Below are positions 1-64,000 of a stretch of DNA of 64,000 bases, in pieces (positions within the stretch are counted from its first letter, which is position 1; each line of letters begins with the position of its first letter). Origin of the DNA: Heterodera schachtii. Taxonomy: Eukaryota > Nematoda > Chromadorea > Rhabditida > Heteroderidae. The notes beneath the pieces are model-generated. The model made no database searches, was not told the DNA's origin, and saw nothing but the letters and a program-made list of their open reading frames with translations. The translations under genes and the position numbers were made by a program. Location of the stretch: assembly GCA_023374025.1 (NCBI GenBank), contig SIJG01000099.1, positions 412,906-476,905 of the forward strand. Reading direction: 5' to 3'.

Positions 1-2133
1 AAAACAAAGATTTGAAAAATTAATTAACAAATAAGTTTCTTTCAGCACAATAAAAATAAATTTAATGCAGGATAACAAAAAAAAACCCATAGTAAGAAAG
101 ATTATAAATTAGTTTTTTAATTAATTATTAATGCTAATTACTAATTCTCTAATTTTTATCCACCAAATTGCGATAACATCATACCCATAAGTGATTGAAG
201 CGGGAATAAATGTATGAACATTCAATGAATATATTTAACTAATGGACTTTCCAAACTTGTCGTATGTATTTGAAAAATTAAAATCTCAAATTTAAATGCA
301 TGGAAAATCTGAGAATTTAACTTAAATTGGATAATAAACCAAAACTTCATTTACACTAGCTTGGTCAGATTTTTCCTTCAACATTATGACAACTGTACAC
401 CGATGAACAAAACCAAAACTCGAAAATACATTGAAAATTTCGGAAAAACGTTTTGAAAAAACTCTGGGTGTTACAACAAAATAAGATTTTTCAATTAGGG
501 ACGCAATTGCCCCTTTATCTTTATGTATTGGGGTGCAATTACTAATGGGATGCAGTTGGTTGGGCCGCATGTGTGACATTTGCGTGCACAATCTAAGCGA
601 CATTTACGACGCAGAATTAAATGGCCACAAAAAGCCAATTTTTTTTTTTCTGCATTTCTAAGTGCAATATAATAAGAAATAGGCAAAAAGTTAAGAAAAG
701 CCAGGGAGAGAAAAATAAATCCCAAAATTTTTTGTTCAGAATTTAGTACAAATCCTTTCAAAAATATTCTCTCTCTCTCTCATTGGTGTTTTTCGCAATG
801 CTCTAGTCAGTTTCAAACCAACTGATTAATGGCTTACACTTTGTTTATAAATAAACAGTTTTAACAAAATAATTCCGTTTTTGTAAGACTTAATCACCTT
901 TAATAACAATAATAAAAAAGAATACTTTAATCTGAGGGAAGACAAAATTTTATTACACGAATTAGCAATTAATTAATTAAGGGATTAGTTAAATCTTTCT
1001 TTATCAACGCATTAATTCATCTTCACGCATCCGCAAATCCGCAGAAGAGATGAAGCACAAACAACAGATTAGCAACCCAAACAAATGCTAAAATGAATTT
1101 GTAGCAATTAATTTGATGAAATTGATATTAAAGCATTATCAAATTAAACAACAACTGAGACCAAATGAACGCTAAACATACCGATAATTAATTGGACAGC
1201 CCAATTGCCTTTGTGCGAATCCGCTGCACTATAATAAAGTCGGTGAAGCTCAGGGGTACCCTGAACGTCATTAAAGGCATTATAAAAAGGATTAAAATTG
1301 GGTTGCTATGTAATTAAAATTTCATTTGTCAGCCAAATGCCACTGCCAAATTGCAATATTTTTAGAATTAGATGAGAAATTAAAATACACGGCATAATGA
1401 TATTTTTAATCACTATTTGCTTGTTGGTATAATTATTAAAATTCCTATTTTTTTTACTAGGTGTAATCGGCAATATACCGGACCATAAATAGAAATTAAG
1501 TTTTCTGCCTATATCATTTTAAAGTCAATAATAAATCAATGGAATCTCCAAATTTTAGAATGGTATTAATATTTATTATACATTTTACTAATTTTATTTA
1601 AATTTAAAAGTAAAACCTATCAGACCATAGACCAGGGTTCCCATTCGTCATTGAATGGCTAGGATGTCCTTGAAATTTCCCCTCTCTCTTCTAAATATCC
1701 TTGAATTCAAGATTTTCTTGAAAACGAGCATTCGAAAAAATATTCAAAATTTTTAAATTTTTAGAATTTTATACATTTTTATTAACTTAAGCCATTATTT
1801 GGTGTGATTTGAATAAAAATTAATCATTTTTCATTACTTATTATAAAATTTTTACATGTCCTTGGTTTTACTAATTTTTCCCGTTATGTCCTTGGAAATA
1901 AGTATTACCCGTCCTTGGGAAGCGAGTTTTCCAATGGAAACCCTATATTAGACTCATCCCCACAAAAAGCATTAAATTAATCTGTTGAGAAAAATACTCA
2001 TAATTTGTAAATTCTTTAAACTTCCCTGGGATTATCATCTCATCAATCCGAGAAGTTTTTCAAATAAAAAAATGCCGAAATTATTTGTTACCAATTGACC
2101 ACTTATGGGCGGGTTGGCCCCGTGTGCCGTCCG
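1..2133. other. AT-rich intergenic region, no gene recognised
   Basis: I see no convincing coding exon here on either strand. The sequence is AT-rich with many short A and T runs. A short CT microsatellite lies at about 768-781. Open frames at 322-761 (minus) are short, have no recognisable domain and overlap each other, so I treat them as chance. Confidence 0.6.
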
Positions 2134-2822
2134 TCACCCTTCTGAACAACTGACCGCCGGTCCGCAACAGAACAGCTCATAGTTGGGTGCACAACATGCC
2201 TCATCGCCGGTATAACCGGGGTGCTCAATGGAGCAGGTGGCCCAATGGCATTTGCACCACTTCAGAAGCATATCACAGGCTTAAATAAATGGGCCACGGA
2301 AAAAATGATTTAATTTATTGACATTTTTAACGATTAAAGTCATTTTAATTTGCAAATCTATTTTAGCTGTGTAAACAAATCAAGTCGGAACCAATACTAA
2401 ACATCAGCAGATAAACTTTTGTCGCGTCGAGACTGTGACTCGCGAACTGAATACTACCACAAAAGAACTTTGAAATATTTTTAGGTTTGCAAATTCCAAG
2501 TAAAAAAGTTTTTAATTACCTTAAACCCCTAAAACACCTTAACGTGATTAGTAAATCAACAATTTTAAGGTTATTCAAAAAACTAAAATTGGTCATGTCC
2601 ATTTTCTTTGCTGTTTTTTTTTTTTGATTTTTTTTTACCCCACGAGTGGCGCCGAACTCGCTCAATACGACGTTCCCCATCAGATTGATGGTCAACTAAT
2701 TTGCCATCATTGGCGTGACTTGGAAGGTCGCCACCTTCGACGAGAATTGCAAAAAATGGAAGGAAAGTGGCAAAAATGATGAAAATAATTGAGAGAATAA
2801 GCACAAACCGATTGTGGTCCAT
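2134..2822 (-). CDS. Two-exon secreted cysteine-rich peptide
   Basis: I do not recognise the family. Exon 1 (2822-2639) starts MDHNRFVLIL and encodes a strongly hydrophobic N-terminal signal segment, then an acidic/basic stretch ending RRIERVRRHSW, which contains candidate dibasic processing sites. Exon 2 (2279-2134) continues ACDMLLKWCKCHW and holds nine cysteines, including CC pairs in EACCAPNYELFCCG, and ends SCSEG-stop. The intron (2638-2280) has GT and AG ends and the phases match (1 base + 2 bases), giving about 109 residues. The ATG at 2822 is the first in frame and precedes the signal segment directly. Secretion plus a dense disulphide core fits a secreted peptide or candidate effector; that role is inferred. 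The open frame without splicing would end in a lysine-rich tail, which I consider intron read-through. Confidence 0.62.
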
Positions 2823-3897
2823 TTAGGGAAAATAAAAAAATGGAAATAAATAAAAAATAAAAGCAAAAAGAAGAGTAAATGATGGAAATTTTGGAATTTA
2901 TTATGAACATTAAAAAATGATGATGACAAATCAACAATTTTGGGTAGGGAAAATGGAAAAATGATTCATCTCATCGTAGGTTAATGTGATGGGAAATGAA
3001 CAAATGTAGGCAAATAAGTTGGAAATAACGTAATTATTTAAGCAATATTCAGCATAATCAAAATGTGGTGTCCAACCCCAACGACCAAAACCAATTAATT
3101 TCTATAAAGACTTTAATTGAGTATTAATAGTTGAATTAAAATTAGGGTGAAAGGAATCCATAATAGAACCTTTCCAAAGGGATTATTATCGGCAGGGATT
3201 CACTAAATATCGTTTCGTCTTCTTTTCGTCCCATTTTTCTGCACTTTTTTTTCATTTTTTGTTTTCTTTTGTCCTTAAAAAATTTGGTTTTCTTTCATTC
3301 GTTTTTCGTTTGTTTCATTCCGGTCTTAAATGTTAAAATTGTTTACTGTTTTCGTTTTCCTGTCTCTGTCTCGAGGTCAGCACTTGATCTCGAGCTTAGA
3401 GTCAATCTCCCACTCATTCTTTTTCTTCTTGTTTGTGTCCATTAAAAAAGCAATTTTTTAAATTCAAATCATTTCAAATTGATATCAATTAATGTTAATT
3501 ATAAATTATAAAATGTTAATATCCTTTCACAATTAACATTGCATTTAAAACCGGCGGAAGCGTAAAAGTCTATGAGCACAGACCATGCACAAACATTGAC
3601 TTTCGTCTCGCAAAATTGTTTTGTTTGAATTTGGTTGAATTTTATAACAAAATCAAAAATTGATAGAATTTTTCGTCGCGCAATTGAAGCTGATCAAATA
3701 AATTTGTGCGTTCAGTTGAAAATTGTGAAAAATTGACCGAAAAGGCTCAAATTTTCAACTAAGCCTAATGAAATCGTTGTCATCGGATGAATATAAAAGG
3801 CGCCAATGAAATTTAAATATATGCGAACAACAATTTAGTGCATATTTCATTTTCAAATAATTATAAATTATTTAATATTTTTCCAGAATAACCCAAA
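2823..3897. other. Intergenic region between divergent secreted-protein genes
   Basis: This region separates the minus-strand cysteine-rich peptide gene from the plus-strand expansin gene, so it should contain both promoters. It is AT-rich with several T tracts (about 3240-3300). A TATAAAAG-like sequence lies at about 3791-3799, roughly 100 bases before the expansin ATG. No coding exon was recognised. Confidence 0.45.
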
Positions 3898-4792
3898 ATG
3901 AAATTGGCTGTGTTCTTTTTGTTCGGCATTTTGTTGGCCGTTCATTTCAACTCGGAAAATGTTTTGGCCAAGAGTAGCAGCAAGAAATCAAAGCAATCAA
4001 AAAAATCGAATTCAAAATCAAAAGCATCGAATTCAAAATCACAAGCAGCTAAAAGTAGTAACTCACAAAAGTCCAAATCATATCAACCATCTTCCTCATC
4101 GTCTTCATCATGTAACAATCACAATTTGACAAAGTGGGAACATTTGGCTGAAGTTTCATCGTTTAAGGTATGGGCTGTCTGTCGAACACCAAAACCGCCG
4201 GGCCCATCGATGCATACCTGGGCAAGCCGGTCAAGAACAGCATTTTCACCTTCTACGGTGCCGGCGGACGCGGCGCGTGCGGTCTCGACGCCGGGGTGGT
4301 AAGTCGAGAATTAAGCCACGAAAATGGGATCTCAGGAATCACCATGCCATGTTTTAGCCAAAAATGTCAGCCGCCGGGTCCGGCCAATTGTTCAAGTCGG
4401 ACGGGCAGTGGAAAGACGCGTGCCGAGCCGACAAACAGTACATGTTGGACGACCCAATTTGCAAGAACATTTGCATCAAAGTTGACTACAATGGGAAAAG
4501 GTAGGACAGACACTTGCCAACCATCTTTGATCATCCCAATTAATTATGCTAATTATTAAAGTTTGACCGTGCCAATTAACAACAAATGCCCGGAGTGCCC
4601 GCCCAACCACGTGGACTTGTCCATTGATGCGTTTAACTATTTGGAGCCACTCGGGGGTCTCGTGGGCATAGCGAAAGGTTGGAAAAAAGCTTAATAACTA
4701 TTTAAACTATTTTTTGATATTAATTATTGATTGCATTTTCAGGTGCCACGCTCACTTACATGAAATGCCCGTCGAACATTAAGCAGTGCTAA
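3898..4792 (+). CDS. Expansin (secreted), no CBM2, Ser/Lys-rich linker
   Basis: Secreted expansin, expected to loosen plant cell walls without hydrolysis when released by the parasite. Five exons were placed: 3898-4111, 4168-4298, 4358-4500, 4562-4677 and 4743-4792; phases agree throughout and give 217 residues. Residues 1-25 form a signal peptide (MKLAVFFLFGILLAVHF). Next comes about 45 residues of low-complexity Ser/Lys/Asn, then the expansin double-psi beta-barrel domain with TFYGAGGRGACGLDAG, several conserved cysteines, KCPECPPNHVDLS and a closing TYMKCPSNIKQC. HVDLS corresponds to the HxD-type motif of expansin domain 1. There is no second expansin domain and no CBM. Exons 2-5 and their introns are nearly identical to the CBM2-expansin gene 4 kb downstream, whereas the first exon is unrelated. 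AATAAA occurs at about 4834. Ancestral acquisition from bacteria is the published view for nematode expansins. Confidence 0.88.
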
Positions 4793-7664
4793 AAGAAAGA
4801 AAGAATGGACGAGAAGGAAATTAATCACCAGCGGAATAAATGTTGCAAAATAAAGAAACTAATTTGTAAGTCAAATAAATTCATACTTCTGAATAAAGGC
4901 GAATGAATTCAAAATTACATTGCATAATGGATAGGGTATACGAATTTTTTGGCTCAAAAGCCGCCAAAATATGTAGGTTTTGGACACCACAAATTTAGGT
5001 GTGTAAAATGACAAAATTTATTTAAAAAAGTAACAAAATTAAGCCAAATCAGTATAGATATTGTAATATTTTTAAAATCAAAAATTCTTATTAAAAAAAT
5101 AAATAAGTAATTTTTGGGCTAGATTTTTGAAAATTTTATTTCTTAGGGGGTATATTATTGAAAATTTTCGGCGGGGGTCAATTCTTAGGGTATATTTTTC
5201 TAAAATTTTTTCGATCGTTTCTTAGGGGTGTGTTTTTCTTTTTTATTACATTTTTGTTAATAAATTTTGTAAAACGCAAAATAAGTCAAAATAGGTTTAT
5301 TAAAACTTTTTGTTAGTTTTTAGGCTCTATAATACAAATCTAGAAAATAGGCATACAAATTGTTTGCCAAATAATGACAGATGGTTTGTTGTCATATTTC
5401 TTTCGATTTGATTATGATGAAGCGCAAAATGATTTATATTAAATACAATAAAAGAAATATTATTATTTATTTAATTTTTAATAAAATTCTTTTTTAAACC
5501 GGCCCAGTCGTCCTTGATTTTATTTAATGCGTAATCGAAAATGCGTCAGTGATGATAAATCAATTGAATGGAAAAATTAAAGAACAATGATTGTGAATTA
5601 AATGACAAGCAATGAGAAAGAATATTTTACATCTAAAACGAAGTCAGCGTACTCTATGAAATGGCAGCCGCAGAACCGTGCCGGGAAATCCGACAGTGAC
5701 TGATTTCGACAGTAAAAAAAAAGTTTAAAAAATTATTTACAAATTGTAAGTAATTTAATAGATAGTAGATAGTTAAATCTAAGCCTATAAACGCAACTGA
5801 TATGAGCAGACACGAAGAAATTCTACTAGGGTCACGATTGTTTTTCATTCTCGAGTTTGTAACCCCGAAAGGGTGGTCGAGAATGCCATAATATCCTCTT
5901 AATATTTTAATTTCCTTATCATTTGAACCAAAATTTTATTGACGTCCGTCCTATACAAACAACTTTTTTTGCATTTCACTTGAGATTAGCATGCTTTGAT
6001 TTTACAGTCATAATCACAAGTTTAGCATCACTTTCTTTTTCATACAATTTTAACTTGCAAAATATTTCAGATAATTGATGATGGATAAAATTTTCCGACT
6101 TTTTGTAGCATTTGTCATGGGCTTTATAACAGGGTTACCACCGCACAAACTCTCTTCCCAAGTTTCAATTGTACCGATTTGCAAGGACATAACTGTCAAA
6201 TTTTATAAAACTCAAGTACACAGAAATTTTTATTAACACGTAATTAAAAAAGGTGAGTTTTATTCGGATAGTTATAGCTTTGGCCAGATTTTTCAAAAAA
6301 CTTTTGGTGAACCGGGAGGGAGGCGGACTCCGGCGGTGCCGATAGGCGAAGCCGAGAAATCTTTTTGAAAATTTGAAGCAATTTGTTAATCAGGATTCTA
6401 ATTAATACTTCAAATTCCAAAATATATAGCAAAACTAAATGATTATTTCTAACAGAATGCCAAAATTTTTTACTTTTTTTCATAAAATAGACATTTTTCA
6501 TTCAAATGCAAAAATACCGATTTCCAAGTACAATCTTGGAAATAAGCACAGAAAATTTTCCAAGCATAAAAGCCGAAATCCAAGAATTTGGCATCCAAGT
6601 AATTTTTATAACTTCTTACTGTCGAAATCGACAGCGTCCCAGCACCAGTACATCGACAAACAGCTCGGCATCGGACGCGCTGAATACAAAACGACCACAA
6701 TGATAGATCGATCATCAACATGACCATTCACTTTTATGTTAATTTTATTATCATTATATCGTCAAAAATCAATTATAGACAATAGTTTCGAAATTAGTTG
6801 GCGAAATGCCAAATTTTGGGTTAGTTGGCGAAATGTCAGTTGGCCAAATCACCAAAATTTCCAATCACCATACTACCGTATTAACTGGTTTTCAAGAACA
6901 CTGACGCACTGATGCTTTTTCTAATGATGAATTTTTGGCGGATTGTCTTGAACTGACGGATTTTTCTGGAGCCATAATGCAACAGTCAGCTCCGCCGTGC
7001 CACCTATATTTTAATAGGACTTTCTTTCTTCCCGCCGGAGTCTTCAAAAGTGTAATTTTGGACAAAATTTAAAAAGCAAATTAATTATACCAATTTTTTT
7101 TAAGAATCTCATAATGAAAATAATGATGAATATCTTGAAAAATTAGACCAAAAAAAAAATTTTTGTTTTAGTGATTCGAAAAAATTTTTCTGCGCCCGCT
7201 TAACGGATGAAAATTCCGAATTTTTTTTCTATTTGTTATAATTTGATGGATTGAAAAACTTTTTGTTAAACTCCAAATTATAAATTGGCAAGAACTTTGT
7301 GACAAAATTCAAAAATTTTTTCAAAAATCAGGTATTGAGCAAATAAAATACGGACAATTCATTAAAAAAATGACAATTGTGCAAATATTCATTTGAAAAA
7401 AGGGCAAAAGTTCTGACGGAAACCAAATTATACGTGCCATTAAATTCGTATAAAAAAGGAATTGAAACTTTAAATTTATAAATTCATTGAAAATATAAAT
7501 GAAATGGACTTTTTAAGCATTATTTTTAAATTCATTTTTATTCTAATTAATAAAATACAAAATAAAATAAGAATTTAAAATGAATTAGAAATTTCTAAAA
7601 AATTTCTAATAAAATTTTAATTAAAAATGATTCCCGTTAGAAAATTTTCAGAATTTATTAAAAA
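4793..7664. other. Intergenic region with dispersed repeats
   Basis: No gene was recognised. The segment at about 5110-5360 resembles 60,020-60,190 (recurring phrases such as ttcttagg and aaaataggt) and is probably a dispersed repeat. A GC-rich hairpin module lies at 6330-6355 (see the hairpin entries). Short frames at 6439-6727 on both strands overlap and lack recognisable domains; a threonine/serine-rich stretch at about 6620-6700 could be coding but has no start or partner exon that I can defend. Confidence 0.5.
6330..6355 (+). repeat. Dispersed GC hairpin module (diverged copy)
   Basis: This sequence reads CCGGCGGTGCC-GATA-GGCGAAGCCGAG. It shares its left arm and GATA loop with the better-paired copies at 13,909, 14,093 and 46,320; the right arm has diverged. 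Flanking AT-rich sequence (cttttgg before, atttgttaa after) also matches the other copies, so the repeated unit is larger than the hairpin. Confidence 0.6.
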
Positions 7665-9044
7665 ATGAACGCTTTTCTGTCTCTGTTCGGCATTTTTTTG
7701 GTCATTCAATTCCATGTACAAATTATTTCGGCCACCGTTACGGCGTCGCTAAAAACTGCGACCACTTGGAATGGTGGTGGCCAATACATGGTGAACTTCA
7801 AGAACAATGACGGCTCCAAAACAGTGTGCTCCGTCAAATTCTCTCTGACTCCAAAATCAGGGGTACGGTACCTATTCATATGATTGAATACCAAAGTTTA
7901 ATAATACTTCAATAAATATATTAGGACAGGCTAATAACACTAATCACCTAGTGGGGCAACAAACTATAAAATATATCTTTGATTAATTACCCCCGCCATT
8001 CCCTAATAGACGTCCATCTCGTCCAAGTGGGGCTTTGAAGCGGTCAGTGGCGCTTCCAACCAGTACACTCTGTCCAACAATGCCGACATAGCACCGGGGG
8101 CGACAAATGGAAATGGTGGACTGAACATTCAAGGCAACGGCGCACCGACACTCAAACTGATTGAAGCAAAATATTACAGCGGCGGTAATAGCGCAAAAGT
8201 TTAAAAACGAAATTAAATAATTATAAATTAAAAGGCGGCATTTTTAATCTTTTAATTTTTCTCGGTAAAAAAAAGGAATTAATATTTTTCCATATTTTCT
8301 ACAGGAGTGTGCGGTGGATCATCTTCTTCTGGTGGCAGCAGCGGCGGCGATTCTTCATCATGTACCATTTGTCATAATATCCATTAAGGCCTATCCGATA
8401 TCATGAAAAGGATCGCAAAATTTAGGCATGGGCTGTCTGTCGAGCATCAAAACGGCCGGGCCCATCGATGCATACCTGGGCAAGCCGGTCAAGAACAGCA
8501 TTTTCACCTTCTACGGTGCCGGCGGACGCGGCGCGTGCGGTCTCGACGCCGGGGTGGTAAGTCGAGAATTAAGTCACGAAAATGGGATCTCAGGAATCAC
8601 CATGCCATGTTTTAGCCAAAAATGTCAGCCGCCGGGTCCGGCCAATTGTTCAAGTCGGACGGGCAGTGGAAAGACGCATGCCGAGCCGACAAACAGTACA
8701 TGTTGGACGACCCGATTTGCAAGAACATTTGCATCAAAGTTGACTACAATGGGAAAAGGTAGGACAGACACTTGCCAACCATCTTTGATCATCCCAATTA
8801 ATTATGCTAATTATTAAAGTTTGACCGTTCCAATCAACAACAAATGCCCGGAGTGCCCGCCCAACCACGTGGACTTGTCCATTGATGCGTTTAACTATTT
8901 GGAGCCACGCGGGGGTCTCGTGGGCATAGCGAAAGGTTGGAAAAAAGCTTAATAACTATTGAAACTATTTTTTGATAATTAATTGCATTTTCAGACGCCA
9001 CGCTCACTTACATGAAATGCCCGTCGAGCGTTAAGCAATGCTAA
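7665..9044 (+). CDS. Expansin with N-terminal CBM2 (EXPB1-like)
   Basis: Secreted plant cell-wall-loosening protein with a bacterial-type cellulose-binding module. Seven exons were placed: 7665-7862, 8010-8184, 8305-8361, 8426-8556, 8616-8758, 8820-8935 and 8995-9044; phases agree and give 289 residues. Residues 1-23 form a signal peptide. Residues of about 24-125 form a family 2 CBM (ATVTASLKTATTWNGGGQY at the start; tryptophans in TTWNGGG and SSKWGFE; NIQGNGAPTLKL near the end). A Gly/Ser linker (CGGSSSSGGSSGG) leads to the expansin domain (TFYGAGGRGACG, CPPNHVDLS, KCPSSVKQC). The overall order matches the expansin EXPB1 described from Globodera rostochiensis. Exon 3 must splice at 8362, because otherwise a stop follows within about 25 bases. 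The expansin half is a near-copy of the upstream expansin gene. Confidence 0.9.
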
Positions 9045-10303
9045 AAGAAAGAGAATGGACGAGAAGAAAGCAGAAAGAAAGCATACACGAGGGGAATGTC
9101 AAAATAATGTTAAAAAAAATCATAATTTGAACATTCAAGAATTATTTCACAGGGGCAAATTTCCGTAAACAAATTTATTCGTTGCACTATAAATTCAATC
9201 AACAAGAATTATACTAAACTTTCGGATATGAATTGATTGCTGGAATATTTTTAATATTTTAAAAAAGCTTCCCAGATCTAATTCCATTTTACCAGATAAT
9301 GTATTATTCCAAATTTGCAGAGCCGGGCGAAAAAGTAAGAATTTGTAGCGGTTTTGCCGCAAACACAAGTTTTTGGCTTAATTTTTAATTTTAGTCCATT
9401 GTATTGAAACTTCAAAATATTAAAAACTTCAAAGTAATATGGGCTAATGAGTTTTTTTTAATATTAAGTTAGTTTTAATTATTTTTTATTCATAGTCCAA
9501 AAAACAGAAGAATGTGTATTTAAGCATCAATTTTATTAAATTTTAGCATCAATGTATAATTTAAAAAATCCAAAACGCCGTATGTTGAAATGGCTGCTTC
9601 CAAGCAGCGTCTCTAAATGGGCATGGGCTTATGATCAGACATATGTGTTGGATTTAGTAATGGAATTCAAATCCCTGTTTCATATCAAATACAAGGTTAA
9701 ACAAAAATGCTTATGTGCATGCAAAGAAGGGAGCCTGATCTCAAATTTGTCTTAATTACGAGGGTTGGCCAGTTTCGGCGAAATTTCAGAGAAAAATAAG
9801 AAAATTAGTCTTTTTGGGTGGAATGAAACAGCAAATAAAAAGCAACTAATCTTCTGAAGAAGTGACTTAGCCATATTATTTAGGACCCGGTTAAAATTAC
9901 GGATTATTCTGCGGAATGGAGACCCAAAAGTTTAGCTGGAGGGTACCGGTGGGATTATCCCGCAATTTCCAAAATTATTAATTTTTCAAATATGGGGCAA
10001 TTAACTTGAGAAATCTAAGCCCACAAAAGCCCAGTTCTGATCGACAATTTTAACCGGGCCCGAGCCACCAGATAAAAAAAGCCTATTTTGCCGGGCGCGC
10101 AAATGCACGTCGGGCCCGTCCGATCTTTAAAATTTATTTTTTCATCGCTAAACGAAAAATTTTGCCCATTTTGGCATGGGAAAATCAATGAGCCAATAAA
10201 TCAATTACAATGTAAGTGCCATTATATGTAGACATTAATAACAAACATTACAAAATATCCAATTATCCATCACAAATCGCCAAAATAAAATAAAAACATT
10301 AAA
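9045..10303. other. Intergenic region with repeat fragments
   Basis: The first 60 bases still match the sequence after the upstream expansin gene, so the duplication extends past the stop codon. The segment at about 9600-9850 is a diverged direct copy of about 17,360-17,650. An inverted pair (about 9882-9901 ggacccggttaaaatt, and 10,040-10,062 its complement) could be the ends of a small MITE of about 180 bp. No gene was recognised; the 67-residue frame at 9552-9755 lies inside the dispersed repeat. Confidence 0.5.
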
Positions 10304-10825
10304 ATGAAGCAGCGATTTGCTGTTGTAGCATTGGTTGCCCATTTGCTGATCGGTGCGCTCATTACGACTTGTGAAGCGACCCTTTACGCAAAACTGAAAT
10401 TTCTTTCAACTTCTATGCCTGTGGCCAAAGATGATCAAAATGAATCCGGTGTCATTCCCGAACAAAGCCCCGAGAATCAATCATCATTAAATCGGATACA
10501 CTCATTCTCCGATTCATCTTCCTCCTCACCATCGCCCGCCTCACCGCCCCATTTACAAGCAAAAGTGCCATTTGAGCGAGTTGACTCATTTTCATCCGCT
10601 TCATCGTCAACTTTATCAGCGCATTTCCAACCAAGCAATCCGCACAATATCAATACCAATTCTCAACTAAAAATCGGACACAAATCCAACCCAGAGGATA
10701 AAGCAGACTCGCCATTAGGGTCGTCATTAACGGCTGATTTAAACCCAACCGTTGTCAATCAAATTGATACATTGCCACCCAAAAAGCGCTTCTCGAAATT
10801 GCGGATCACAAAATCAAATGAATGA
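10304..10825 (+). CDS. Single-exon secreted Ser/Pro-rich protein, candidate effector
   Basis: I do not recognise the family. The 173-residue frame starts MKQRFAVVALVAHLLIGALI, a good signal peptide with probable cleavage near TTCEA. The mature part has no cysteine and is rich in Ser, Pro and Asn (SFSDSSSSSPSPASPP), with an imperfect internal repeat: RIHSFSDSSSSSPSPASPP and RVDSFSSASSSTLSAH. It ends in a basic tail (PPKKRFSKLRITKSNE). The frame is intronless and spans its whole length with a clear ATG context (aaaatgaag). Being secreted, disordered and next to expansins makes it a plausible secreted effector; that is inferred from neighbourhood and composition only. Confidence 0.6.
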   Translation: MKQRFAVVALVAHLLIGALITTCEATLYAKLKFLSTSMPVAKDDQNESGVIPEQSPENQSSLNRIHSFSDSSSSSPSPASPPHLQAKVPFERVDSFSSASSSTLSAHFQPSNPHNINTNSQLKIGHKSNPEDKADSPLGSSLTADLNPTVVNQIDTLPPKKRFSKLRITKSNE

Positions 10826-12488
10826 GAGCCGATAACGGAGTATTTGATTGCTGTTGCTGTTGCTGAAGTTTCATGATTTATTGGGATTTATTGATCAGTT
10901 GGTAATTTGTCATTGTTTCCATATTTTGAGAAAAATGTTAACAATTTATGTGATAAAATTAGATAATTATTCAAAAAATTATTTCTTCCACAAACCCACA
11001 AAAATTCTCATTTATGGGTCAATAAACTTAACTAAATCTAGCTAATTTTATAAATAATCCTGACGGCGCCTAATAGCGCCAATGGAAAATTAATTTTATT
11101 TTAAAAAAAAATTTTTGAAAATTTAAAAAATAATTTTAAAAAAATTTAAAGTTCTTTCATTAGAAGATGGTTGATAAAATTTTTTATTTTAAAGAATTTT
11201 ATTCCAAAAAATTGTTTTTGTCATTCCCGGGACTCCGTCCCAGGCTTTTAGTCACAATAAGCCACGTAATTAAATATTTAATGAAAAAAAGACAAAATCT
11301 ATGACGAATTCGAAAAAAAGTATAAAGGAACGATTTTTTTTATTTCAGTTGAAAATAATTAACTAATTTTTGATTTGCATTTTTTCTTGGAAATGACTCG
11401 GTCCCATTTGAAAACAAGTCCGGTCCCGGTTTTTCACAACGGTCCGTGCAATTCTAGTTTTTAAAAGGAAATCATTAAAAATTCCGACTCAAAAACCCAC
11501 ATATTTACCCAAAAAATGACAAAAAAAGTTGTATAAAACCTTAAAATTAATTAAATCGGACAACTTTCTCACTGTATCCAATTGTAAATAAGTTATATTC
11601 ATTTTTAAATATAAACGTTTTTAATTCCAAGAGGCAAATTTTGCAAAGGATTATCCTCCTCATTTTTATATAATTAGTTACCGATTTAGATTCAAGGTAC
11701 TTACACTGGTGGAAAAAAGTCTTTTACCAAAGCTGCAAAATTTGCTCAGTGGTGATTTTTGTAATTAATAATTGTCAAATATACTAGTTGTAAGCCCTTT
11801 TTGTAGCAATATCTGTGCTCTATTGGTATGCAAAATTTTATCAAATTTTGTTCACAACCATTTGAAATATTGGGACCGGAACAGGAACTGATCACTTTTG
11901 GGACGGAAAAAGTCTTTTACCAGACTTAAAAAATTATTTCAAAATGCTCATAAAAATGCAAATAATTCATGCAGGCTTTTGTTTTGATGCTGAACAAAAA
12001 AGTCTTTTACACCGACTTGATCAGAATACTCCTTCATAGTGATCGGGACACTATGAAATACCCTGAAAATTGGGGAAATTTTAAAAAAAAATTCCTAGGG
12101 GTTTGGGAAATTTTTCTATAAAAATAAGCAATCCCACTGGAAAAAGCACCAAATTCTCTACTGGGATGTTTTTGACCATTGACCAGTAAATACTGTATTG
12201 GTAATGTGTGCTTAGTCCCCTACCACTTTTGAAAAAATAATAAAAATTTAAAAAGTCGTGTAAAAGGTCTTCGCCTTCCTGGGAGTTTTCGAGGTCTCTT
12301 ATCTATAGATTCTAACATAAAAATAAATTTTGAAAATGTGAATTTTCGACTTTTTGTTCGAATTTAGTCGGATTTAACCAAAACTGATGTTATATTCCTT
12401 TTCAGTGCATAAAACTACGCTAGAAGTGTATTTAAAAAAATATTTTCAGTGAGGGTCAAAACGTATATTGTAGAACATAAAAGGTATC
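10826..12488. other. AT-rich intergenic region
   Basis: No coding exon was recognised. The phrase aaaagtcttttac recurs at about 11,715, 11,907 and 11,999, suggesting a degenerate local repeat. The segment at about 12,010-12,050 (cttgatcagaatactccttcat) resembles about 46,020-46,050, so it is part of a dispersed repeat. Confidence 0.5.
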
Positions 12489-12559
12489 TTGCCCGGTGGG
12501 ACTCGAACCCACGACCCCAGCAATCAGTGCCGTGCTCTAACCAACTGAGCTACGGGCGC
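12489..12559 (-). pseudogene. tRNA pseudogene, tRNA-Ile(GAT)-like
   Basis: Read on the minus strand this has a standard D arm (GCTCAGTTGGTTAGAGC) and a perfect T arm (GTGGG-TTCGAGT-CCCAC), so box A and box B are both good. The anticodon region around CTGATTG resembles tRNA-Ile with GAT, but it is two bases shorter than expected and the loop does not close as seven bases. The two outermost acceptor pairs (G1-A72 and C2-A71) are mismatched. I therefore call a pseudogene or tRNA-derived repeat rather than a working tRNA. Confidence 0.6.
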
Positions 12560-12567
12560 TACTTTTA

Positions 12568-12803
12568 TATGAAACGATGCCTTCTTCAGCTAACAACACA
12601 ACATACAGCAGGAGATGGACAAAAAAAAGAAAAGAAATAAGCGAGTGAATGGGAAACGCGAAGATGGAAAAATTTTTCGTCCATTGATTGCCCTTGGGGT
12701 GTGTGACCTTTGGGCTCCTCCATTTTCCATCTGCGCATTTCCCATTCACTCACTCCTTTTTTTTGTGTCCATCTGCTAATGTTAGAGCTGAAGAGGCATC
12801 ATT
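12568..12803. repeat. Imperfect palindrome of about 235 bp
   Basis: The sequence from about 12,568 (gatgccttcttcagctaac, agcaggagatggac, gtgaatgggaaacgcgaaga) is repeated in inverted orientation up to about 12,803 (tcttcccattcac-like, gtccatctgct, gctgaagaggcatc). The centre is near 12,695. The inverted-duplication breakpoint lies inside it, because the right arm of that duplication carries only one half (about 42,505-42,640). Confidence 0.65.
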
Positions 12804-13908
12804 TTGAGCATAGTTTTACCATTTCACAGAAAATGCCATAGTTTTGACTGCTTTTGGCATTTTTCTTCCAATTTTTTGAAGAAAAATGAATTGGACCTGC
12901 TTAAAAATTATTAATCGTTAAACGAGTAAATGATGTTTTTAGTTTTTCTTAGCATTTAAAAATGGGTCTTAAACTATTTTTGATACTGAAAATGTCGGAC
13001 AATCCAAAAGAAGCGGAAAACAAATGGACAAAGAAATGTAATTTAATAAAAATAATAATTTACGATTTTATTTAATTTAAAAATTATTTAAATAATAATT
13101 TAACATATTTATTTAATAAATTTCATTTTTCTGCTCCATTTGTCCCGCTGATTGGCACGCGGTGTTCAATTTGCTGCCGCCTTCTCAACTCGGCCTTGGC
13201 ATTGCGTTGGTCAGCAGCCGATTTGACGGACGAGTGGACGAACACTTTAAAACACGCAAATGGACGCTCTACTATATGGAAATTTGCTGCAAAATTGACG
13301 AGAATGGGGCCAAGGAAATGGAAATTAAAAAGATGGAAAAAAGCCCTAATTGGGGTTGGAAAATTTTGCCAATTCCGCAGAAGCCATTGTCTAACAACAT
13401 CATCGGATTTCACCGCATACATATAAAGTATTGAAAACAGTGAGTGTTGGTCGAAGCAGGAAATTTCACGGGATTTGAGACAGAGACTCGACTCAGTGGC
13501 TTTAGTCCTCAAAAAACTCGAGTCTTTTCTTGAATTGAAGCGCCGAGTTCTCAGGCATCACTGAAATGTAAATTTACAATATAGCTTTTAAATTTTTATT
13601 GGTTTAAACCAGGGGTGCGATCGACAAATTTTTAAAATCAGAACATCGAGCCCAAAAAATCAGATTTTGGGATCGAAAATCAGAACATTTTGCAAAATTG
13701 CTTCAAATCAGTTTTTTTACAATTTATTCGATCAAAAATGTATTAAAATTTATATTTTTCGCCAACAATTACATCTTTAATGATTTTTGTGAGGTTTAGC
13801 AAATCGTAAATTTCAGTACACTCGGGATGAAAAAATTAGATTTTTAAGAATTTTTTTGCGGCGCATTTTTCCAAAAAAACTTTTGATGAATGGGCGAGAG
13901 AAGAGGCT

Positions 13909-13934
13909 CCGGCGGTGCCGATAGGCGCCGCTGG
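13909..13934 (+). repeat. GC hairpin module, copy inside MITE (1)
   Basis: CCGGCGGTGCC-GATA-GGCGCCGCTGG forms an almost perfect 11-bp stem with a 4-base loop. It is preceded by a GCGGCGC-TTTTTCC-AAAAAAACTTTT flank shared with the copies at 14,093 and 46,320. Confidence 0.75.
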
Positions 13935-14092
13935 AAAAATTTTTGTAATTTCGTTCGGATTTCTTAACAGATTTTTACCAAAAAAGGCCAATTTTCTCAA
14001 TAAATTAAAAGTCAAGCGACGACTTTTTTGCTTAAAAACGCTTTTTTTGCGGAGCTTTTTTTAAAAAAATTTTGGAGGGAGGGACAGAGGGT

Positions 14093-14118
14093 CCGGCGGT
14101 GCCGATAGGCGCCGCCGG
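14093..14118 (+). repeat. GC hairpin module, copy inside MITE (2)
   Basis: CCGGCGGTGCC-GATA-GGCGCCGCCGG forms an 11-bp stem in which the only irregularity is a G-T (G-U) pair. The two copies within one MITE suggest internal duplication of a roughly 150-bp module. Confidence 0.75.
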
Positions 14119-16356
14119 GAAAAATTTTGCGATTTTTAATGCGATTTGTTAACAGATTTTTGTCAAAAAACGACCAAATTTTGCAACAAATCTTATATTT
14201 TTCTTGATAAAAAGTGACATTATGCCACAAAATTTCAAAATATGAGTTTATCTAAGAAATCAGAACAAATTTTGGTCGCTATCCCAAAATCAGAACATTT
14301 CTGACAAATCAGAACATTTTTATTTTATCAGATTTGGACCCTCCAAATCAGAACATTTCTGATAAATCAGAACAGATCGCACCCCTGGTTTAAACATAAA
14401 ATAGGCGAATTTTCAAAAATTAGCCCAATTTATATTAATTAGTCAGTTTAATGAGCCCAATTTGTCTTTTGAAAACAATTTGTGACGAATTGCACTCCGC
14501 TTGAAAAATTCTTTATTTTTTTAGGTTTTTAAATTTAACACCCATTTTATATTGAAAAATTCTAAGAATTTTACAGAAGGGAAGCAGTGACCCGTCCAAA
14601 AAATGACAAAATTTATCAGATTATACATCGGTTCCGCATTACTTTTCAGTTACATTGACCACAATGTTGTCGCTTTTCTGCGCCGTTTTCTTCCAAATTT
14701 TGCCTCTTTTGGCACAAATTTGGAGATTCAAACGGAAAGTGACCGCGTTTTGGCGTTCGTTGTGCGCAACATTTGGCCAATGTTACGCAGCGAAATTCGC
14801 GCCATTGAATTTACCCACCACAACAATTTGCACCATTTTCGTCAATTTTCCTCGTCCATTCTGCGCGATTGCCAAACCCTTCACTCAGTGTCTTCCTATG
14901 GACAGTTTCCCGCTTTTCCCGCCGACGACAGTGCCACGGCGACGGATTGCCAAGCGTAGGCCAAATGGTTACTGTGCTCGCCCCCTCGTCCGGACGGTTC
15001 GCCGCGAATGTCTTGTTGTGAGCTCGAATCCACTGAGCAGGAGTACCAACTGGCACCAAAAATAGACGAATTTAAAGCGGTAATTAAATTCATTACCTAA
15101 TGGGAAAGGATGGCATTACCAAAGCCAAAAATGAGTTGACGTCAATTCACTCTAATTATAAAATTTCAATTAGTTTTAGTTTGAACTGGTTAGGCATGAA
15201 AAACCTGTATTTTCTGGGTAATGCCAAGTTATGAATAATTTTCTGTCAAAAATTTTCTATTTGATATTTGCAAAAAAAGATTATTTTTGAAAAGCCAGGT
15301 CTAGGACTTGAAGTTAAGGAATTTTTAAGATATTCACGACATATTTCTTTTTTATTATGGAAAAAATTAAGGATATCAATCACCCCTTAAATGCGCATGA
15401 TCGAATTTCAGGCCTTTTTGGATGCTTCTTCCCCTGCAAATTTCATCATTAACATTTGTCTCGTTTCGCTTGCTCACACTTCGATTTTGCCATTCGATTT
15501 GACGAATGATTTGACGGGAGAGCGAATGGTACTGACAAAGACAGTACTCGAGTACGGGCTGGTTACTGTACCTGAATACGTTACGAAATTTGTGATGGTC
15601 CGTTCTCCGATGTGCCGCGATGAGAACAAATGGGCCAAATGGGAGAAGGAAGCAGAGGAATGGGAGGACAACATGAACCAGCGAAATCGAAACCGAATTT
15701 TCATTCATGTCGATGAAGAAAATTTGGATGATCGGTCAGTGATATATATATATATTTTTATTCACAAGCAATGCGTACCAATGCCCAAAAACGGAAGGAT
15801 TCAAAAATTCTCCAGAAATCTAGGAAATTTTCTGAAAAGCGGTCCGTACTCAGATGGATTTAGTTTTATTTTTCAAAATCTTTAATTCGTCTTTTGTTTT
15901 TAGACTTCTCGACACCTTAATGATCAACAGCAGAAGTGACTTTGTGCGTGTTCACCTTGAACTATTTTAGTGTTTTACGAATATTTTCTCAAATTACTAA
16001 CTAAATGAAACGAACTATAAAAGTTAATCAAAAATAAAATATTTCGGTAAAAGTGTCATTTTTTTTTATTAATGCGAGCAAAAAATATAATAATTCAGGC
16101 TTTAATAAGCCGAGTTTGATTTTAAATTAAGGAAAAGCCATTCCAAGACAAAACAAGGGATCGATATTTAATGGGTGAAATCCAAAAAGAATTCACTAAA
16201 TTTGGAGAATACAAAAAGGTTGAGAAAATGTATTCACGGGATCTGGATTTATGAGAAAAACTGGGACCAAGACTGAGTGAGACTAACGCTTGGACCACAA
16301 CTCCGTGATTGACCAAAGCAAATTTTAGAGAAATAATTTGAAAATTTTATCAAATA

Positions 16357-18726
16357 TTTTCTAATTAACTTGTCATTCTTTCACCTATTTCCGTCGCCAA
16401 TCGAGCTGAAACTCAAATCCTCTACTGGGGGTGCTAACTTTTGATCACTACCGAACACATACATGAAGGAGTGATCTGCTGATGGTGCAATTGGCTCTTT
16501 TGATCAGCATCGAAAGTTTATATTAGCATAAATTTTTCAAGTGCATAAAAAAGTTGGTACATGTTTGAAATTTGTGCTATAATTTTGGAACATTAAATTT
16601 GGCCAATTTTGAGAAAAATTCCATTTTTTTCTTCTGCAAGGGTATTTTGTAAAAATGGTCAATTATATTGACGAGAAATTTCACAGAAAATTTTTTGTTT
16701 AGTATTCATAGAATATTTTATAAATTCGAAAAAAAATTTTAGAAGCTGATAGCGCAGGTTAGAAATATAATTTAAAAAAATTTTTAATTGGTCTTTTTAG
16801 TAAAAAAAATGTGAATATTTTTATTTATTTTATGGTCACTGAGAACAAACTTTTTAAATGAAATTGAACAACAACAGATAAAGCATTTTGTCACACGTTC
16901 ATTCTTACTGCAAAACACCAAACAACTCACTGGGCAACCATGTGATTGTACAGTCCGTTCGTCGCCTGTGGAATAATAAATTAATGTTTTATCGAAATTT
17001 TAATTAAATAAAATGTTTAAATATCAATATATTAAATATCGAATTTGAAAATGAATTAATTATTTTGAAAAGCCAGAACAAATAGGTTGAAAAACCAAAA
17101 ACTTTTGAATTTTTGTCCATTGGTATCTAACCGATTCAATTGCCAAACAAAGACGGGACATAACCCCCAACAATTCGTGCATAATCATTTCACGGTCCAT
17201 TGCAAAGGGAAAGTGTATTCTGACGATGTCATACGCCTAAAACCAAATGAACCAAAAGATGCTCAAATCTATGGCAAAACTCATTTTACCATATTCTCGT
17301 TGTTCAAAACGTGCCGAATCTCAAAACTCTGTTGGCACGGGGCATTCAAAATTCATCAGAATTGTGAATGATCAGACATACGTATTTGGAATTAGATAAA
17401 AGTGCCATTTTTGGATTAAAATAAATGCTATTTTTAATGGAATTCAAATCCCGGATATTTCATATCAAATGCAAGGCAAAAAAAGCCAAAAATGCTTATG
17501 TGCATGTATTCAATGAAGAGAGTCCTATTTCAAATTTTGCTTAATTCCGAGGGTTCGGCCCCTTTTAGTTTTTCATAGAAAAATAAAAATGCCAAATAGG
17601 AAAATTAGCCTTTTGGGCAGAAAGGATAAAAAAGCAACTAAATATTCTATAAAAGTTTCGCATTCAGAGGGATCATGGGCTGTAATCCCTCCCACTCAAA
17701 ACAAAAATGCCCGCAGGGCTCTGATTACAAATTTTGAGCTGGAAAAAATATGTATTGTAAATCAATGCGGTAAGGATTTAATTGGAACCCCACTTCTCTT
17801 GAATATCTTTTTCAAGAAGAGTGGAGAGACCACCTAAACTTTTGCCAAAAATATTTTTTTTTATAAAAATCCCTTTAAACCCACCAAATGATATTTCGAC
17901 TGTCCTTCGGGAATCAATGCATCGTCCAACGCAACAATCACATAAAAGAAGCACTGAGTTTATTCCTCTGTTAGTTTCGAATAATCGTCGAATCTCGGCT
18001 CTCAAAGCTTCGTTTGTTGCAAACTTTCGTGGAAGAATTGAGAAAGCCTGTAAAATAGTTGCAAATATTCACCATTTAAAAATTAAATAATGATAAATTC
18101 CGGAAAGCACAAGCATATAATATTGTTGCAAACATACTCTTCTGTACCCGGTCAGACGATTATGAAGGTGTGATTTTTCGAATGTCTGAAAAGGGATGTG
18201 TAAATCACATACACCTGATTTTGAGTGTTAAGGATTGGATATAACTCACTGATCGATTCCCAGCCCGCCCCCCTCCTTTTAGCTGAAAATTTTTTCTTTC
18301 AAAAGGTTTAAAATATGTCTTCAGTGGGGGGGGGGGGCGGGGCTGAGAGTCATTTACCACGAATATGAGGCCTAATCCAAGTCCCAAATCTAACAAAAGA
18401 CCGAAAACACAAAATTTGTTTTTTTTTGTTCGAGTATAAATGCCATTTTAGATGTGCCAATGGTTTGTGGCTAATTTTTGCTTGTTTTAATCAATTTTTG
18501 AACAATAGACTTTTGGTTTAAGTTCGGGATTCGGAATAGGCAAAAAAGAAAGCCATATTCGTGATAAGAAACACCAAAAACAACTCGAAAGCATGTTTTG
18601 ATTTCAGATAAAAAGAAAGGCATGGGTTCCTTCGGCAGGCATTATTGTGTAACATGGGTTAGAACACAATTAATTTAAGTTCGACTTGAGACTTACCAAT
18701 ATATCTACGGGGACGAAGTCCATAAT
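16357..18726. other. Spacer between F-box arm and Polinton; repeat fragments
   Basis: No complete gene was recognised. A plus-strand frame at 17,087-17,371 (FCPLVSNRFNCQTKTGHN ...) may be a relic exon of an F-box-associated gene, but the match is weak. The segment at about 17,360-17,650 is a copy of about 9600-9850. Frames at 17,589-17,837 and 17,821-18,090 lack recognisable domains. A G run lies at about 18,327-18,336. All of this is separated from the right arm's spacer (39,147-39,716) by the Polinton insertion. Confidence 0.45.
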
Positions 18727-18732
18727 GCAGCT

Positions 18733-19378
18733 AGTAGTAAGAGACTGTGATTTGTCCGGATTACGGTAGCCCCCCATACCTATGGGATGGCTGCAGGCCA
18801 ACTGAGCGCCAGCCATTTGAGCGCCGCCAAGTGAGCGCGGGCCATTTGAGCGCCAAAATTTTTCAGTACCGAAGCCAAAACCTATTGCGCGACTTTTTTT
18901 TGCTGCGCGACTTTATGCAAATTTTTTATTGATTTTTTTGCTAACCCAAACCTATTGCAGGGGGTGCGCGACTTTTTCTTACTGCGCGACTTTTTTCAAG
19001 TGCGCGACTTTATGCAAATTATTTTATTGATTTTTTCTTGCAAATCCAAACCTATTGCAGTGGTGCGCGACTTTTTCTTACTGCGCGACTTTTTTCAAGT
19101 GCGCGACTTTATGCAAATTATTTTAATTTAATTTTAAATTATTTAAACATCTTAAAGGTCAAAGACGTTGAATTTAAATTCATTTAAAATTCATCAAAAA
19201 TTCCCCGCACCAAGCGGATCCGAACCCCAGAGGGGGCGGCCAGACTGACGCACTAACCACTCGGCCACATTGGCAATGGATAATAAACATTAATTTGCTC
19301 TCATAAAGGGAAAAATTCACGTCACCAGCGGGGGAGGGGGGCGAGAGCGTGCGGCGAGAAGGGGGCGGGGTCAAATAG
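18733..19378 (-). repeat. Left terminal inverted repeat of the Polinton
   Basis: About 646 bp matching, in inverted orientation, the outer part of the right-end unit. From the outer end it contains an inverted-repeat block built on tggcgctcaaatggc, then a minisatellite with recurrent gtcgcgcacttgaaaaaa and agtcgcgcagtaagaaaa phrases, then a tRNA-like sequence and a GC-rich block. It stops at ggtcaaata where the satellite begins. The right-end unit continues about 105 bp further inward, so this terminus was truncated at the satellite junction. Confidence 0.85.
19205..19275 (-). repeat. tRNA-Ser-like sequence in left terminus
   Basis: On the minus strand GCCAATGTGGCCGAGTGGTTA carries a box A-type sequence (TGGCCGAGTGG) and GGTTCGGATCC is a good box B, 45-50 bases downstream. 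The T stem and anticodon stem pair poorly, so this is tRNA-derived rather than a working tRNA. It may provide an RNA polymerase III promoter inside the terminus. Confidence 0.6.
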
Positions 19379-19380
19379 TC

Positions 19381-22300
19381 GCCTGAATACTGTCATATTA
19401 TACGCGTTTGTTTGGCAGTTCTAGCGAGATTCTGAAAATAATTTTTCAAATTATAGATATTAAGCTACAGTTTCCAAATGAATAATTTTTTTGAAATGGC
19501 GATATATGTTTTTCTTAAATCCTTTTTTACTGTTTCTTTTTGAAGCGCAAAATTGTAGAAACATTATAAAATGCATTTTCTAACATAAATTATGTAGACC
19601 AAAAATAAATAAATTACAATCAATAAACAATACGGGTGGGAAAATTTATTATTTTGAAACCCATTTCTTGGGAGTTTTAGCGTGGGTTCTAAAAAATAAA
19701 GGCTGAGTTCCCATACGGGAGGCAAAGATTTAGATAGGAATGAATTTTTTATGTTTTGCGAAGATATCTTTGAGAAATTCATTTTTTGTCCATTAAAATT
19801 TTAATTGCATTTCAAAAATTTTACTCTGAAGAATGTTTTGTTTGTTAATAATATGGAATATTAATTAGTTAATTGAAACGCCTCTTAAATGTTGTTTGTA
19901 CATGTGATTTTCCAATAAAACTGTTCAAATTAGTCTTGGTTCTCTAGAATAATAAGAAACTGCTATTGCGCAATAATCATATAGCCTAATGAGCAGTTAT
20001 TGATATTTGCTCTATGACATTCACCAATGGAATGTTGGAATGTGAAAGGGAATTAAATTGTTAAGTTGCCTGAATACTGTCATATTATACGCGTTTGTTT
20101 GGCAGTTCTAGCGAGATTCTGAAAATAATTTTTCAAATTATAGATATTAAGCTACAGTTTCCAAATGAATAATTTTTTTGAAATGGCGATATATGTTTTT
20201 CTTAAATCCTTTTTTACTGTTTCTTTTTGAAGCGCAAAATTGTAGAAACATTATAAAATGCATTTTCTAACATAAATTATGTAGACCAAAAATAAATAAA
20301 TTACAATCAATAAACAATACGGGTGGGAAAATTTATTATTTTGAAACCCATTTCTTGGGAGTTTTAGCGTGGGTTCTAAAAAATAAAGGCTGAGTTCCCA
20401 TACGGGAGGCAAAGATTTAGATAGGAATGAATTTTTTATGTTTTGCGAAGATATCTTTGAGAAATTCATTTTTTGTCCATTAAAATTTTAATTGCATTTC
20501 AAAAATTTTACTCTGAAGAATGTTTTGTTTGTTAATAATATGGAATATTAATTAGTTAATTGAAACGCCTCTTAAATGTTGTTTGTACATGTGATTTTCC
20601 AATAAAACTGTTCAAATTAGTCTTGGTTCTCTAGAATAATAAGAAACTGCTATTGCGCAATAATCATATAGCCTAATGAGCAGTTATTGATATTTGCTCT
20701 ATGACATTCACCAATGGAATGTTGGAATGTGAAAGGGAATTAAATTGTTAAGTTGCCTGAATACTGTCATATTATACGCGTTTGTTTGGCAGTTCTAGCG
20801 AGATTCTGAAAATAATTTTTCAAATTATAGATATTAAGCTACAGTTTCCAAATGAATAATTTTTTTGAAATGGCGATATATGTTTTTCTTAAATCCTTTT
20901 TTACTGTTTCTTTTTGAAGCGCAAAATTGTAGAAACATTATAAAATGCATTTTCTAACATAAATTATGTAGACCAAAAATAAATAAATTACAATCAATAA
21001 ACAATACGGGTGGGAAAATTTATTATTTTGAAACCCATTTCTTGGGAGTTTTAGCGTGGGTTCTAAAAAATAAAGGCTGAGTTCCCATACGGGAGGCAAA
21101 GATTTAGATAGGAATGAATTTTTTATGTTTTGCGAAGATATCTTTGAGAAATTCATTTTTTGTCCATTAAAATTTTAATTGCATTTCAAAAATTTTACTC
21201 TGAAGAATGTTTTGTTTGTTAATAATATGGAATATTAATTAGTTAATTGAAACGCCTCTTAAATGTTGTTTGTACATGTGATTTTCCAATAAAACTGTTC
21301 AAATTAGTCTTGGTTCTCTAGAATAATAAGAAACTGCTATTGCGCAATAATCATATAGCCTAATGAGCAGTTATTGATATTTGCTCTATGACATTCACCA
21401 ATGGAATGTTGGAATGTGAAAGGGAATTAAATTGTTAAGTCGCCTGAATACTGTCATATTATACGCGTTTCTTTGGCAGTTCTGGCGAGATTCTGAAAAT
21501 AATTTTTCAAATTATAGATATTAAGCTACAGTTTCCAAATGAATATTTTTTTTGAAATGGCGATATATGTTTTTCTTAAATCTTTTTTTACTGTTTCTTT
21601 CTGAAGCGCAAAATTGTAGAAACATTATAAAATGCATTTTCTAACATAAATTATGTAGACCAAAAATAAATAAATTACAATCAATAAACAATACGCGTGG
21701 GAAAATTTATTATTTTGAAACCCATTTCTTGGGAGTTTTAGCGTGGGTTCTAAAAAACAAAGGCTGAATTCCCATACGGGAGGCAAAGATTTAGATAGGA
21801 ATGATTTTTTATGTTTTGCGAAGATATCTTTGATAAATTCATTTTTTGGCCATTAAAATTTAAATTGCATTTCAAAAATTTTACTATGAAGAGTATTTTG
21901 TTTGTTAATAATATGGAATATTAATTAGTTAATTGAAACGCCTCTTAAATGTTGTTTGTACATGTGATTTTCCAATAAAACTGTTCAAATTAGTCTTGGT
22001 TCTCTAGAATAATAAGAAACTGCTATTGCGCAATAATCATATAGCCTAATGAGCAGTTATTGATATTTGCTCTATGACATTCACCAATGGAATGTTGGAA
22101 TGTGAAAGGGAATTAAATTGTTAAGTCGCCTGAATTGTCATATTATACGCGTTTCTTTGGCAGTTCTAGCGAGATTCTGAAAATAATTTTTCAAATTATA
22201 GATATTAAGCTACAGTTTCCAAATGAATAATTTTTTTGAAATGGCGATATATGTTTTTCTTAAATCCTTTTTTACTGTTTCTTTTTGAAGCGCAAAATTG

Positions 22301-25300
22301 TAGAAACATTATAAAATGCATTTTCTAACATAAATTATGTATACCAAAAATAAATAAATTACAATCAATAAACAATACGCGTGGGAAAATTTATTATTTT
22401 GAAACCCATTTCTTGGGAGTTTTAGCGTGGGTTCTAAAAAACAAAGGCTGAATTCCCATACGGGAGGCAAAGATTTAGATAGGAATGATTTTTTATGTTT
22501 TGCGAAGATATCTTTGATAAATTCATTTTTTGGCCATTAAAATTTAAATTGCATTTCAAAAATTTTACTATGAAGAGTATTTTGTTTGTTAATAATATGG
22601 AATATTAATTAGTTAATTGAAACGCCTCTTAAATGTTGTTTGTACATGTGATTTTCCAATAAAACTGTTCAAATTAGTCTTGGTTCTCTAGAATAATAAG
22701 AAACTGCTATTGCGCAATAATCATATAGCCTAATGAGCAGTTATTGATATTTGCTCTATGACATTCACCAATGGAATGTTGGAATGTGAAAGGGAATTAA
22801 ATTGTTAAGTCGCCTGAATACTGTCATATTATACGCGTTTCTTTGGCAGTTCTAGCGAGATTCTGAAAATAATTTTTCAAATTATAGATATTAAGCTACA
22901 GTTTCCAAATGAATAATTTTTTTGAAATGGCGAATATATGTTTTTCTTAAATCCTTTTTTACTGTTTCTTTTTGAAGCGCAAAATTGTAGAAACATTATA
23001 AAATGCATTTTCTAACATAAATTATGTAGACCAAAAATAAATAAATTACAATCAATAAACAATACGGGTGGGAAAATTTATTATTTTGAAACCCATTTCT
23101 TGGGAGTTTTAGCGTGGGTTCTAAAAAATAAAGGCTGAGTTCCCATACGGGAGGCAAAGATTTAGATAGGAATGAATTTTTTATGTTTTGCGAAGATATC
23201 TTTGAGAAATTCATTTTTTGTCCATTAAAATTTTAATTGCATTTCAAAAATTTTACTCTGAAGAATGTTTTGTTTGTTAATAATATGGAATATTAATTAG
23301 TTAATTGAAACGCCTCTTAAATGTTGTTTGTACATGTGATTTTCCAATAAAACTGTTCAAATTAGTCTTGGTTCTCTAGAATAATAAGAAACTGCTATTG
23401 CGCAATAATCATATAGCCTAATGAGCAGTTATTGATATTTGCTCTATGACATTCACCAATGGAATGTTGGAATGTGAAAGGGAATTAAATTGTCAAGTCG
23501 CCTGAATACTGTCATATTATACGCGTTTCTTTGGTAGTTCTAGCGAGATTCTGAAAATAATTTTTCAAATTATAGATATTAAGCTACAGTTTCCAAATGA
23601 ATAATTTTTTTGAAATGGCGATATATGTTTTTCTTAAATCCTTTTTTACTGTTTCTTTTTGAAGCGCAAAATTGTAGAAACATTATAAAATGCATTTTCT
23701 AACATAAATTATGTAGACCAAAAATAAATAAATTACAATCAATAAACAATACGGGTGGGAAAATTTATTATTTTGAAACCCATTTCTTGGGAGTTTTAGC
23801 GTGGGTTCTAAAAAATAAAGGCTGAGTTCCCATACGGGAGGCAAAGATTTAGATAGGAATGAATTTTTTATGTTTTGCGAAGATATCTTTGAGAAATTCA
23901 TTTTTTGTCCATTAAAATTTTAATTGCATTTCAAAAATTTTACTCTGAAGAATGTTTTGTTTGTTAATAATATGGAATATTAATTAGTTAATTGAAACGC
24001 CTCTTAAATGTTGTTTGTACATGTGATTTTCCAATAAAACTGTTCAAATTAGTCTTGGTTCTCTAGAATAATAAGAAACTGCTATTGCGCAATAATCATA
24101 TAGCCTAATGAGCAGTTATTGATATTTGCTCTATGACATTCACCAATGGAATGTTGGAATGTGAAAGGGAATTAAATTGTTAAGTCGCCTGAATACTGTC
24201 ATATTATACGCGTTTCTTTGGCAGTTCTTGCGAGATTCTGAAAATAATTTTTCAAATTATAGATATTAAGCTACAGTTTCCAAATGAATAATTTTTTTGA
24301 AATGGCGATATATGTTTTTCTTAAATCCTTTTTTACTGTTTCTTTTTGAAGCGCAAAATTGTAGAAATATTATAAAATGCATTTTCTAACATAAATTATG
24401 TAGACCAAAAATAAATAAATTACAATCAATAAACAATACGCGTGGGAAAATTTATTATTTTGAAACCCATTTCTTGGGAGTTTTAGCGTGGGTTCTAAAA
24501 AACAAAGGCTGAATTCCCATACGGGAGGCAAAGATTTAGATAGGAATGATTTTTTATGTTTTGCGAAGATATCTTTGATAAATTCATTTTTTGGCCATTA
24601 AAATTTAAATTGCATTTCAAAAATTTTACTATGAAGAGTATTTTGTTTGTTAATAATATGGAATATTAATTAGTTAATTGAAACGCCTCTTAAATGTTGT
24701 TTGTACATGTGATTTTCCAATAAAACTGTTCAAATTAGTCTTGGTTCTCTAGAATAATAAGAAACTGCTATTGCGCAATAATCATATAGCCTAATGAGCA
24801 GTTATTGATATTTGCTCTATGACATTCACCAATGGAATGTTGGAATGTGAAAGGGAATTAAATTGTTAAGTCGCCTGAATACTGTCATATTATACGCGTT
24901 TCTTTGGCAGTTCTAGCGAGATTCTGAAAATAATTTTTCAAATTATAGATATTAAGCTACAGTTTCCAAATGAATAATTTTTTTGAAATGGCGATATATG
25001 TTTTTCTTAAATCCTTTTTTACTGTTTCTTTTTGAAGCGCAAAATTGTAGAAACATTATAAAATGCATTTTCTAACATAAATTATGTAGACCAAAAATAA
25101 ATAAATTACAATCAATAAACAATACGGGTGGGAAAATTTATTATTTTGAAACCCATTTCTTGGGAGTTTTAGCGTGGGTTCTAAAAAATAAAGGCTGAGT
25201 TCCCATACGGGAGGCAAAGATTTAGATAGGAATGAATTTTTTATGTTTTGCGAAGATATCTTTGAGAAATTCATTTTTTGTCCATTAAAATTTTAATTGC

Positions 25301-28300
25301 ATTTCAAAAATTTTACTCTGAAGAATGTTTTGTTTGTTAATAATATGGAATATTAATTAGTTAATTGAAACGCCTCTTAAATGTTGTTTGTACATGTGAT
25401 TTTCCAATAAAACTGTTCAAATTAGTCTTGGTTCTCTAGAATAATAAGAAACTGCTATTGCGCAATAATCATATAGCCTAATGAGCAGTTATTGATATTT
25501 GCTCTATGACATTCACCAATGGAATGTTGGAATGTGAAAGGGAATTAAATTGTTAAGTCGCCTGAATACTGTCATATTATACGCGTTTCTTTGGCAGTTC
25601 TTGCGAGATTCTGAAAATAATTTTTCAAATTATAGATATTAAGCTACAGTTTCCAAATGAATAATTTTTTTGAAATGGCGATATATGTTTTTCTTAAATC
25701 CTTTTTTACTGTTTCTTTTTGAAGCGCAAAATTGTAGAAATATTATAAAATGCATTTTCTAACATAAATTATGTAGACCAAAAATAAATAAATTACAATC
25801 AATAAACAATACGCGTGGGAAAATTTATTATTTTGAAACCCATTTCTTGGGAGTTTTAGCGTGGGTTCTAAAAAACAAAGGCTGAATTCCCATACGGGAG
25901 GCAAAGATTTAGATAGGAATGATTTTTTATGTTTTGCGAAGATATCTTTGATAAATTCATTTTTTGGCCATTAAAATTTAAATTGCATTTCAAAAATTTT
26001 ACTATGAAGAGTATTTTGTTTGTTAATAATATGGAATATTAATTAGTTAATTGAAACGCCTCTTAAATGTTGTTTGTACATGTGATTTTCCAATAAAACT
26101 GTTCAAATTAGTCTTGGTTCTCTAGAATAATAAGAAACTGCTATTGCGCAATAATCATATAGCCTAATGAGCAGTTATTGATATTTGCTCTATGACATTC
26201 ACCAATGGAATGTTGGAATGTGAAAGGGAATTAAATTGTTAAGTCGCCTGAATACTGTCATATTATACGCGTTTCTTTGGCAGTTCTAGCGAGATTCTGA
26301 AAATAATTTTTCAAATTATAGATATTAAGCTACAGTTTCCAAATGAATAATTTTTTTGAAATGGCGATATATGTTTTTCTTAAATCCTTTTTTACTGTTT
26401 CTTTTTGAAGCGCAAAATTGTAGAAACATTATAAAATGCATTTTCTAACATAAATTATGTAGACCAAAAATAAATAAATTACAATCAATAAACAATACGG
26501 GTGGGAAAATTTATTATTTTGAAACCCATTTCTTGGGAGTTTTAGCGTGGGTTCTAAAAAATAAAGGCTGAGTTCCCATACGGGAGTCAAAGATTTAGAT
26601 AGGAATGAATTTTTTATGTTTTGCGAAGATATCTTTGAGAAATTCATTTTTTGTCCATTAAAATTTTAATTGCATTTCAAAAATTTTACTCTGAAGAATG
26701 TTTTGTTTGTTAATAATATGGAATATTAATTAGTTAATTGAAACGCCTCTTAAATGTTGTTTGTACATGTGATTTTCCAATAAAACTGTTCAAATTAGTC
26801 TTGGTTCTCTAGAATAATAAGAAACTGCTATTGCGCAATAATCATATAGCCTAATGAGCAGTTATTGATATTTGCTCTATGACATTCACCAATGGAATGT
26901 TGGAATGTGAAAGGGAATTAAATTGTCAAGTCGCCTGAATACTGTCATATTATACGCGTTTCTTTGGTAGTTCTAGCGAGATTCTGAAAATAATTTTTCA
27001 AATTATAGATATTAAGCTACAGTTTCCAAATGAATAATTTTTTTGAAATGGCGATATATGTTTTTCTTAAATCCTTTTTTACTGTTTCTTTTTGAAGCGC
27101 AAAATTGTAGAAACATTATAAAATGCATTTTCTAACATAAATTATGTAGACCAAAAATAAATAAATTACAATCAATAAACAATACGGGTGGGAAAATTTA
27201 TTATTTTGAAACCCATTTCTTGGGAGTTTTAGCGTGGGTTCTAAAAAATAAAGGCTGAGTTCCCATACGGGAGGCAAAGATTTAGATAGGAATGAATTTT
27301 TTATGTTTTGCGCAGATATCTTTGAGAAATTCATTTTTTGTCCATTAAAATTTTAATTGCATTTCAAAAATTTTACTATGAAGAGTATTTTGTTTGTTAA
27401 TAATATGGAATATTAATTAGTTAATTGAAACGCCTCTTAAATGTTGTTTGTACATGTGATTTTCCAATAAAACTGTTCAAATTAGTCTTGGTTCTCTAGA
27501 ATAATAAGAAACTGCTATTGCGCAATAATCATATAGCCTAATGAGCAGTTAATGATATTTGCTCTATGACATTCACCAATGGAATGTTGGAATGTGAAAG
27601 GGAATTAAATTGTTAAGTCGCCTGAATACTGTCATATTATACGCGTTTCTTTGGCTAGTTCTAGCGAGATTCTGAAAATAATTTTTCAAATTATAGATAT
27701 TAAGCTACAGTTTCCAAATGAATAATTTTTTTGAAATGGCGATATATGTTTTTCTTAAATCCTTTTTTACTGTTTCTTTTTGAAGCGCAAACTTGTAGAA
27801 ACATTATAAAATGCATTTTCTAACATAAATTATGTAGACCAAAAATAAATAAATTACAATCAATAAACAATACGGGTGGGAAAATTTATTATTTTGAAAC
27901 CCATTTCTTGGGAGTTTTAGCGTGGGTTCTAAAAAATAAAGGCTGAGTTCCCATACGGGAGGCAAAGATTTAGATAGGAATGAATTTTTTATGTTTTGCG
28001 AAGATATCTTTGAGAAATTCATTTTTTGTCCATTAAAATTTTAATTGCATTTCAAAAATTTTACTCTGAAGAATGTTTTGTTTGTTAATAATATGGAATA
28101 TTAATTAGTTAATTGAAACGCCTCTTAAATGTTGTTTGTACATGTGATTTTCCAATAAAACTGTTCAAATTAGTCTTGGTTCTCTAGAATAATAAGAAAC
28201 TGCTATTGCGCAATAATCATATAGCCTAATGAGCAGTTATTGATATTTGCTCTATGACATTCACCAATGGAATGTTGGAATGTGAAAGGGAATTAAATTG

Positions 28301-30850
28301 TTAAGTCGCCTGAATACTGTCATATTATACGCGTTTCTTTGGCAGTTCTTGCGAGATTCTGAAAATAATTTTTCAAATTATAGATATTAAGCTACAGTTT
28401 CCAAATGAATAATTTTTTTGAAATGGCGATATATGTTTTTCTTAAATCCTTTTTTACTGTTTCTTTTTGAAGCGCAAAATTGTAGAAATATTATAAAATG
28501 CATTTTCTAACATAAATTATGTAGACCAAAAATAAATAAATTACAATCAATAAACAATACGCGTGGGAAAATTTATTATTTTGAAACCCATTTCTTGGGA
28601 GTTTTAGCGTGGGTTCTAAAAAATAAGGCTGAATTCCCATACGGGAGGCAAAGATTTAGATAGGAATGAATTTTTTATGTTTTGCGAAGATATCTTTGAT
28701 AAATTCATTTTTTGGCCATTAAAATTTAAATTGCATTTCAAAAATTTTACTATGAAGAGTGTTTTGTTTGTTAATAATATGGAATATTAATGAGTTAATT
28801 GAAACGCCTCTTAAATGTTGTTTGTACATGTGATTTCCCAATAAAACTGTTCAAATTAGTCTTGGTTCTCTAGAATAATAAGAAACTGCTATTGCGCAAT
28901 AATCATATAGCCTAATGAGCAGATATTGATATTTGCTCTATGACATTCACCAATGGAATGTTGGAATGTGAAAGGGAATTAAATTGTTAAGTCGCCTGAA
29001 CTACTGTCATATTATACGCGTTTCTTTGGCAGTTCTAGCGAGATTCTGAAAATAATTTTTCAAATTATAGATATTAAGCTACAGTTTCCAAATGAATAAT
29101 TTTTTTGAAATGGCGATATATGTTTTTCTTAAATCCTTTTTTACTGTTTCTTTTTGAAGCGCAAAATTGTAGAAACATTATAAAATGCATTTTCTAACAT
29201 AAATTATGTAGACCAAAAATAAATAAATTACAATCAATAAACAATACGGGTGGGAAAATTTATTATTTTGAAACCCATTTCTTGGGAGTTTTAGCGTGGG
29301 TTCTAAAAAATAAAGGCTGAGTTCCCATACGGGAGGCAAAGATTTAGATAGGAATGAATTTTTTATGTTTTGCGAAGATATCTTTGAGAAATTCATTTTT
29401 TGTCCATTAAAATTTTAATTGCATTTCAAAAATTTTACTCTGAAGAATGTTTTGTTTGTTAATAATATGGAATATTAATTAGTTAATTGAAACGCCTCTT
29501 AAATGTTGTTTGTACATGTGATTTTCCAATAAAACTGTTCAAATTAGTCTTGGTTCTCTAGAATAATAAGAAACTGCTATTGCGCAATAATCATATAGCC
29601 TAATGAGCAGTTATTGATATTTGCTCTATGACATTCACCAATGGAATGTTGGAATGTGAAAGGGAATTAAATTGTTAAGTCGCCTGAATACTGTCATATT
29701 ATACGCGTTTCTTTGGCAGTTCTTGCGAGATTCTGAAAATAATTTTTCAAATTATAGATATTAAGCTACAGTTTCCAAATGAATAATTTTTTTGAAATGG
29801 CGATATATGTTTTTCTTAAATCCTTTTTTACTGTTTCTTTTTGAAGCGCAAAATTGTAGAAATATTATAAAATGCATTTTCTAACATAAATTATGTAGAC
29901 CAAAAATAAATAAATTACAATCAATAAACAATACGCGTGGGAAAATTTATTATTTTGAAACCCATTTCTTGGGAGTTTTAGCGTGGGTTCTAAAAAATAA
30001 GGCTGAATTCCCATACGGGAGGCAAAGATTTAGATAGGAATGAATTTTTTATGTTTTGCGAAGATATCTTTGATAAATTCATTTTTTGGCCATTAAAATT
30101 TAAATTGCATTTCAAAAATTTTACTATGAAGGGTGTTTTGTTTGTTAATAATATGGAATATTAATGAGTTAATTGAAACGCCTCTTAAATGTTGTTTGTA
30201 CATGTGATTTCCCAATAAAACTGTTCAAATTAGTCTTGGTTCTCTAGAATAATAAGAAACTGCTATTGCGCAATAATCATATAGCCTAATGAGCAGATAT
30301 TGATATTTGCTCTATGACATTCACCAATGGAATGTTGGAATGTGAAAGGGAATTAAATTGTTAAGTCGCCTGAACACTGTCATATTATACGCGTTTCTTT
30401 GGCAGTTCTAGCGAGATTCTGAAAATAATTTTTCAAATTATAGATATTAAGCTACAGTTTCCAAATGAATAATTTTTTTGAAATGGCGATATATGTTTTT
30501 CTTAAATCCTTTTTTACTGTTTCTTTTTGAAGAGCAAAATTGTAGAAATATTATAAAATGCATTTTCTAACATAAATTATGTAGACCAAAAATAAATAAA
30601 TTACAATTAATAAACAATACGCGTGGGAAAATTTATTATTTTGAAACCCATTTCTTGGGAGTTTTAGCGTGGGTTCTAAAAAATAAAGGCTGAATTCCCA
30701 TACGGGAGGCAAAGATTTAGATAGGAAGGAATTTTTTATGTTTTGCGAAGATATCTTTGAGAAATTCATTTTTTGGCCAGTAAAATTTAAATTACATTTC
30801 AAAAATTTTACTATGAAGAGTATTTTTTTTGTTAATAATATGGAATATTG
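19381..30850. repeat. Satellite array, 17 units of about 687 bp
   Basis: Units begin (at gcctgaa) at 19381, 20068, 20755, 21442, 22128, 22812, 23500, 24187, 24873, 25560, 26246, 26933, 27620, 28308, 28994, 29682 and 30368; the last is cut at about 30,850. Two subtypes are visible. A has acgggtggg, gagaaattc and ctctgaagaatg. B has acgcgtggg, ctgaattccc, gataaattc and ctatgaagag. A: units 1-3, 6, 7, 9, 11-13 and 15. B: 4, 5, 8, 10, 14 and 16; 12 and 17 are mosaics. The first three units share gcgtttgtttgg against gcgtttctttgg elsewhere. Units contain a 72-residue minus-strand frame only in subtype A; it is broken in B and I regard it as non-coding. Confidence 0.97.
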
Positions 30851-32060
30851 AAGGGGTTCAACTAAATGGAAATTTTAGGTGTCTATGCTCATCGAAAGGA
30901 GGAACGCGATGAACGGAGTGCTTCAGCAATCTGGGTCAACAACACCGATGGAACAGTGCGAGAGGCGGGACACTATGAACGCTCCGAGGGTTTCGGTTTT
31001 TTTTGGGGGGGGGGGGGGGGGGGCTAGCGGAGTGGGCAGGCCCGTATTGAAAAAAATAGACCCGAGGACAAATAAAAGGTCGAATGGCCTTACTGATTTT
31101 TTTAGGATACGGGCCTGTGAGTGGTCAGACGATTTTTGACAATTTACAAAATTGAAAAAGCAATTAAATCTAACCGCTGCCACCACATTCAAATGCAGAT
31201 GCGCTTTGTCCAAGTAGTCGTTGCGCTGTTCGCGCATGATCACTTTGTGAAGAACATCAGGCCACCGCCGCTTTCACTTCTTGACAGGCCGACGGACACG
31301 CCAACCATCGGAACATCATAAATGATGCCGTTGTCCCCGGGGGCCATTGACTATAATTTAGCAAAAATAAACCTATTTTATATTTATTTATTATTGCTTA
31401 CGTACCCCAATGTTAAAAGGCTTGCAAGCCATAATTTGTGTACTGGCAAAACTTTTTGAAATTTTATAGGCCAATAGGCAGACTGTCAACGATTTAAACA
31501 TATCAAGCTTGTTTATTTTTGATGACAAATCAAAATGTTATAATGTTTTGGCAGGCGACAAAGTGGGCGGGCCCCAGGAGAAAGACACGGGAAGACAAGC
31601 GAAAAACCAGGGTCAAGAGGAGGTGGGGGTGGTATTCAAATAAAAATTAATTTTAAATGGAATGGATGCATTTTTTCTGGCGACGGGATTGTTGCCGATT
31701 AATCCGATGCCAGCTTTTCTTTTGACACCGAGACAACCGGGAGTCCCGCCCTGCTCGATTCTCAAGTTCCGAAAATAAATAGAGAGTGCAGAGAAAAAAC
31801 ATCTCTCATGTCGGAAGTCGAGCCGAGTCGATTTTCAAGCAGCAACGCCTTGAGTTCACCCAATCGTTTTGCCAAGACTGTGCAAAGCTGAACTTTGACT
31901 GCACCGATCTGATCATGAAGCACCAAAAGAAAGATGACCCGGCGACTACGACTATGGCAAAGAGTTTCCGCTGGATCAAGGATGGGGCGAAGTGAACAGA
32001 GATGGCACACCACGTTATAAGGACGATCTCATTTTTTGAAAAGTTATACTTGTTGATCAA
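30851..32060. other. Polinton interior between satellite and penton gene
   Basis: No intact gene was recognised. A 19-base G run occupies 31,005-31,023. A plus-strand frame just after the array (GVYAHRKEERDERS ... REAGHYERSEGFG, about 30,873-30,998) runs into that G tract. A minus-strand frame at about 31,350-31,150 (MAPGDNGIIYDVPMVGVSVG, then VIMREQRNDYLDKAHLHLN after a one-base shift) looks like a degraded exon of unknown family. A plus-strand frame at 31,786-31,995 ends shortly before the penton gene and is also unassigned. These may be remnants of lost element genes. Confidence 0.45.
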
Positions 32061-33911
32061 ATGACAAACTCTTTCTTTGTAATTTTGCCGAGCAATACGC
32101 CAGGCTTTGTTGGAAATAAAACGAATAAGTTCAAAGTGCACTTGCCAAAGAAGTTGGTGTTCGATGGGGCCGGGTGGATGGTTGGGCTGTCAGGCATAAT
32201 TTACCCAAACAGGTGGGCGAAATCCAAGGCTATTGGGTCCGATTTTTGAGTTAAGTTGGGCAAAGCTGGGTACATCGGACCGACAATATGTGATTGTTCA
32301 TCTGCACGACGGCAGGAAATACCGTTTCCGTGTGCCAAAGGGAAGCTTTCTCTCGCCACAGCAGCTTGAGAGGGGCATTCATCACGGCATGATTGCCGAG
32401 CTCGAGCGGCTGTTGACCCGAAAAAGGTCAGCACCGGTGCACGCAAGTTTTGGCAACGCCGACGATGATGAGGAGGAGGGCGAGATTCTTGACATCTCGT
32501 TTGTTGAGGAGGAAGAAGAAGATACCGGCGAAGCGCCATTATATCCACTTTCAAATTTGACCAAGCTCTCAGCGGAGCAAGAGACGCCAAGGCATGAAAA
32601 ATGGGCACAGGAAGAGAGAAGGCGAAAGGAAGAGGAGCAGAGAAAACAGAGAGAAGCCGAACGTAAACGGCGAGAGGAAGAGGAGAAGCGACGCAAGGCA
32701 GAAGACGATAGAAGGGAGAAAACAGCGAAGGAAAAGAAGGCAAGGGAGGAAAAATTGGCAAGGGAAAAGAAGGAAGAACAGAGAATAGCAAAGGAAAAGA
32801 AAGGAGAGAAAGAAGCCTTCGGCAAAAAGGCTGAGGATGAGAGAGTAGCAAAGGCGGAAGCGGACAGAGTGGCAAAGGCTGAAGCGGAGAGAGTGGCAAA
32901 AGAAACAAAGGCAGAGGAGGAGAGAGTGGCAAAGGAAAGAGAGGCAGAGGAGGAGAGAGTGGCAAAGGAAAGAGAGGCAGAGGAGGAGAGAGAGGCAAAG
33001 GAAAGAGAGGCCGAGGAGGAGAGAGTGGCAAATGAGACCAAGAAAAAACAAGAAAAGGTGAAGCAATCGGCAGAACTGAAAAGACAGCAATTGGCCAAAG
33101 GAAAGCAAAAAGAGTTGGAGCTGCTCAAAGAGTTCAGACCCTGGCGAGGCGGGTACATGAGACTGGTGCACGGCAAAGACCCAACCCCTGACGTGCATTA
33201 TCTGCACGAAACAGATGACTATCATTTTGTGAATGCTGTACACAAGTACCGTGTCCGCCACTCCGAGCTCCCCTGGGAGGCGCCCGAGTTTAACCCATCC
33301 GCACACATCCAACAGAACATTGCGGAGTTCCGTGAGCTGTTTGAGCAAGAGGTGTACGACGAAAACTACGCGGTGAAAACGCGAGAGGAAAAGGAGGAGC
33401 TGATCGAGCTGGTCAAAGGGTTCCGCTTTTACTTCACCGAGCAAATTGGCCGATTTGAGCTCAAAGTTTTCAACGGGAAAATTTCGCACATTACGCTGAC
33501 TGATCAGCTGGCCTACGTATTGGGCTATGAACAAGAGCAGGAGATCAGAAATGAAGAGCTTGCCAAATATGCGGTCGACTTAGGCGGTGGTGTGAGCCAC
33601 CTGTGCATTTACCTGAACAGTGGCGTCATTGAGAGCATGATTGTCGGCAACACCTTTGCCAATCTGCTCCAAGTGATTGCCGTTGAGGGAAAATCGGGCA
33701 GTGTGGTGGAGAAGGACTTTCAATCCCCTCTGTTTCACAAAATCATAGCAAGGGAGGTGGATGTGCTTGACGTGGAAATTCGCACTCTGACAGGGAGGTT
33801 AGGCTTTTCCGCAGGGCGTTTATTTTTCTAATCACTTATTTAAGGGAGGTGCCATTTGAGTTTGGGCAAGTTGTTTTGACTCTTCAGTTTAAAAAGGTGT
33901 TGACGTTCTGA
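32061..33911 (+). CDS. Polinton penton-like capsid protein, two mini-introns
   Basis: Structural (vertex) protein of Polinton/adintovirus-type elements, inferred from its N-terminal signature and gene order. Exons 32,061-32,212, 32,256-33,797 and 33,845-33,911 join in phase to 586 residues; introns are 43 and 47 bases with GT and AG ends. Residues 1-75 contain the family-typical LPSNTPGF, FDGAGWMVGLSG and IYPNSWAKLG segments, the last restored only by splicing. Residues of about 155-340 are a highly charged Lys/Glu/Arg/Ala coiled coil, including a short repeat built on AEEERVAKERE. Residues of about 345-586 form the C-terminal domain ending VPFEFGQVVLTLQ. The coiled-coil insertion is unusual for a penton. 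The frame is intact, unlike the neighbouring major capsid gene. The stop is 5 bases before the next ATG. Large antisense frames here are shadows of the biased composition. Confidence 0.75.
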
Positions 33912-33916
33912 GAGAG

Positions 33917-34438
33917 ATGGTTCGCGTGATTTTTGACGGCTCAAATTTACGGCTCGAGCAAATTTATCAGCAGAATGGGGGTGGAGGACCGATCAGCGTC
34001 TTTGAGGGGGCCCCAACATTTCAGCGGGGGTACGGTTATTTCTTGGGGGTGCCCCGACAGAAGGGAGCAGGCGTTGGCTCTGTGCTGCGCAATCTGTGGC
34101 GATACCTTCGCCCAATGGTCTCCGCGGCACGACCCTATGCGGCAAATATTGCTGCCGAGATTGGCAAAGAAGGCCTCGAGACGGGTGCACGAGTCCTCAA
34201 CGAGGTGTCCAAGGGCGGCAGCATCAGAGACGCGCTGGTGTCGGAGGGAAAAGAGGGAGCGAAAAAATTGCTGGACAAAGCCTCATCATCACTACAAAAG
34301 GGACGTGGAAGAAAAAAGAGAAGAGGAGGCAGGAAAAAAGCTGAAATCATTTTGAAACCCTCAGACGTTGTTGGACAAACTGTTCCCCAAAAAGCTCTGT
34401 TAAAGAAGAAAAGATTTGACTCACTCGGTTATTATTAA
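33917..34438 (+). CDS. Polinton minor capsid / membrane-active-like protein
   Basis: 173 residues, intact, between penton and major capsid genes with 5- and 4-base gaps. The N-terminus has a Gly-rich segment (QQNGGGGPISVFEG) followed by FQRGYGYFLG and GAGVGSVLRNLWRYLRP, an amphipathic/hydrophobic stretch of the type seen in the small protein that sits at this position in animal Polintons and adintoviruses and is compared with adenovirus pVI/pX. The C-terminal third is very basic (KGRGRKKRRGGRKKAE). Predicted role: internal capsid or DNA-associated, possibly membrane-active protein. Function rests on position and general resemblance. Confidence 0.65.
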   Translation: MVRVIFDGSNLRLEQIYQQNGGGGPISVFEGAPTFQRGYGYFLGVPRQKGAGVGSVLRNLWRYLRPMVSAARPYAANIAAEIGKEGLETGARVLNEVSKGGSIRDALVSEGKEGAKKLLDKASSSLQKGRGRKKRRGGRKKAEIILKPSDVVGQTVPQKALLKKKRFDSLGYY

Positions 34439-34442
34439 CAAA

Positions 34443-35475
34443 ATGCTGTATTACAGGGAGTACCTGACGCTGAATCCGATAAGCTCTAGGCCCTTTCATT
34501 TTAAGGCAAAGGGTTTTCACTTGCAATAGCAGACATAATTTGGTTCAGATCCACCCAATTACCAGCTATGTGGACCTCAGCAAGGTGTTTGTGTGCACCG
34601 AGTTCAAGCTCAAAAAAGTCGCAGATGATGGGGTTGTGGTTGATGTGCCGGCAAATGCAGCGGTCGGCCTTATCCTAATGCCCGGCGCAACATTCATCCG
34701 GAACCTGAAAGTGAACATCAACCAGCGGGAGGTGTAGACTCGAATCAGCTGTACAGCTACAAGGTGTTCTTGGACACCGAGCTCAGCTACCCTGTCGCGG
34801 CAAAGGAGGCATATTTTGGCGTGGCAGGGTATTTCCGTGACAGTGACCCGAGAAAAGTAAACGACAGACGGAAAAAGGCGGTGGAGGAGAGCAAGGGCTT
34901 TCAAGCGATAAGCAAGCTGAGTGCCGACATCTTTAACCAGGGCTTGTACATGATCAGCAATGTGGAGATTGACATTGAGCTCGCCCTGCAGTCGGACGAT
35001 TTTATGATACATCAGGAAGCCGCAAATAGGGACAAGTACACGCTTGAGGTTGTCGACTGCAGACTGATCGTGAAGACTATTGATCTGATGGACGGACTCA
35101 GCCTTGACATTGCCAAGAAGCTGGACATGGAACCCGCCAGATATGGCATTCGGAAAACGCTGATGAAGTCGCTGTTCATCACCGGCGGGCGATACGATTT
35201 TTCGGCCAATCTGTTCACCGAGGAAGTGCCCCGGAGGGTCATCATTGGGCTGGTGCCCAACCAAAATTACATTGGCCACAATCAGAAGAACCCCTTTTAC
35301 TTCAACCACCACAACGTAAGTGCCGCTTTGTCATGTATTTATGACACAAAAACCGTTCAGGTAAGGGACATTGAACTGACCGCCTCTGGCAGGACATACC
35401 CACAGTTCCCGTACAATTTGGGCCAACGCCCACAGCACATATGTGTTCCGTCTACGCGGATTTTAATCCGGGGTG
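34443..35475 (+). pseudogene. Polinton major capsid (hexon-like) pseudogene
   Basis: Resembles the double-jelly-roll major capsid family known in nematode annotations as F54H12.2-like. The start MLYYREYLTLNPISSRPFHF is family-like. The frame is then broken by a stop at about 34,527 and resumes in another frame at VQIHPITSYVDLSKVFV. A second break follows GREV-type sequence at 34,735-34,737 (TAG, consistent with loss of one base), and the frame resumes with SNQLYSYKVFLDTELSYP through GLVPNQNYIGHNQKNPFYFNHHN (split here only for description). A possible 45-base intron lies at 35,316-35,360. After the conserved RTYPQFPYNL segment the match fades in mixed frames and the C-terminus is missing. At least two disruptions make this non-functional. 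Confidence 0.8.
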
Positions 35476-36893
35476 TTGAGTTTGAGCAGCTGCGCGTTCG
35501 ACACTGCTCAGTGACTCACGGTTCCTCCGGGCCAGCCAGTCCCGGTTATTCTCTCGCTGTACCAATGCAGCCCGTAGGCAGGGCACATTAGGGCTAGGAA
35601 CCGCCACCCCCGCTGCTAGGAACAGGCACACCTTCACCCTCAAGTCCAGCGAGTGAAGGGCCCCCATCCACACCAGACCGACTATCTGGCTGGGTCTAAA
35701 CATCGCTGTGACACCCGGCGGGCTATGACGGAAACAGGTTTCGGTCAGTCGCTGCCGCAGCCCTGGATACCAGCGGAATAGACCCCGTGGACAGTGAACG
35801 CCCGTGCCCGCCCCTCTGGGAAGTAACCCAGTACCGGGGCAGGACTCCTCGGTTTAAGGATGGCCGGCCCCCAGGATATTTGAAACGGCTTAACAAATAT
35901 CCTAAAGGGGTTTAGTACCGAGTAAACAAACAAAATCAATGGGGAAAAAGGACAGTACAGAGTACTTGTGATCAATGAAAAAACAAGAGAGAGACTGAAG
36001 AAAAAAGATAAATTTTGGGAATAAAAATTAAACAAATTGTGGAAAATAATAATATTTAAATTTTAAATTTGAAAAAACAGAATGCCAAGAAATGAAATAA
36101 ATTTAAATTTAAAAAACAGAACGCCAAGAATTTAAATAAATTTTATATTTTAAAAACAGAAAGCCAAGAATTTAAATAAATTTTAAATTTGAAAAAAACA
36201 GAAGGCCAAGAATTGAAATAAATTTTTAAATTTAAAAAACAGAACGCCAAGAATTTAAATAAATTTGAAATTTGAAAAAACAGAACGCCAATAATTTAAA
36301 TAAATTTTAAATTTAAAAACACAATGCCAAGGATTGAATAATTATTTAAATTTCAAAAAAACAGAATGCCAAAAATTGGCAAGAAATAATTGAGAAAATG
36401 TGGCACAAAAATGTGCAACAATTGGCAAAAGGAAATGTGAAAAAGGGGGCAAAACAATGCCAAAAAATGGCTGGAAATAATTGAGTAAAATGTGGCACAA
36501 AATGTGCAACAATTAGCAAATGAAAATGTGAAAAAGGTGGCAAAACAATGCCAAAAATTTGGCAATGAATTTTGGCACAAAATGTGCAACAATTGGCAAG
36601 AAATAAACGGGGCAAAAAAAGGGGGAGGGCTAAACAATGGCAAAAAAAATTGCGGCAAAATGGCACAAAAACGGTGCCATAATAATGCCAATCTGGCACA
36701 TAAATAAATAAATGGTAAAATAGGTAAACAAATGCCAAAAAAGAAAAAAATTATGAAATAAATAAATGGTAATGGATTATTGATTTGATTTTGCATTCGT
36801 AAAGTGAATTAAATGAAGTGATAATGGTCAATTGGACAAAAAATCAATTAATAAATTGTTTATTGTCTGGAGGTGTCAAATTACATAATGAGC
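35476..36893. repeat. Polinton interior: minisatellite-rich, no gene
   Basis: At about 36,055-36,375 there are six or more units of roughly 50-60 bp built on aaacagaacgccaagaattt and aaataaattttaaattt. At about 36,365-36,620 there are three longer units built on atgtggcacaaaatgtgcaac and aattggcaa. Frames on the minus strand across these units (130-147 residues, Phe/Cys-rich) are by-products of repeat composition. From 35,476 to 35,900 the sequence is moderately GC-rich and may be eroded capsid or unrelated DNA. Confidence 0.65.
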
Positions 36894-37101
36894 GTGCGGG
36901 AGGGAGGGCGGCACCACAAAGTACGCGACCAATTAAAAAATTGATTTGTTTATTTGGCACCGTTCCAACACCCCCGCCCCCTTCATAATTGATTTGTTTA
37001 TTTGACCCCGCCCCCTTCTCGCCGCACGCTCTCGCCCCCCTCCCCCGCTGGTGACGTCAATTTTTCCCTTTATGAGAGCAAATTAATGTTTATTATCCAT
37101 T

Positions 37102-37171
37102 GCCAATGTGGCCGAGTGGTTAGTGCGTCAGTCTGGCCGCCCCCTCTGGGGTTCGGATCCGCTTGGTGCGG
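37102..37171 (+). repeat. tRNA-Ser-like sequence, right unit 1
   Basis: Identical in sense to the minus-strand copy in the left terminus. Box A-type TGGCCGAGTGG and box B GGTTCGGATCC are both intact; the cloverleaf is degenerate. Confidence 0.6.
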
Positions 37172-37856
37172 GGAATTTTTGATGAATTTTAAATGAATTT
37201 AAATTCAACGTCTTTCTTTGACCTTTAAGATGTTTAAATAATTTAAAATTAAATTAAAATAATTTGCATAAAGTCGCGCACTTGAAAAAAGTCGCGCAGT
37301 AAGAAAAAGTCGCGCACCCCCTGCAATAGGTTTGGGTTAGCAAAAAAAATCAATAAAAAATTTGCATAAAGTCGCGCACTTGAAAAAAGTCGCGCAGTAA
37401 GAAAAAGTCGCGCACCCCCTGCAATAGGTTTGGGTTAGCAAAAAAAATCAATAAAAAATTTGCATAAAGTCGCGCAGCAAAAAAAAAGTCGCGCAATAGG
37501 TTTTGGCTTCGGTACTGAAAAATTTTGGCGCTCAAATGGCCCGCGCTCACTTGGCGGCGCTCAAATGGCTGGCGCTCAGTTGGCCTGCAGCCATCCCATA
37601 GGTATGGGGGGCTACCGTAATCCGGACAAATCACAGTCTCTTACTACTGTGCGGGAGGGAGGGCGGCACCACAAAGTACGCGACCAATTAAAAAATTGAT
37701 TTGTTTATTTGGCACCGTTCCAACACCCCCGCCCCCTTCATAATTGATTTGTTTATTTGACCCCGCCCCCTTCTCGCCGCACGCTCTCGCCCCCCTCCCC
37801 CGCTGGTGACGTCAATTTTTCCCTTTATGAGAGCAAATTAATGTTTATTATCCATT

Positions 37857-37926
37857 GCCAATGTGGCCGAGTGGTTAGTGCGTCAGTCTGGCCGCCCCCT
37901 CTGGGGTTCGGATCCGCTTGGTGCGG
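37857..37926 (+). repeat. tRNA-Ser-like sequence, right unit 2
   Basis: Same tRNA-like sequence as in right unit 1, with intact box A and box B. Confidence 0.6.
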
Positions 37927-38612
37927 GGAATTTTTGATGAATTTTAAATGAATTTAAATTCAACGTCTTTCTTTGACCTTTAAGATGTTTAAATAATTTA
38001 AAATTAAATTAAAATAATTTGCATAAAGTCGCGCACTTGAAAAAAGTCGCGCAGTAAGAAAAAGTCGCGCACCACTGCAATAGGTTTGGATTTGCAAGAA
38101 AAAATCAATAAAATAATTTGCATAAAGTCGCGCACTTGAAAAAAGTCGCGCAGTAAGAAAAAGTCGCGCACCCCCTGCAATAGGTTTGGGTTAGCAAAAA
38201 AAATCAATAAAAAATTTGCATAAAGTCGCGCAGCAAAAAAAAAGTCGCGCAATAGGTTTTGGCTTCGGTACTGAAAAATTTTGGCGCTCAAATGGCCCGC
38301 GCTCACTTGGCGGCGCTCAAATGGCTGGCGCTCAGTTGGCCTGCAGCCATCCCATAGGTATGGGGGGCTACCGTAATCCGGACAAATCACAGTCTCTTAC
38401 TACTGTGCGGGAGGGAGGGCGGCACCACAAAGTACGCGACCAATTAAAAAATTGATTTGTTTATTTGGCACCGTTCCAACACCCCCGCCCCCTTCATAAT
38501 TGATTTGTTTATTTGACCCCGCCCCCTTCTCGCCGCACGCTCTCGCCCCCCTCCCCCGCTGGTGACGTCAATTTTTCCCTTTATGAGAGCAAATTAATGT
38601 TTATTATCCATT

Positions 38613-38682
38613 GCCAATGTGGCCGAGTGGTTAGTGCGTCAGTCTGGCCGCCCCCTCTGGGGTTCGGATCCGCTTGGTGCGG
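38613..38682 (+). repeat. tRNA-Ser-like sequence, right unit 3
   Basis: Same tRNA-like sequence as in units 1 and 2, unchanged despite length variation in the minisatellite next to it. Confidence 0.6.
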
Positions 38683-39146
38683 GGAATTTTTGATGAATTT
38701 TAAATGAATTTAAATTCAACGTCTTTCTTTGACCTTTAATTAAATTAAAATAATTTGCATAAAGTCGCGCACTTGAAAAAAGTCGCGCAGTAAGAAAAAG
38801 TCGCGCACCACTGCAATAGGTTTGGATTTGCAAGAAAAAATCAATAAAATAATTTGCATAAAGTCGCGCACTTGAAAAAAGTCGCGCAGTAAGAAAAAGT
38901 CGCGCACCCCCTGCAATAGGTTTGGGTTAGCAAAAAAAATCAAAAAAAAATTTGCATAAAGTCGCGCAGCAAAAAAAAAGTCGCGCAATAGGTTTTGGCT
39001 TCGGTACTGAAAAATTTTGGCGCTCAAATGGCCCGCGCTCACTTGGCGGCGCTCAAATGGCTGGCGCTCAGTTGGCCTGCAGCCATCCCATAGGTATGGG
39101 GGGCTACCGTAATCCGGACAAATCACAGTCTCTTACTACTGCAGCT

Positions 39147-39716
39147 AATAATATGTAATAGGATTGTTCTGGAAGAGTAATTAAAAGAAATACTCAAGTC
39201 GGCTGAGAATAGCAACAAAAACCGAGAAATGTTCGGGATTTTAAGAGAGATGTGTTCAAATTTGGAAGACTAGCACTCCGTTTATGTCGCCACAAACGGC
39301 AAAAATTACCATATTTATGTACCCTAACATACATACATAACACAATACAAAAAGTTATTTCACTCATTAATTAATTAAAATTTTAAATAAATATTGAGTT
39401 GACCCTTCGAAAATGAACAAAAGGAACACATAAAAAGGATTAGCGAAAAAAGTGCTAGAATCAGACGTATAGAAATGAATAGAGAAACCGCAGAGAAGAA
39501 AGAGTACAGCAAAGTCCACAGAGAAATATCGATTGATTTGTATTCGCAAATTGAAATTGAAACAATGTTGAGAAAGCACGACATATGCATATGCATAGGG
39601 TGCGGAATCGTTGTTTAAAAAACACCAATATATGTAAAAATTTAATTTGAGAATTTTGAAATTTAAGTGAGATAATAGAGAATTCTTAGGGCTATCAAAT
39701 GATACCAAGAATGTTG
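39147..39716. other. Spacer between Polinton and right F-box arm
   Basis: No gene was recognised; the minus-strand frame at 39,367-39,708 is hydrophobic and has no recognisable domain. The segment at about 39,655-39,715 (cttagggctatcaaatgata) resembles part of the foldback element at about 62,500-62,530. Confidence 0.5.
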
Positions 39717-42640
39717 GATAAAATTTTCATTTCTAAATTATTTCCCAAAATTTTCTTTTGCCAATCATGGAGTTGCGGTCCAGGCGTTAGTCTCACTCAG
39801 TCTCGGTCCCAGTTTTTCTCCTAAATCCAGATCCCATGAAAACATTTTCCCAACATTTTTTGTATTGTTCCATTTAGTTGATTATTTTGGGGTTTTCCCA
39901 TTAAATATCGATTCCTAGTTTTGCATTTGGAAATGGCTTTTCTTTATGAAAAATTTATTTTTCATTAACATTTATTTGTTCGTTTCATTGAGAAAATTTT
40001 AGGAAATTGTCAAAATATTCGTTAACAAAATCAATTCGTTCAAGTTGAACACGCACAAATTCACTTCTGCAGTTAATCATTTGAGCTGGAAATTGTGTCG
40101 AGTAAGTCTAAAAACAAAAGTCGAATTAGAAATTCAAAAAAAATAAAAATGTAAATCCATCTGAGTATGCTTTTCCAGAAAATTTTTGAATTCCGATTTT
40201 TGGAACCCTTCCGTTTTTGGGCATTGGTACGCATTGCTGGTGAAAAATATAGTTTATTTACCAATCATCCAAATTTTCCTCATCGACATAAATGTCAATT
40301 ATGTTCCGATTTCGCTGGCCCATGCGGTGCTCCCATTCCTCTGCCTCCTTCTCCCATTTGGCCCATTTGCTCTCATCGCGGCACATCGGAGATCGGACCA
40401 TCACAAATTTCGTAACGTATTCAGGTACAGTAACCAGCCCGTAGTTTCGTACTGTCTTTGTCAATACCATTCGCTCTCCCGTCAAATCATTCGTCAAATC
40501 GAAGGGCAAAATCGAAGTGTGAATAGATGAATGGAAGCAAATGTTAATGATGAAATGTGCAGGGGAATAAGCATCCAAAAAGGCCTGAATTCGACCCATG
40601 TCCATTTTAAGGGTTATATATATGGGTTAGCCCTAAAAGTTAAAAGACGATGTCGCGCGGGTGCCTTAAAACCCTGATGAGAATCAAAATTCAAATTTTC
40701 GATAAGATCCTAAACCGTAAAAAATTGTCAAACAAAATTTAAAAAAATATATTAAGCTTTCACTAATTTACCTATCTTAAATATGGGACCATGGTAAAAT
40801 TTATTAGATTCAGGCCTGTACTTGGCTTTCATGGACAAAAAAACCCATAAAAATACAGGTAGGAACTACCCAGGCTTGGACCTGGTTTTAACATTTGGTT
40901 TATAATGAATAAAGAATTAGATTTTTTAAAGAAATACACATTTTTATTGAGTATTTTTGTTTTCAATTTTTGGCAAATAAAAGTCCCGGATCCAGGCCCA
41001 GGTAATTAATTAATTACCGCTTTAAATTCGTCTATTTTTGGTGCCAGTTGGTACTCCTGCTCAGTGGATACAAAATCACAACGAAACATTCGCGGCGAAC
41101 CGTCCGGACGAGGGGGCGAGCACAGTAACCATTTGGCCTACGCTTGGCAATCCGTCGCCGTGGCACTGTCGTCGGGCGGAAAGGTGGGAAACTGTCCATA
41201 GGAAAACACTGAGTGAAGGGTTTGGCAATCGCGCAGAATGGATGAGGAAGATTGACGAAAATGGTGTAAATTGTTGTGGTGGGTAAATTCAATGGCGCGA
41301 ATTTCGCTGCGTAACATTGGCCAAATGTTGCGCACAACGAACGCCAAAACGCGGTCACTTTCCGTTTGAATCTCCAAATTTGTGCCAAAAGAGGCAAAAT
41401 TTGGAAGAAAACGGCGCAGAAAAGCGACAACATTGTGGTCAATGTAACTGAAAAGTAATGCGGAACCGATGTATAATCTGATAAATTTTGTCATTTTTTG
41501 GACGGGTCACTGCTTCCCTTCTGTAAAATTCTTAGAATTTTTCAATATAAAATGGGTGTTAAATTTAAAAACCTAAAAAAATAAAGAATTTTTCAAGCGG
41601 AGTGCAATTCGTCACAAATTGTTTTCAAAAGACAAATTGGGCTCATTAAACTGACTATTTAATATAAATTGGGCTAATTTTTGAAAATTCGCCTATTTTA
41701 TGTTTAAACCAATAAAAATTTAAAAGCTATATTGTAAATTTACATTTCAGTGATGCCTGAGAACTCGGCGCTTCAATTCAAGAAAAGACTCGAGTTTTTT
41801 GAGGACTAAAGCCACTGAGTCGAGTCTCTGTCTCAAATCCCGTGAAATTTCCTGCTTCGACCAACACTCACTGTTTTCAATACTTTATATGTATGCGGTG
41901 AAATCCGATGATGTTGTTAGACAATGGCTTCTGCGGAATTGGCAAAATTTTCCAACCCCAATTAGGGCTTTTTTCCATCTTTTTAATTTCCATTTCCTTG
42001 GCCCCATTCTCGCCAATTTTGCAGCAAATTTCCATATAGTAGAGCTTCCATTTGCGTGTTTTGAAGTGTTCGTCCACTCGTCCGTCAAATCGGCTGCTGA
42101 CCAACGCAATGCCAAGGCCGAGTTGAGAAGGCGGCAGCAAATTGAACACCGCGTGCCAATCAGCGGGACAAATGGAACAGAAAATTGAAATTTATTAAAT
42201 AATTTTTAAATTATTATTTAAAGAATTTTTAAATTAAATAAAATCGTAAATTATTATTTTTAATTAAATTACATTTCTTTGTCCATTTGTTTCTCCTCTT
42301 CTTTCGGATTGTCCAACATTTTCAATATCAAAAATAATTTAAGACCCATTTTTAAATGCTAAGAAAAACTAAAAACATCATTTACTCGTTTAACGATTAA
42401 TAATTTTTAAGCAGGTCCAATTCATTTTTCTTCAAAAAATTGGAAGAAAAATGCCAAAAGCAGTCAAAACTATGGCATTTTCTGTGAAATGGTAAAACTA
42501 TGCTCAAAATGATGCCTCTTCAGCTCTAACATTAGCAGATGGACACAAAAAAAAGGAGTGAGTGAATGGGAAATGCGCAGATGGAAAATGGAGGAGACCA
42601 AAGGTCACACAACCCAAGGGCAATCAATGGAAGGATATTA
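39717..42640 (-). repeat. Right arm of inverted duplication with F-box gene
   Basis: Inverted copy of 12,682-16,356 without the MITE. Exon lengths correspond exactly (exon 2 is 430 bases and exon 3 is 323 bases in both arms). Point differences are scattered through coding and non-coding parts, so the duplication is not brand new. At the outer end it contains a single half of the palindrome that is doubled in the left arm. Confidence 0.8.
40085..42170 (-). pseudogene. F-box-associated gene copy, premature TAG (right)
   Basis: Exons: about 42,170-41,884, 41,447-41,018, 40,584-40,262 and 40,107 onwards. The domain content is as in the left copy (FNLLPPSQLGLGIALVSSRFD; NIWPMLRSEIRAI; PFDLTNDLTGERM; KWAKWEKEAEEW). 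It shares the in-frame TAG in exon 2. Its last junction would read TGA where the left copy reads CGA, so the C-terminus is lost. Differences such as ICFHSSIHTSILPF versus ICLVSLAHTSILPF lie in the exon 3 frame. Two independent lesions make this the more decayed copy. Confidence 0.7.
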
Positions 42641-43209
42641 GTGGAGGAAAAAAATTATTTATGTATTTGCAAAAATAAAGAAAGTTTAAAAATAGTGAAG
42701 AAATGGTGTAAAATTTTAAAATATCATGTTTTACAATAAATTAATCAGTGTTCTTTCACATTGAATTCAATTTAAAAAGGTTTTTTTATTCAGCCCTGCA
42801 AGATAAATTAGGATGAGCAATTTTTAGCAGATCAAATTCTTTTTGTTTTTTTTTCACTTTTAATGGAATTAATGCCAATTTCCATTCGAAAAATATAATT
42901 TCTATCACAAAAAAATTTGAAATTTTTCTGATACAAGAAGAGGTTTTTATTATTCATACATAACACTTCTCATCGAAATTTTCTGAATTATCATTAAGAT
43001 GGCAAATTGAATCGGGATACAATAGCCTAATTACAAAAATTTAAGCAAATATATTAAAAATAGAAAATTTCATTATATTTATAGTCCTTGGACCATAAAG
43101 AGTATTTGCCTAATTTTTTAATTCGTGCGCCGGGTCTTTGAATTTTAGTTTTATGTCAAAATCATAAAAATCGGTTTAAAAAATGATTTTATTCATTAAA
43201 AAATTAAAT
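42641..43209. other. AT-rich intergenic region
   Basis: Nothing coding recognised. The region starts immediately beyond the inverted-duplication breakpoint and ends at the stop codon of the minus-strand CPG4-like gene. Confidence 0.55.
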
Positions 43210-46200
43210 CTAAAACATTGTTAAAAAAAGAAATAGCAAAATGCTTTGTGTGATCAAAATCACTTGAAGAATGGAAACACTTTTCTCCGATTTGCTCTTT
43301 TGGTTATGGTTGTCGACAAAATTTAAACTGTTGGTGCGCAACTTTGTGAACAGTCGTGCCTTTTGCTGCTCGGCACGGTCGTTGGCCAACGCAAATTTGA
43401 TCAATGCCATGCAGGAGGCGGGCAACGGCGCGTCAAAGCCCAACTGACGGTAGAGCAGCTCGAAACTGATCGGAGAAGAATGTAAAAAATTTACAATTAA
43501 TTTATTCCCGAATTTTTGTTTGTACAAAATTATCTCTTGGATTTTATAAATTGATCCTGCCTTCTAGAATCAGGAAAATAAATGATTTGATTAGTCGTCT
43601 GGCAATGCCGATAGGTGCCGTGCCAAAAAAAATTTGAAAAAACCAAGATTCCTGATTTTATAAGACGGATTCCGTAATTTTACCCATGATTTGAACCAAC
43701 TGTATTGGTCTGAGTTCATTCAATGTTATGGCATTTACATTACACCGGACTAAACCACACTTAATTGCTCGGCAAACTTTCTCGAAATCCTCATGAGCTG
43801 ATCAAATTACCTCGAGAATTCCAATCCGATGAATTTGAGCAATAAATTGGCCGGCTTTTCGCCACAATTATCTTTGATTATTGGGATCATGCAACGAACA
43901 ACTGATGAAAGATCCCTTGAAATTAATAATTATAATTAATTTAGTTAGTATTTTTTTATTTTTCGAATCGACCTGCAAAGAGAGCTGAAGCGCAATTGCA
44001 TTGAATGGAACTCACGACTGATGATCGAATTGGTGAACAACACTGTGGTCATGCTGGTAGAAAAATAATAATTGATCCAGCAGCTTTAAACAGACTCTAA
44101 TTAGGTGATAGGTTATTTTGTACAAACCGCCATTTTAACAATTTTTGACAAAATGGTATAACTATGCTTAAAGGCAATCAAATTTTACATTTTTATAACA
44201 TATATTTTAAAATATTTTTACAAAATACCGAAAAACAAAAATTTATTGGAAAAATTTTAATTTTTTAGGTGAATATCTGTTAGAAAATAGAGCTTTTATA
44301 AATACGCCCGGCGGCGCCTATCGGCACCACCTGCCCACCCCCCCCCCCCCCAAAACTTTTTTTTTTTTAGAAAATTAGTCAAAAATGTATAAATTTGGTC
44401 ATTCTTTAGGAAATCTTTGCTTCCTTTTCGCTAAAAATTAATAGATTTTAACTTTATTTGTAGTTTTTCCTCTGATTTTTAATACCAATTCATTATTTTA
44501 AAGGTGTTTTTTTTTTACTAAAATTTGATAAAGTGAAGATCTGGAAACTTAGCTCAATTTGGAAAATTTAAGTCCTTATTTTTTCAATTTTATATTCATA
44601 TTCGCGATTTTTGATCCATAATTGATGAACTTATTTCGTGATTTTCCATATAATTACCTGCCCTATTTTGCCATGGCTTGGGATTTCAAAATTATTTTTG
44701 GAAAATGTAATTTTTTTTTAGCAACATTTTTGAGCATTTTTTACAATAATTTTTCAGCCTAATTAATGGCCAAAGACCAGTCAATTGACATTGGAACGCG
44801 TCGACTACAATTAATTAATTCTGACATCTTGACAATGTAATTTGATATTATTAGGGAACGGTGGGGAAGAATGCATTTTGGTCTCGGAATTCCATTTGTT
44901 TTCTCGCTTTTTTGGCCCTCTTTTTTCTTGTTACATATAAGGTATTTGTGAACATTATTATTTGTCGGTGTTCACACATTATACTTAATTATTTAATGGA
45001 ATTTAATTATGTATTTAATTGCGATTTTACCGATATTTTTAGGATAATCTAATTGCTGTAAAAATTTTCTATTTGCTTATTCATTAAGCACTTAAAAAGC
45101 TTACTGCGATTGGTTAATTTGAAGAGAACATCGTTGAGCGCCCTTTGACTCATTCCTTTCAAAAATGGGCATTTTTAAATTCTCTTTTCCAAAAACTTAC
45201 TCTGACAAGCAGGGCAGAGAGCTGAAGAATTCTAAATGGTTTTTTAATAGTTTACTTTTATGTTTCCAACTGGCAATTAATGCAATATCTGATGAATCGG
45301 TTACAAATAAATTTTTTAGGGCGTCATTAGTGGGGAAATTAAGCGCTAAAAGCATAAACATTATTATTCAGACTTTTTAATTCGATTCGGTCTTTTTTTT
45401 GGGGGGGTTGCTCACTAATTTAAACGTTAAGGCAATTAAGTTTAAAGAAGTGAGCTCGTCTCAGTTCATTTATAATTCTGTTCCTATCACTAGGGAACGG
45501 ATTTTTAAGCATATGCTTAAATTTTTGCGAATTTTGGACCAGTTAAGAAGCATGAAAAACCCATTTTTAACCAGTTTTGAGGGTTCTAGATCCAGGTTTT
45601 GCTTAAATCGGGATTTTTGTGCTTAATGCTTACAAGGGAACATTCTGACCTGTATGTATTCAACTTTTATCGTGTAGGTCATAGTCGATTTCCTATTGTA
45701 AATTTTCGGTTTTTTTTCGGCTAGGGCGCCAAAAATGATCAGAAAATTTGTCAAAAAAATTCTAGCAAAAATATATTAATTTAATGTTTTTCCTATTACT
45801 TTTTAATGATGATTTGTCATGGGTTCGGACCCGCTCGACAGATGATGGATTATTTTGATTTTTCTCTTTTCTCTGTGATTCTCAACAAAAAGATAACAAA
45901 ATCGCTAAAAATTTGTTTCTTAATTTCGTTTTTTTGTGCTTACTTTGTTATTTATTTAGGTGCTTATTTCATGCTTAATTCACAGTATGAACAAAAACAT
46001 ACGAAAAAAGTCTATTACACCAAGTTGATCAGATTATTATTCCTTCATGGTGCTCTGATGAGAGTCTAAAATACGTTGGAATGAAAAAGTTTCTGGAAAA
46101 TTTCAATATACTCACAAGAAGCGAAATGCCCAAAAAAAAGCGAAAAGCGAAAAGGCGAAATTTTTTTCAAAAATTAGATGAATTTGAAAGAGGTTTTTAA

Positions 46201-48699
46201 ATTTTTTTTTCTTATGCAATATAGTCAAAAAGGAATTTAATTAGAAATTCAGATTTGCTTTTCACATTACTTTTTTTCGGCGCGCTTTTTCCAAAAAAAC
46301 TTTTGGGGAAGAAGGGGGTCCGGCGGTGCCGATAGGCGCCGCCGGGAAAAATTTTGAAAACTTTGATGGATATGTTTACAGATTTTGTCCAAAAAATGAT
46401 AGATTTTTGCGATTTTGAGAGAATTTTTTTAATAAGATTAACGAATTTTTGGACCTGGGGATGCCGATAGGCATTGGCAGGCGAATTTAAATTTTAAAAA
46501 AAAATAAATTATAAAAAAACAGTCAACCGGCATCGAACTCATGAGAGAAAGTAATGTCAATGTTGAAGCACTAACCACTACACTACGCTACACATGATTA
46601 GTTAATAGCAAAGTTTATATTATTTAATAAAAATTTGGTAAAATGGTTAAAAAATTCAAAATTTTGTTTAAATTTTTTGCTTTTTCTCCCACTAAAATAT
46701 CATTGTTTATTTTAAAAACCCAATCTTTAGGGGTGTACTTTTTTTCGCTTTTTCAGCCAAAAAGCGAAAGGCGAAAAGCGAAAGCGAAACGCCCAAAAAA
46801 AGCGAAAAAGCGAAAAGGCGAAAAGCCAAACTTGCAACATCCCTGGTAGGCACCCCCCAAAAAATAAACAATTAATTAGTGGTCGGGTGAAAATCCCAGT
46901 GACTTGCATTTGATGAGACTCAACGTAGAACCCCAACAAACAAAAACTATTTTGCAGAGAATTTTGTGCTCTTTCTAATAAGTGTTTGAAATTTTACGGA
47001 AAATTTTTTTCCATTCACCCATGAATTTTTACTTGAATTTTATGAATTTTCCCATTTTCAACGTATTTTGGGACTTTCCGAGCACCATGGATGAGTAATA
47101 TGATCAACTTGGTGTAATTGATTTTTTTTTAGTTCAGCATTACAAGTTAGACTAGCATGAATTTTTTAAATTTTTTCCCTTACTTAACTCTGAGAAAGAA
47201 ATTCTTTAATATTTTTAACATATATTTTTGAGCACAAAAATTTTTGAGTTCTAAATTTTCAGAATGATTCATAGAGCACATGGGAGGAAGTGAGTTTGGC
47301 TTCGGTCCATACCTATCACAATAAATACTTTATACCCATAACTTTAGAATTTTCCGGTTTTTTTTTTCTATATTTTGCCTTTAAAAGGACTAAATTATAA
47401 TTTATTTTCAATTTTTCCGCAACTTTTGTTTTTACGAATTGGAATTTTTCAGTCTAAAAAATACCTAAAATGAAATTTTTCTTGCATTTCCTTTACTGAA
47501 GTGAAAATGATGCACTTAATTCGCAAAAATCTGCATCAATTATTTAATTAAGCGTCTATTTATTAATTATCTTTTCATATTTATCCCCACAAAAATCTGA
47601 TCTTTGTTCATTTTCATTACCCTCGCGCTGCTCTTTGCACACAAATTGCAGTCCCGAGTAGGCCGCCTTCAGCTCGGACACCTGTTTGCTGCGCGATTCG
47701 CAGCGGACCATGCACTCGTCCACCCCGCGATAAGCACTGATTTTAAACAAAAAGCCCAAATTTTATAAATTTCACTCTAAAGCATTTAGCAACACTTTTA
47801 GTAAGCAAAATAAAAAATTTTATTGTGCAACAAAAATTAGGTCCAAAAATGTTCAAAAATCGACTTTTATGGCTTTTATGCACCATATGAAGAAACTTTT
47901 GCAGCTGCACGAATCATTTTGATTTGTGCAGCAGTTATACAGTAGAGCTTTGAAGTGATACCGGCTAACCTTCAACTGATTAAAATTGAGTAAAACCATT
48001 GGCGGTAAATTTTTCCAATTAAAATAATTTAACAGAAATTCTAAAGAGATATTTTTCATGATCACTTTTAAAATTTCTCAGTTTTATGATTTTTAATAAT
48101 GTATTTTTTTTAAATAATCAGTTGTGTAAATGATAAAATTCATGAAACTGACTCGCACACTCGTGAAAAGAATTTGTGCATGAAGTTTTGGCCTGCACTG
48201 TACACAAATGGGTTCACACTTAGCCCCGTTGATGAGGGCGTTGCCTCAATTAGCTTAATTGATGACGCTTTTTACTGAGATTGGCCAAAAGACAATAAAT
48301 AAATAAATTTGATTAATTATAAATAAATAAATTTGATTAATTAATTAATCTTGAGAATATAATTATCTTTTTAGAACCTTTTAAAAATTCGCTTGACGGA
48401 AAACGGGAAAACTAAAAATACAGAGGTTTCTTTTTCTGCTTCCGTAATTTGGCAATATATTTCAATAATAAATTAAAAATAATTAATTTTTCATTAAATC
48501 TGAACATTGGAAATCATTTTTCAACCAATTAAAACTTTTTTACCCTCTCCATTTCCTGAATGCAATTCCCATCACAATTCTGTGTATCTTCGAGCACCGA
48601 CACACCACTGATCGCCACAATTATCAGCAGAGGAAACAGTGTAGTGATCAAAATGGGATGATTGATCAGTTGGGTAATTATGTTGAGTGATGGTGTCAT
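43210..48699 (-). CDS. Six-exon secreted/anchored Cys-rich protein, CPG4-like
   Basis: Probable member of the nematode chondroitin-proteoglycan-4 (CPG4) domain family. Exons (minus): 48,699-48,544, 47,975-47,884, 47,736-47,621, 44,042-43,973, 43,915-43,811 and 43,465-43,210. All six phases fit and give 264 residues. The start MTPSLNIITQLINHPILITT begins a hydrophobic signal segment. About 14 cysteines follow, with NCDGNC, YNCCTNQNDSCSC, DECMVRCESR, SGLQFVCKEQRE and VRCMIPIIKDNC; the CAY...C...C...SGLQFVCKE pattern is the CPG4-like part. The C-terminus is hydrophobic (ILQVILITQSILLFLFLTMF), suggesting a GPI-anchor signal or membrane tail. Intron 3 is 3.6 kb and filled with repeats, including two hairpin modules and a tRNA-like sequence. 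Family assignment is moderate; the splice model is better supported. Confidence 0.6.
44308..44331 (-). repeat. GC hairpin module, antisense copy in intron
   Basis: Plus strand reads CCGGCGGCGCC-TATC-GGCACCACC, the reverse complement of the module found at 13,909 and 46,320. It is followed by a 14-base C run (44,338-44,351), equivalent to the G-rich flank of other copies. Confidence 0.65.
44861..46069 (+). other. Intronic open frames of unknown origin
   Basis: Short plus-strand frames at 44,861-45,052, 45,165-45,380, 45,399-45,626 and 45,806-46,069 lie one after another inside intron 3 of the CPG4-like gene. They share a hydrophobic/lysine-rich composition and could be relics of one transposon-derived gene, but I recognise no transposase or reverse transcriptase motif. 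The end at about 46,020-46,060 resembles about 12,010-12,050. Confidence 0.3.
46320..46345 (+). repeat. GC hairpin module, best-paired copy in intron
   Basis: CCGGCGGTGCC-GATA-GGCGCCGCCGG as at 14,093, within the same roughly 150-bp context (cggcgcgctttttccaaaaa before; gggaaaaattttg and gtttacagattttgtcc after). Confidence 0.75.
46520..46590 (-). repeat. tRNA-like sequence, degenerate
   Basis: On the minus strand TAGTGTAGTGGTTAGTGC is a good box A and GAGTTCGATGCC a good box B, about 35 bases apart. The anticodon arm and acceptor stem do not pair convincingly, so I call a tRNA-derived repeat or pseudogene of Glu/Asp-like type. Confidence 0.5.
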
Positions 48700-50792
48700 T
48701 ACGATAACTTTTTTTGGGGGCATGAAAGTGAAAAATTTAACTTTTTTAAATTTTTGGTTAGGTGGAAAAATTGGTGAAATTTGGCCCAAAAGTACGGCAA
48801 AATGCGGCACAAAGTGCACTTTAGGCGGAAAATTGAAGCTGTCAATGCCAATTTCGTGTGTAAAATCTTTTTTTTTTCTTTTCGTCTCTGTTTGAAATTA
48901 AAAAAGCCGAGGCAAATGCATTTAAATTTTTAAATATTTAAAAAATATTTTAATTTAATAGAGAAAATTTTTATTAGGAAATCGTCGGTCGGACGCCTTT
49001 AATGTCATGTGCACAAAAATGTTAAGTCGAAGATCGGAGAAAGACAAAAAAGACAAAGTTTCTTGGTTTATTTTTAACGTAAAAGATTAAATTAACATTT
49101 CAAACAGGTTACTAACAAATAAATATTTAAAATTAAATTTCCAAGAAATGTTATATTCTCTTTTTTCATTTATTACCTTCCAAATTTCCTTTTTTTCTAA
49201 TTTAATTGAAATTAATTTAAAAATTCAATTTCTGTTTTTACTAGCAATTAATTTCAAATATAACTTAAAGCAAAGCAGTAATTTCACTACAAAATATATT
49301 TATTAAACAGATTTTCATAGTTTAACCATTTTTAATTTGCATTTCTCTTTCTTTTCTAAAATTTGCAAAAAATTGTTTTTGTTTTCGCCAACTTTCCACT
49401 GTCCCACATTTTCAATGGTTGCTAATTATGATGATCAAATTGTGATCCCCCCCTCGCCATTCCGCGAATAATTTTTGTTGTTCTCTTGTGATCATCTCTT
49501 CATCCATCCTTTCATTCATTCATTCATTCAATCCCCGCGTCCATCACAAAACTGACTGATTGTCTTTTCTTCCTCGTCCTTCCCCCATAATCATTTTGTT
49601 ATTTATCAATTAGCACTTCATTATTATTATGATTTTGATTAGAATAATTTGTTCAGCTGAACTCGGACGGGGCAGTCCCCCGCCCTCCCCCCTCTTCACG
49701 TGCTTTTCCCGCTCTGCTGATGGGCAGCGGACGATGCATTCATTGGAAATGGCCTGATCCCGTCTAGCGGCACGTGTGTTTGACAATAACCGCGGGCGGA
49801 GAGGCGGGCGGCAGCGGCGGCGGTGGGACGACAAAATTGAAAAGAGGACGACGGCGAAAAGGACGACCAATTTTGGGTACGGAGGAGGGCGGGGGGACAG
49901 GGCGGGTGATAATGACAGATACTAACAAATGTGATCAAAAGGCGTAGCAGTAGCAGCAGCAAGGTCGACAAGATGTGATGATTAGGTATTTGAAATGGAA
50001 GGGGGGGGGGGGGAAGAGGGAGGGGTGGGTGGAAAAAATTTAAGAAAATGGAATTTTTTTTTGTAAAAAAATTTCATTCATGTGTGGGGAGGGGTGGGGG
50101 ATAAATGGAACGTCGTCGGCGGTCGGCGGGGTGTGCAGGGCGTGACAGCACCAAAACCTCAACAACAGCCCAGCCCAGCAAAGGCAGAGGAGGAGTCAGT
50201 CAGTCACTCAAAAATTCGAATCAGCGCCCGCCCCTTTTCCACTGATCAGCACCCAAATAAAATGCAAACACACAATGGAGCGGGCTGATTATTTTTTAGC
50301 CAAATGATAAGATAACACCCGCCGTAAAATTTTTAGTGGTTGCTTAAATGTGTTCCCAAATTCAGCAATTTGCCGTTGTCCGCTCATTTGTTTTGTGTTG
50401 TGCTGCCAGCGCCGACCATTCGTCTCAGCCCTTCCCATCATTTTTCATTATTCTCTTGATTGCCCAAAATGATCGGCGGAATCCTGGAAGATATCTGGAC
50501 GAGATTTATCGGTACAAATCTCTCCTGATCATTTTCATTCTGTTCATTGTTGAAGTGATCTGATCTGACCGGCCATCAAAATAGATATGTAAATATTGTT
50601 GCAAAAATCCATATACGGGAGATCTGATCACATTCAAAAATCATTGGTTATTTTTTTGATCATTTCCATAATAAAGCTGGGGGATTTCATTTTTTTCCCA
50701 TTTATTTAGACTTGGTGGAAGACATCTCTGATCAGTACGACGATTCTGAGCAACCAACAATCATCCACCACGAACCGGCAACACCAACAACA
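48700..50792. other. Intergenic region between divergent genes, GC-rich block
   Basis: This region lies upstream of both the CPG4-like gene (minus) and the dehydrogenase gene (plus). At about 49,660-50,230 base composition shifts to GC-rich with a 13-base G run (50,001-50,013). Two overlapping minus-strand frames there begin with hydrophobic stretches: 49,971-49,696 (MSTLLLLLLRLLITFVSICH) and 49,870-49,610 (MVVLFAVVLFSILSS, later NECIVRCPSAEREKHVKRG). Either could be a secreted peptide exon, but they are in different frames and I cannot choose. A plus-strand frame at 50,348-50,563 could be an upstream exon of the dehydrogenase gene but shows no targeting signal. Confidence 0.35.
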
Positions 50793-52486
50793 ATGTTTGA
50801 CAACTACGGTCCGATTGAGAAGATTGTTGTGGTCGGCACCGGCCTGATGGGCAGTGGCATTGCGCAAATTGCTGTCGAGTCGGGCGTCAAAGTGTGCCTG
50901 GTTGGCCGTAGTCAAGAGAAGTGTGATCAGACGCGGCAGAAGATCAACACGGGAGTGCAAAAGTCGATCAAGAAGCGCATGTCAACTGAAAGTGCCGAGG
51001 TAAACGACGGCAAACATGAAAATGGCATAGCAAAAATGATGGAACGAGTTGAAAATGGCAAAATGTCACTTTCCATAACCAAAATTTAGTAATTACTTTC
51101 ACTCTCTAATGAGTTTTAATTATCATAAAATATTCCTGATCGTTATAAAAAAAAAAGTTAAAAGTGCCATATGTCTCCATTTTTCGGGTTTTGAATCGGT
51201 TCAAAAATTTCGTTTAAACGCCCGCAGAGTTTATAAATTAATTCTTTCGCAATTTGAAAATTAAAGTCAAAGCGATAACTAAAAAATATTATTATTTTGA
51301 TCAGATCAATCATTGAACATTTGTTTTGCTTCAGGCACAGCAGCAGTTGGTGGAAGCAACAATGGAAAGCCTTGAGCTGGTGACCAACTTGGACGACGCG
51401 GGCTTGTCAGATGCCGACATTGTCATTGAGGCGGTGGTTGAAAATCTGAAGGTGAAGCAGAAGCTGTTCACGGAATTGGAAGCCAAGGTGATCAGAGGCA
51501 ATCTCAAAAGAATTTTTTATTTAAAATTAGATTAATTTAATATTTAAAATTTATTTTATTTGCTAATAAATAAGTGTCATTCAACAAATTCGAAATTACA
51601 GGTCAGCGAGAAGTGCCTGCTGGTCACCAACACTTCGTCCTTCCTGCTCGAGGACGTGTCGTGCAAAATGGGCGCCGCCAAGCGCGAGCAGTTCGGCGGG
51701 TTACATTTCTTCAACCCGGTGCCGGCGATGAAGCTGGTGGAGGTGGTGCGCGGCAATGGCACCAGCGACGCGGCGTACGAAGTGCTGGTCAATTTTTGCC
51801 AGAAAATAGGCAAAACGCCGGTCAAATGCATGGCAAGTTGTTTCTTTTATTGTTTATCAAAAATTAATGAAATATATAATTTACCTATAAATTCATAAAC
51901 CGTTATTTTTCATCGTTGTCCAAATTTAATAATTAATAAAATTTTGACTTAAATGTCATTGTTTTACAGGACACTCCTGGCTTCATTGTCAACCGCCTTC
52001 TGATACCGTAATCCATTATTTTTCTTAATTAGTTGGGCCTTTTAATGTTTAAATGCTTTTACAGCTACTTGGCCGACTCGATGCGTTTGGCGGAAAGCGG
52101 AAAGGCAACGCGCCGGGACATTGACACGGCCATGCGACTGGGCACCGGGTACCCGATGGGACCATTTGAGGCAAATTTTTGATTTATAAATTATTATTTT
52201 TGTATTTAATACATATTTTAATGATTTAGTTGATGGACTACATCGGATTGGACACAATGAAATTCATCATGGATGGTTGGCATCAGCGGTGTCCCGATGA
52301 CCATCGGTAAGCTCAAATTCCAAATATTTTGGCCATTTGTCAAATTTGAGTGGATCGTTTTGCCCAATTTGAATCTAAATATTTCAATTTTTCAGGTATA
52401 GCCCATGTGAAAGTTTGGACAGTTTAGTGGTGGGCGGCAAATTGGGAAGGAAAAATGGAGAAGGCTTCTACCGATATGCCAAATAA
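50793..52486 (+). CDS. 3-hydroxyacyl-CoA dehydrogenase
   Basis: NAD-dependent oxidation of L-3-hydroxyacyl-CoA to 3-ketoacyl-CoA in fatty-acid beta-oxidation. Seven exons: 50,793-50,999, 51,335-51,487, 51,602-51,832, 51,970-52,007, 52,065-52,170, 52,230-52,306 and 52,396-52,486; phases agree and give 300 residues, close to mammalian HADH. The N-terminal Rossmann domain has [14 protein letters not shown]. The catalytic region [18 protein letters not shown] includes the conserved His and Glu, then [11 protein letters not shown], and the C-terminal domain has [19 protein letters not shown] and ends GEGFYRYAK. The ATG at 50,793 precedes the dinucleotide fold; an acceptor at 50,708-50,709 (tttatttag) suggests trans-splicing or an upstream exon, so a short targeting leader cannot be excluded. 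Introns 3 and 5 use GC donors (gcaagt, gcaaat). AATAAA lies at about 52,560. Confidence 0.93.
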
Positions 52487-52986
52487 TTTTGAAAAGCATT
52501 GATCAAATGATCATTGAGATGTCATAAAGCGATTAATCTAATATTTTAAAGGTATATTGAATAAATATTTGTGTATAGTGAAAATATAAAAATATTAAAA
52601 AAAAAATTAAAAAAACGAAAATTTTGATGCAAATTCACCTTGGCAATGCCAAAAATTAATTTATTAGTTTTTCGTTGCTTTTTTAAGGACATTTGTGGAC
52701 CAAACTCTTTTTAGTCCCAATACAAGCATACTTTAATTCGGGTATTTTTCTGGAGAGGGATTGCCCAAAGAAGGCATTCAAGCAAATGTGTTCGGACTGG
52801 CCTCAGTTTCCTTAGAAATTTGTTGCTTCACATTTAGTGAAATTTCTTAGTTTTGGGCGTCTGTTTCTCTTTAATTTTTTTTCAGTTTTATCGGTATCCA
52901 TTCAGGCAAAAAATTTGTTCGCTTATGAAGAGCTAAATTTAAAGTCAAATAAAAATTAATATTAATACAATTCATATTTTTTGGCT
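52487..52986. other. Intergenic region between convergent genes
   Basis: Contains the 3' flank of the dehydrogenase gene and of the minus-strand GT11-like gene. No coding segment was recognised. Confidence 0.55.
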
Positions 52987-54949
52987 CTATGTTTTGAAAA
53001 AGAAATAAAATTTAAAAAACTGAACTGACACTTTAGGAAGTTTGTTTGCATCGTCCGGCATCAAATAAGCAATCCACCAAGAAAAGGTTGACGTTTGTGC
53101 CGTGATCAGTAGAGAATCGCATGCCATCACAGCAAAAGCAAAATCATTTGCTCTTGGCATTGGTTTTGGCACGTAAACATTGGCGAAAAGCAAAAAAAAA
53201 AAAAATTATCATTAAATATTTGATAATCAAAAGGTTTGCTAATTATTTGCCTGGCGATTAAATGATAAATCCGCCAAAAATTGCTTTTCTTCTCCCAGCA
53301 AAATGACAGAAATAGAAATGTTGCCAAACTTTTTCTGGAATTAAAAAATAATTAAAAATTAATGCCAATTCAATATTACAAACCCTTAAATATTCAAATC
53401 TAAATTCAATTCCTTTCTCAGTAAAATCTTTTTTCGAGCCCCAACCGTGACGGACAATGTCTCCCCTTCGGGTGTGCACACAAAATTTGTGCGACTGATC
53501 TTTTCTAAAAATTGGAGAAATAATATTATTAAATTGCGACAATTTGCAATTAAAAATATTTAAATGAAATTTTTCAATATAAATCAATTCCAAAAATTTT
53601 TTAGGTCCAAGGACATCCTTAGAATCCAAGATGAAGAATCCCGTCCCAAAAACCAACCCAAATAATTCTTTTTTTAATGCCATCACAGTTCTACAGAGTT
53701 GAAGACCAAATTGAAAAATTTGACGGATTTCCGTCCTCCGACTTCAAAGTATTTGTATGATTGGAGACAGGCCTCACCCTGAAAAATTAATTTTTAGAAT
53801 TTTTATTTAATATTTTTTTATAATTAATACATCCATTTCCAAATATTTCTGTTTAATCCTTGAGATCGCAAATCTTAAATAAAATTTAAAAATTGACAAA
53901 AAAAAAATGGGACTAGCGCGTTTCGTAAAAGTGCCAAGACAAAAAATGAAAATGAAAAACTGAAATTTTTTAAAAATTTTAAAAAATAGTAAATTTATGA
54001 AACGCACCGGCAGACCGAAAAACAATGCAAACTTTAGTGGGTCCTTATATGCAAAACATCCAATAAATCCGTTCTTGATATAAAAAATTTGATTTTGCTT
54101 CCCGCCGGCCGGATTCTTAATGCATTCAAAACATTTAGCAAAAAAATTAACAAATAAAAATAATTTTAAAAAATTATAATAAATAAATTTACAAAATATT
54201 TTTCTTGGCTGGCAAAGACCGGAAAAAGCATTTCCTTCTCGCGCCCTCCTTCTGTTCCATGATCGTGTGTTGTGTATTTTTGGCTCTCCTTGTAAATTGG
54301 CTTCCGTCCATAAGGTTTTCCAATGCCGTACAATGCGGCAAAACGGTATGGGTGGGACGCAACCGTGCAACGCGTCCGCGTCAAAATTTGGAGAACCATC
54401 GAAAAGTTTTGTAATTTTAACCTTTTTTGGAAATAATTTACCTTTATTTATTTATTTGTCAAATAAAAATACCACAGAAGGGCTAAATAATCTATTTATT
54501 CGTTTAGAGAAAGTATAAAGATTTTTTGGGTCTAAATGTGAAAAACTATTAATTATTTTAAAAGCCGTGGTTAAATCTATAACTTGTCTACGAACATCAA
54601 GTCTATCAAGTTTGAAAAGTTCAAGACGTTTGGTATATGAAATGTAAGGGAGATTACATTTTTTAGTGCTATTCTGGGAAAGTATTTTTGACAATTTTCT
54701 ATTCTGTAGTAAGGTTTCAAATGCTTATTCGCTTTCAGCGTATACATCACTTTATCGGTTTGATTTTGAAATTTCCAGGAGAGAATTTTTCAGGAAGCCA
54801 TATTTTTATATTTAAAAATAGAAAAATTTCATTCTCAAAACTCTCTGCCCATTTTCCCAAGTCTCGATGTCCTTTTGATTGGCCATTAAAAACACCATTT
54901 GGTTGCCGAGTCCTGCACATCCGCCACGTGTCGGGAATTTCACTTTGCA
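52987..54949 (-). pseudogene. GT11 alpha-1,2-fucosyltransferase-like gene, probably broken
   Basis: Glycosyltransferase family 11 homologue, normally adding fucose from GDP-fucose in the Golgi. Conserved pieces in order on the minus strand: GGCAGLGNQM (about 54,930-54,890), RFAALYGIGKPYGRKPIY (about 54,350-54,290), CLQSYKYFE (about 53,750-53,725), CVHTRRGDIVRHGWG inside exon 53,504-53,384 (donor-nucleotide-binding HxRRGD motif), ISVILLGEEKQFLADL (exon 53,334-53,251, followed by a GC donor) and ACDSLLITAQTSTFSWWIAYL (about 53,135-53,070). Phases fit for the middle exons. However, no AG is visible before the RFAALYG exon or before the last exon, where a T tract runs into ttgcttttcgcc. A LINE fragment sits in the first intron. 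I infer a decayed gene, although unusual splicing is possible. Confidence 0.65.
54452..54694 (-). mobile_element. Non-LTR retrotransposon fragment (RT C-terminal part)
   Basis: The minus-strand frame encodes LPYISYTKRLELFKLDRLDV followed by RRQVIDLTTAFKIIN, the pattern seen at the C-terminal end of CR1/Jockey-like reverse transcriptases (Y..R...L.L..L..RR...DL...YKI). Only this piece remains. It lies within the first intron of the GT11-like gene in the same orientation. Confidence 0.65.
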
Positions 54950-55968
54950 TCGAATTCCATCGGCCGCGACATTCGCCGTTTGTGGAAAACTTTTTAAGAA
55001 AATTTCAAAAAAAAATAATATTTCTATGCTTTTACTTTTGTTTGATTTTTCGGCCATTGAACAGTATGAATAAAAACAAAAATAAATTCACTTTATTAAG
55101 GCAGCAGCGCATTGTTCGCACTAAAATTGATAATAAATGAAAAAATTTAATTTAAATTTTCGAAAAATTTAAAGTATTAAATTTTTGAGAGTAAAAACGA
55201 AAAATCATTTTAATTTATCAAATACCAATATACAAAAATTTAATATTTGATATTTAAAATTGTCAATGAAATAATTTCCAGTAAAATTTATTTTAATAGG
55301 AATTTTGGACACAAAAAAAAGTTGACAATTTTCAAATTTTTCTTTAATTATTCGATCTTAGGAGTACATTTTCATAAAAAGTTGGTCTTTACTGGCGTTT
55401 TTTAGAATTTTCTTATAAAAGCTGAAATATGGACAAAAAATGCAATATGGAAATATGGAAACAAAAATGCCAAATATATAGAAACCCAAAAACCCGGATA
55501 AAGTGTGATAAGCAATTTTGGGAACATTGATTTATTTTTAGCACCTAATTAGGTACCTATTTTACGGGTTTAAGGACCTTAAAATCTGCCCCTAATAATA
55601 TTATTATTATTTAATTTTGTGTGACTGTTCAAAGTTCAATATTAAACATAATTTTAGTTTATGCCTTTCCTTCCAAAATTTGCTTCTCCCCCGCTTTTCC
55701 GCTGCTGCCATTTGACTCATTTCCTCGGCTAATGCAACAAACACCTCAACATTTCGACAAAGCCATTTAATATCATTTTCGCCAATCGATAAAATTTTAA
55801 TAATAAACCTTTAGTGTTGTCGGATGTTACCGAGAATTCAAACTTATGTTTCATTGATCAAAATTATGAAAATTTAATGTCCTTTTTGACTTTCGGGAGT
55901 TTGGGCACTTTCCAAAAACCGATTGAGATGAAAATTTTTACCGCACGTTGCATTTCCTAAAACATTTT
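54950..55968. other. AT-rich intergenic region
   Basis: The first 130 bases may be the upstream part of the GT11 first exon (a frame MAEKSNKSKSIEILFFFEIF precedes it). The rest is AT-rich with no recognised gene and runs up to the 422-bp tandem array. Confidence 0.5.
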
Positions 55969-58900
55969 AACAGGTGGGAGATCGGAAATTGTTTCTTTGT
56001 GCACTATAACCATTTATGGTCGAATGGCTAAAAAGAGGACGATAATTCTTGGGAAAATACGCCTATCTGAATCAACGAACCTTTTCTGTTACTACTTGGT
56101 ACCTTTAATTATAAATGTTTCGCCATTAGGCTATTCGCTCGCGATTCAATTAGCCCTCTAGAATCATGGAGAAAAAACGCGTAATATTTAACCTTCAAAA
56201 AAGCATGCAGTTTTATTTTTTATAGACTTGTTGACTTTTGCGATGAATTATAAAATATTTCGCTGACATTTACGCCCATTCGGCAATATAAAATTGGTTT
56301 TGTTTATTTTAGAACCTTATGGTCTGAAGAATTAGGTCGAGTTAAATTCTTATTTATTATTTGAATTATTAATAAGGGTCAAAAACAATTAACAGGTGGG
56401 AGATCGGAAATTGTTTCTTTGTGCACTACAACCATTTATGGTCGAATGGCTAAAAAGAGGACGATAATCCTTGGCAAAATACGCCTATCTGAATCAACGA
56501 ACCTTTTCTGTTACTGCTTGGTACCTTTAATTATAAATGTTTCGCCATTAGGCTATTCGCTCGCGATTCAATTAGCCCTCTAGAATCATGGAGAAAAAAC
56601 GCGTAATATTTAACCTTCAAAAAAGCATGCAGTTTTATTTTTTATAGACTTGTTGACTTTTGCGATGAATTATAAAATATTTCGCTGACATTTGCGCCCA
56701 TTCGGCAATATAAAATTGGTTTTGTTTATATTAGAACCTTATGGTCTGACGAATTAGGTCGAGTTAAATTCTTATTTATTATTTGAATTATTAATAAGGG
56801 TCAAAAACAATTAACAGGTGGGAGATCGGAAATTGTTTCTTTGTGCACTATAACCATTTATGGTCGAATGGCTAAAAATAGGACGATAATCCTTGGCAAA
56901 ATACGCCTATCTGAATCAACGAACCTTTTCTGTTACTACTTGGTACCTTTAATTATAAATGTTTCGCCATTAGGCTATTCGCTCGCGATTCAATTAGCCC
57001 TCTAGAATCATGGAGAAAAAACGCGTAATATTTAACCTTCAAAAAAGCATGCAGTTTTATTTTTTATAGACTTGTTGACTTTTGCGATGAATTATAAAAT
57101 ATTTCGCTGACATTTGCGCCCATTCGGCAATATAAAATTGGTTTTGTTTATTTTAGAACCTTATGGTCTGAAGAATTAGGTCGAGTTAAATTCTTATTTA
57201 TTATTTGAATTATTAATAAGGGTCAAAAACAATTAACAGGTGGGAGATCGGAAATTGTTTCTTTGTGCACTATAACCATTTATGGTCGAATGGCTAAAAA
57301 GAGGACGATAATCCTTGGCAAAATACGCCTATCTGAATCAACGAACCTTTTCTGTTACTACTTGGTACCTTTAATTATAAATGTTTCGCCATTAGGCTAT
57401 TCGCTCGCGATTCAATTAGCCCTCTAGAATCATGGAGAAAAAACGCGTAATATTTAACCTTCAAAAAAGCATGCAGTTTTATTTTTTATAGACTTGTTGA
57501 CTTTTGCGATGAATTATAAAATATTTCGCTGACATTTGCGCCCATTCGGCAATATAAATTTGGTTTTGTTTATTTTAGAACCTTATGGTCTGAAGAATTA
57601 GGTCGAGTTAAATTCTTATTTATTATTTGAATTATTAATAAGGGTCAAAAACAATTAACAGGTGGGAGATCGGAAATTGTTTCTTTGTGCACTATAACCA
57701 TTTATGGTCGAATGGCTAAAAAGAGGACGATAATCCTTGGCAAAATACGCCTATCTGAATCAACGAACCTTTTCTGTTACTGCTTGGTACCTTTAATTAT
57801 AAATGTTTCGCCATTAGGCTATTCGCTCGCGATTCAATTAGCCCTCTAGAATCATGGAGAAAAAACGCGTAATATTTAACCTTCAAAAAAGCATGCAGTT
57901 TTATTTTTTATAGACTTGTTGACTTTTGCGATGAATTATAAAATATTTCGCTGACATTTGCGCCCATTCGGCAATATAAAATTGGTTTTGTTTATTTTAG
58001 AACCTTATGGTCTGAAGAATTAGGTCGAGTTAAATTCTTATTTATTATTTGAATTATTAATAAGGGTCAAAAACAATTAACAGGTGGGAGATCGGAAATT
58101 GTTTCTTTGTGCACTATAACCATTTATGGTCGAATGGCTAAAAAGAGAACGATAATTCTTGGGAAAATACGCCTATCTGAATCAACGAACCTTTTCTGTT
58201 ACTACTTGGTACCTTTAATTATAAATGTTTCGCCATTAGGCTATTCGCTCGCGATTCAATTAGCCCTCTAGAATCATGGAGAAAAAATGCGTAATATTTA
58301 ACCTTCAAAAAAGCATGCAATTTTATTTTTTATAGACTTGTTGACTTTTGCGATGAATTATGAAATACTTCGCTGACATTTGCGACCATTCGCCAATATA
58401 AAATTGGTTTTGTTTATTTTAGAACCTTATTGTCTGAAGAATTAGGTACAATTAAATTCTTTTTTATTATTAGAATTATAAATAAGGGTCAAAAACAATT
58501 AACAGGTGGGAGATCGGAAATTGTTTCTTTGTGCACTATAACCATTTATGGTCGAATGGCTAAAAAGAGGACGATAATCCTTGGCAAAATACGCCTATCT
58601 GAATCAACGAACCTTTTCTGTTACTACTTGGTACCTTTAATTATAAATGTTTCGCCATTAGGCTATTCGCTCGCGATTCAATTAGCCCTCTAGAATCATG
58701 GAGAAAAAACGCGTAATATTTAACCTTCAAAAAAGCATGCAGTTTTATTTTTTATAGACTTGTTGACTTTTGCGATGAATTATAAAATATTTCGCTGACA
58801 ATTGCGCCCATTCGGCAATATAAAATTGGTTTTGTTTATTTTAGAACCTTAAATTCTTATTTATTATTTGAATTATTAATAAGGGTCAAAAACAATTAAC

Positions 58901-59966
58901 AGGTGGGAGATCGGAAATTGTTTCTTTATGCACTATAACCATTTATGGTCGAATGGCTAAAAAGAGGACGATAATCCTTGGCAAAATACGCCTATCTGAA
59001 TCAACGAACCTTTTCTGTTACTACTTGGTACCTTTAATTATAAATGTTTCGCCATTAGGCTATTCGCTCGCGATTCAATTAGCCCTCTAGAATCATGGAG
59101 AAAAAACGCGTAATATTTAACCTTCAAAAAAGCATGCAGTTTTATTTTTTATAGACTTGTTGATTTTTGCGATGAATTATAAAATATTTCGCTGACATTT
59201 GCGCCCATTCGGCAATATAAAATTGGTTTTGTTTATTTTAGAACCTTATGGTCTGAAGAAATAGGTCGAGTTAAATTCTTATTTATTATTTGAATTATTA
59301 ATAAGGGTCAAAAACAATTAACAGGTGGGAGATCGGAAATTGTTTCTTTGTGCACTATAACCATTTATGGTCGAATGGCTAAAAAGAGAACGATAATTCT
59401 TGGCAAAATACGCCTATCTGAATCAACGAACCTTTTCTGTTACTACTTGGTACCTTTAATTATAAATGTTTCGCCATTAGGCTATTCGCTCGCGATTCAT
59501 TTAGCCCTCTAGAATCATGGAGAAAAAACGCGTAATATTTAACCTTCAAAAAAGCATGCAGTTTTATTTTTTATAGACTTGTTGACTTTTGCGATGAATT
59601 ATAAAATATTTCGCTGACATTTGCGCCCATTCGGCAATATAAAATTGGTTTTGTTTATTTTAGAACCTTATGGTCTGAAGAATTAGGTCGAGTTAAATTC
59701 TTATTTATTATTTGAATTATTAATAAGGGTCAAAAACAATTAACAGGTGGGAGATCGGAAATTGTTTCTTTGTGCACTATAACCATTTATGGTCGAATGG
59801 CTAAAAAGAGGACGATAATCCTTGGCAAAATACGCCTATTGGAATCAACGAACCTTTTCTGTTACTACTTGGTACCTTTAATTATAAATGTTTCGCCATT
59901 AGGCTCTTCGCTCGCGATTCAATTAGCCCTCTAGAATCATGGAGAAAAAACGCGTAATATTTAACC
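55969..59966. repeat. Tandem array, 9.5 units of 422 bp
   Basis: Units start (at aacaggtgggag) at 55969, 56391, 56813, 57235, 57657, 58079, 58501, 58898, 59320 and 59742; the last ends near 59,966 at gcgtaatatttaacct. Period is 422 bp exactly except the seventh unit (58,501-58,897), which has a 25-bp deletion. Units differ by few substitutions. The unit beginning 58,079 is the most diverged, and its tail opens the 87-residue frame at 58,430-58,693, which I consider chance. No sequence relationship with the 687-bp satellite was seen. Confidence 0.97.
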
Positions 59967-61504
59967 TAATTTTTTAAATCAAAAATTTGTCAAAAAATAA
60001 ATAAATAAATTTTTGAGATGAATTTTTGAGAAATTTTTAGTTAGATTCTTAGGAAGTGTATTTTTTGTTTTTATTGTGTTTTTGTTTATAAGCTTGGACA
60101 TAACGACAAAATAGGTCAAATAGGGTTTTAAAAGTTTTTTTTAGGCTTTTTAGGCACTAAAAATAAAACCTATAAATAGGCACTGTAGCTTAACAATAAC
60201 CAAAAAAAAAGATTTTTAGTGTGTTTCAGACCAGAGGGAGTTTAGGAAAAATAGGCTAAAACCTAAAATCTTATCCCTATTCATAAATAAGGCTCGGGAT
60301 TAAGTCAGAGAATTTTTTCTACTGATTTCCTATATATTTTATTTACGGTGTTTATTAAAGACCTGCGCGGGACGGTATTCCGCGCGGAATTTTGCGGGAT
60401 CCTAGTCCACCTTTCCGTATTTTTTTGGAAAATGCGGGATTGCGGGATTCAGACCTGCGGAATATATACTTGCGAGATCCCGTCCCGCAAAATTTTGGAA
60501 TTCCCAACCCGCAGCGGGACCCGCAAATTGATTTTTTGTGCTGGATCCAGCAAAATCCGCAATGCATTTTTTGAAAATTGCAAAGACAGAATGCCAATTT
60601 TTGTGAATAAATTTAAAATAAATTTAGCTATTTTTCAGCGCAAATTCAATCAAAATTTGTGAAAATTTTCCTGGCGGTGCCTTCGGTCCACTGTAGCAGC
60701 CTCTACACTGTTGTATGGACGCGTAAAATGTCATGGGACGCGTAAAACCGACTAGAACCAAATGTTGATTGACCCACCACCCGGTTTCAAGCATTCCTCC
60801 AGCCACTACAAATTCTTTTTTCAAATCAGAAGCAGGATTCGCAAATTTGAAATTTCCGATCTCTAGTGTTTACTAAGTTTTGTCGCAAATTTCTTAAATT
60901 TTTCAAAAATTTGTAAAAACCTAAAACTGATGGATTCTCCTGATTTTGTTTATTTGTAAGCTTGCTTTTTTTTTGCTCCATTTTTTCATTCAATTTTTTC
61001 TTATTCATTGCAAACAAATTTTTAAGCATTTTTGCGGATCATGCCAAAAAACTGACATTCGCATAAGCCGTCGAAAACTTTGTAATCTGTATCTTTACGA
61101 CATAAGCTCGAGTTTTTAGGTTATAACTTTTTCCGTTAGACCTCATCCAACAATTTTGTATCATTCGAAAGCTTAACATGCTTAAAGCCGTTTTTAAGCT
61201 ATTGCTTAGCGATTAGACATTACCAAAAAAGATAACATGCAAATGGCAAAAAAAGATAAAAATTTTTGAAATTTTTTTTATTAATAGAAAATGTTAGTGC
61301 TTTTTTAAGACTAATAGAACATGTGAAGAGCTTCAAATGATTTCAAGGTTGTTGTTGGTTTTTACATATATTTGCAATGTATATTTTTCGATTTTCCTAC
61401 AAAAATGAGTCTCAATTCATAAAAAATTTTGTAACTGTTTTAAAAAGTCAACATGTTGTTAGCCTTCTATTGGCTCTTTGATTTTTTTGTTTGGCGGTGG
61501 TCAA
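59967..61504. other. Dispersed repeats, no gene
   Basis: The segment at 60,020-60,190 resembles about 5110-5360. At 60,360-60,545 the motif gcggga and its complement recur many times (gcgcgggacgg, tgcgggattgcgggatt, cccgcagcgggacccgc), giving a locally GC-rich repeat with strong hairpin potential. The segment from about 61,360 onward resembles about 63,070-63,300, the start of a duplicated tract leading to the exon-like pair at 61,505 and 63,308. Confidence 0.5.
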
Positions 61505-61650
61505 ATGGGCGGCCAACTGCCACTGTTCCAGGATGATTTGTGGCAAAACTCTGGGCGGCGCGGGAGCGGTGGCAGAGGAAGCCGGGAGCGGTGAAGTTGG
61601 CCAGCAGCCCCGCCGGCGCCAGCGGCGACCCGTGGTTGGACTCATCTCTT
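61505..61650 (+). pseudogene. GC-rich exon-like segment, frameshifted copy
   Basis: Begins MGGQLPLFQ, closely matching the copy at 63,308. The following Gly/Ala-rich part (LGGAGA...) and GQQPRRRQRRPV match only in another frame, so this copy carries a frameshift relative to the other. The direct frame stops at about 61,595. Family unknown. Confidence 0.4.
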
Positions 61651-61957
61651 TTTGAGGACAACAGAAATTGGTAAATATAAATATGATGACAAAAATAAGT
61701 GATTTTTTTGTTGAAAGAACCCAACAATTTTGCTATAATTCGAAAGCTATTTACATGCAGTCATTATTACTTAGGGTGTCACATAGGCTTTGATTCCCCC
61801 CACTAACTGCGACAGGTCAAGTGGTGAAGTCACTTCATGTTTTTTGCGGGGTTCAGAGTCAAAATTTTATAAAATTTCGTAAAAAAACATAATGATATAC
61901 ATGCAAAATGTGTCACACCCCCTCCCCCCACTGTTCTCCAAAAATTTTTTCAAAGCG

Positions 61958-62055
61958 CAAAAAAAAGCGGTATGGAAAGTTAAAAAAACCGCAAAAAAAG
62001 CGGTATGGAAAGTTAAAAAACCGCAAAAAAGCGGTATGGAAAGTTAAAAAAACCC
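61958..62055 (+). repeat. Short tandem repeat, about 33-bp unit, three copies
   Basis: Three consecutive copies of a unit built on aaaaaagcggtatggaaagt plus taaaaaaaccgc. The plus-strand lysine-rich frame across it (61,908-62,150) reflects this repeat and is not treated as a gene. Confidence 0.8.
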
Positions 62056-62205
62056 TTGCCTATGTTTTGCCACCCCCTGAAATTTTTTTCCTAATAATTT
62101 TTTCTAGGCTAATTTTTGATACTGATCACGAATCTGTCGTTTATTTTTAAGCATGACGTGTTTCCAGTGAGTTAAGTGAAATTTTACGTAAAAAATTTAA
62201 AAGGT

Positions 62206-62656
62206 AATATGCCGGTGCTATGTCATTACTTAAAAACCATCATAATGGGCGTTACTTAAAAAACCATCATAATGAAAATTTTTGCTTATAACTTTGCTCT
62301 AAAAAGACCAAATTTTTAATCCTTGCTATCATTCGATAGATCTAAATGTTCTTTATGAGCCTATAAAATTTCAAAAAATTTTATTAAATTTAAAAAAAGT
62401 TATGGCCAAAAATGTTTGAAAATCAAGGTTTTTGAGTTCCTCGAGCTATAATTTTTTTGAAACTTAACGAAATTTTTTGAAATTTTGCAGACTGATAGAG
62501 AACACTTAGGGCTATCAAATGATATCAAGAATTAAAAATTTGGTTGCTTTCGAGCAAAGTTATAAATAATTTTTCGACAAAAATTTTCATAATGATGGTT
62601 TTTTAAGTAACGCCCATTATGATGGTTTTTAAGTAACGACCCAGCACCAATATGCC
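62206..62656. mobile_element. Foldback MITE, 435 bp, flanked by aatatgcc
   Basis: The element at 62,214-62,648 is almost entirely one palindrome. The left arm begins ggtgctatgtcattacttaa and the right arm ends ttaagtaacgacccagcacc; both contain ccatcataatgggcgttact or its complement. Pairing continues inward through gcttataactttgctc and its complement at about 62,553-62,570. Direct repeats aatatgcc flank it (62,206-62,213 and 62,649-62,656). An 8-9 bp duplication suits hAT or Mutator-type elements. No transposase is present. Confidence 0.8.
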
Positions 62657-63307
62657 GATAGTACCCACCACCAATCGAAAAAAAATTTCAAATTTTTTTT
62701 TCTCAAAGTAGTCGTTTAGGGGTTTTAACGGTCGGAGAATCCGATTCCTGTATCCATTTCGACCCAATTCGAACATCGAACCCAAATTCGAACAAGAAGT
62801 CAAAACTTCTAATTTTTCTAGTTTCGCATTTTTGGTTCAAAACTGGCTTAAATTTAAGGAAACAAACTAAAAGCAACCAATAATGAGATTTATCAAACAT
62901 TGTTTTCTTTATGCCAACTACAATTTTAAATGTTTGTTTTCAAATTTAGAACTTTTTCACGAAAATTTCATGTAACTCATGTAAAACACGTTGTAGCTAA
63001 AATAAATGTCAGATGATCAGCATCAAAAAAAGCCTAGAAAAAATTTTTAGAAAAAAATTTGAAGTACCCAACTTGCAATGTACATATTTGCGATTTTCTT
63101 AAAAATGCGTATCAATTCATAAAAAATGTAACTGTTTTTCGTATACACGCTAATAGTCATATATGCATATTTATTTAAAAAACGAAATATTCTCTACCTT
63201 TTCGAGATTTCTTTTTTCTCAAGATATGTATATCCAATCTTCCTTGTGGTCGTCTTCATAATATTGTAGCCTTGTATTAGCTTTTAAAGTATTTGTTTAC
63301 CACTGCA
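62657..63307. other. AT-rich region, part of a duplicated tract
   Basis: No gene was recognised. The segment from about 63,070 to 63,300 resembles about 61,365-61,500 (ttgcaatgtata/ttgcaatgtacatatttgcg; tcaattcataaaaaat) and leads into the second exon-like copy. Confidence 0.45.
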
Positions 63308-63463
63308 ATGGGCGGCCAAATGCCGCTGTTTAACATCTTTGGAGGCGCGGGAGGGGCGGCTGGGAGAGTTGGGGGCGTTCAGCAGCCCCGCCGACGCCGC
63401 CAGCGCGCAGCGAACGGTCCAACTTGTCACTCACTTTTTGTCAATGATTTTTTCTTCTTTTAG
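63308..63463 (+). CDS. Short GC-rich exon-like frame, unknown family
   Basis: The frame starts MGGQMPLFNIFGGAGGAAG, continues VGGVQQPRRRRQRAANG and stops at TAG 63,461-63,463 (51 residues). The stop sits in cttcttttag, which could be an acceptor rather than an end, so this may be an early exon of a longer gene that continues beyond the window. The related but frameshifted copy at 61,505 and the abrupt GC increase suggest real coding sequence. I do not recognise the family. Confidence 0.35.
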   Translation: MGGQMPLFNIFGGAGGAAGRVGGVQQPRRRRQRAANGPTCHSLFVNDFFFF

Positions 63464-64000
63464 GACAATTTATCTGAGTAGAGGCAAGCAAATCGAAGCC
63501 GAAAGCCAACAGTCGCCGGAGATGAAACTGAAGAAAAAGGAAACAAAATTTAAAATTGATTGAAAATTGGCATTTTAATTTTACATTGCTTTTGCCATCT
63601 TTCCCTCTCCTTCTTTTCGATTGTCTGATAAACCGACTTGAATGCACGAAATCGGCAAATGGTCGTGGTCGGTTCACCGTGGCCAGTTCGCTGCGGACGG
63701 TAACGAAGAAACCATTTAAAAATACGAACCCGTCCTGATTTACTTAATTTTGTCAATGTGTCATCGAATATCTTATATAGGGTGCACTTCATTTCCCCCT
63801 CCCCTCCCGTCGTTCTCCCGCCCGGGTCGTTCCCCTCCCCCGAAAAAATTAAAAAAAAATTTTCAAACCTAGAAATTTTTTCATAAAAAATTTTTAGGAA
63901 ATTTCTTAGTAAGAAAATTTCAAGAAAAAAAATTTTTTAAAAATTTCAGCGATTTTTTTTAGAAGAAATGGGTGAAGAAATTCATTTCCCAAAAAATTTA
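63464..64000. other. Window end, no assigned gene
   Basis: Frames on both strands overlap at 63,550-63,792 without recognisable domains. A CT/GC-rich tract lies at 63,795-63,840. Nothing was assigned. Confidence 0.4.

Follow-up and report, generated by a model that had tools for sequence, protein, structure and literature searches.

A probably young defective Polinton in Heterodera schachtii with 12.5 kb of foreign, mostly satellite DNA likely captured before insertion

Analysis of a 64,000-nucleotide stretch of the Heterodera schachtii genome (hereafter the window), located on the 562-kb contig C99, revealed a Polinton-type (Maverick) insertion of 20,408 bp (positions 18733-39140), most of which is foreign DNA. 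We favor, with a probability of roughly 0.6, an interpretation as a likely young, defective Polinton in which some 12.5 kb of foreign and mostly satellite DNA was likely captured before insertion, through rearrangement of a linear copy, and which would have been moved by the enzymes of its relatives. Relatives and repeats were sought throughout the genome (178.5 Mb in 356 contigs).

Results

Termini and family

The outer boundaries of the element are intact and support the initial annotation, which had proposed a Polinton insertion with inverted ends and a flanking gcagct repeat. The element starts with (AGT)2, that is AGTAGT, finishes with (ACT)2, that is ACTACT, and is bounded on both sides by a perfect 6-bp target-site duplication, GCAGCT, read directly in the sequence at 18727-18732 and 39141-39146 (plus strand), with the left border running from GCAGCT into AGTAGTAAGAG and the right one from CTCTTACTACT into GCAGCT. 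The inverted terminal repeat is 645 bp long, and its outermost 169 bp are identical between both ends; the left copy (18733-19377, plus strand) has the inner edge TCAAATA, the same as that of the relatives' A-type ends. We take certain stretches of the terminal repeat to be A- and B-box-like; a tRNA gene was considered and rejected, with ARAGORN and Rfam finding none there. A search with the joined flanks returned the two flanks of the element itself plus 42 short or weak repeat matches, and no paralogous empty site was seen among the 40 of 85 candidates scored.

A genome search for other elements with these termini, as the initial annotation had advised, recovered a family. At least 56 stretches match the terminal repeat, four of them from this element (40 of 137 candidates scored), in a count that takes fragments apart and in which some repeats figure as two stretches. 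Facing ends 17.6-20.2 kb apart occur at four other loci, C38, C21, C7 and C98, with perfect 6-bp duplications at three of them (TTTTTG, a simple sequence, at C38; CAATAA at C21; AGTGTA at C7) and none at C98. Because the family termini recur in the genome and three of the four other pairs carry a perfect 6-bp duplication, the observation is not due to chance.

Gene content

The relative on C38, whose DNA was compared as two pieces, is near-complete at 20.1 kb and gives profile matches to DNA_pol_B_2 (E=1.4e-7), rve (E=2.7e-9) and, weakly and below its cut-off, Pox_A32 (E=0.0017); a maturation protease was not identified in it. With tblastn at E 1e-4 and frames of at least 90 aa, its polymerase, integrase and ATPase frames find no match in the window, and the frames that do match are confined to the capsid block, the subterminal arm A and the terminal repeats; nor was a polymerase seen on C99 among the matches listed (91 of 209 candidates scored). 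As the polymerase, the RVE integrase and the packaging ATPase were not found in the window while termini and duplication are present, and as enzyme-bearing relatives exist in the genome, the element is a non-autonomous Polinton derivative and not an autonomous Polinton. Possible helpers are thus abundant: across the genome, at least 110 stretches match the polymerase (91 of 209 candidates scored) and at least 107 the capsid protein (102 of 121 candidates scored).

The retained genes lie in a capsid block (31838-35421, plus strand) that is 92-93% identical to its C38 counterpart. Three reading frames on the plus strand make up this region, as the initial annotation had recognized in describing three adjacent capsid-type genes; the major capsid gene among them is, however, split and truncated. 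The first (32200-33831) is open over 543 codons and includes a coiled-coil-like repeat; its C-terminal region shares 96-99% identity with the ten best Heterodera trifolii proteins, and its product is presumably the minor capsid (penton) protein. It is followed by an open frame for a basic 173-aa protein (33917-34438), 96% identical to the C38 copy, and by the broken, 3'-truncated gene of the major capsid protein (34516-35421), which contains one TAG and one frame change and whose match ends near residue 303-306 of 407. Its double jelly-roll fold is predicted from a homologue: a model of a Globodera homologue of the C38 major capsid protein (mean pLDDT 80) matches double jelly-roll capsid proteins of the virophage Sputnik, PBCV-1, an iridovirus and mavirus. 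Among named capsid homologues, the best come from H. trifolii, H. schachtii and Globodera; Pfam found no family in five window capsid frames, PHROGs gave nothing better than E=0.044 for four frames, and the capsid alignment had no match among PDB sequences.

The foreign block

In the C38 element the order is end A, arm A, polymerase, the integrase and ATPase region, capsid block, arm B and end B, and the element on C74 has arm A, capsid gene and end B in the same succession. In the window, an end with a type A inner edge is followed by about 12.46 kb of foreign DNA, the capsid block, an inverted arm A and end A three times over. When the two orders are compared, the foreign block stands in place of everything from arm A through the ATPase region of C38, and an inverted copy of the A side occupies the position of the B side. 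The proposal that satellite DNA had replaced the replication and integration genes therefore holds insofar as foreign DNA lies on the side where C38 has its ATPase, integrase and polymerase; the replacing DNA is more than satellite, and the capsid gene is truncated as well.

Most of the foreign block (19378-31837), which amounts to 61% of the element, is a satellite array (19378-30849, plus strand; 16.7 units of 687 bp, of types alpha and beta), with the first full unit beginning at 19383. The 17-unit array noted initially is confirmed: 16 units are full and the last is a partial one of 480 bp, with 96.7-100% identity to one reference unit, and at 11,467 of 20,408 bp (19383-30849) the array does fill 56% of the element. 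The same unit was sought elsewhere, as had also been advised, and found at C84, C90 and C23, making four loci with C99: a 21-base pattern with at most one mismatch, which more diverged units would escape, matched 50 times, 16 times in this array, 21 at C84, eight at C23 and five at C90. A DNA search for the satellite (three of five candidates scored) yields lower bounds, having overlooked C84 and the window itself; it added a 259-bp match of 80% identity on C101.

We rejected the possibility that the satellite is a native part of the Polinton, because the flanks read at the arrays on C84, C90 and C23 (about 4 kb, 6 kb and 1.1-1.2 kb, respectively) match neither the terminal repeat nor Polinton sequence; the two pieces of the C38 element match it only over short stretches (best E 0.011). 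Also rejected was a seeding of the other arrays from this element, with C23 and C84 monomers differing by about 15%. Since they are only about 84-85% identical, these two arrays are probably much older than the insertion, and the initial suggestion that the transposon seeds satellites finds no support in three arrays lacking Polinton matches in the flanks read, two of them at this level of identity.

To the right of the array, 988 bp (30850-31837, plus strand) match a dispersed repeat with relatives on C3, C108 and C2, where the repeat extends past the point matching 31838; the segment is thus a truncated fragment of that second repeat. The position 30,850, taken initially for a junction between satellite and Polinton, is thus a junction with another repeat and not with Polinton DNA. 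Because the satellite is not native and about 1 kb of another repeat adjoins its right edge, the DNA between the Polinton breakpoints is foreign over about 12.46 kb. The earlier picture of a satellite within a Polinton stands as regards foreign DNA 5' of the capsid block, which is now a larger block with the second repeat included. At the two chimeric joints TCAAATA passes into GTCGCCTGAATACTG and TTTTCAA into GCAGCAACG, and the left one falls 1 bp from the point where C38 ends A and B diverge, which marks where the terminal repeat natively stops on its inner side. On the simplest reading, the block is one contiguous piece of host DNA comprising an array edge and its neighbor. The partial last monomer is the most divergent (96.7% identical to the reference unit; 97.7% to the closest among the five compared from the window), which hints weakly at an old array edge. 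A locus in which satellite and neighboring repeat are adjacent was not found, which counts against the array edge as well as against our preferred explanation, and the 1-bp agreement of the left joint with the repeat boundary is a single case.

Searching one 9-kb piece each of the C21 and C98 elements gave no second clear case of similar filler; the C21 piece ends in a palindromic repeat of about 1.5 kb, and the C98 piece has a 555-bp repeat in 2.9 copies and a run of 10 N.

The right end

The simple right terminus described initially is in fact rearranged, a feature that had been overlooked. It consists of three tandem copies of the inverted A-type end on the minus strand, with units of 755 bp (36894-37648), 756 bp (37649-38404), whose terminal repeat is the closest to the left one, and, outermost, 736 bp (38405-39140). 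They are preceded by the subterminal arm A (35418-36998, minus strand), inverted against the capsid block relative to C38 and C74. Each unit spans GTGCGGGAGG to ACTACT, and the joints fall exactly at the element terminus. The joint of ACTACT to GTGCGGGAGG has two exact matches in the genome, both inside this element and none elsewhere by pattern search; allowing two mismatches gave 11 further matches, against 28 for a reversed control pattern. The joint between capsid block and arm likewise has no exact match elsewhere, and the three matches obtained with three mismatches map to arm A on C24, C27 and C74. Since the unit's outer border coincides exactly with the terminus of the element, the triplication most likely dates from before insertion, when the end was still free.

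Both ends being of type A around a mosaic interior might also recall two partial Polintons on either side of a satellite locus, mobilized as a unit by their outer ends. Independent terminal repeats are, however, about 7-11% apart (the left end differs from C27 at 43/641 sites, from C38 A at 50/632 and from C38 B at 70/632), whereas those of this element are near-identical, an objection that would lapse had replication homogenized them, and none of the three other arrays resembles a donor locus in the flanks read, making such composite movement very improbable. Least credible of all is a misjoined assembly, in the satellite or in the right-end triplication: both regions are repeats judged from the assembly, but the outer duplication and the close likeness of the termini assign the two ends to a single site, a wrong interior would require compensating misjoins, and most monomers can be told apart (three identical pairs among 16).

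Relative timing

The nearest termini, the left end and right unit 2, differ by one substitution in 645 sites plus six gap columns (the computed count of 2 in 646 also takes in the first base of the satellite). Counted in this way, the left end differs from unit 1 at five positions and from unit 3 at 11; because eight of the latter lie close together next to a 20-bp deletion, and a single substitution separates units 2 and 3, we read the unit 3 differences as alignment noise. Monomers were compared from this array (16), C90 (four), C23 (four of eight) and C84 (one of 21). Those of the array fall into types alpha (n=10) and beta (n=6), on average 12.7 substitutions per 687 apart (about 1.9%), and differ from C90 monomers by a mean of 13.3. 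A split between alpha and beta after insertion would predict about 12 differences between the ends, for which the Poisson probability of two or fewer (mean 12.0) is 5e-4 and that of five or fewer 0.02, assuming equal rates and no later conversion between ends; the raw unit 3 count of 11 would not differ from the expected 12. An alpha/beta split older than the separation from C90 is weakly favored (two sites versus one, with 18 polymorphic columns set aside; ultrafast bootstrap 81). Given termini 1/645 apart and monomer types about 1.9% apart, the array was probably captured with its diversity already present, and the idea from the initial annotation that it grew after insertion, from one monomer, fits these distances poorly.

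Three pairs of monomers are identical by substitution (W01=W02, W08=W10 and W09=W15), and part of the array has therefore grown or changed recently. Such local growth, and the finding of a single satellite-bearing Polinton, would suit a sequence of events in which a Polinton, ordinary or partly deleted, inserted first, a later internal break in the chromosome was repaired with 12.5 kb copied from a satellite locus, and local duplications followed. We hold this to be possible but on balance unlikely: the nearest termini are so alike as to leave little time since insertion, and the joint at the terminal-repeat boundary and the terminus-exact triplication of the right end point to free linear ends. 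Capture of the foreign block before insertion is thus the likely order. A ready-made array inserted after integration would present nearly the same picture, and this similarity, like the presence of one such copy in the genome, weighs against the explanation we prefer.

Discussion

For a likely young, defective Polinton that captured its filler before insertion, we infer a route of four steps. A linear replication intermediate would have broken where one terminal repeat meets the interior, possibly at the foot of a panhandle of paired ends, and the broken end would have been either fused to a chromosomal satellite and the repeat next to it or extended by copying them. An inverted copy of that same end may then have taken the place of the other one, with its terminus joined to a subterminal site to produce tandem ends. 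Finally, polymerase and integrase supplied by relatives would have copied the element and integrated it at GCAGCT.

Defective viral genomes with copied-back ends and filler keep their cis-acting ends, lose replication genes, bear the same end type on both sides and are near full-length. The element resembles them in all four respects and differs in being a single chromosomal copy, known here from its sequence. A stronger version of the argument, which we regard as doubtful, would make it a defective genome of viral type that lost its replication genes, had one end type copied and amplified, and was refilled to length with 12.5 kb of satellite, the restored size (20.4 kb, against 20.1 kb on C38) being what a packaging or replication length limit would favor.

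Helitrons have Helitron ends and insert without target duplication; the present element, with a 6-bp duplication and long inverted repeats, is not a satellite-carrying Helitron. It shares with the satellite-carrying Helitrons of Crassostrea gigas a mobile element with a tandem array that also stands alone, and differs in that the latter are rolling-circle elements with, in the one well-studied array type, about six monomers, as opposed to a Polinton with about 17 monomers of 687 bp in one copy (PMC8268682). A table in that paper gives a DNA/Polinton Repbase match for one oyster satellite, CgiSat52 (PMC8268682), so a link between Polintons and satellites is not new as such. Compared with Polintons in general, the (AGT)2//(ACT)2 ends, perfect 6-bp duplication, 645-bp inverted repeats, 20.4-kb length and capsid genes related to those of enzyme-bearing copies are the same, whereas the undetected polymerase, integrase and ATPase, the broken capsid gene, the 61% of foreign DNA and the inverted, triplicated end are not. 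In vertebrates, intact Mavericks measure 12.7-24.6 kb, AGTAGT...ACTACT is the commonest terminal motif and 6-bp duplications occur as well (PMC8097293). Neither a Polinton filled by a satellite array nor a 17-unit host array replacing the enzymes was found in the open-licence literature searched, including the consulted portions of PMC11118728, PMC8268682, PMC11071308 and PMC8097293.

Overall, our results suggest that Polintons could acquire stretches of the host genome and transport them elsewhere in it. How satellites gain new chromosomal sites is an open question for which Helitrons are a known carrier, and to these a Polinton whose ends and target duplication are clean and which encloses a multi-kilobase satellite would add a second, virus-like type of carrier with larger capacity. 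If the defective-genome reading is true, Polintons could ferry host satellites between chromosomal sites, or even between animals. Furthermore, ways in which linear protein-primed elements may rearrange are recorded in the triplication, exact to the terminus, and in the joint lying at the boundary of the repeat, and a genome with at least 107 capsid and at least 110 polymerase stretches is a suitable place to test satellite carriage by Polintons.

Variable termini of the element family

Among family copies, that is, occurrences in the same genome of the terminal repeat of the studied Polinton (L013-L036 and L073-L076), the initial ~22 bp lying between AGTAGTTA and CCGGATTACGG are highly variable, differing even from one end to the other within the single facing-end elements of contigs C7 and C38, and the remainder of the terminal repeat is more conserved than this initial stretch. 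At five family ends (L021, L022, L025, L076 and about L079:197-228), the usual terminus is preceded by an additional outermost cassette of ~31 bp, AGTAGTTAG.GGC..TGATTT..CCGGAAA, which looks as if the terminal piece had been duplicated.

Other repeats and Polinton load

Tandem or palindromic repeats were also observed inside two further elements with facing ends, namely a 555-bp unit repeated 2.9 times at 99% in the C98 element (L079:6325-7953) and a palindrome of ~1.5 kb in the C21 element (L078:7497-9000), the latter extending to the end of the piece read. Within the window, a tandem array additional to the 687-bp satellite occupies 55959-59967 (422-bp unit, 9.6 copies, 96% matches), and a tRNA-Ser (TGA) gene lies on the minus strand at 12488-12559. 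The captured repeat, a fragment of another dispersed repeat inside the studied element, contains a motif of ~36 bp (31774-31809) that was found in at least 32 genomic places at 89-100% identity, with 40 of 97 candidates scored.

Genome-wide, the polymerase yielded at least 110 matched stretches and the capsid protein at least 107, the latter representing several subfamilies (about 90%, 45%, 36% and 33% identity) and many of them retaining open frames. The Polinton load of the genome is high.
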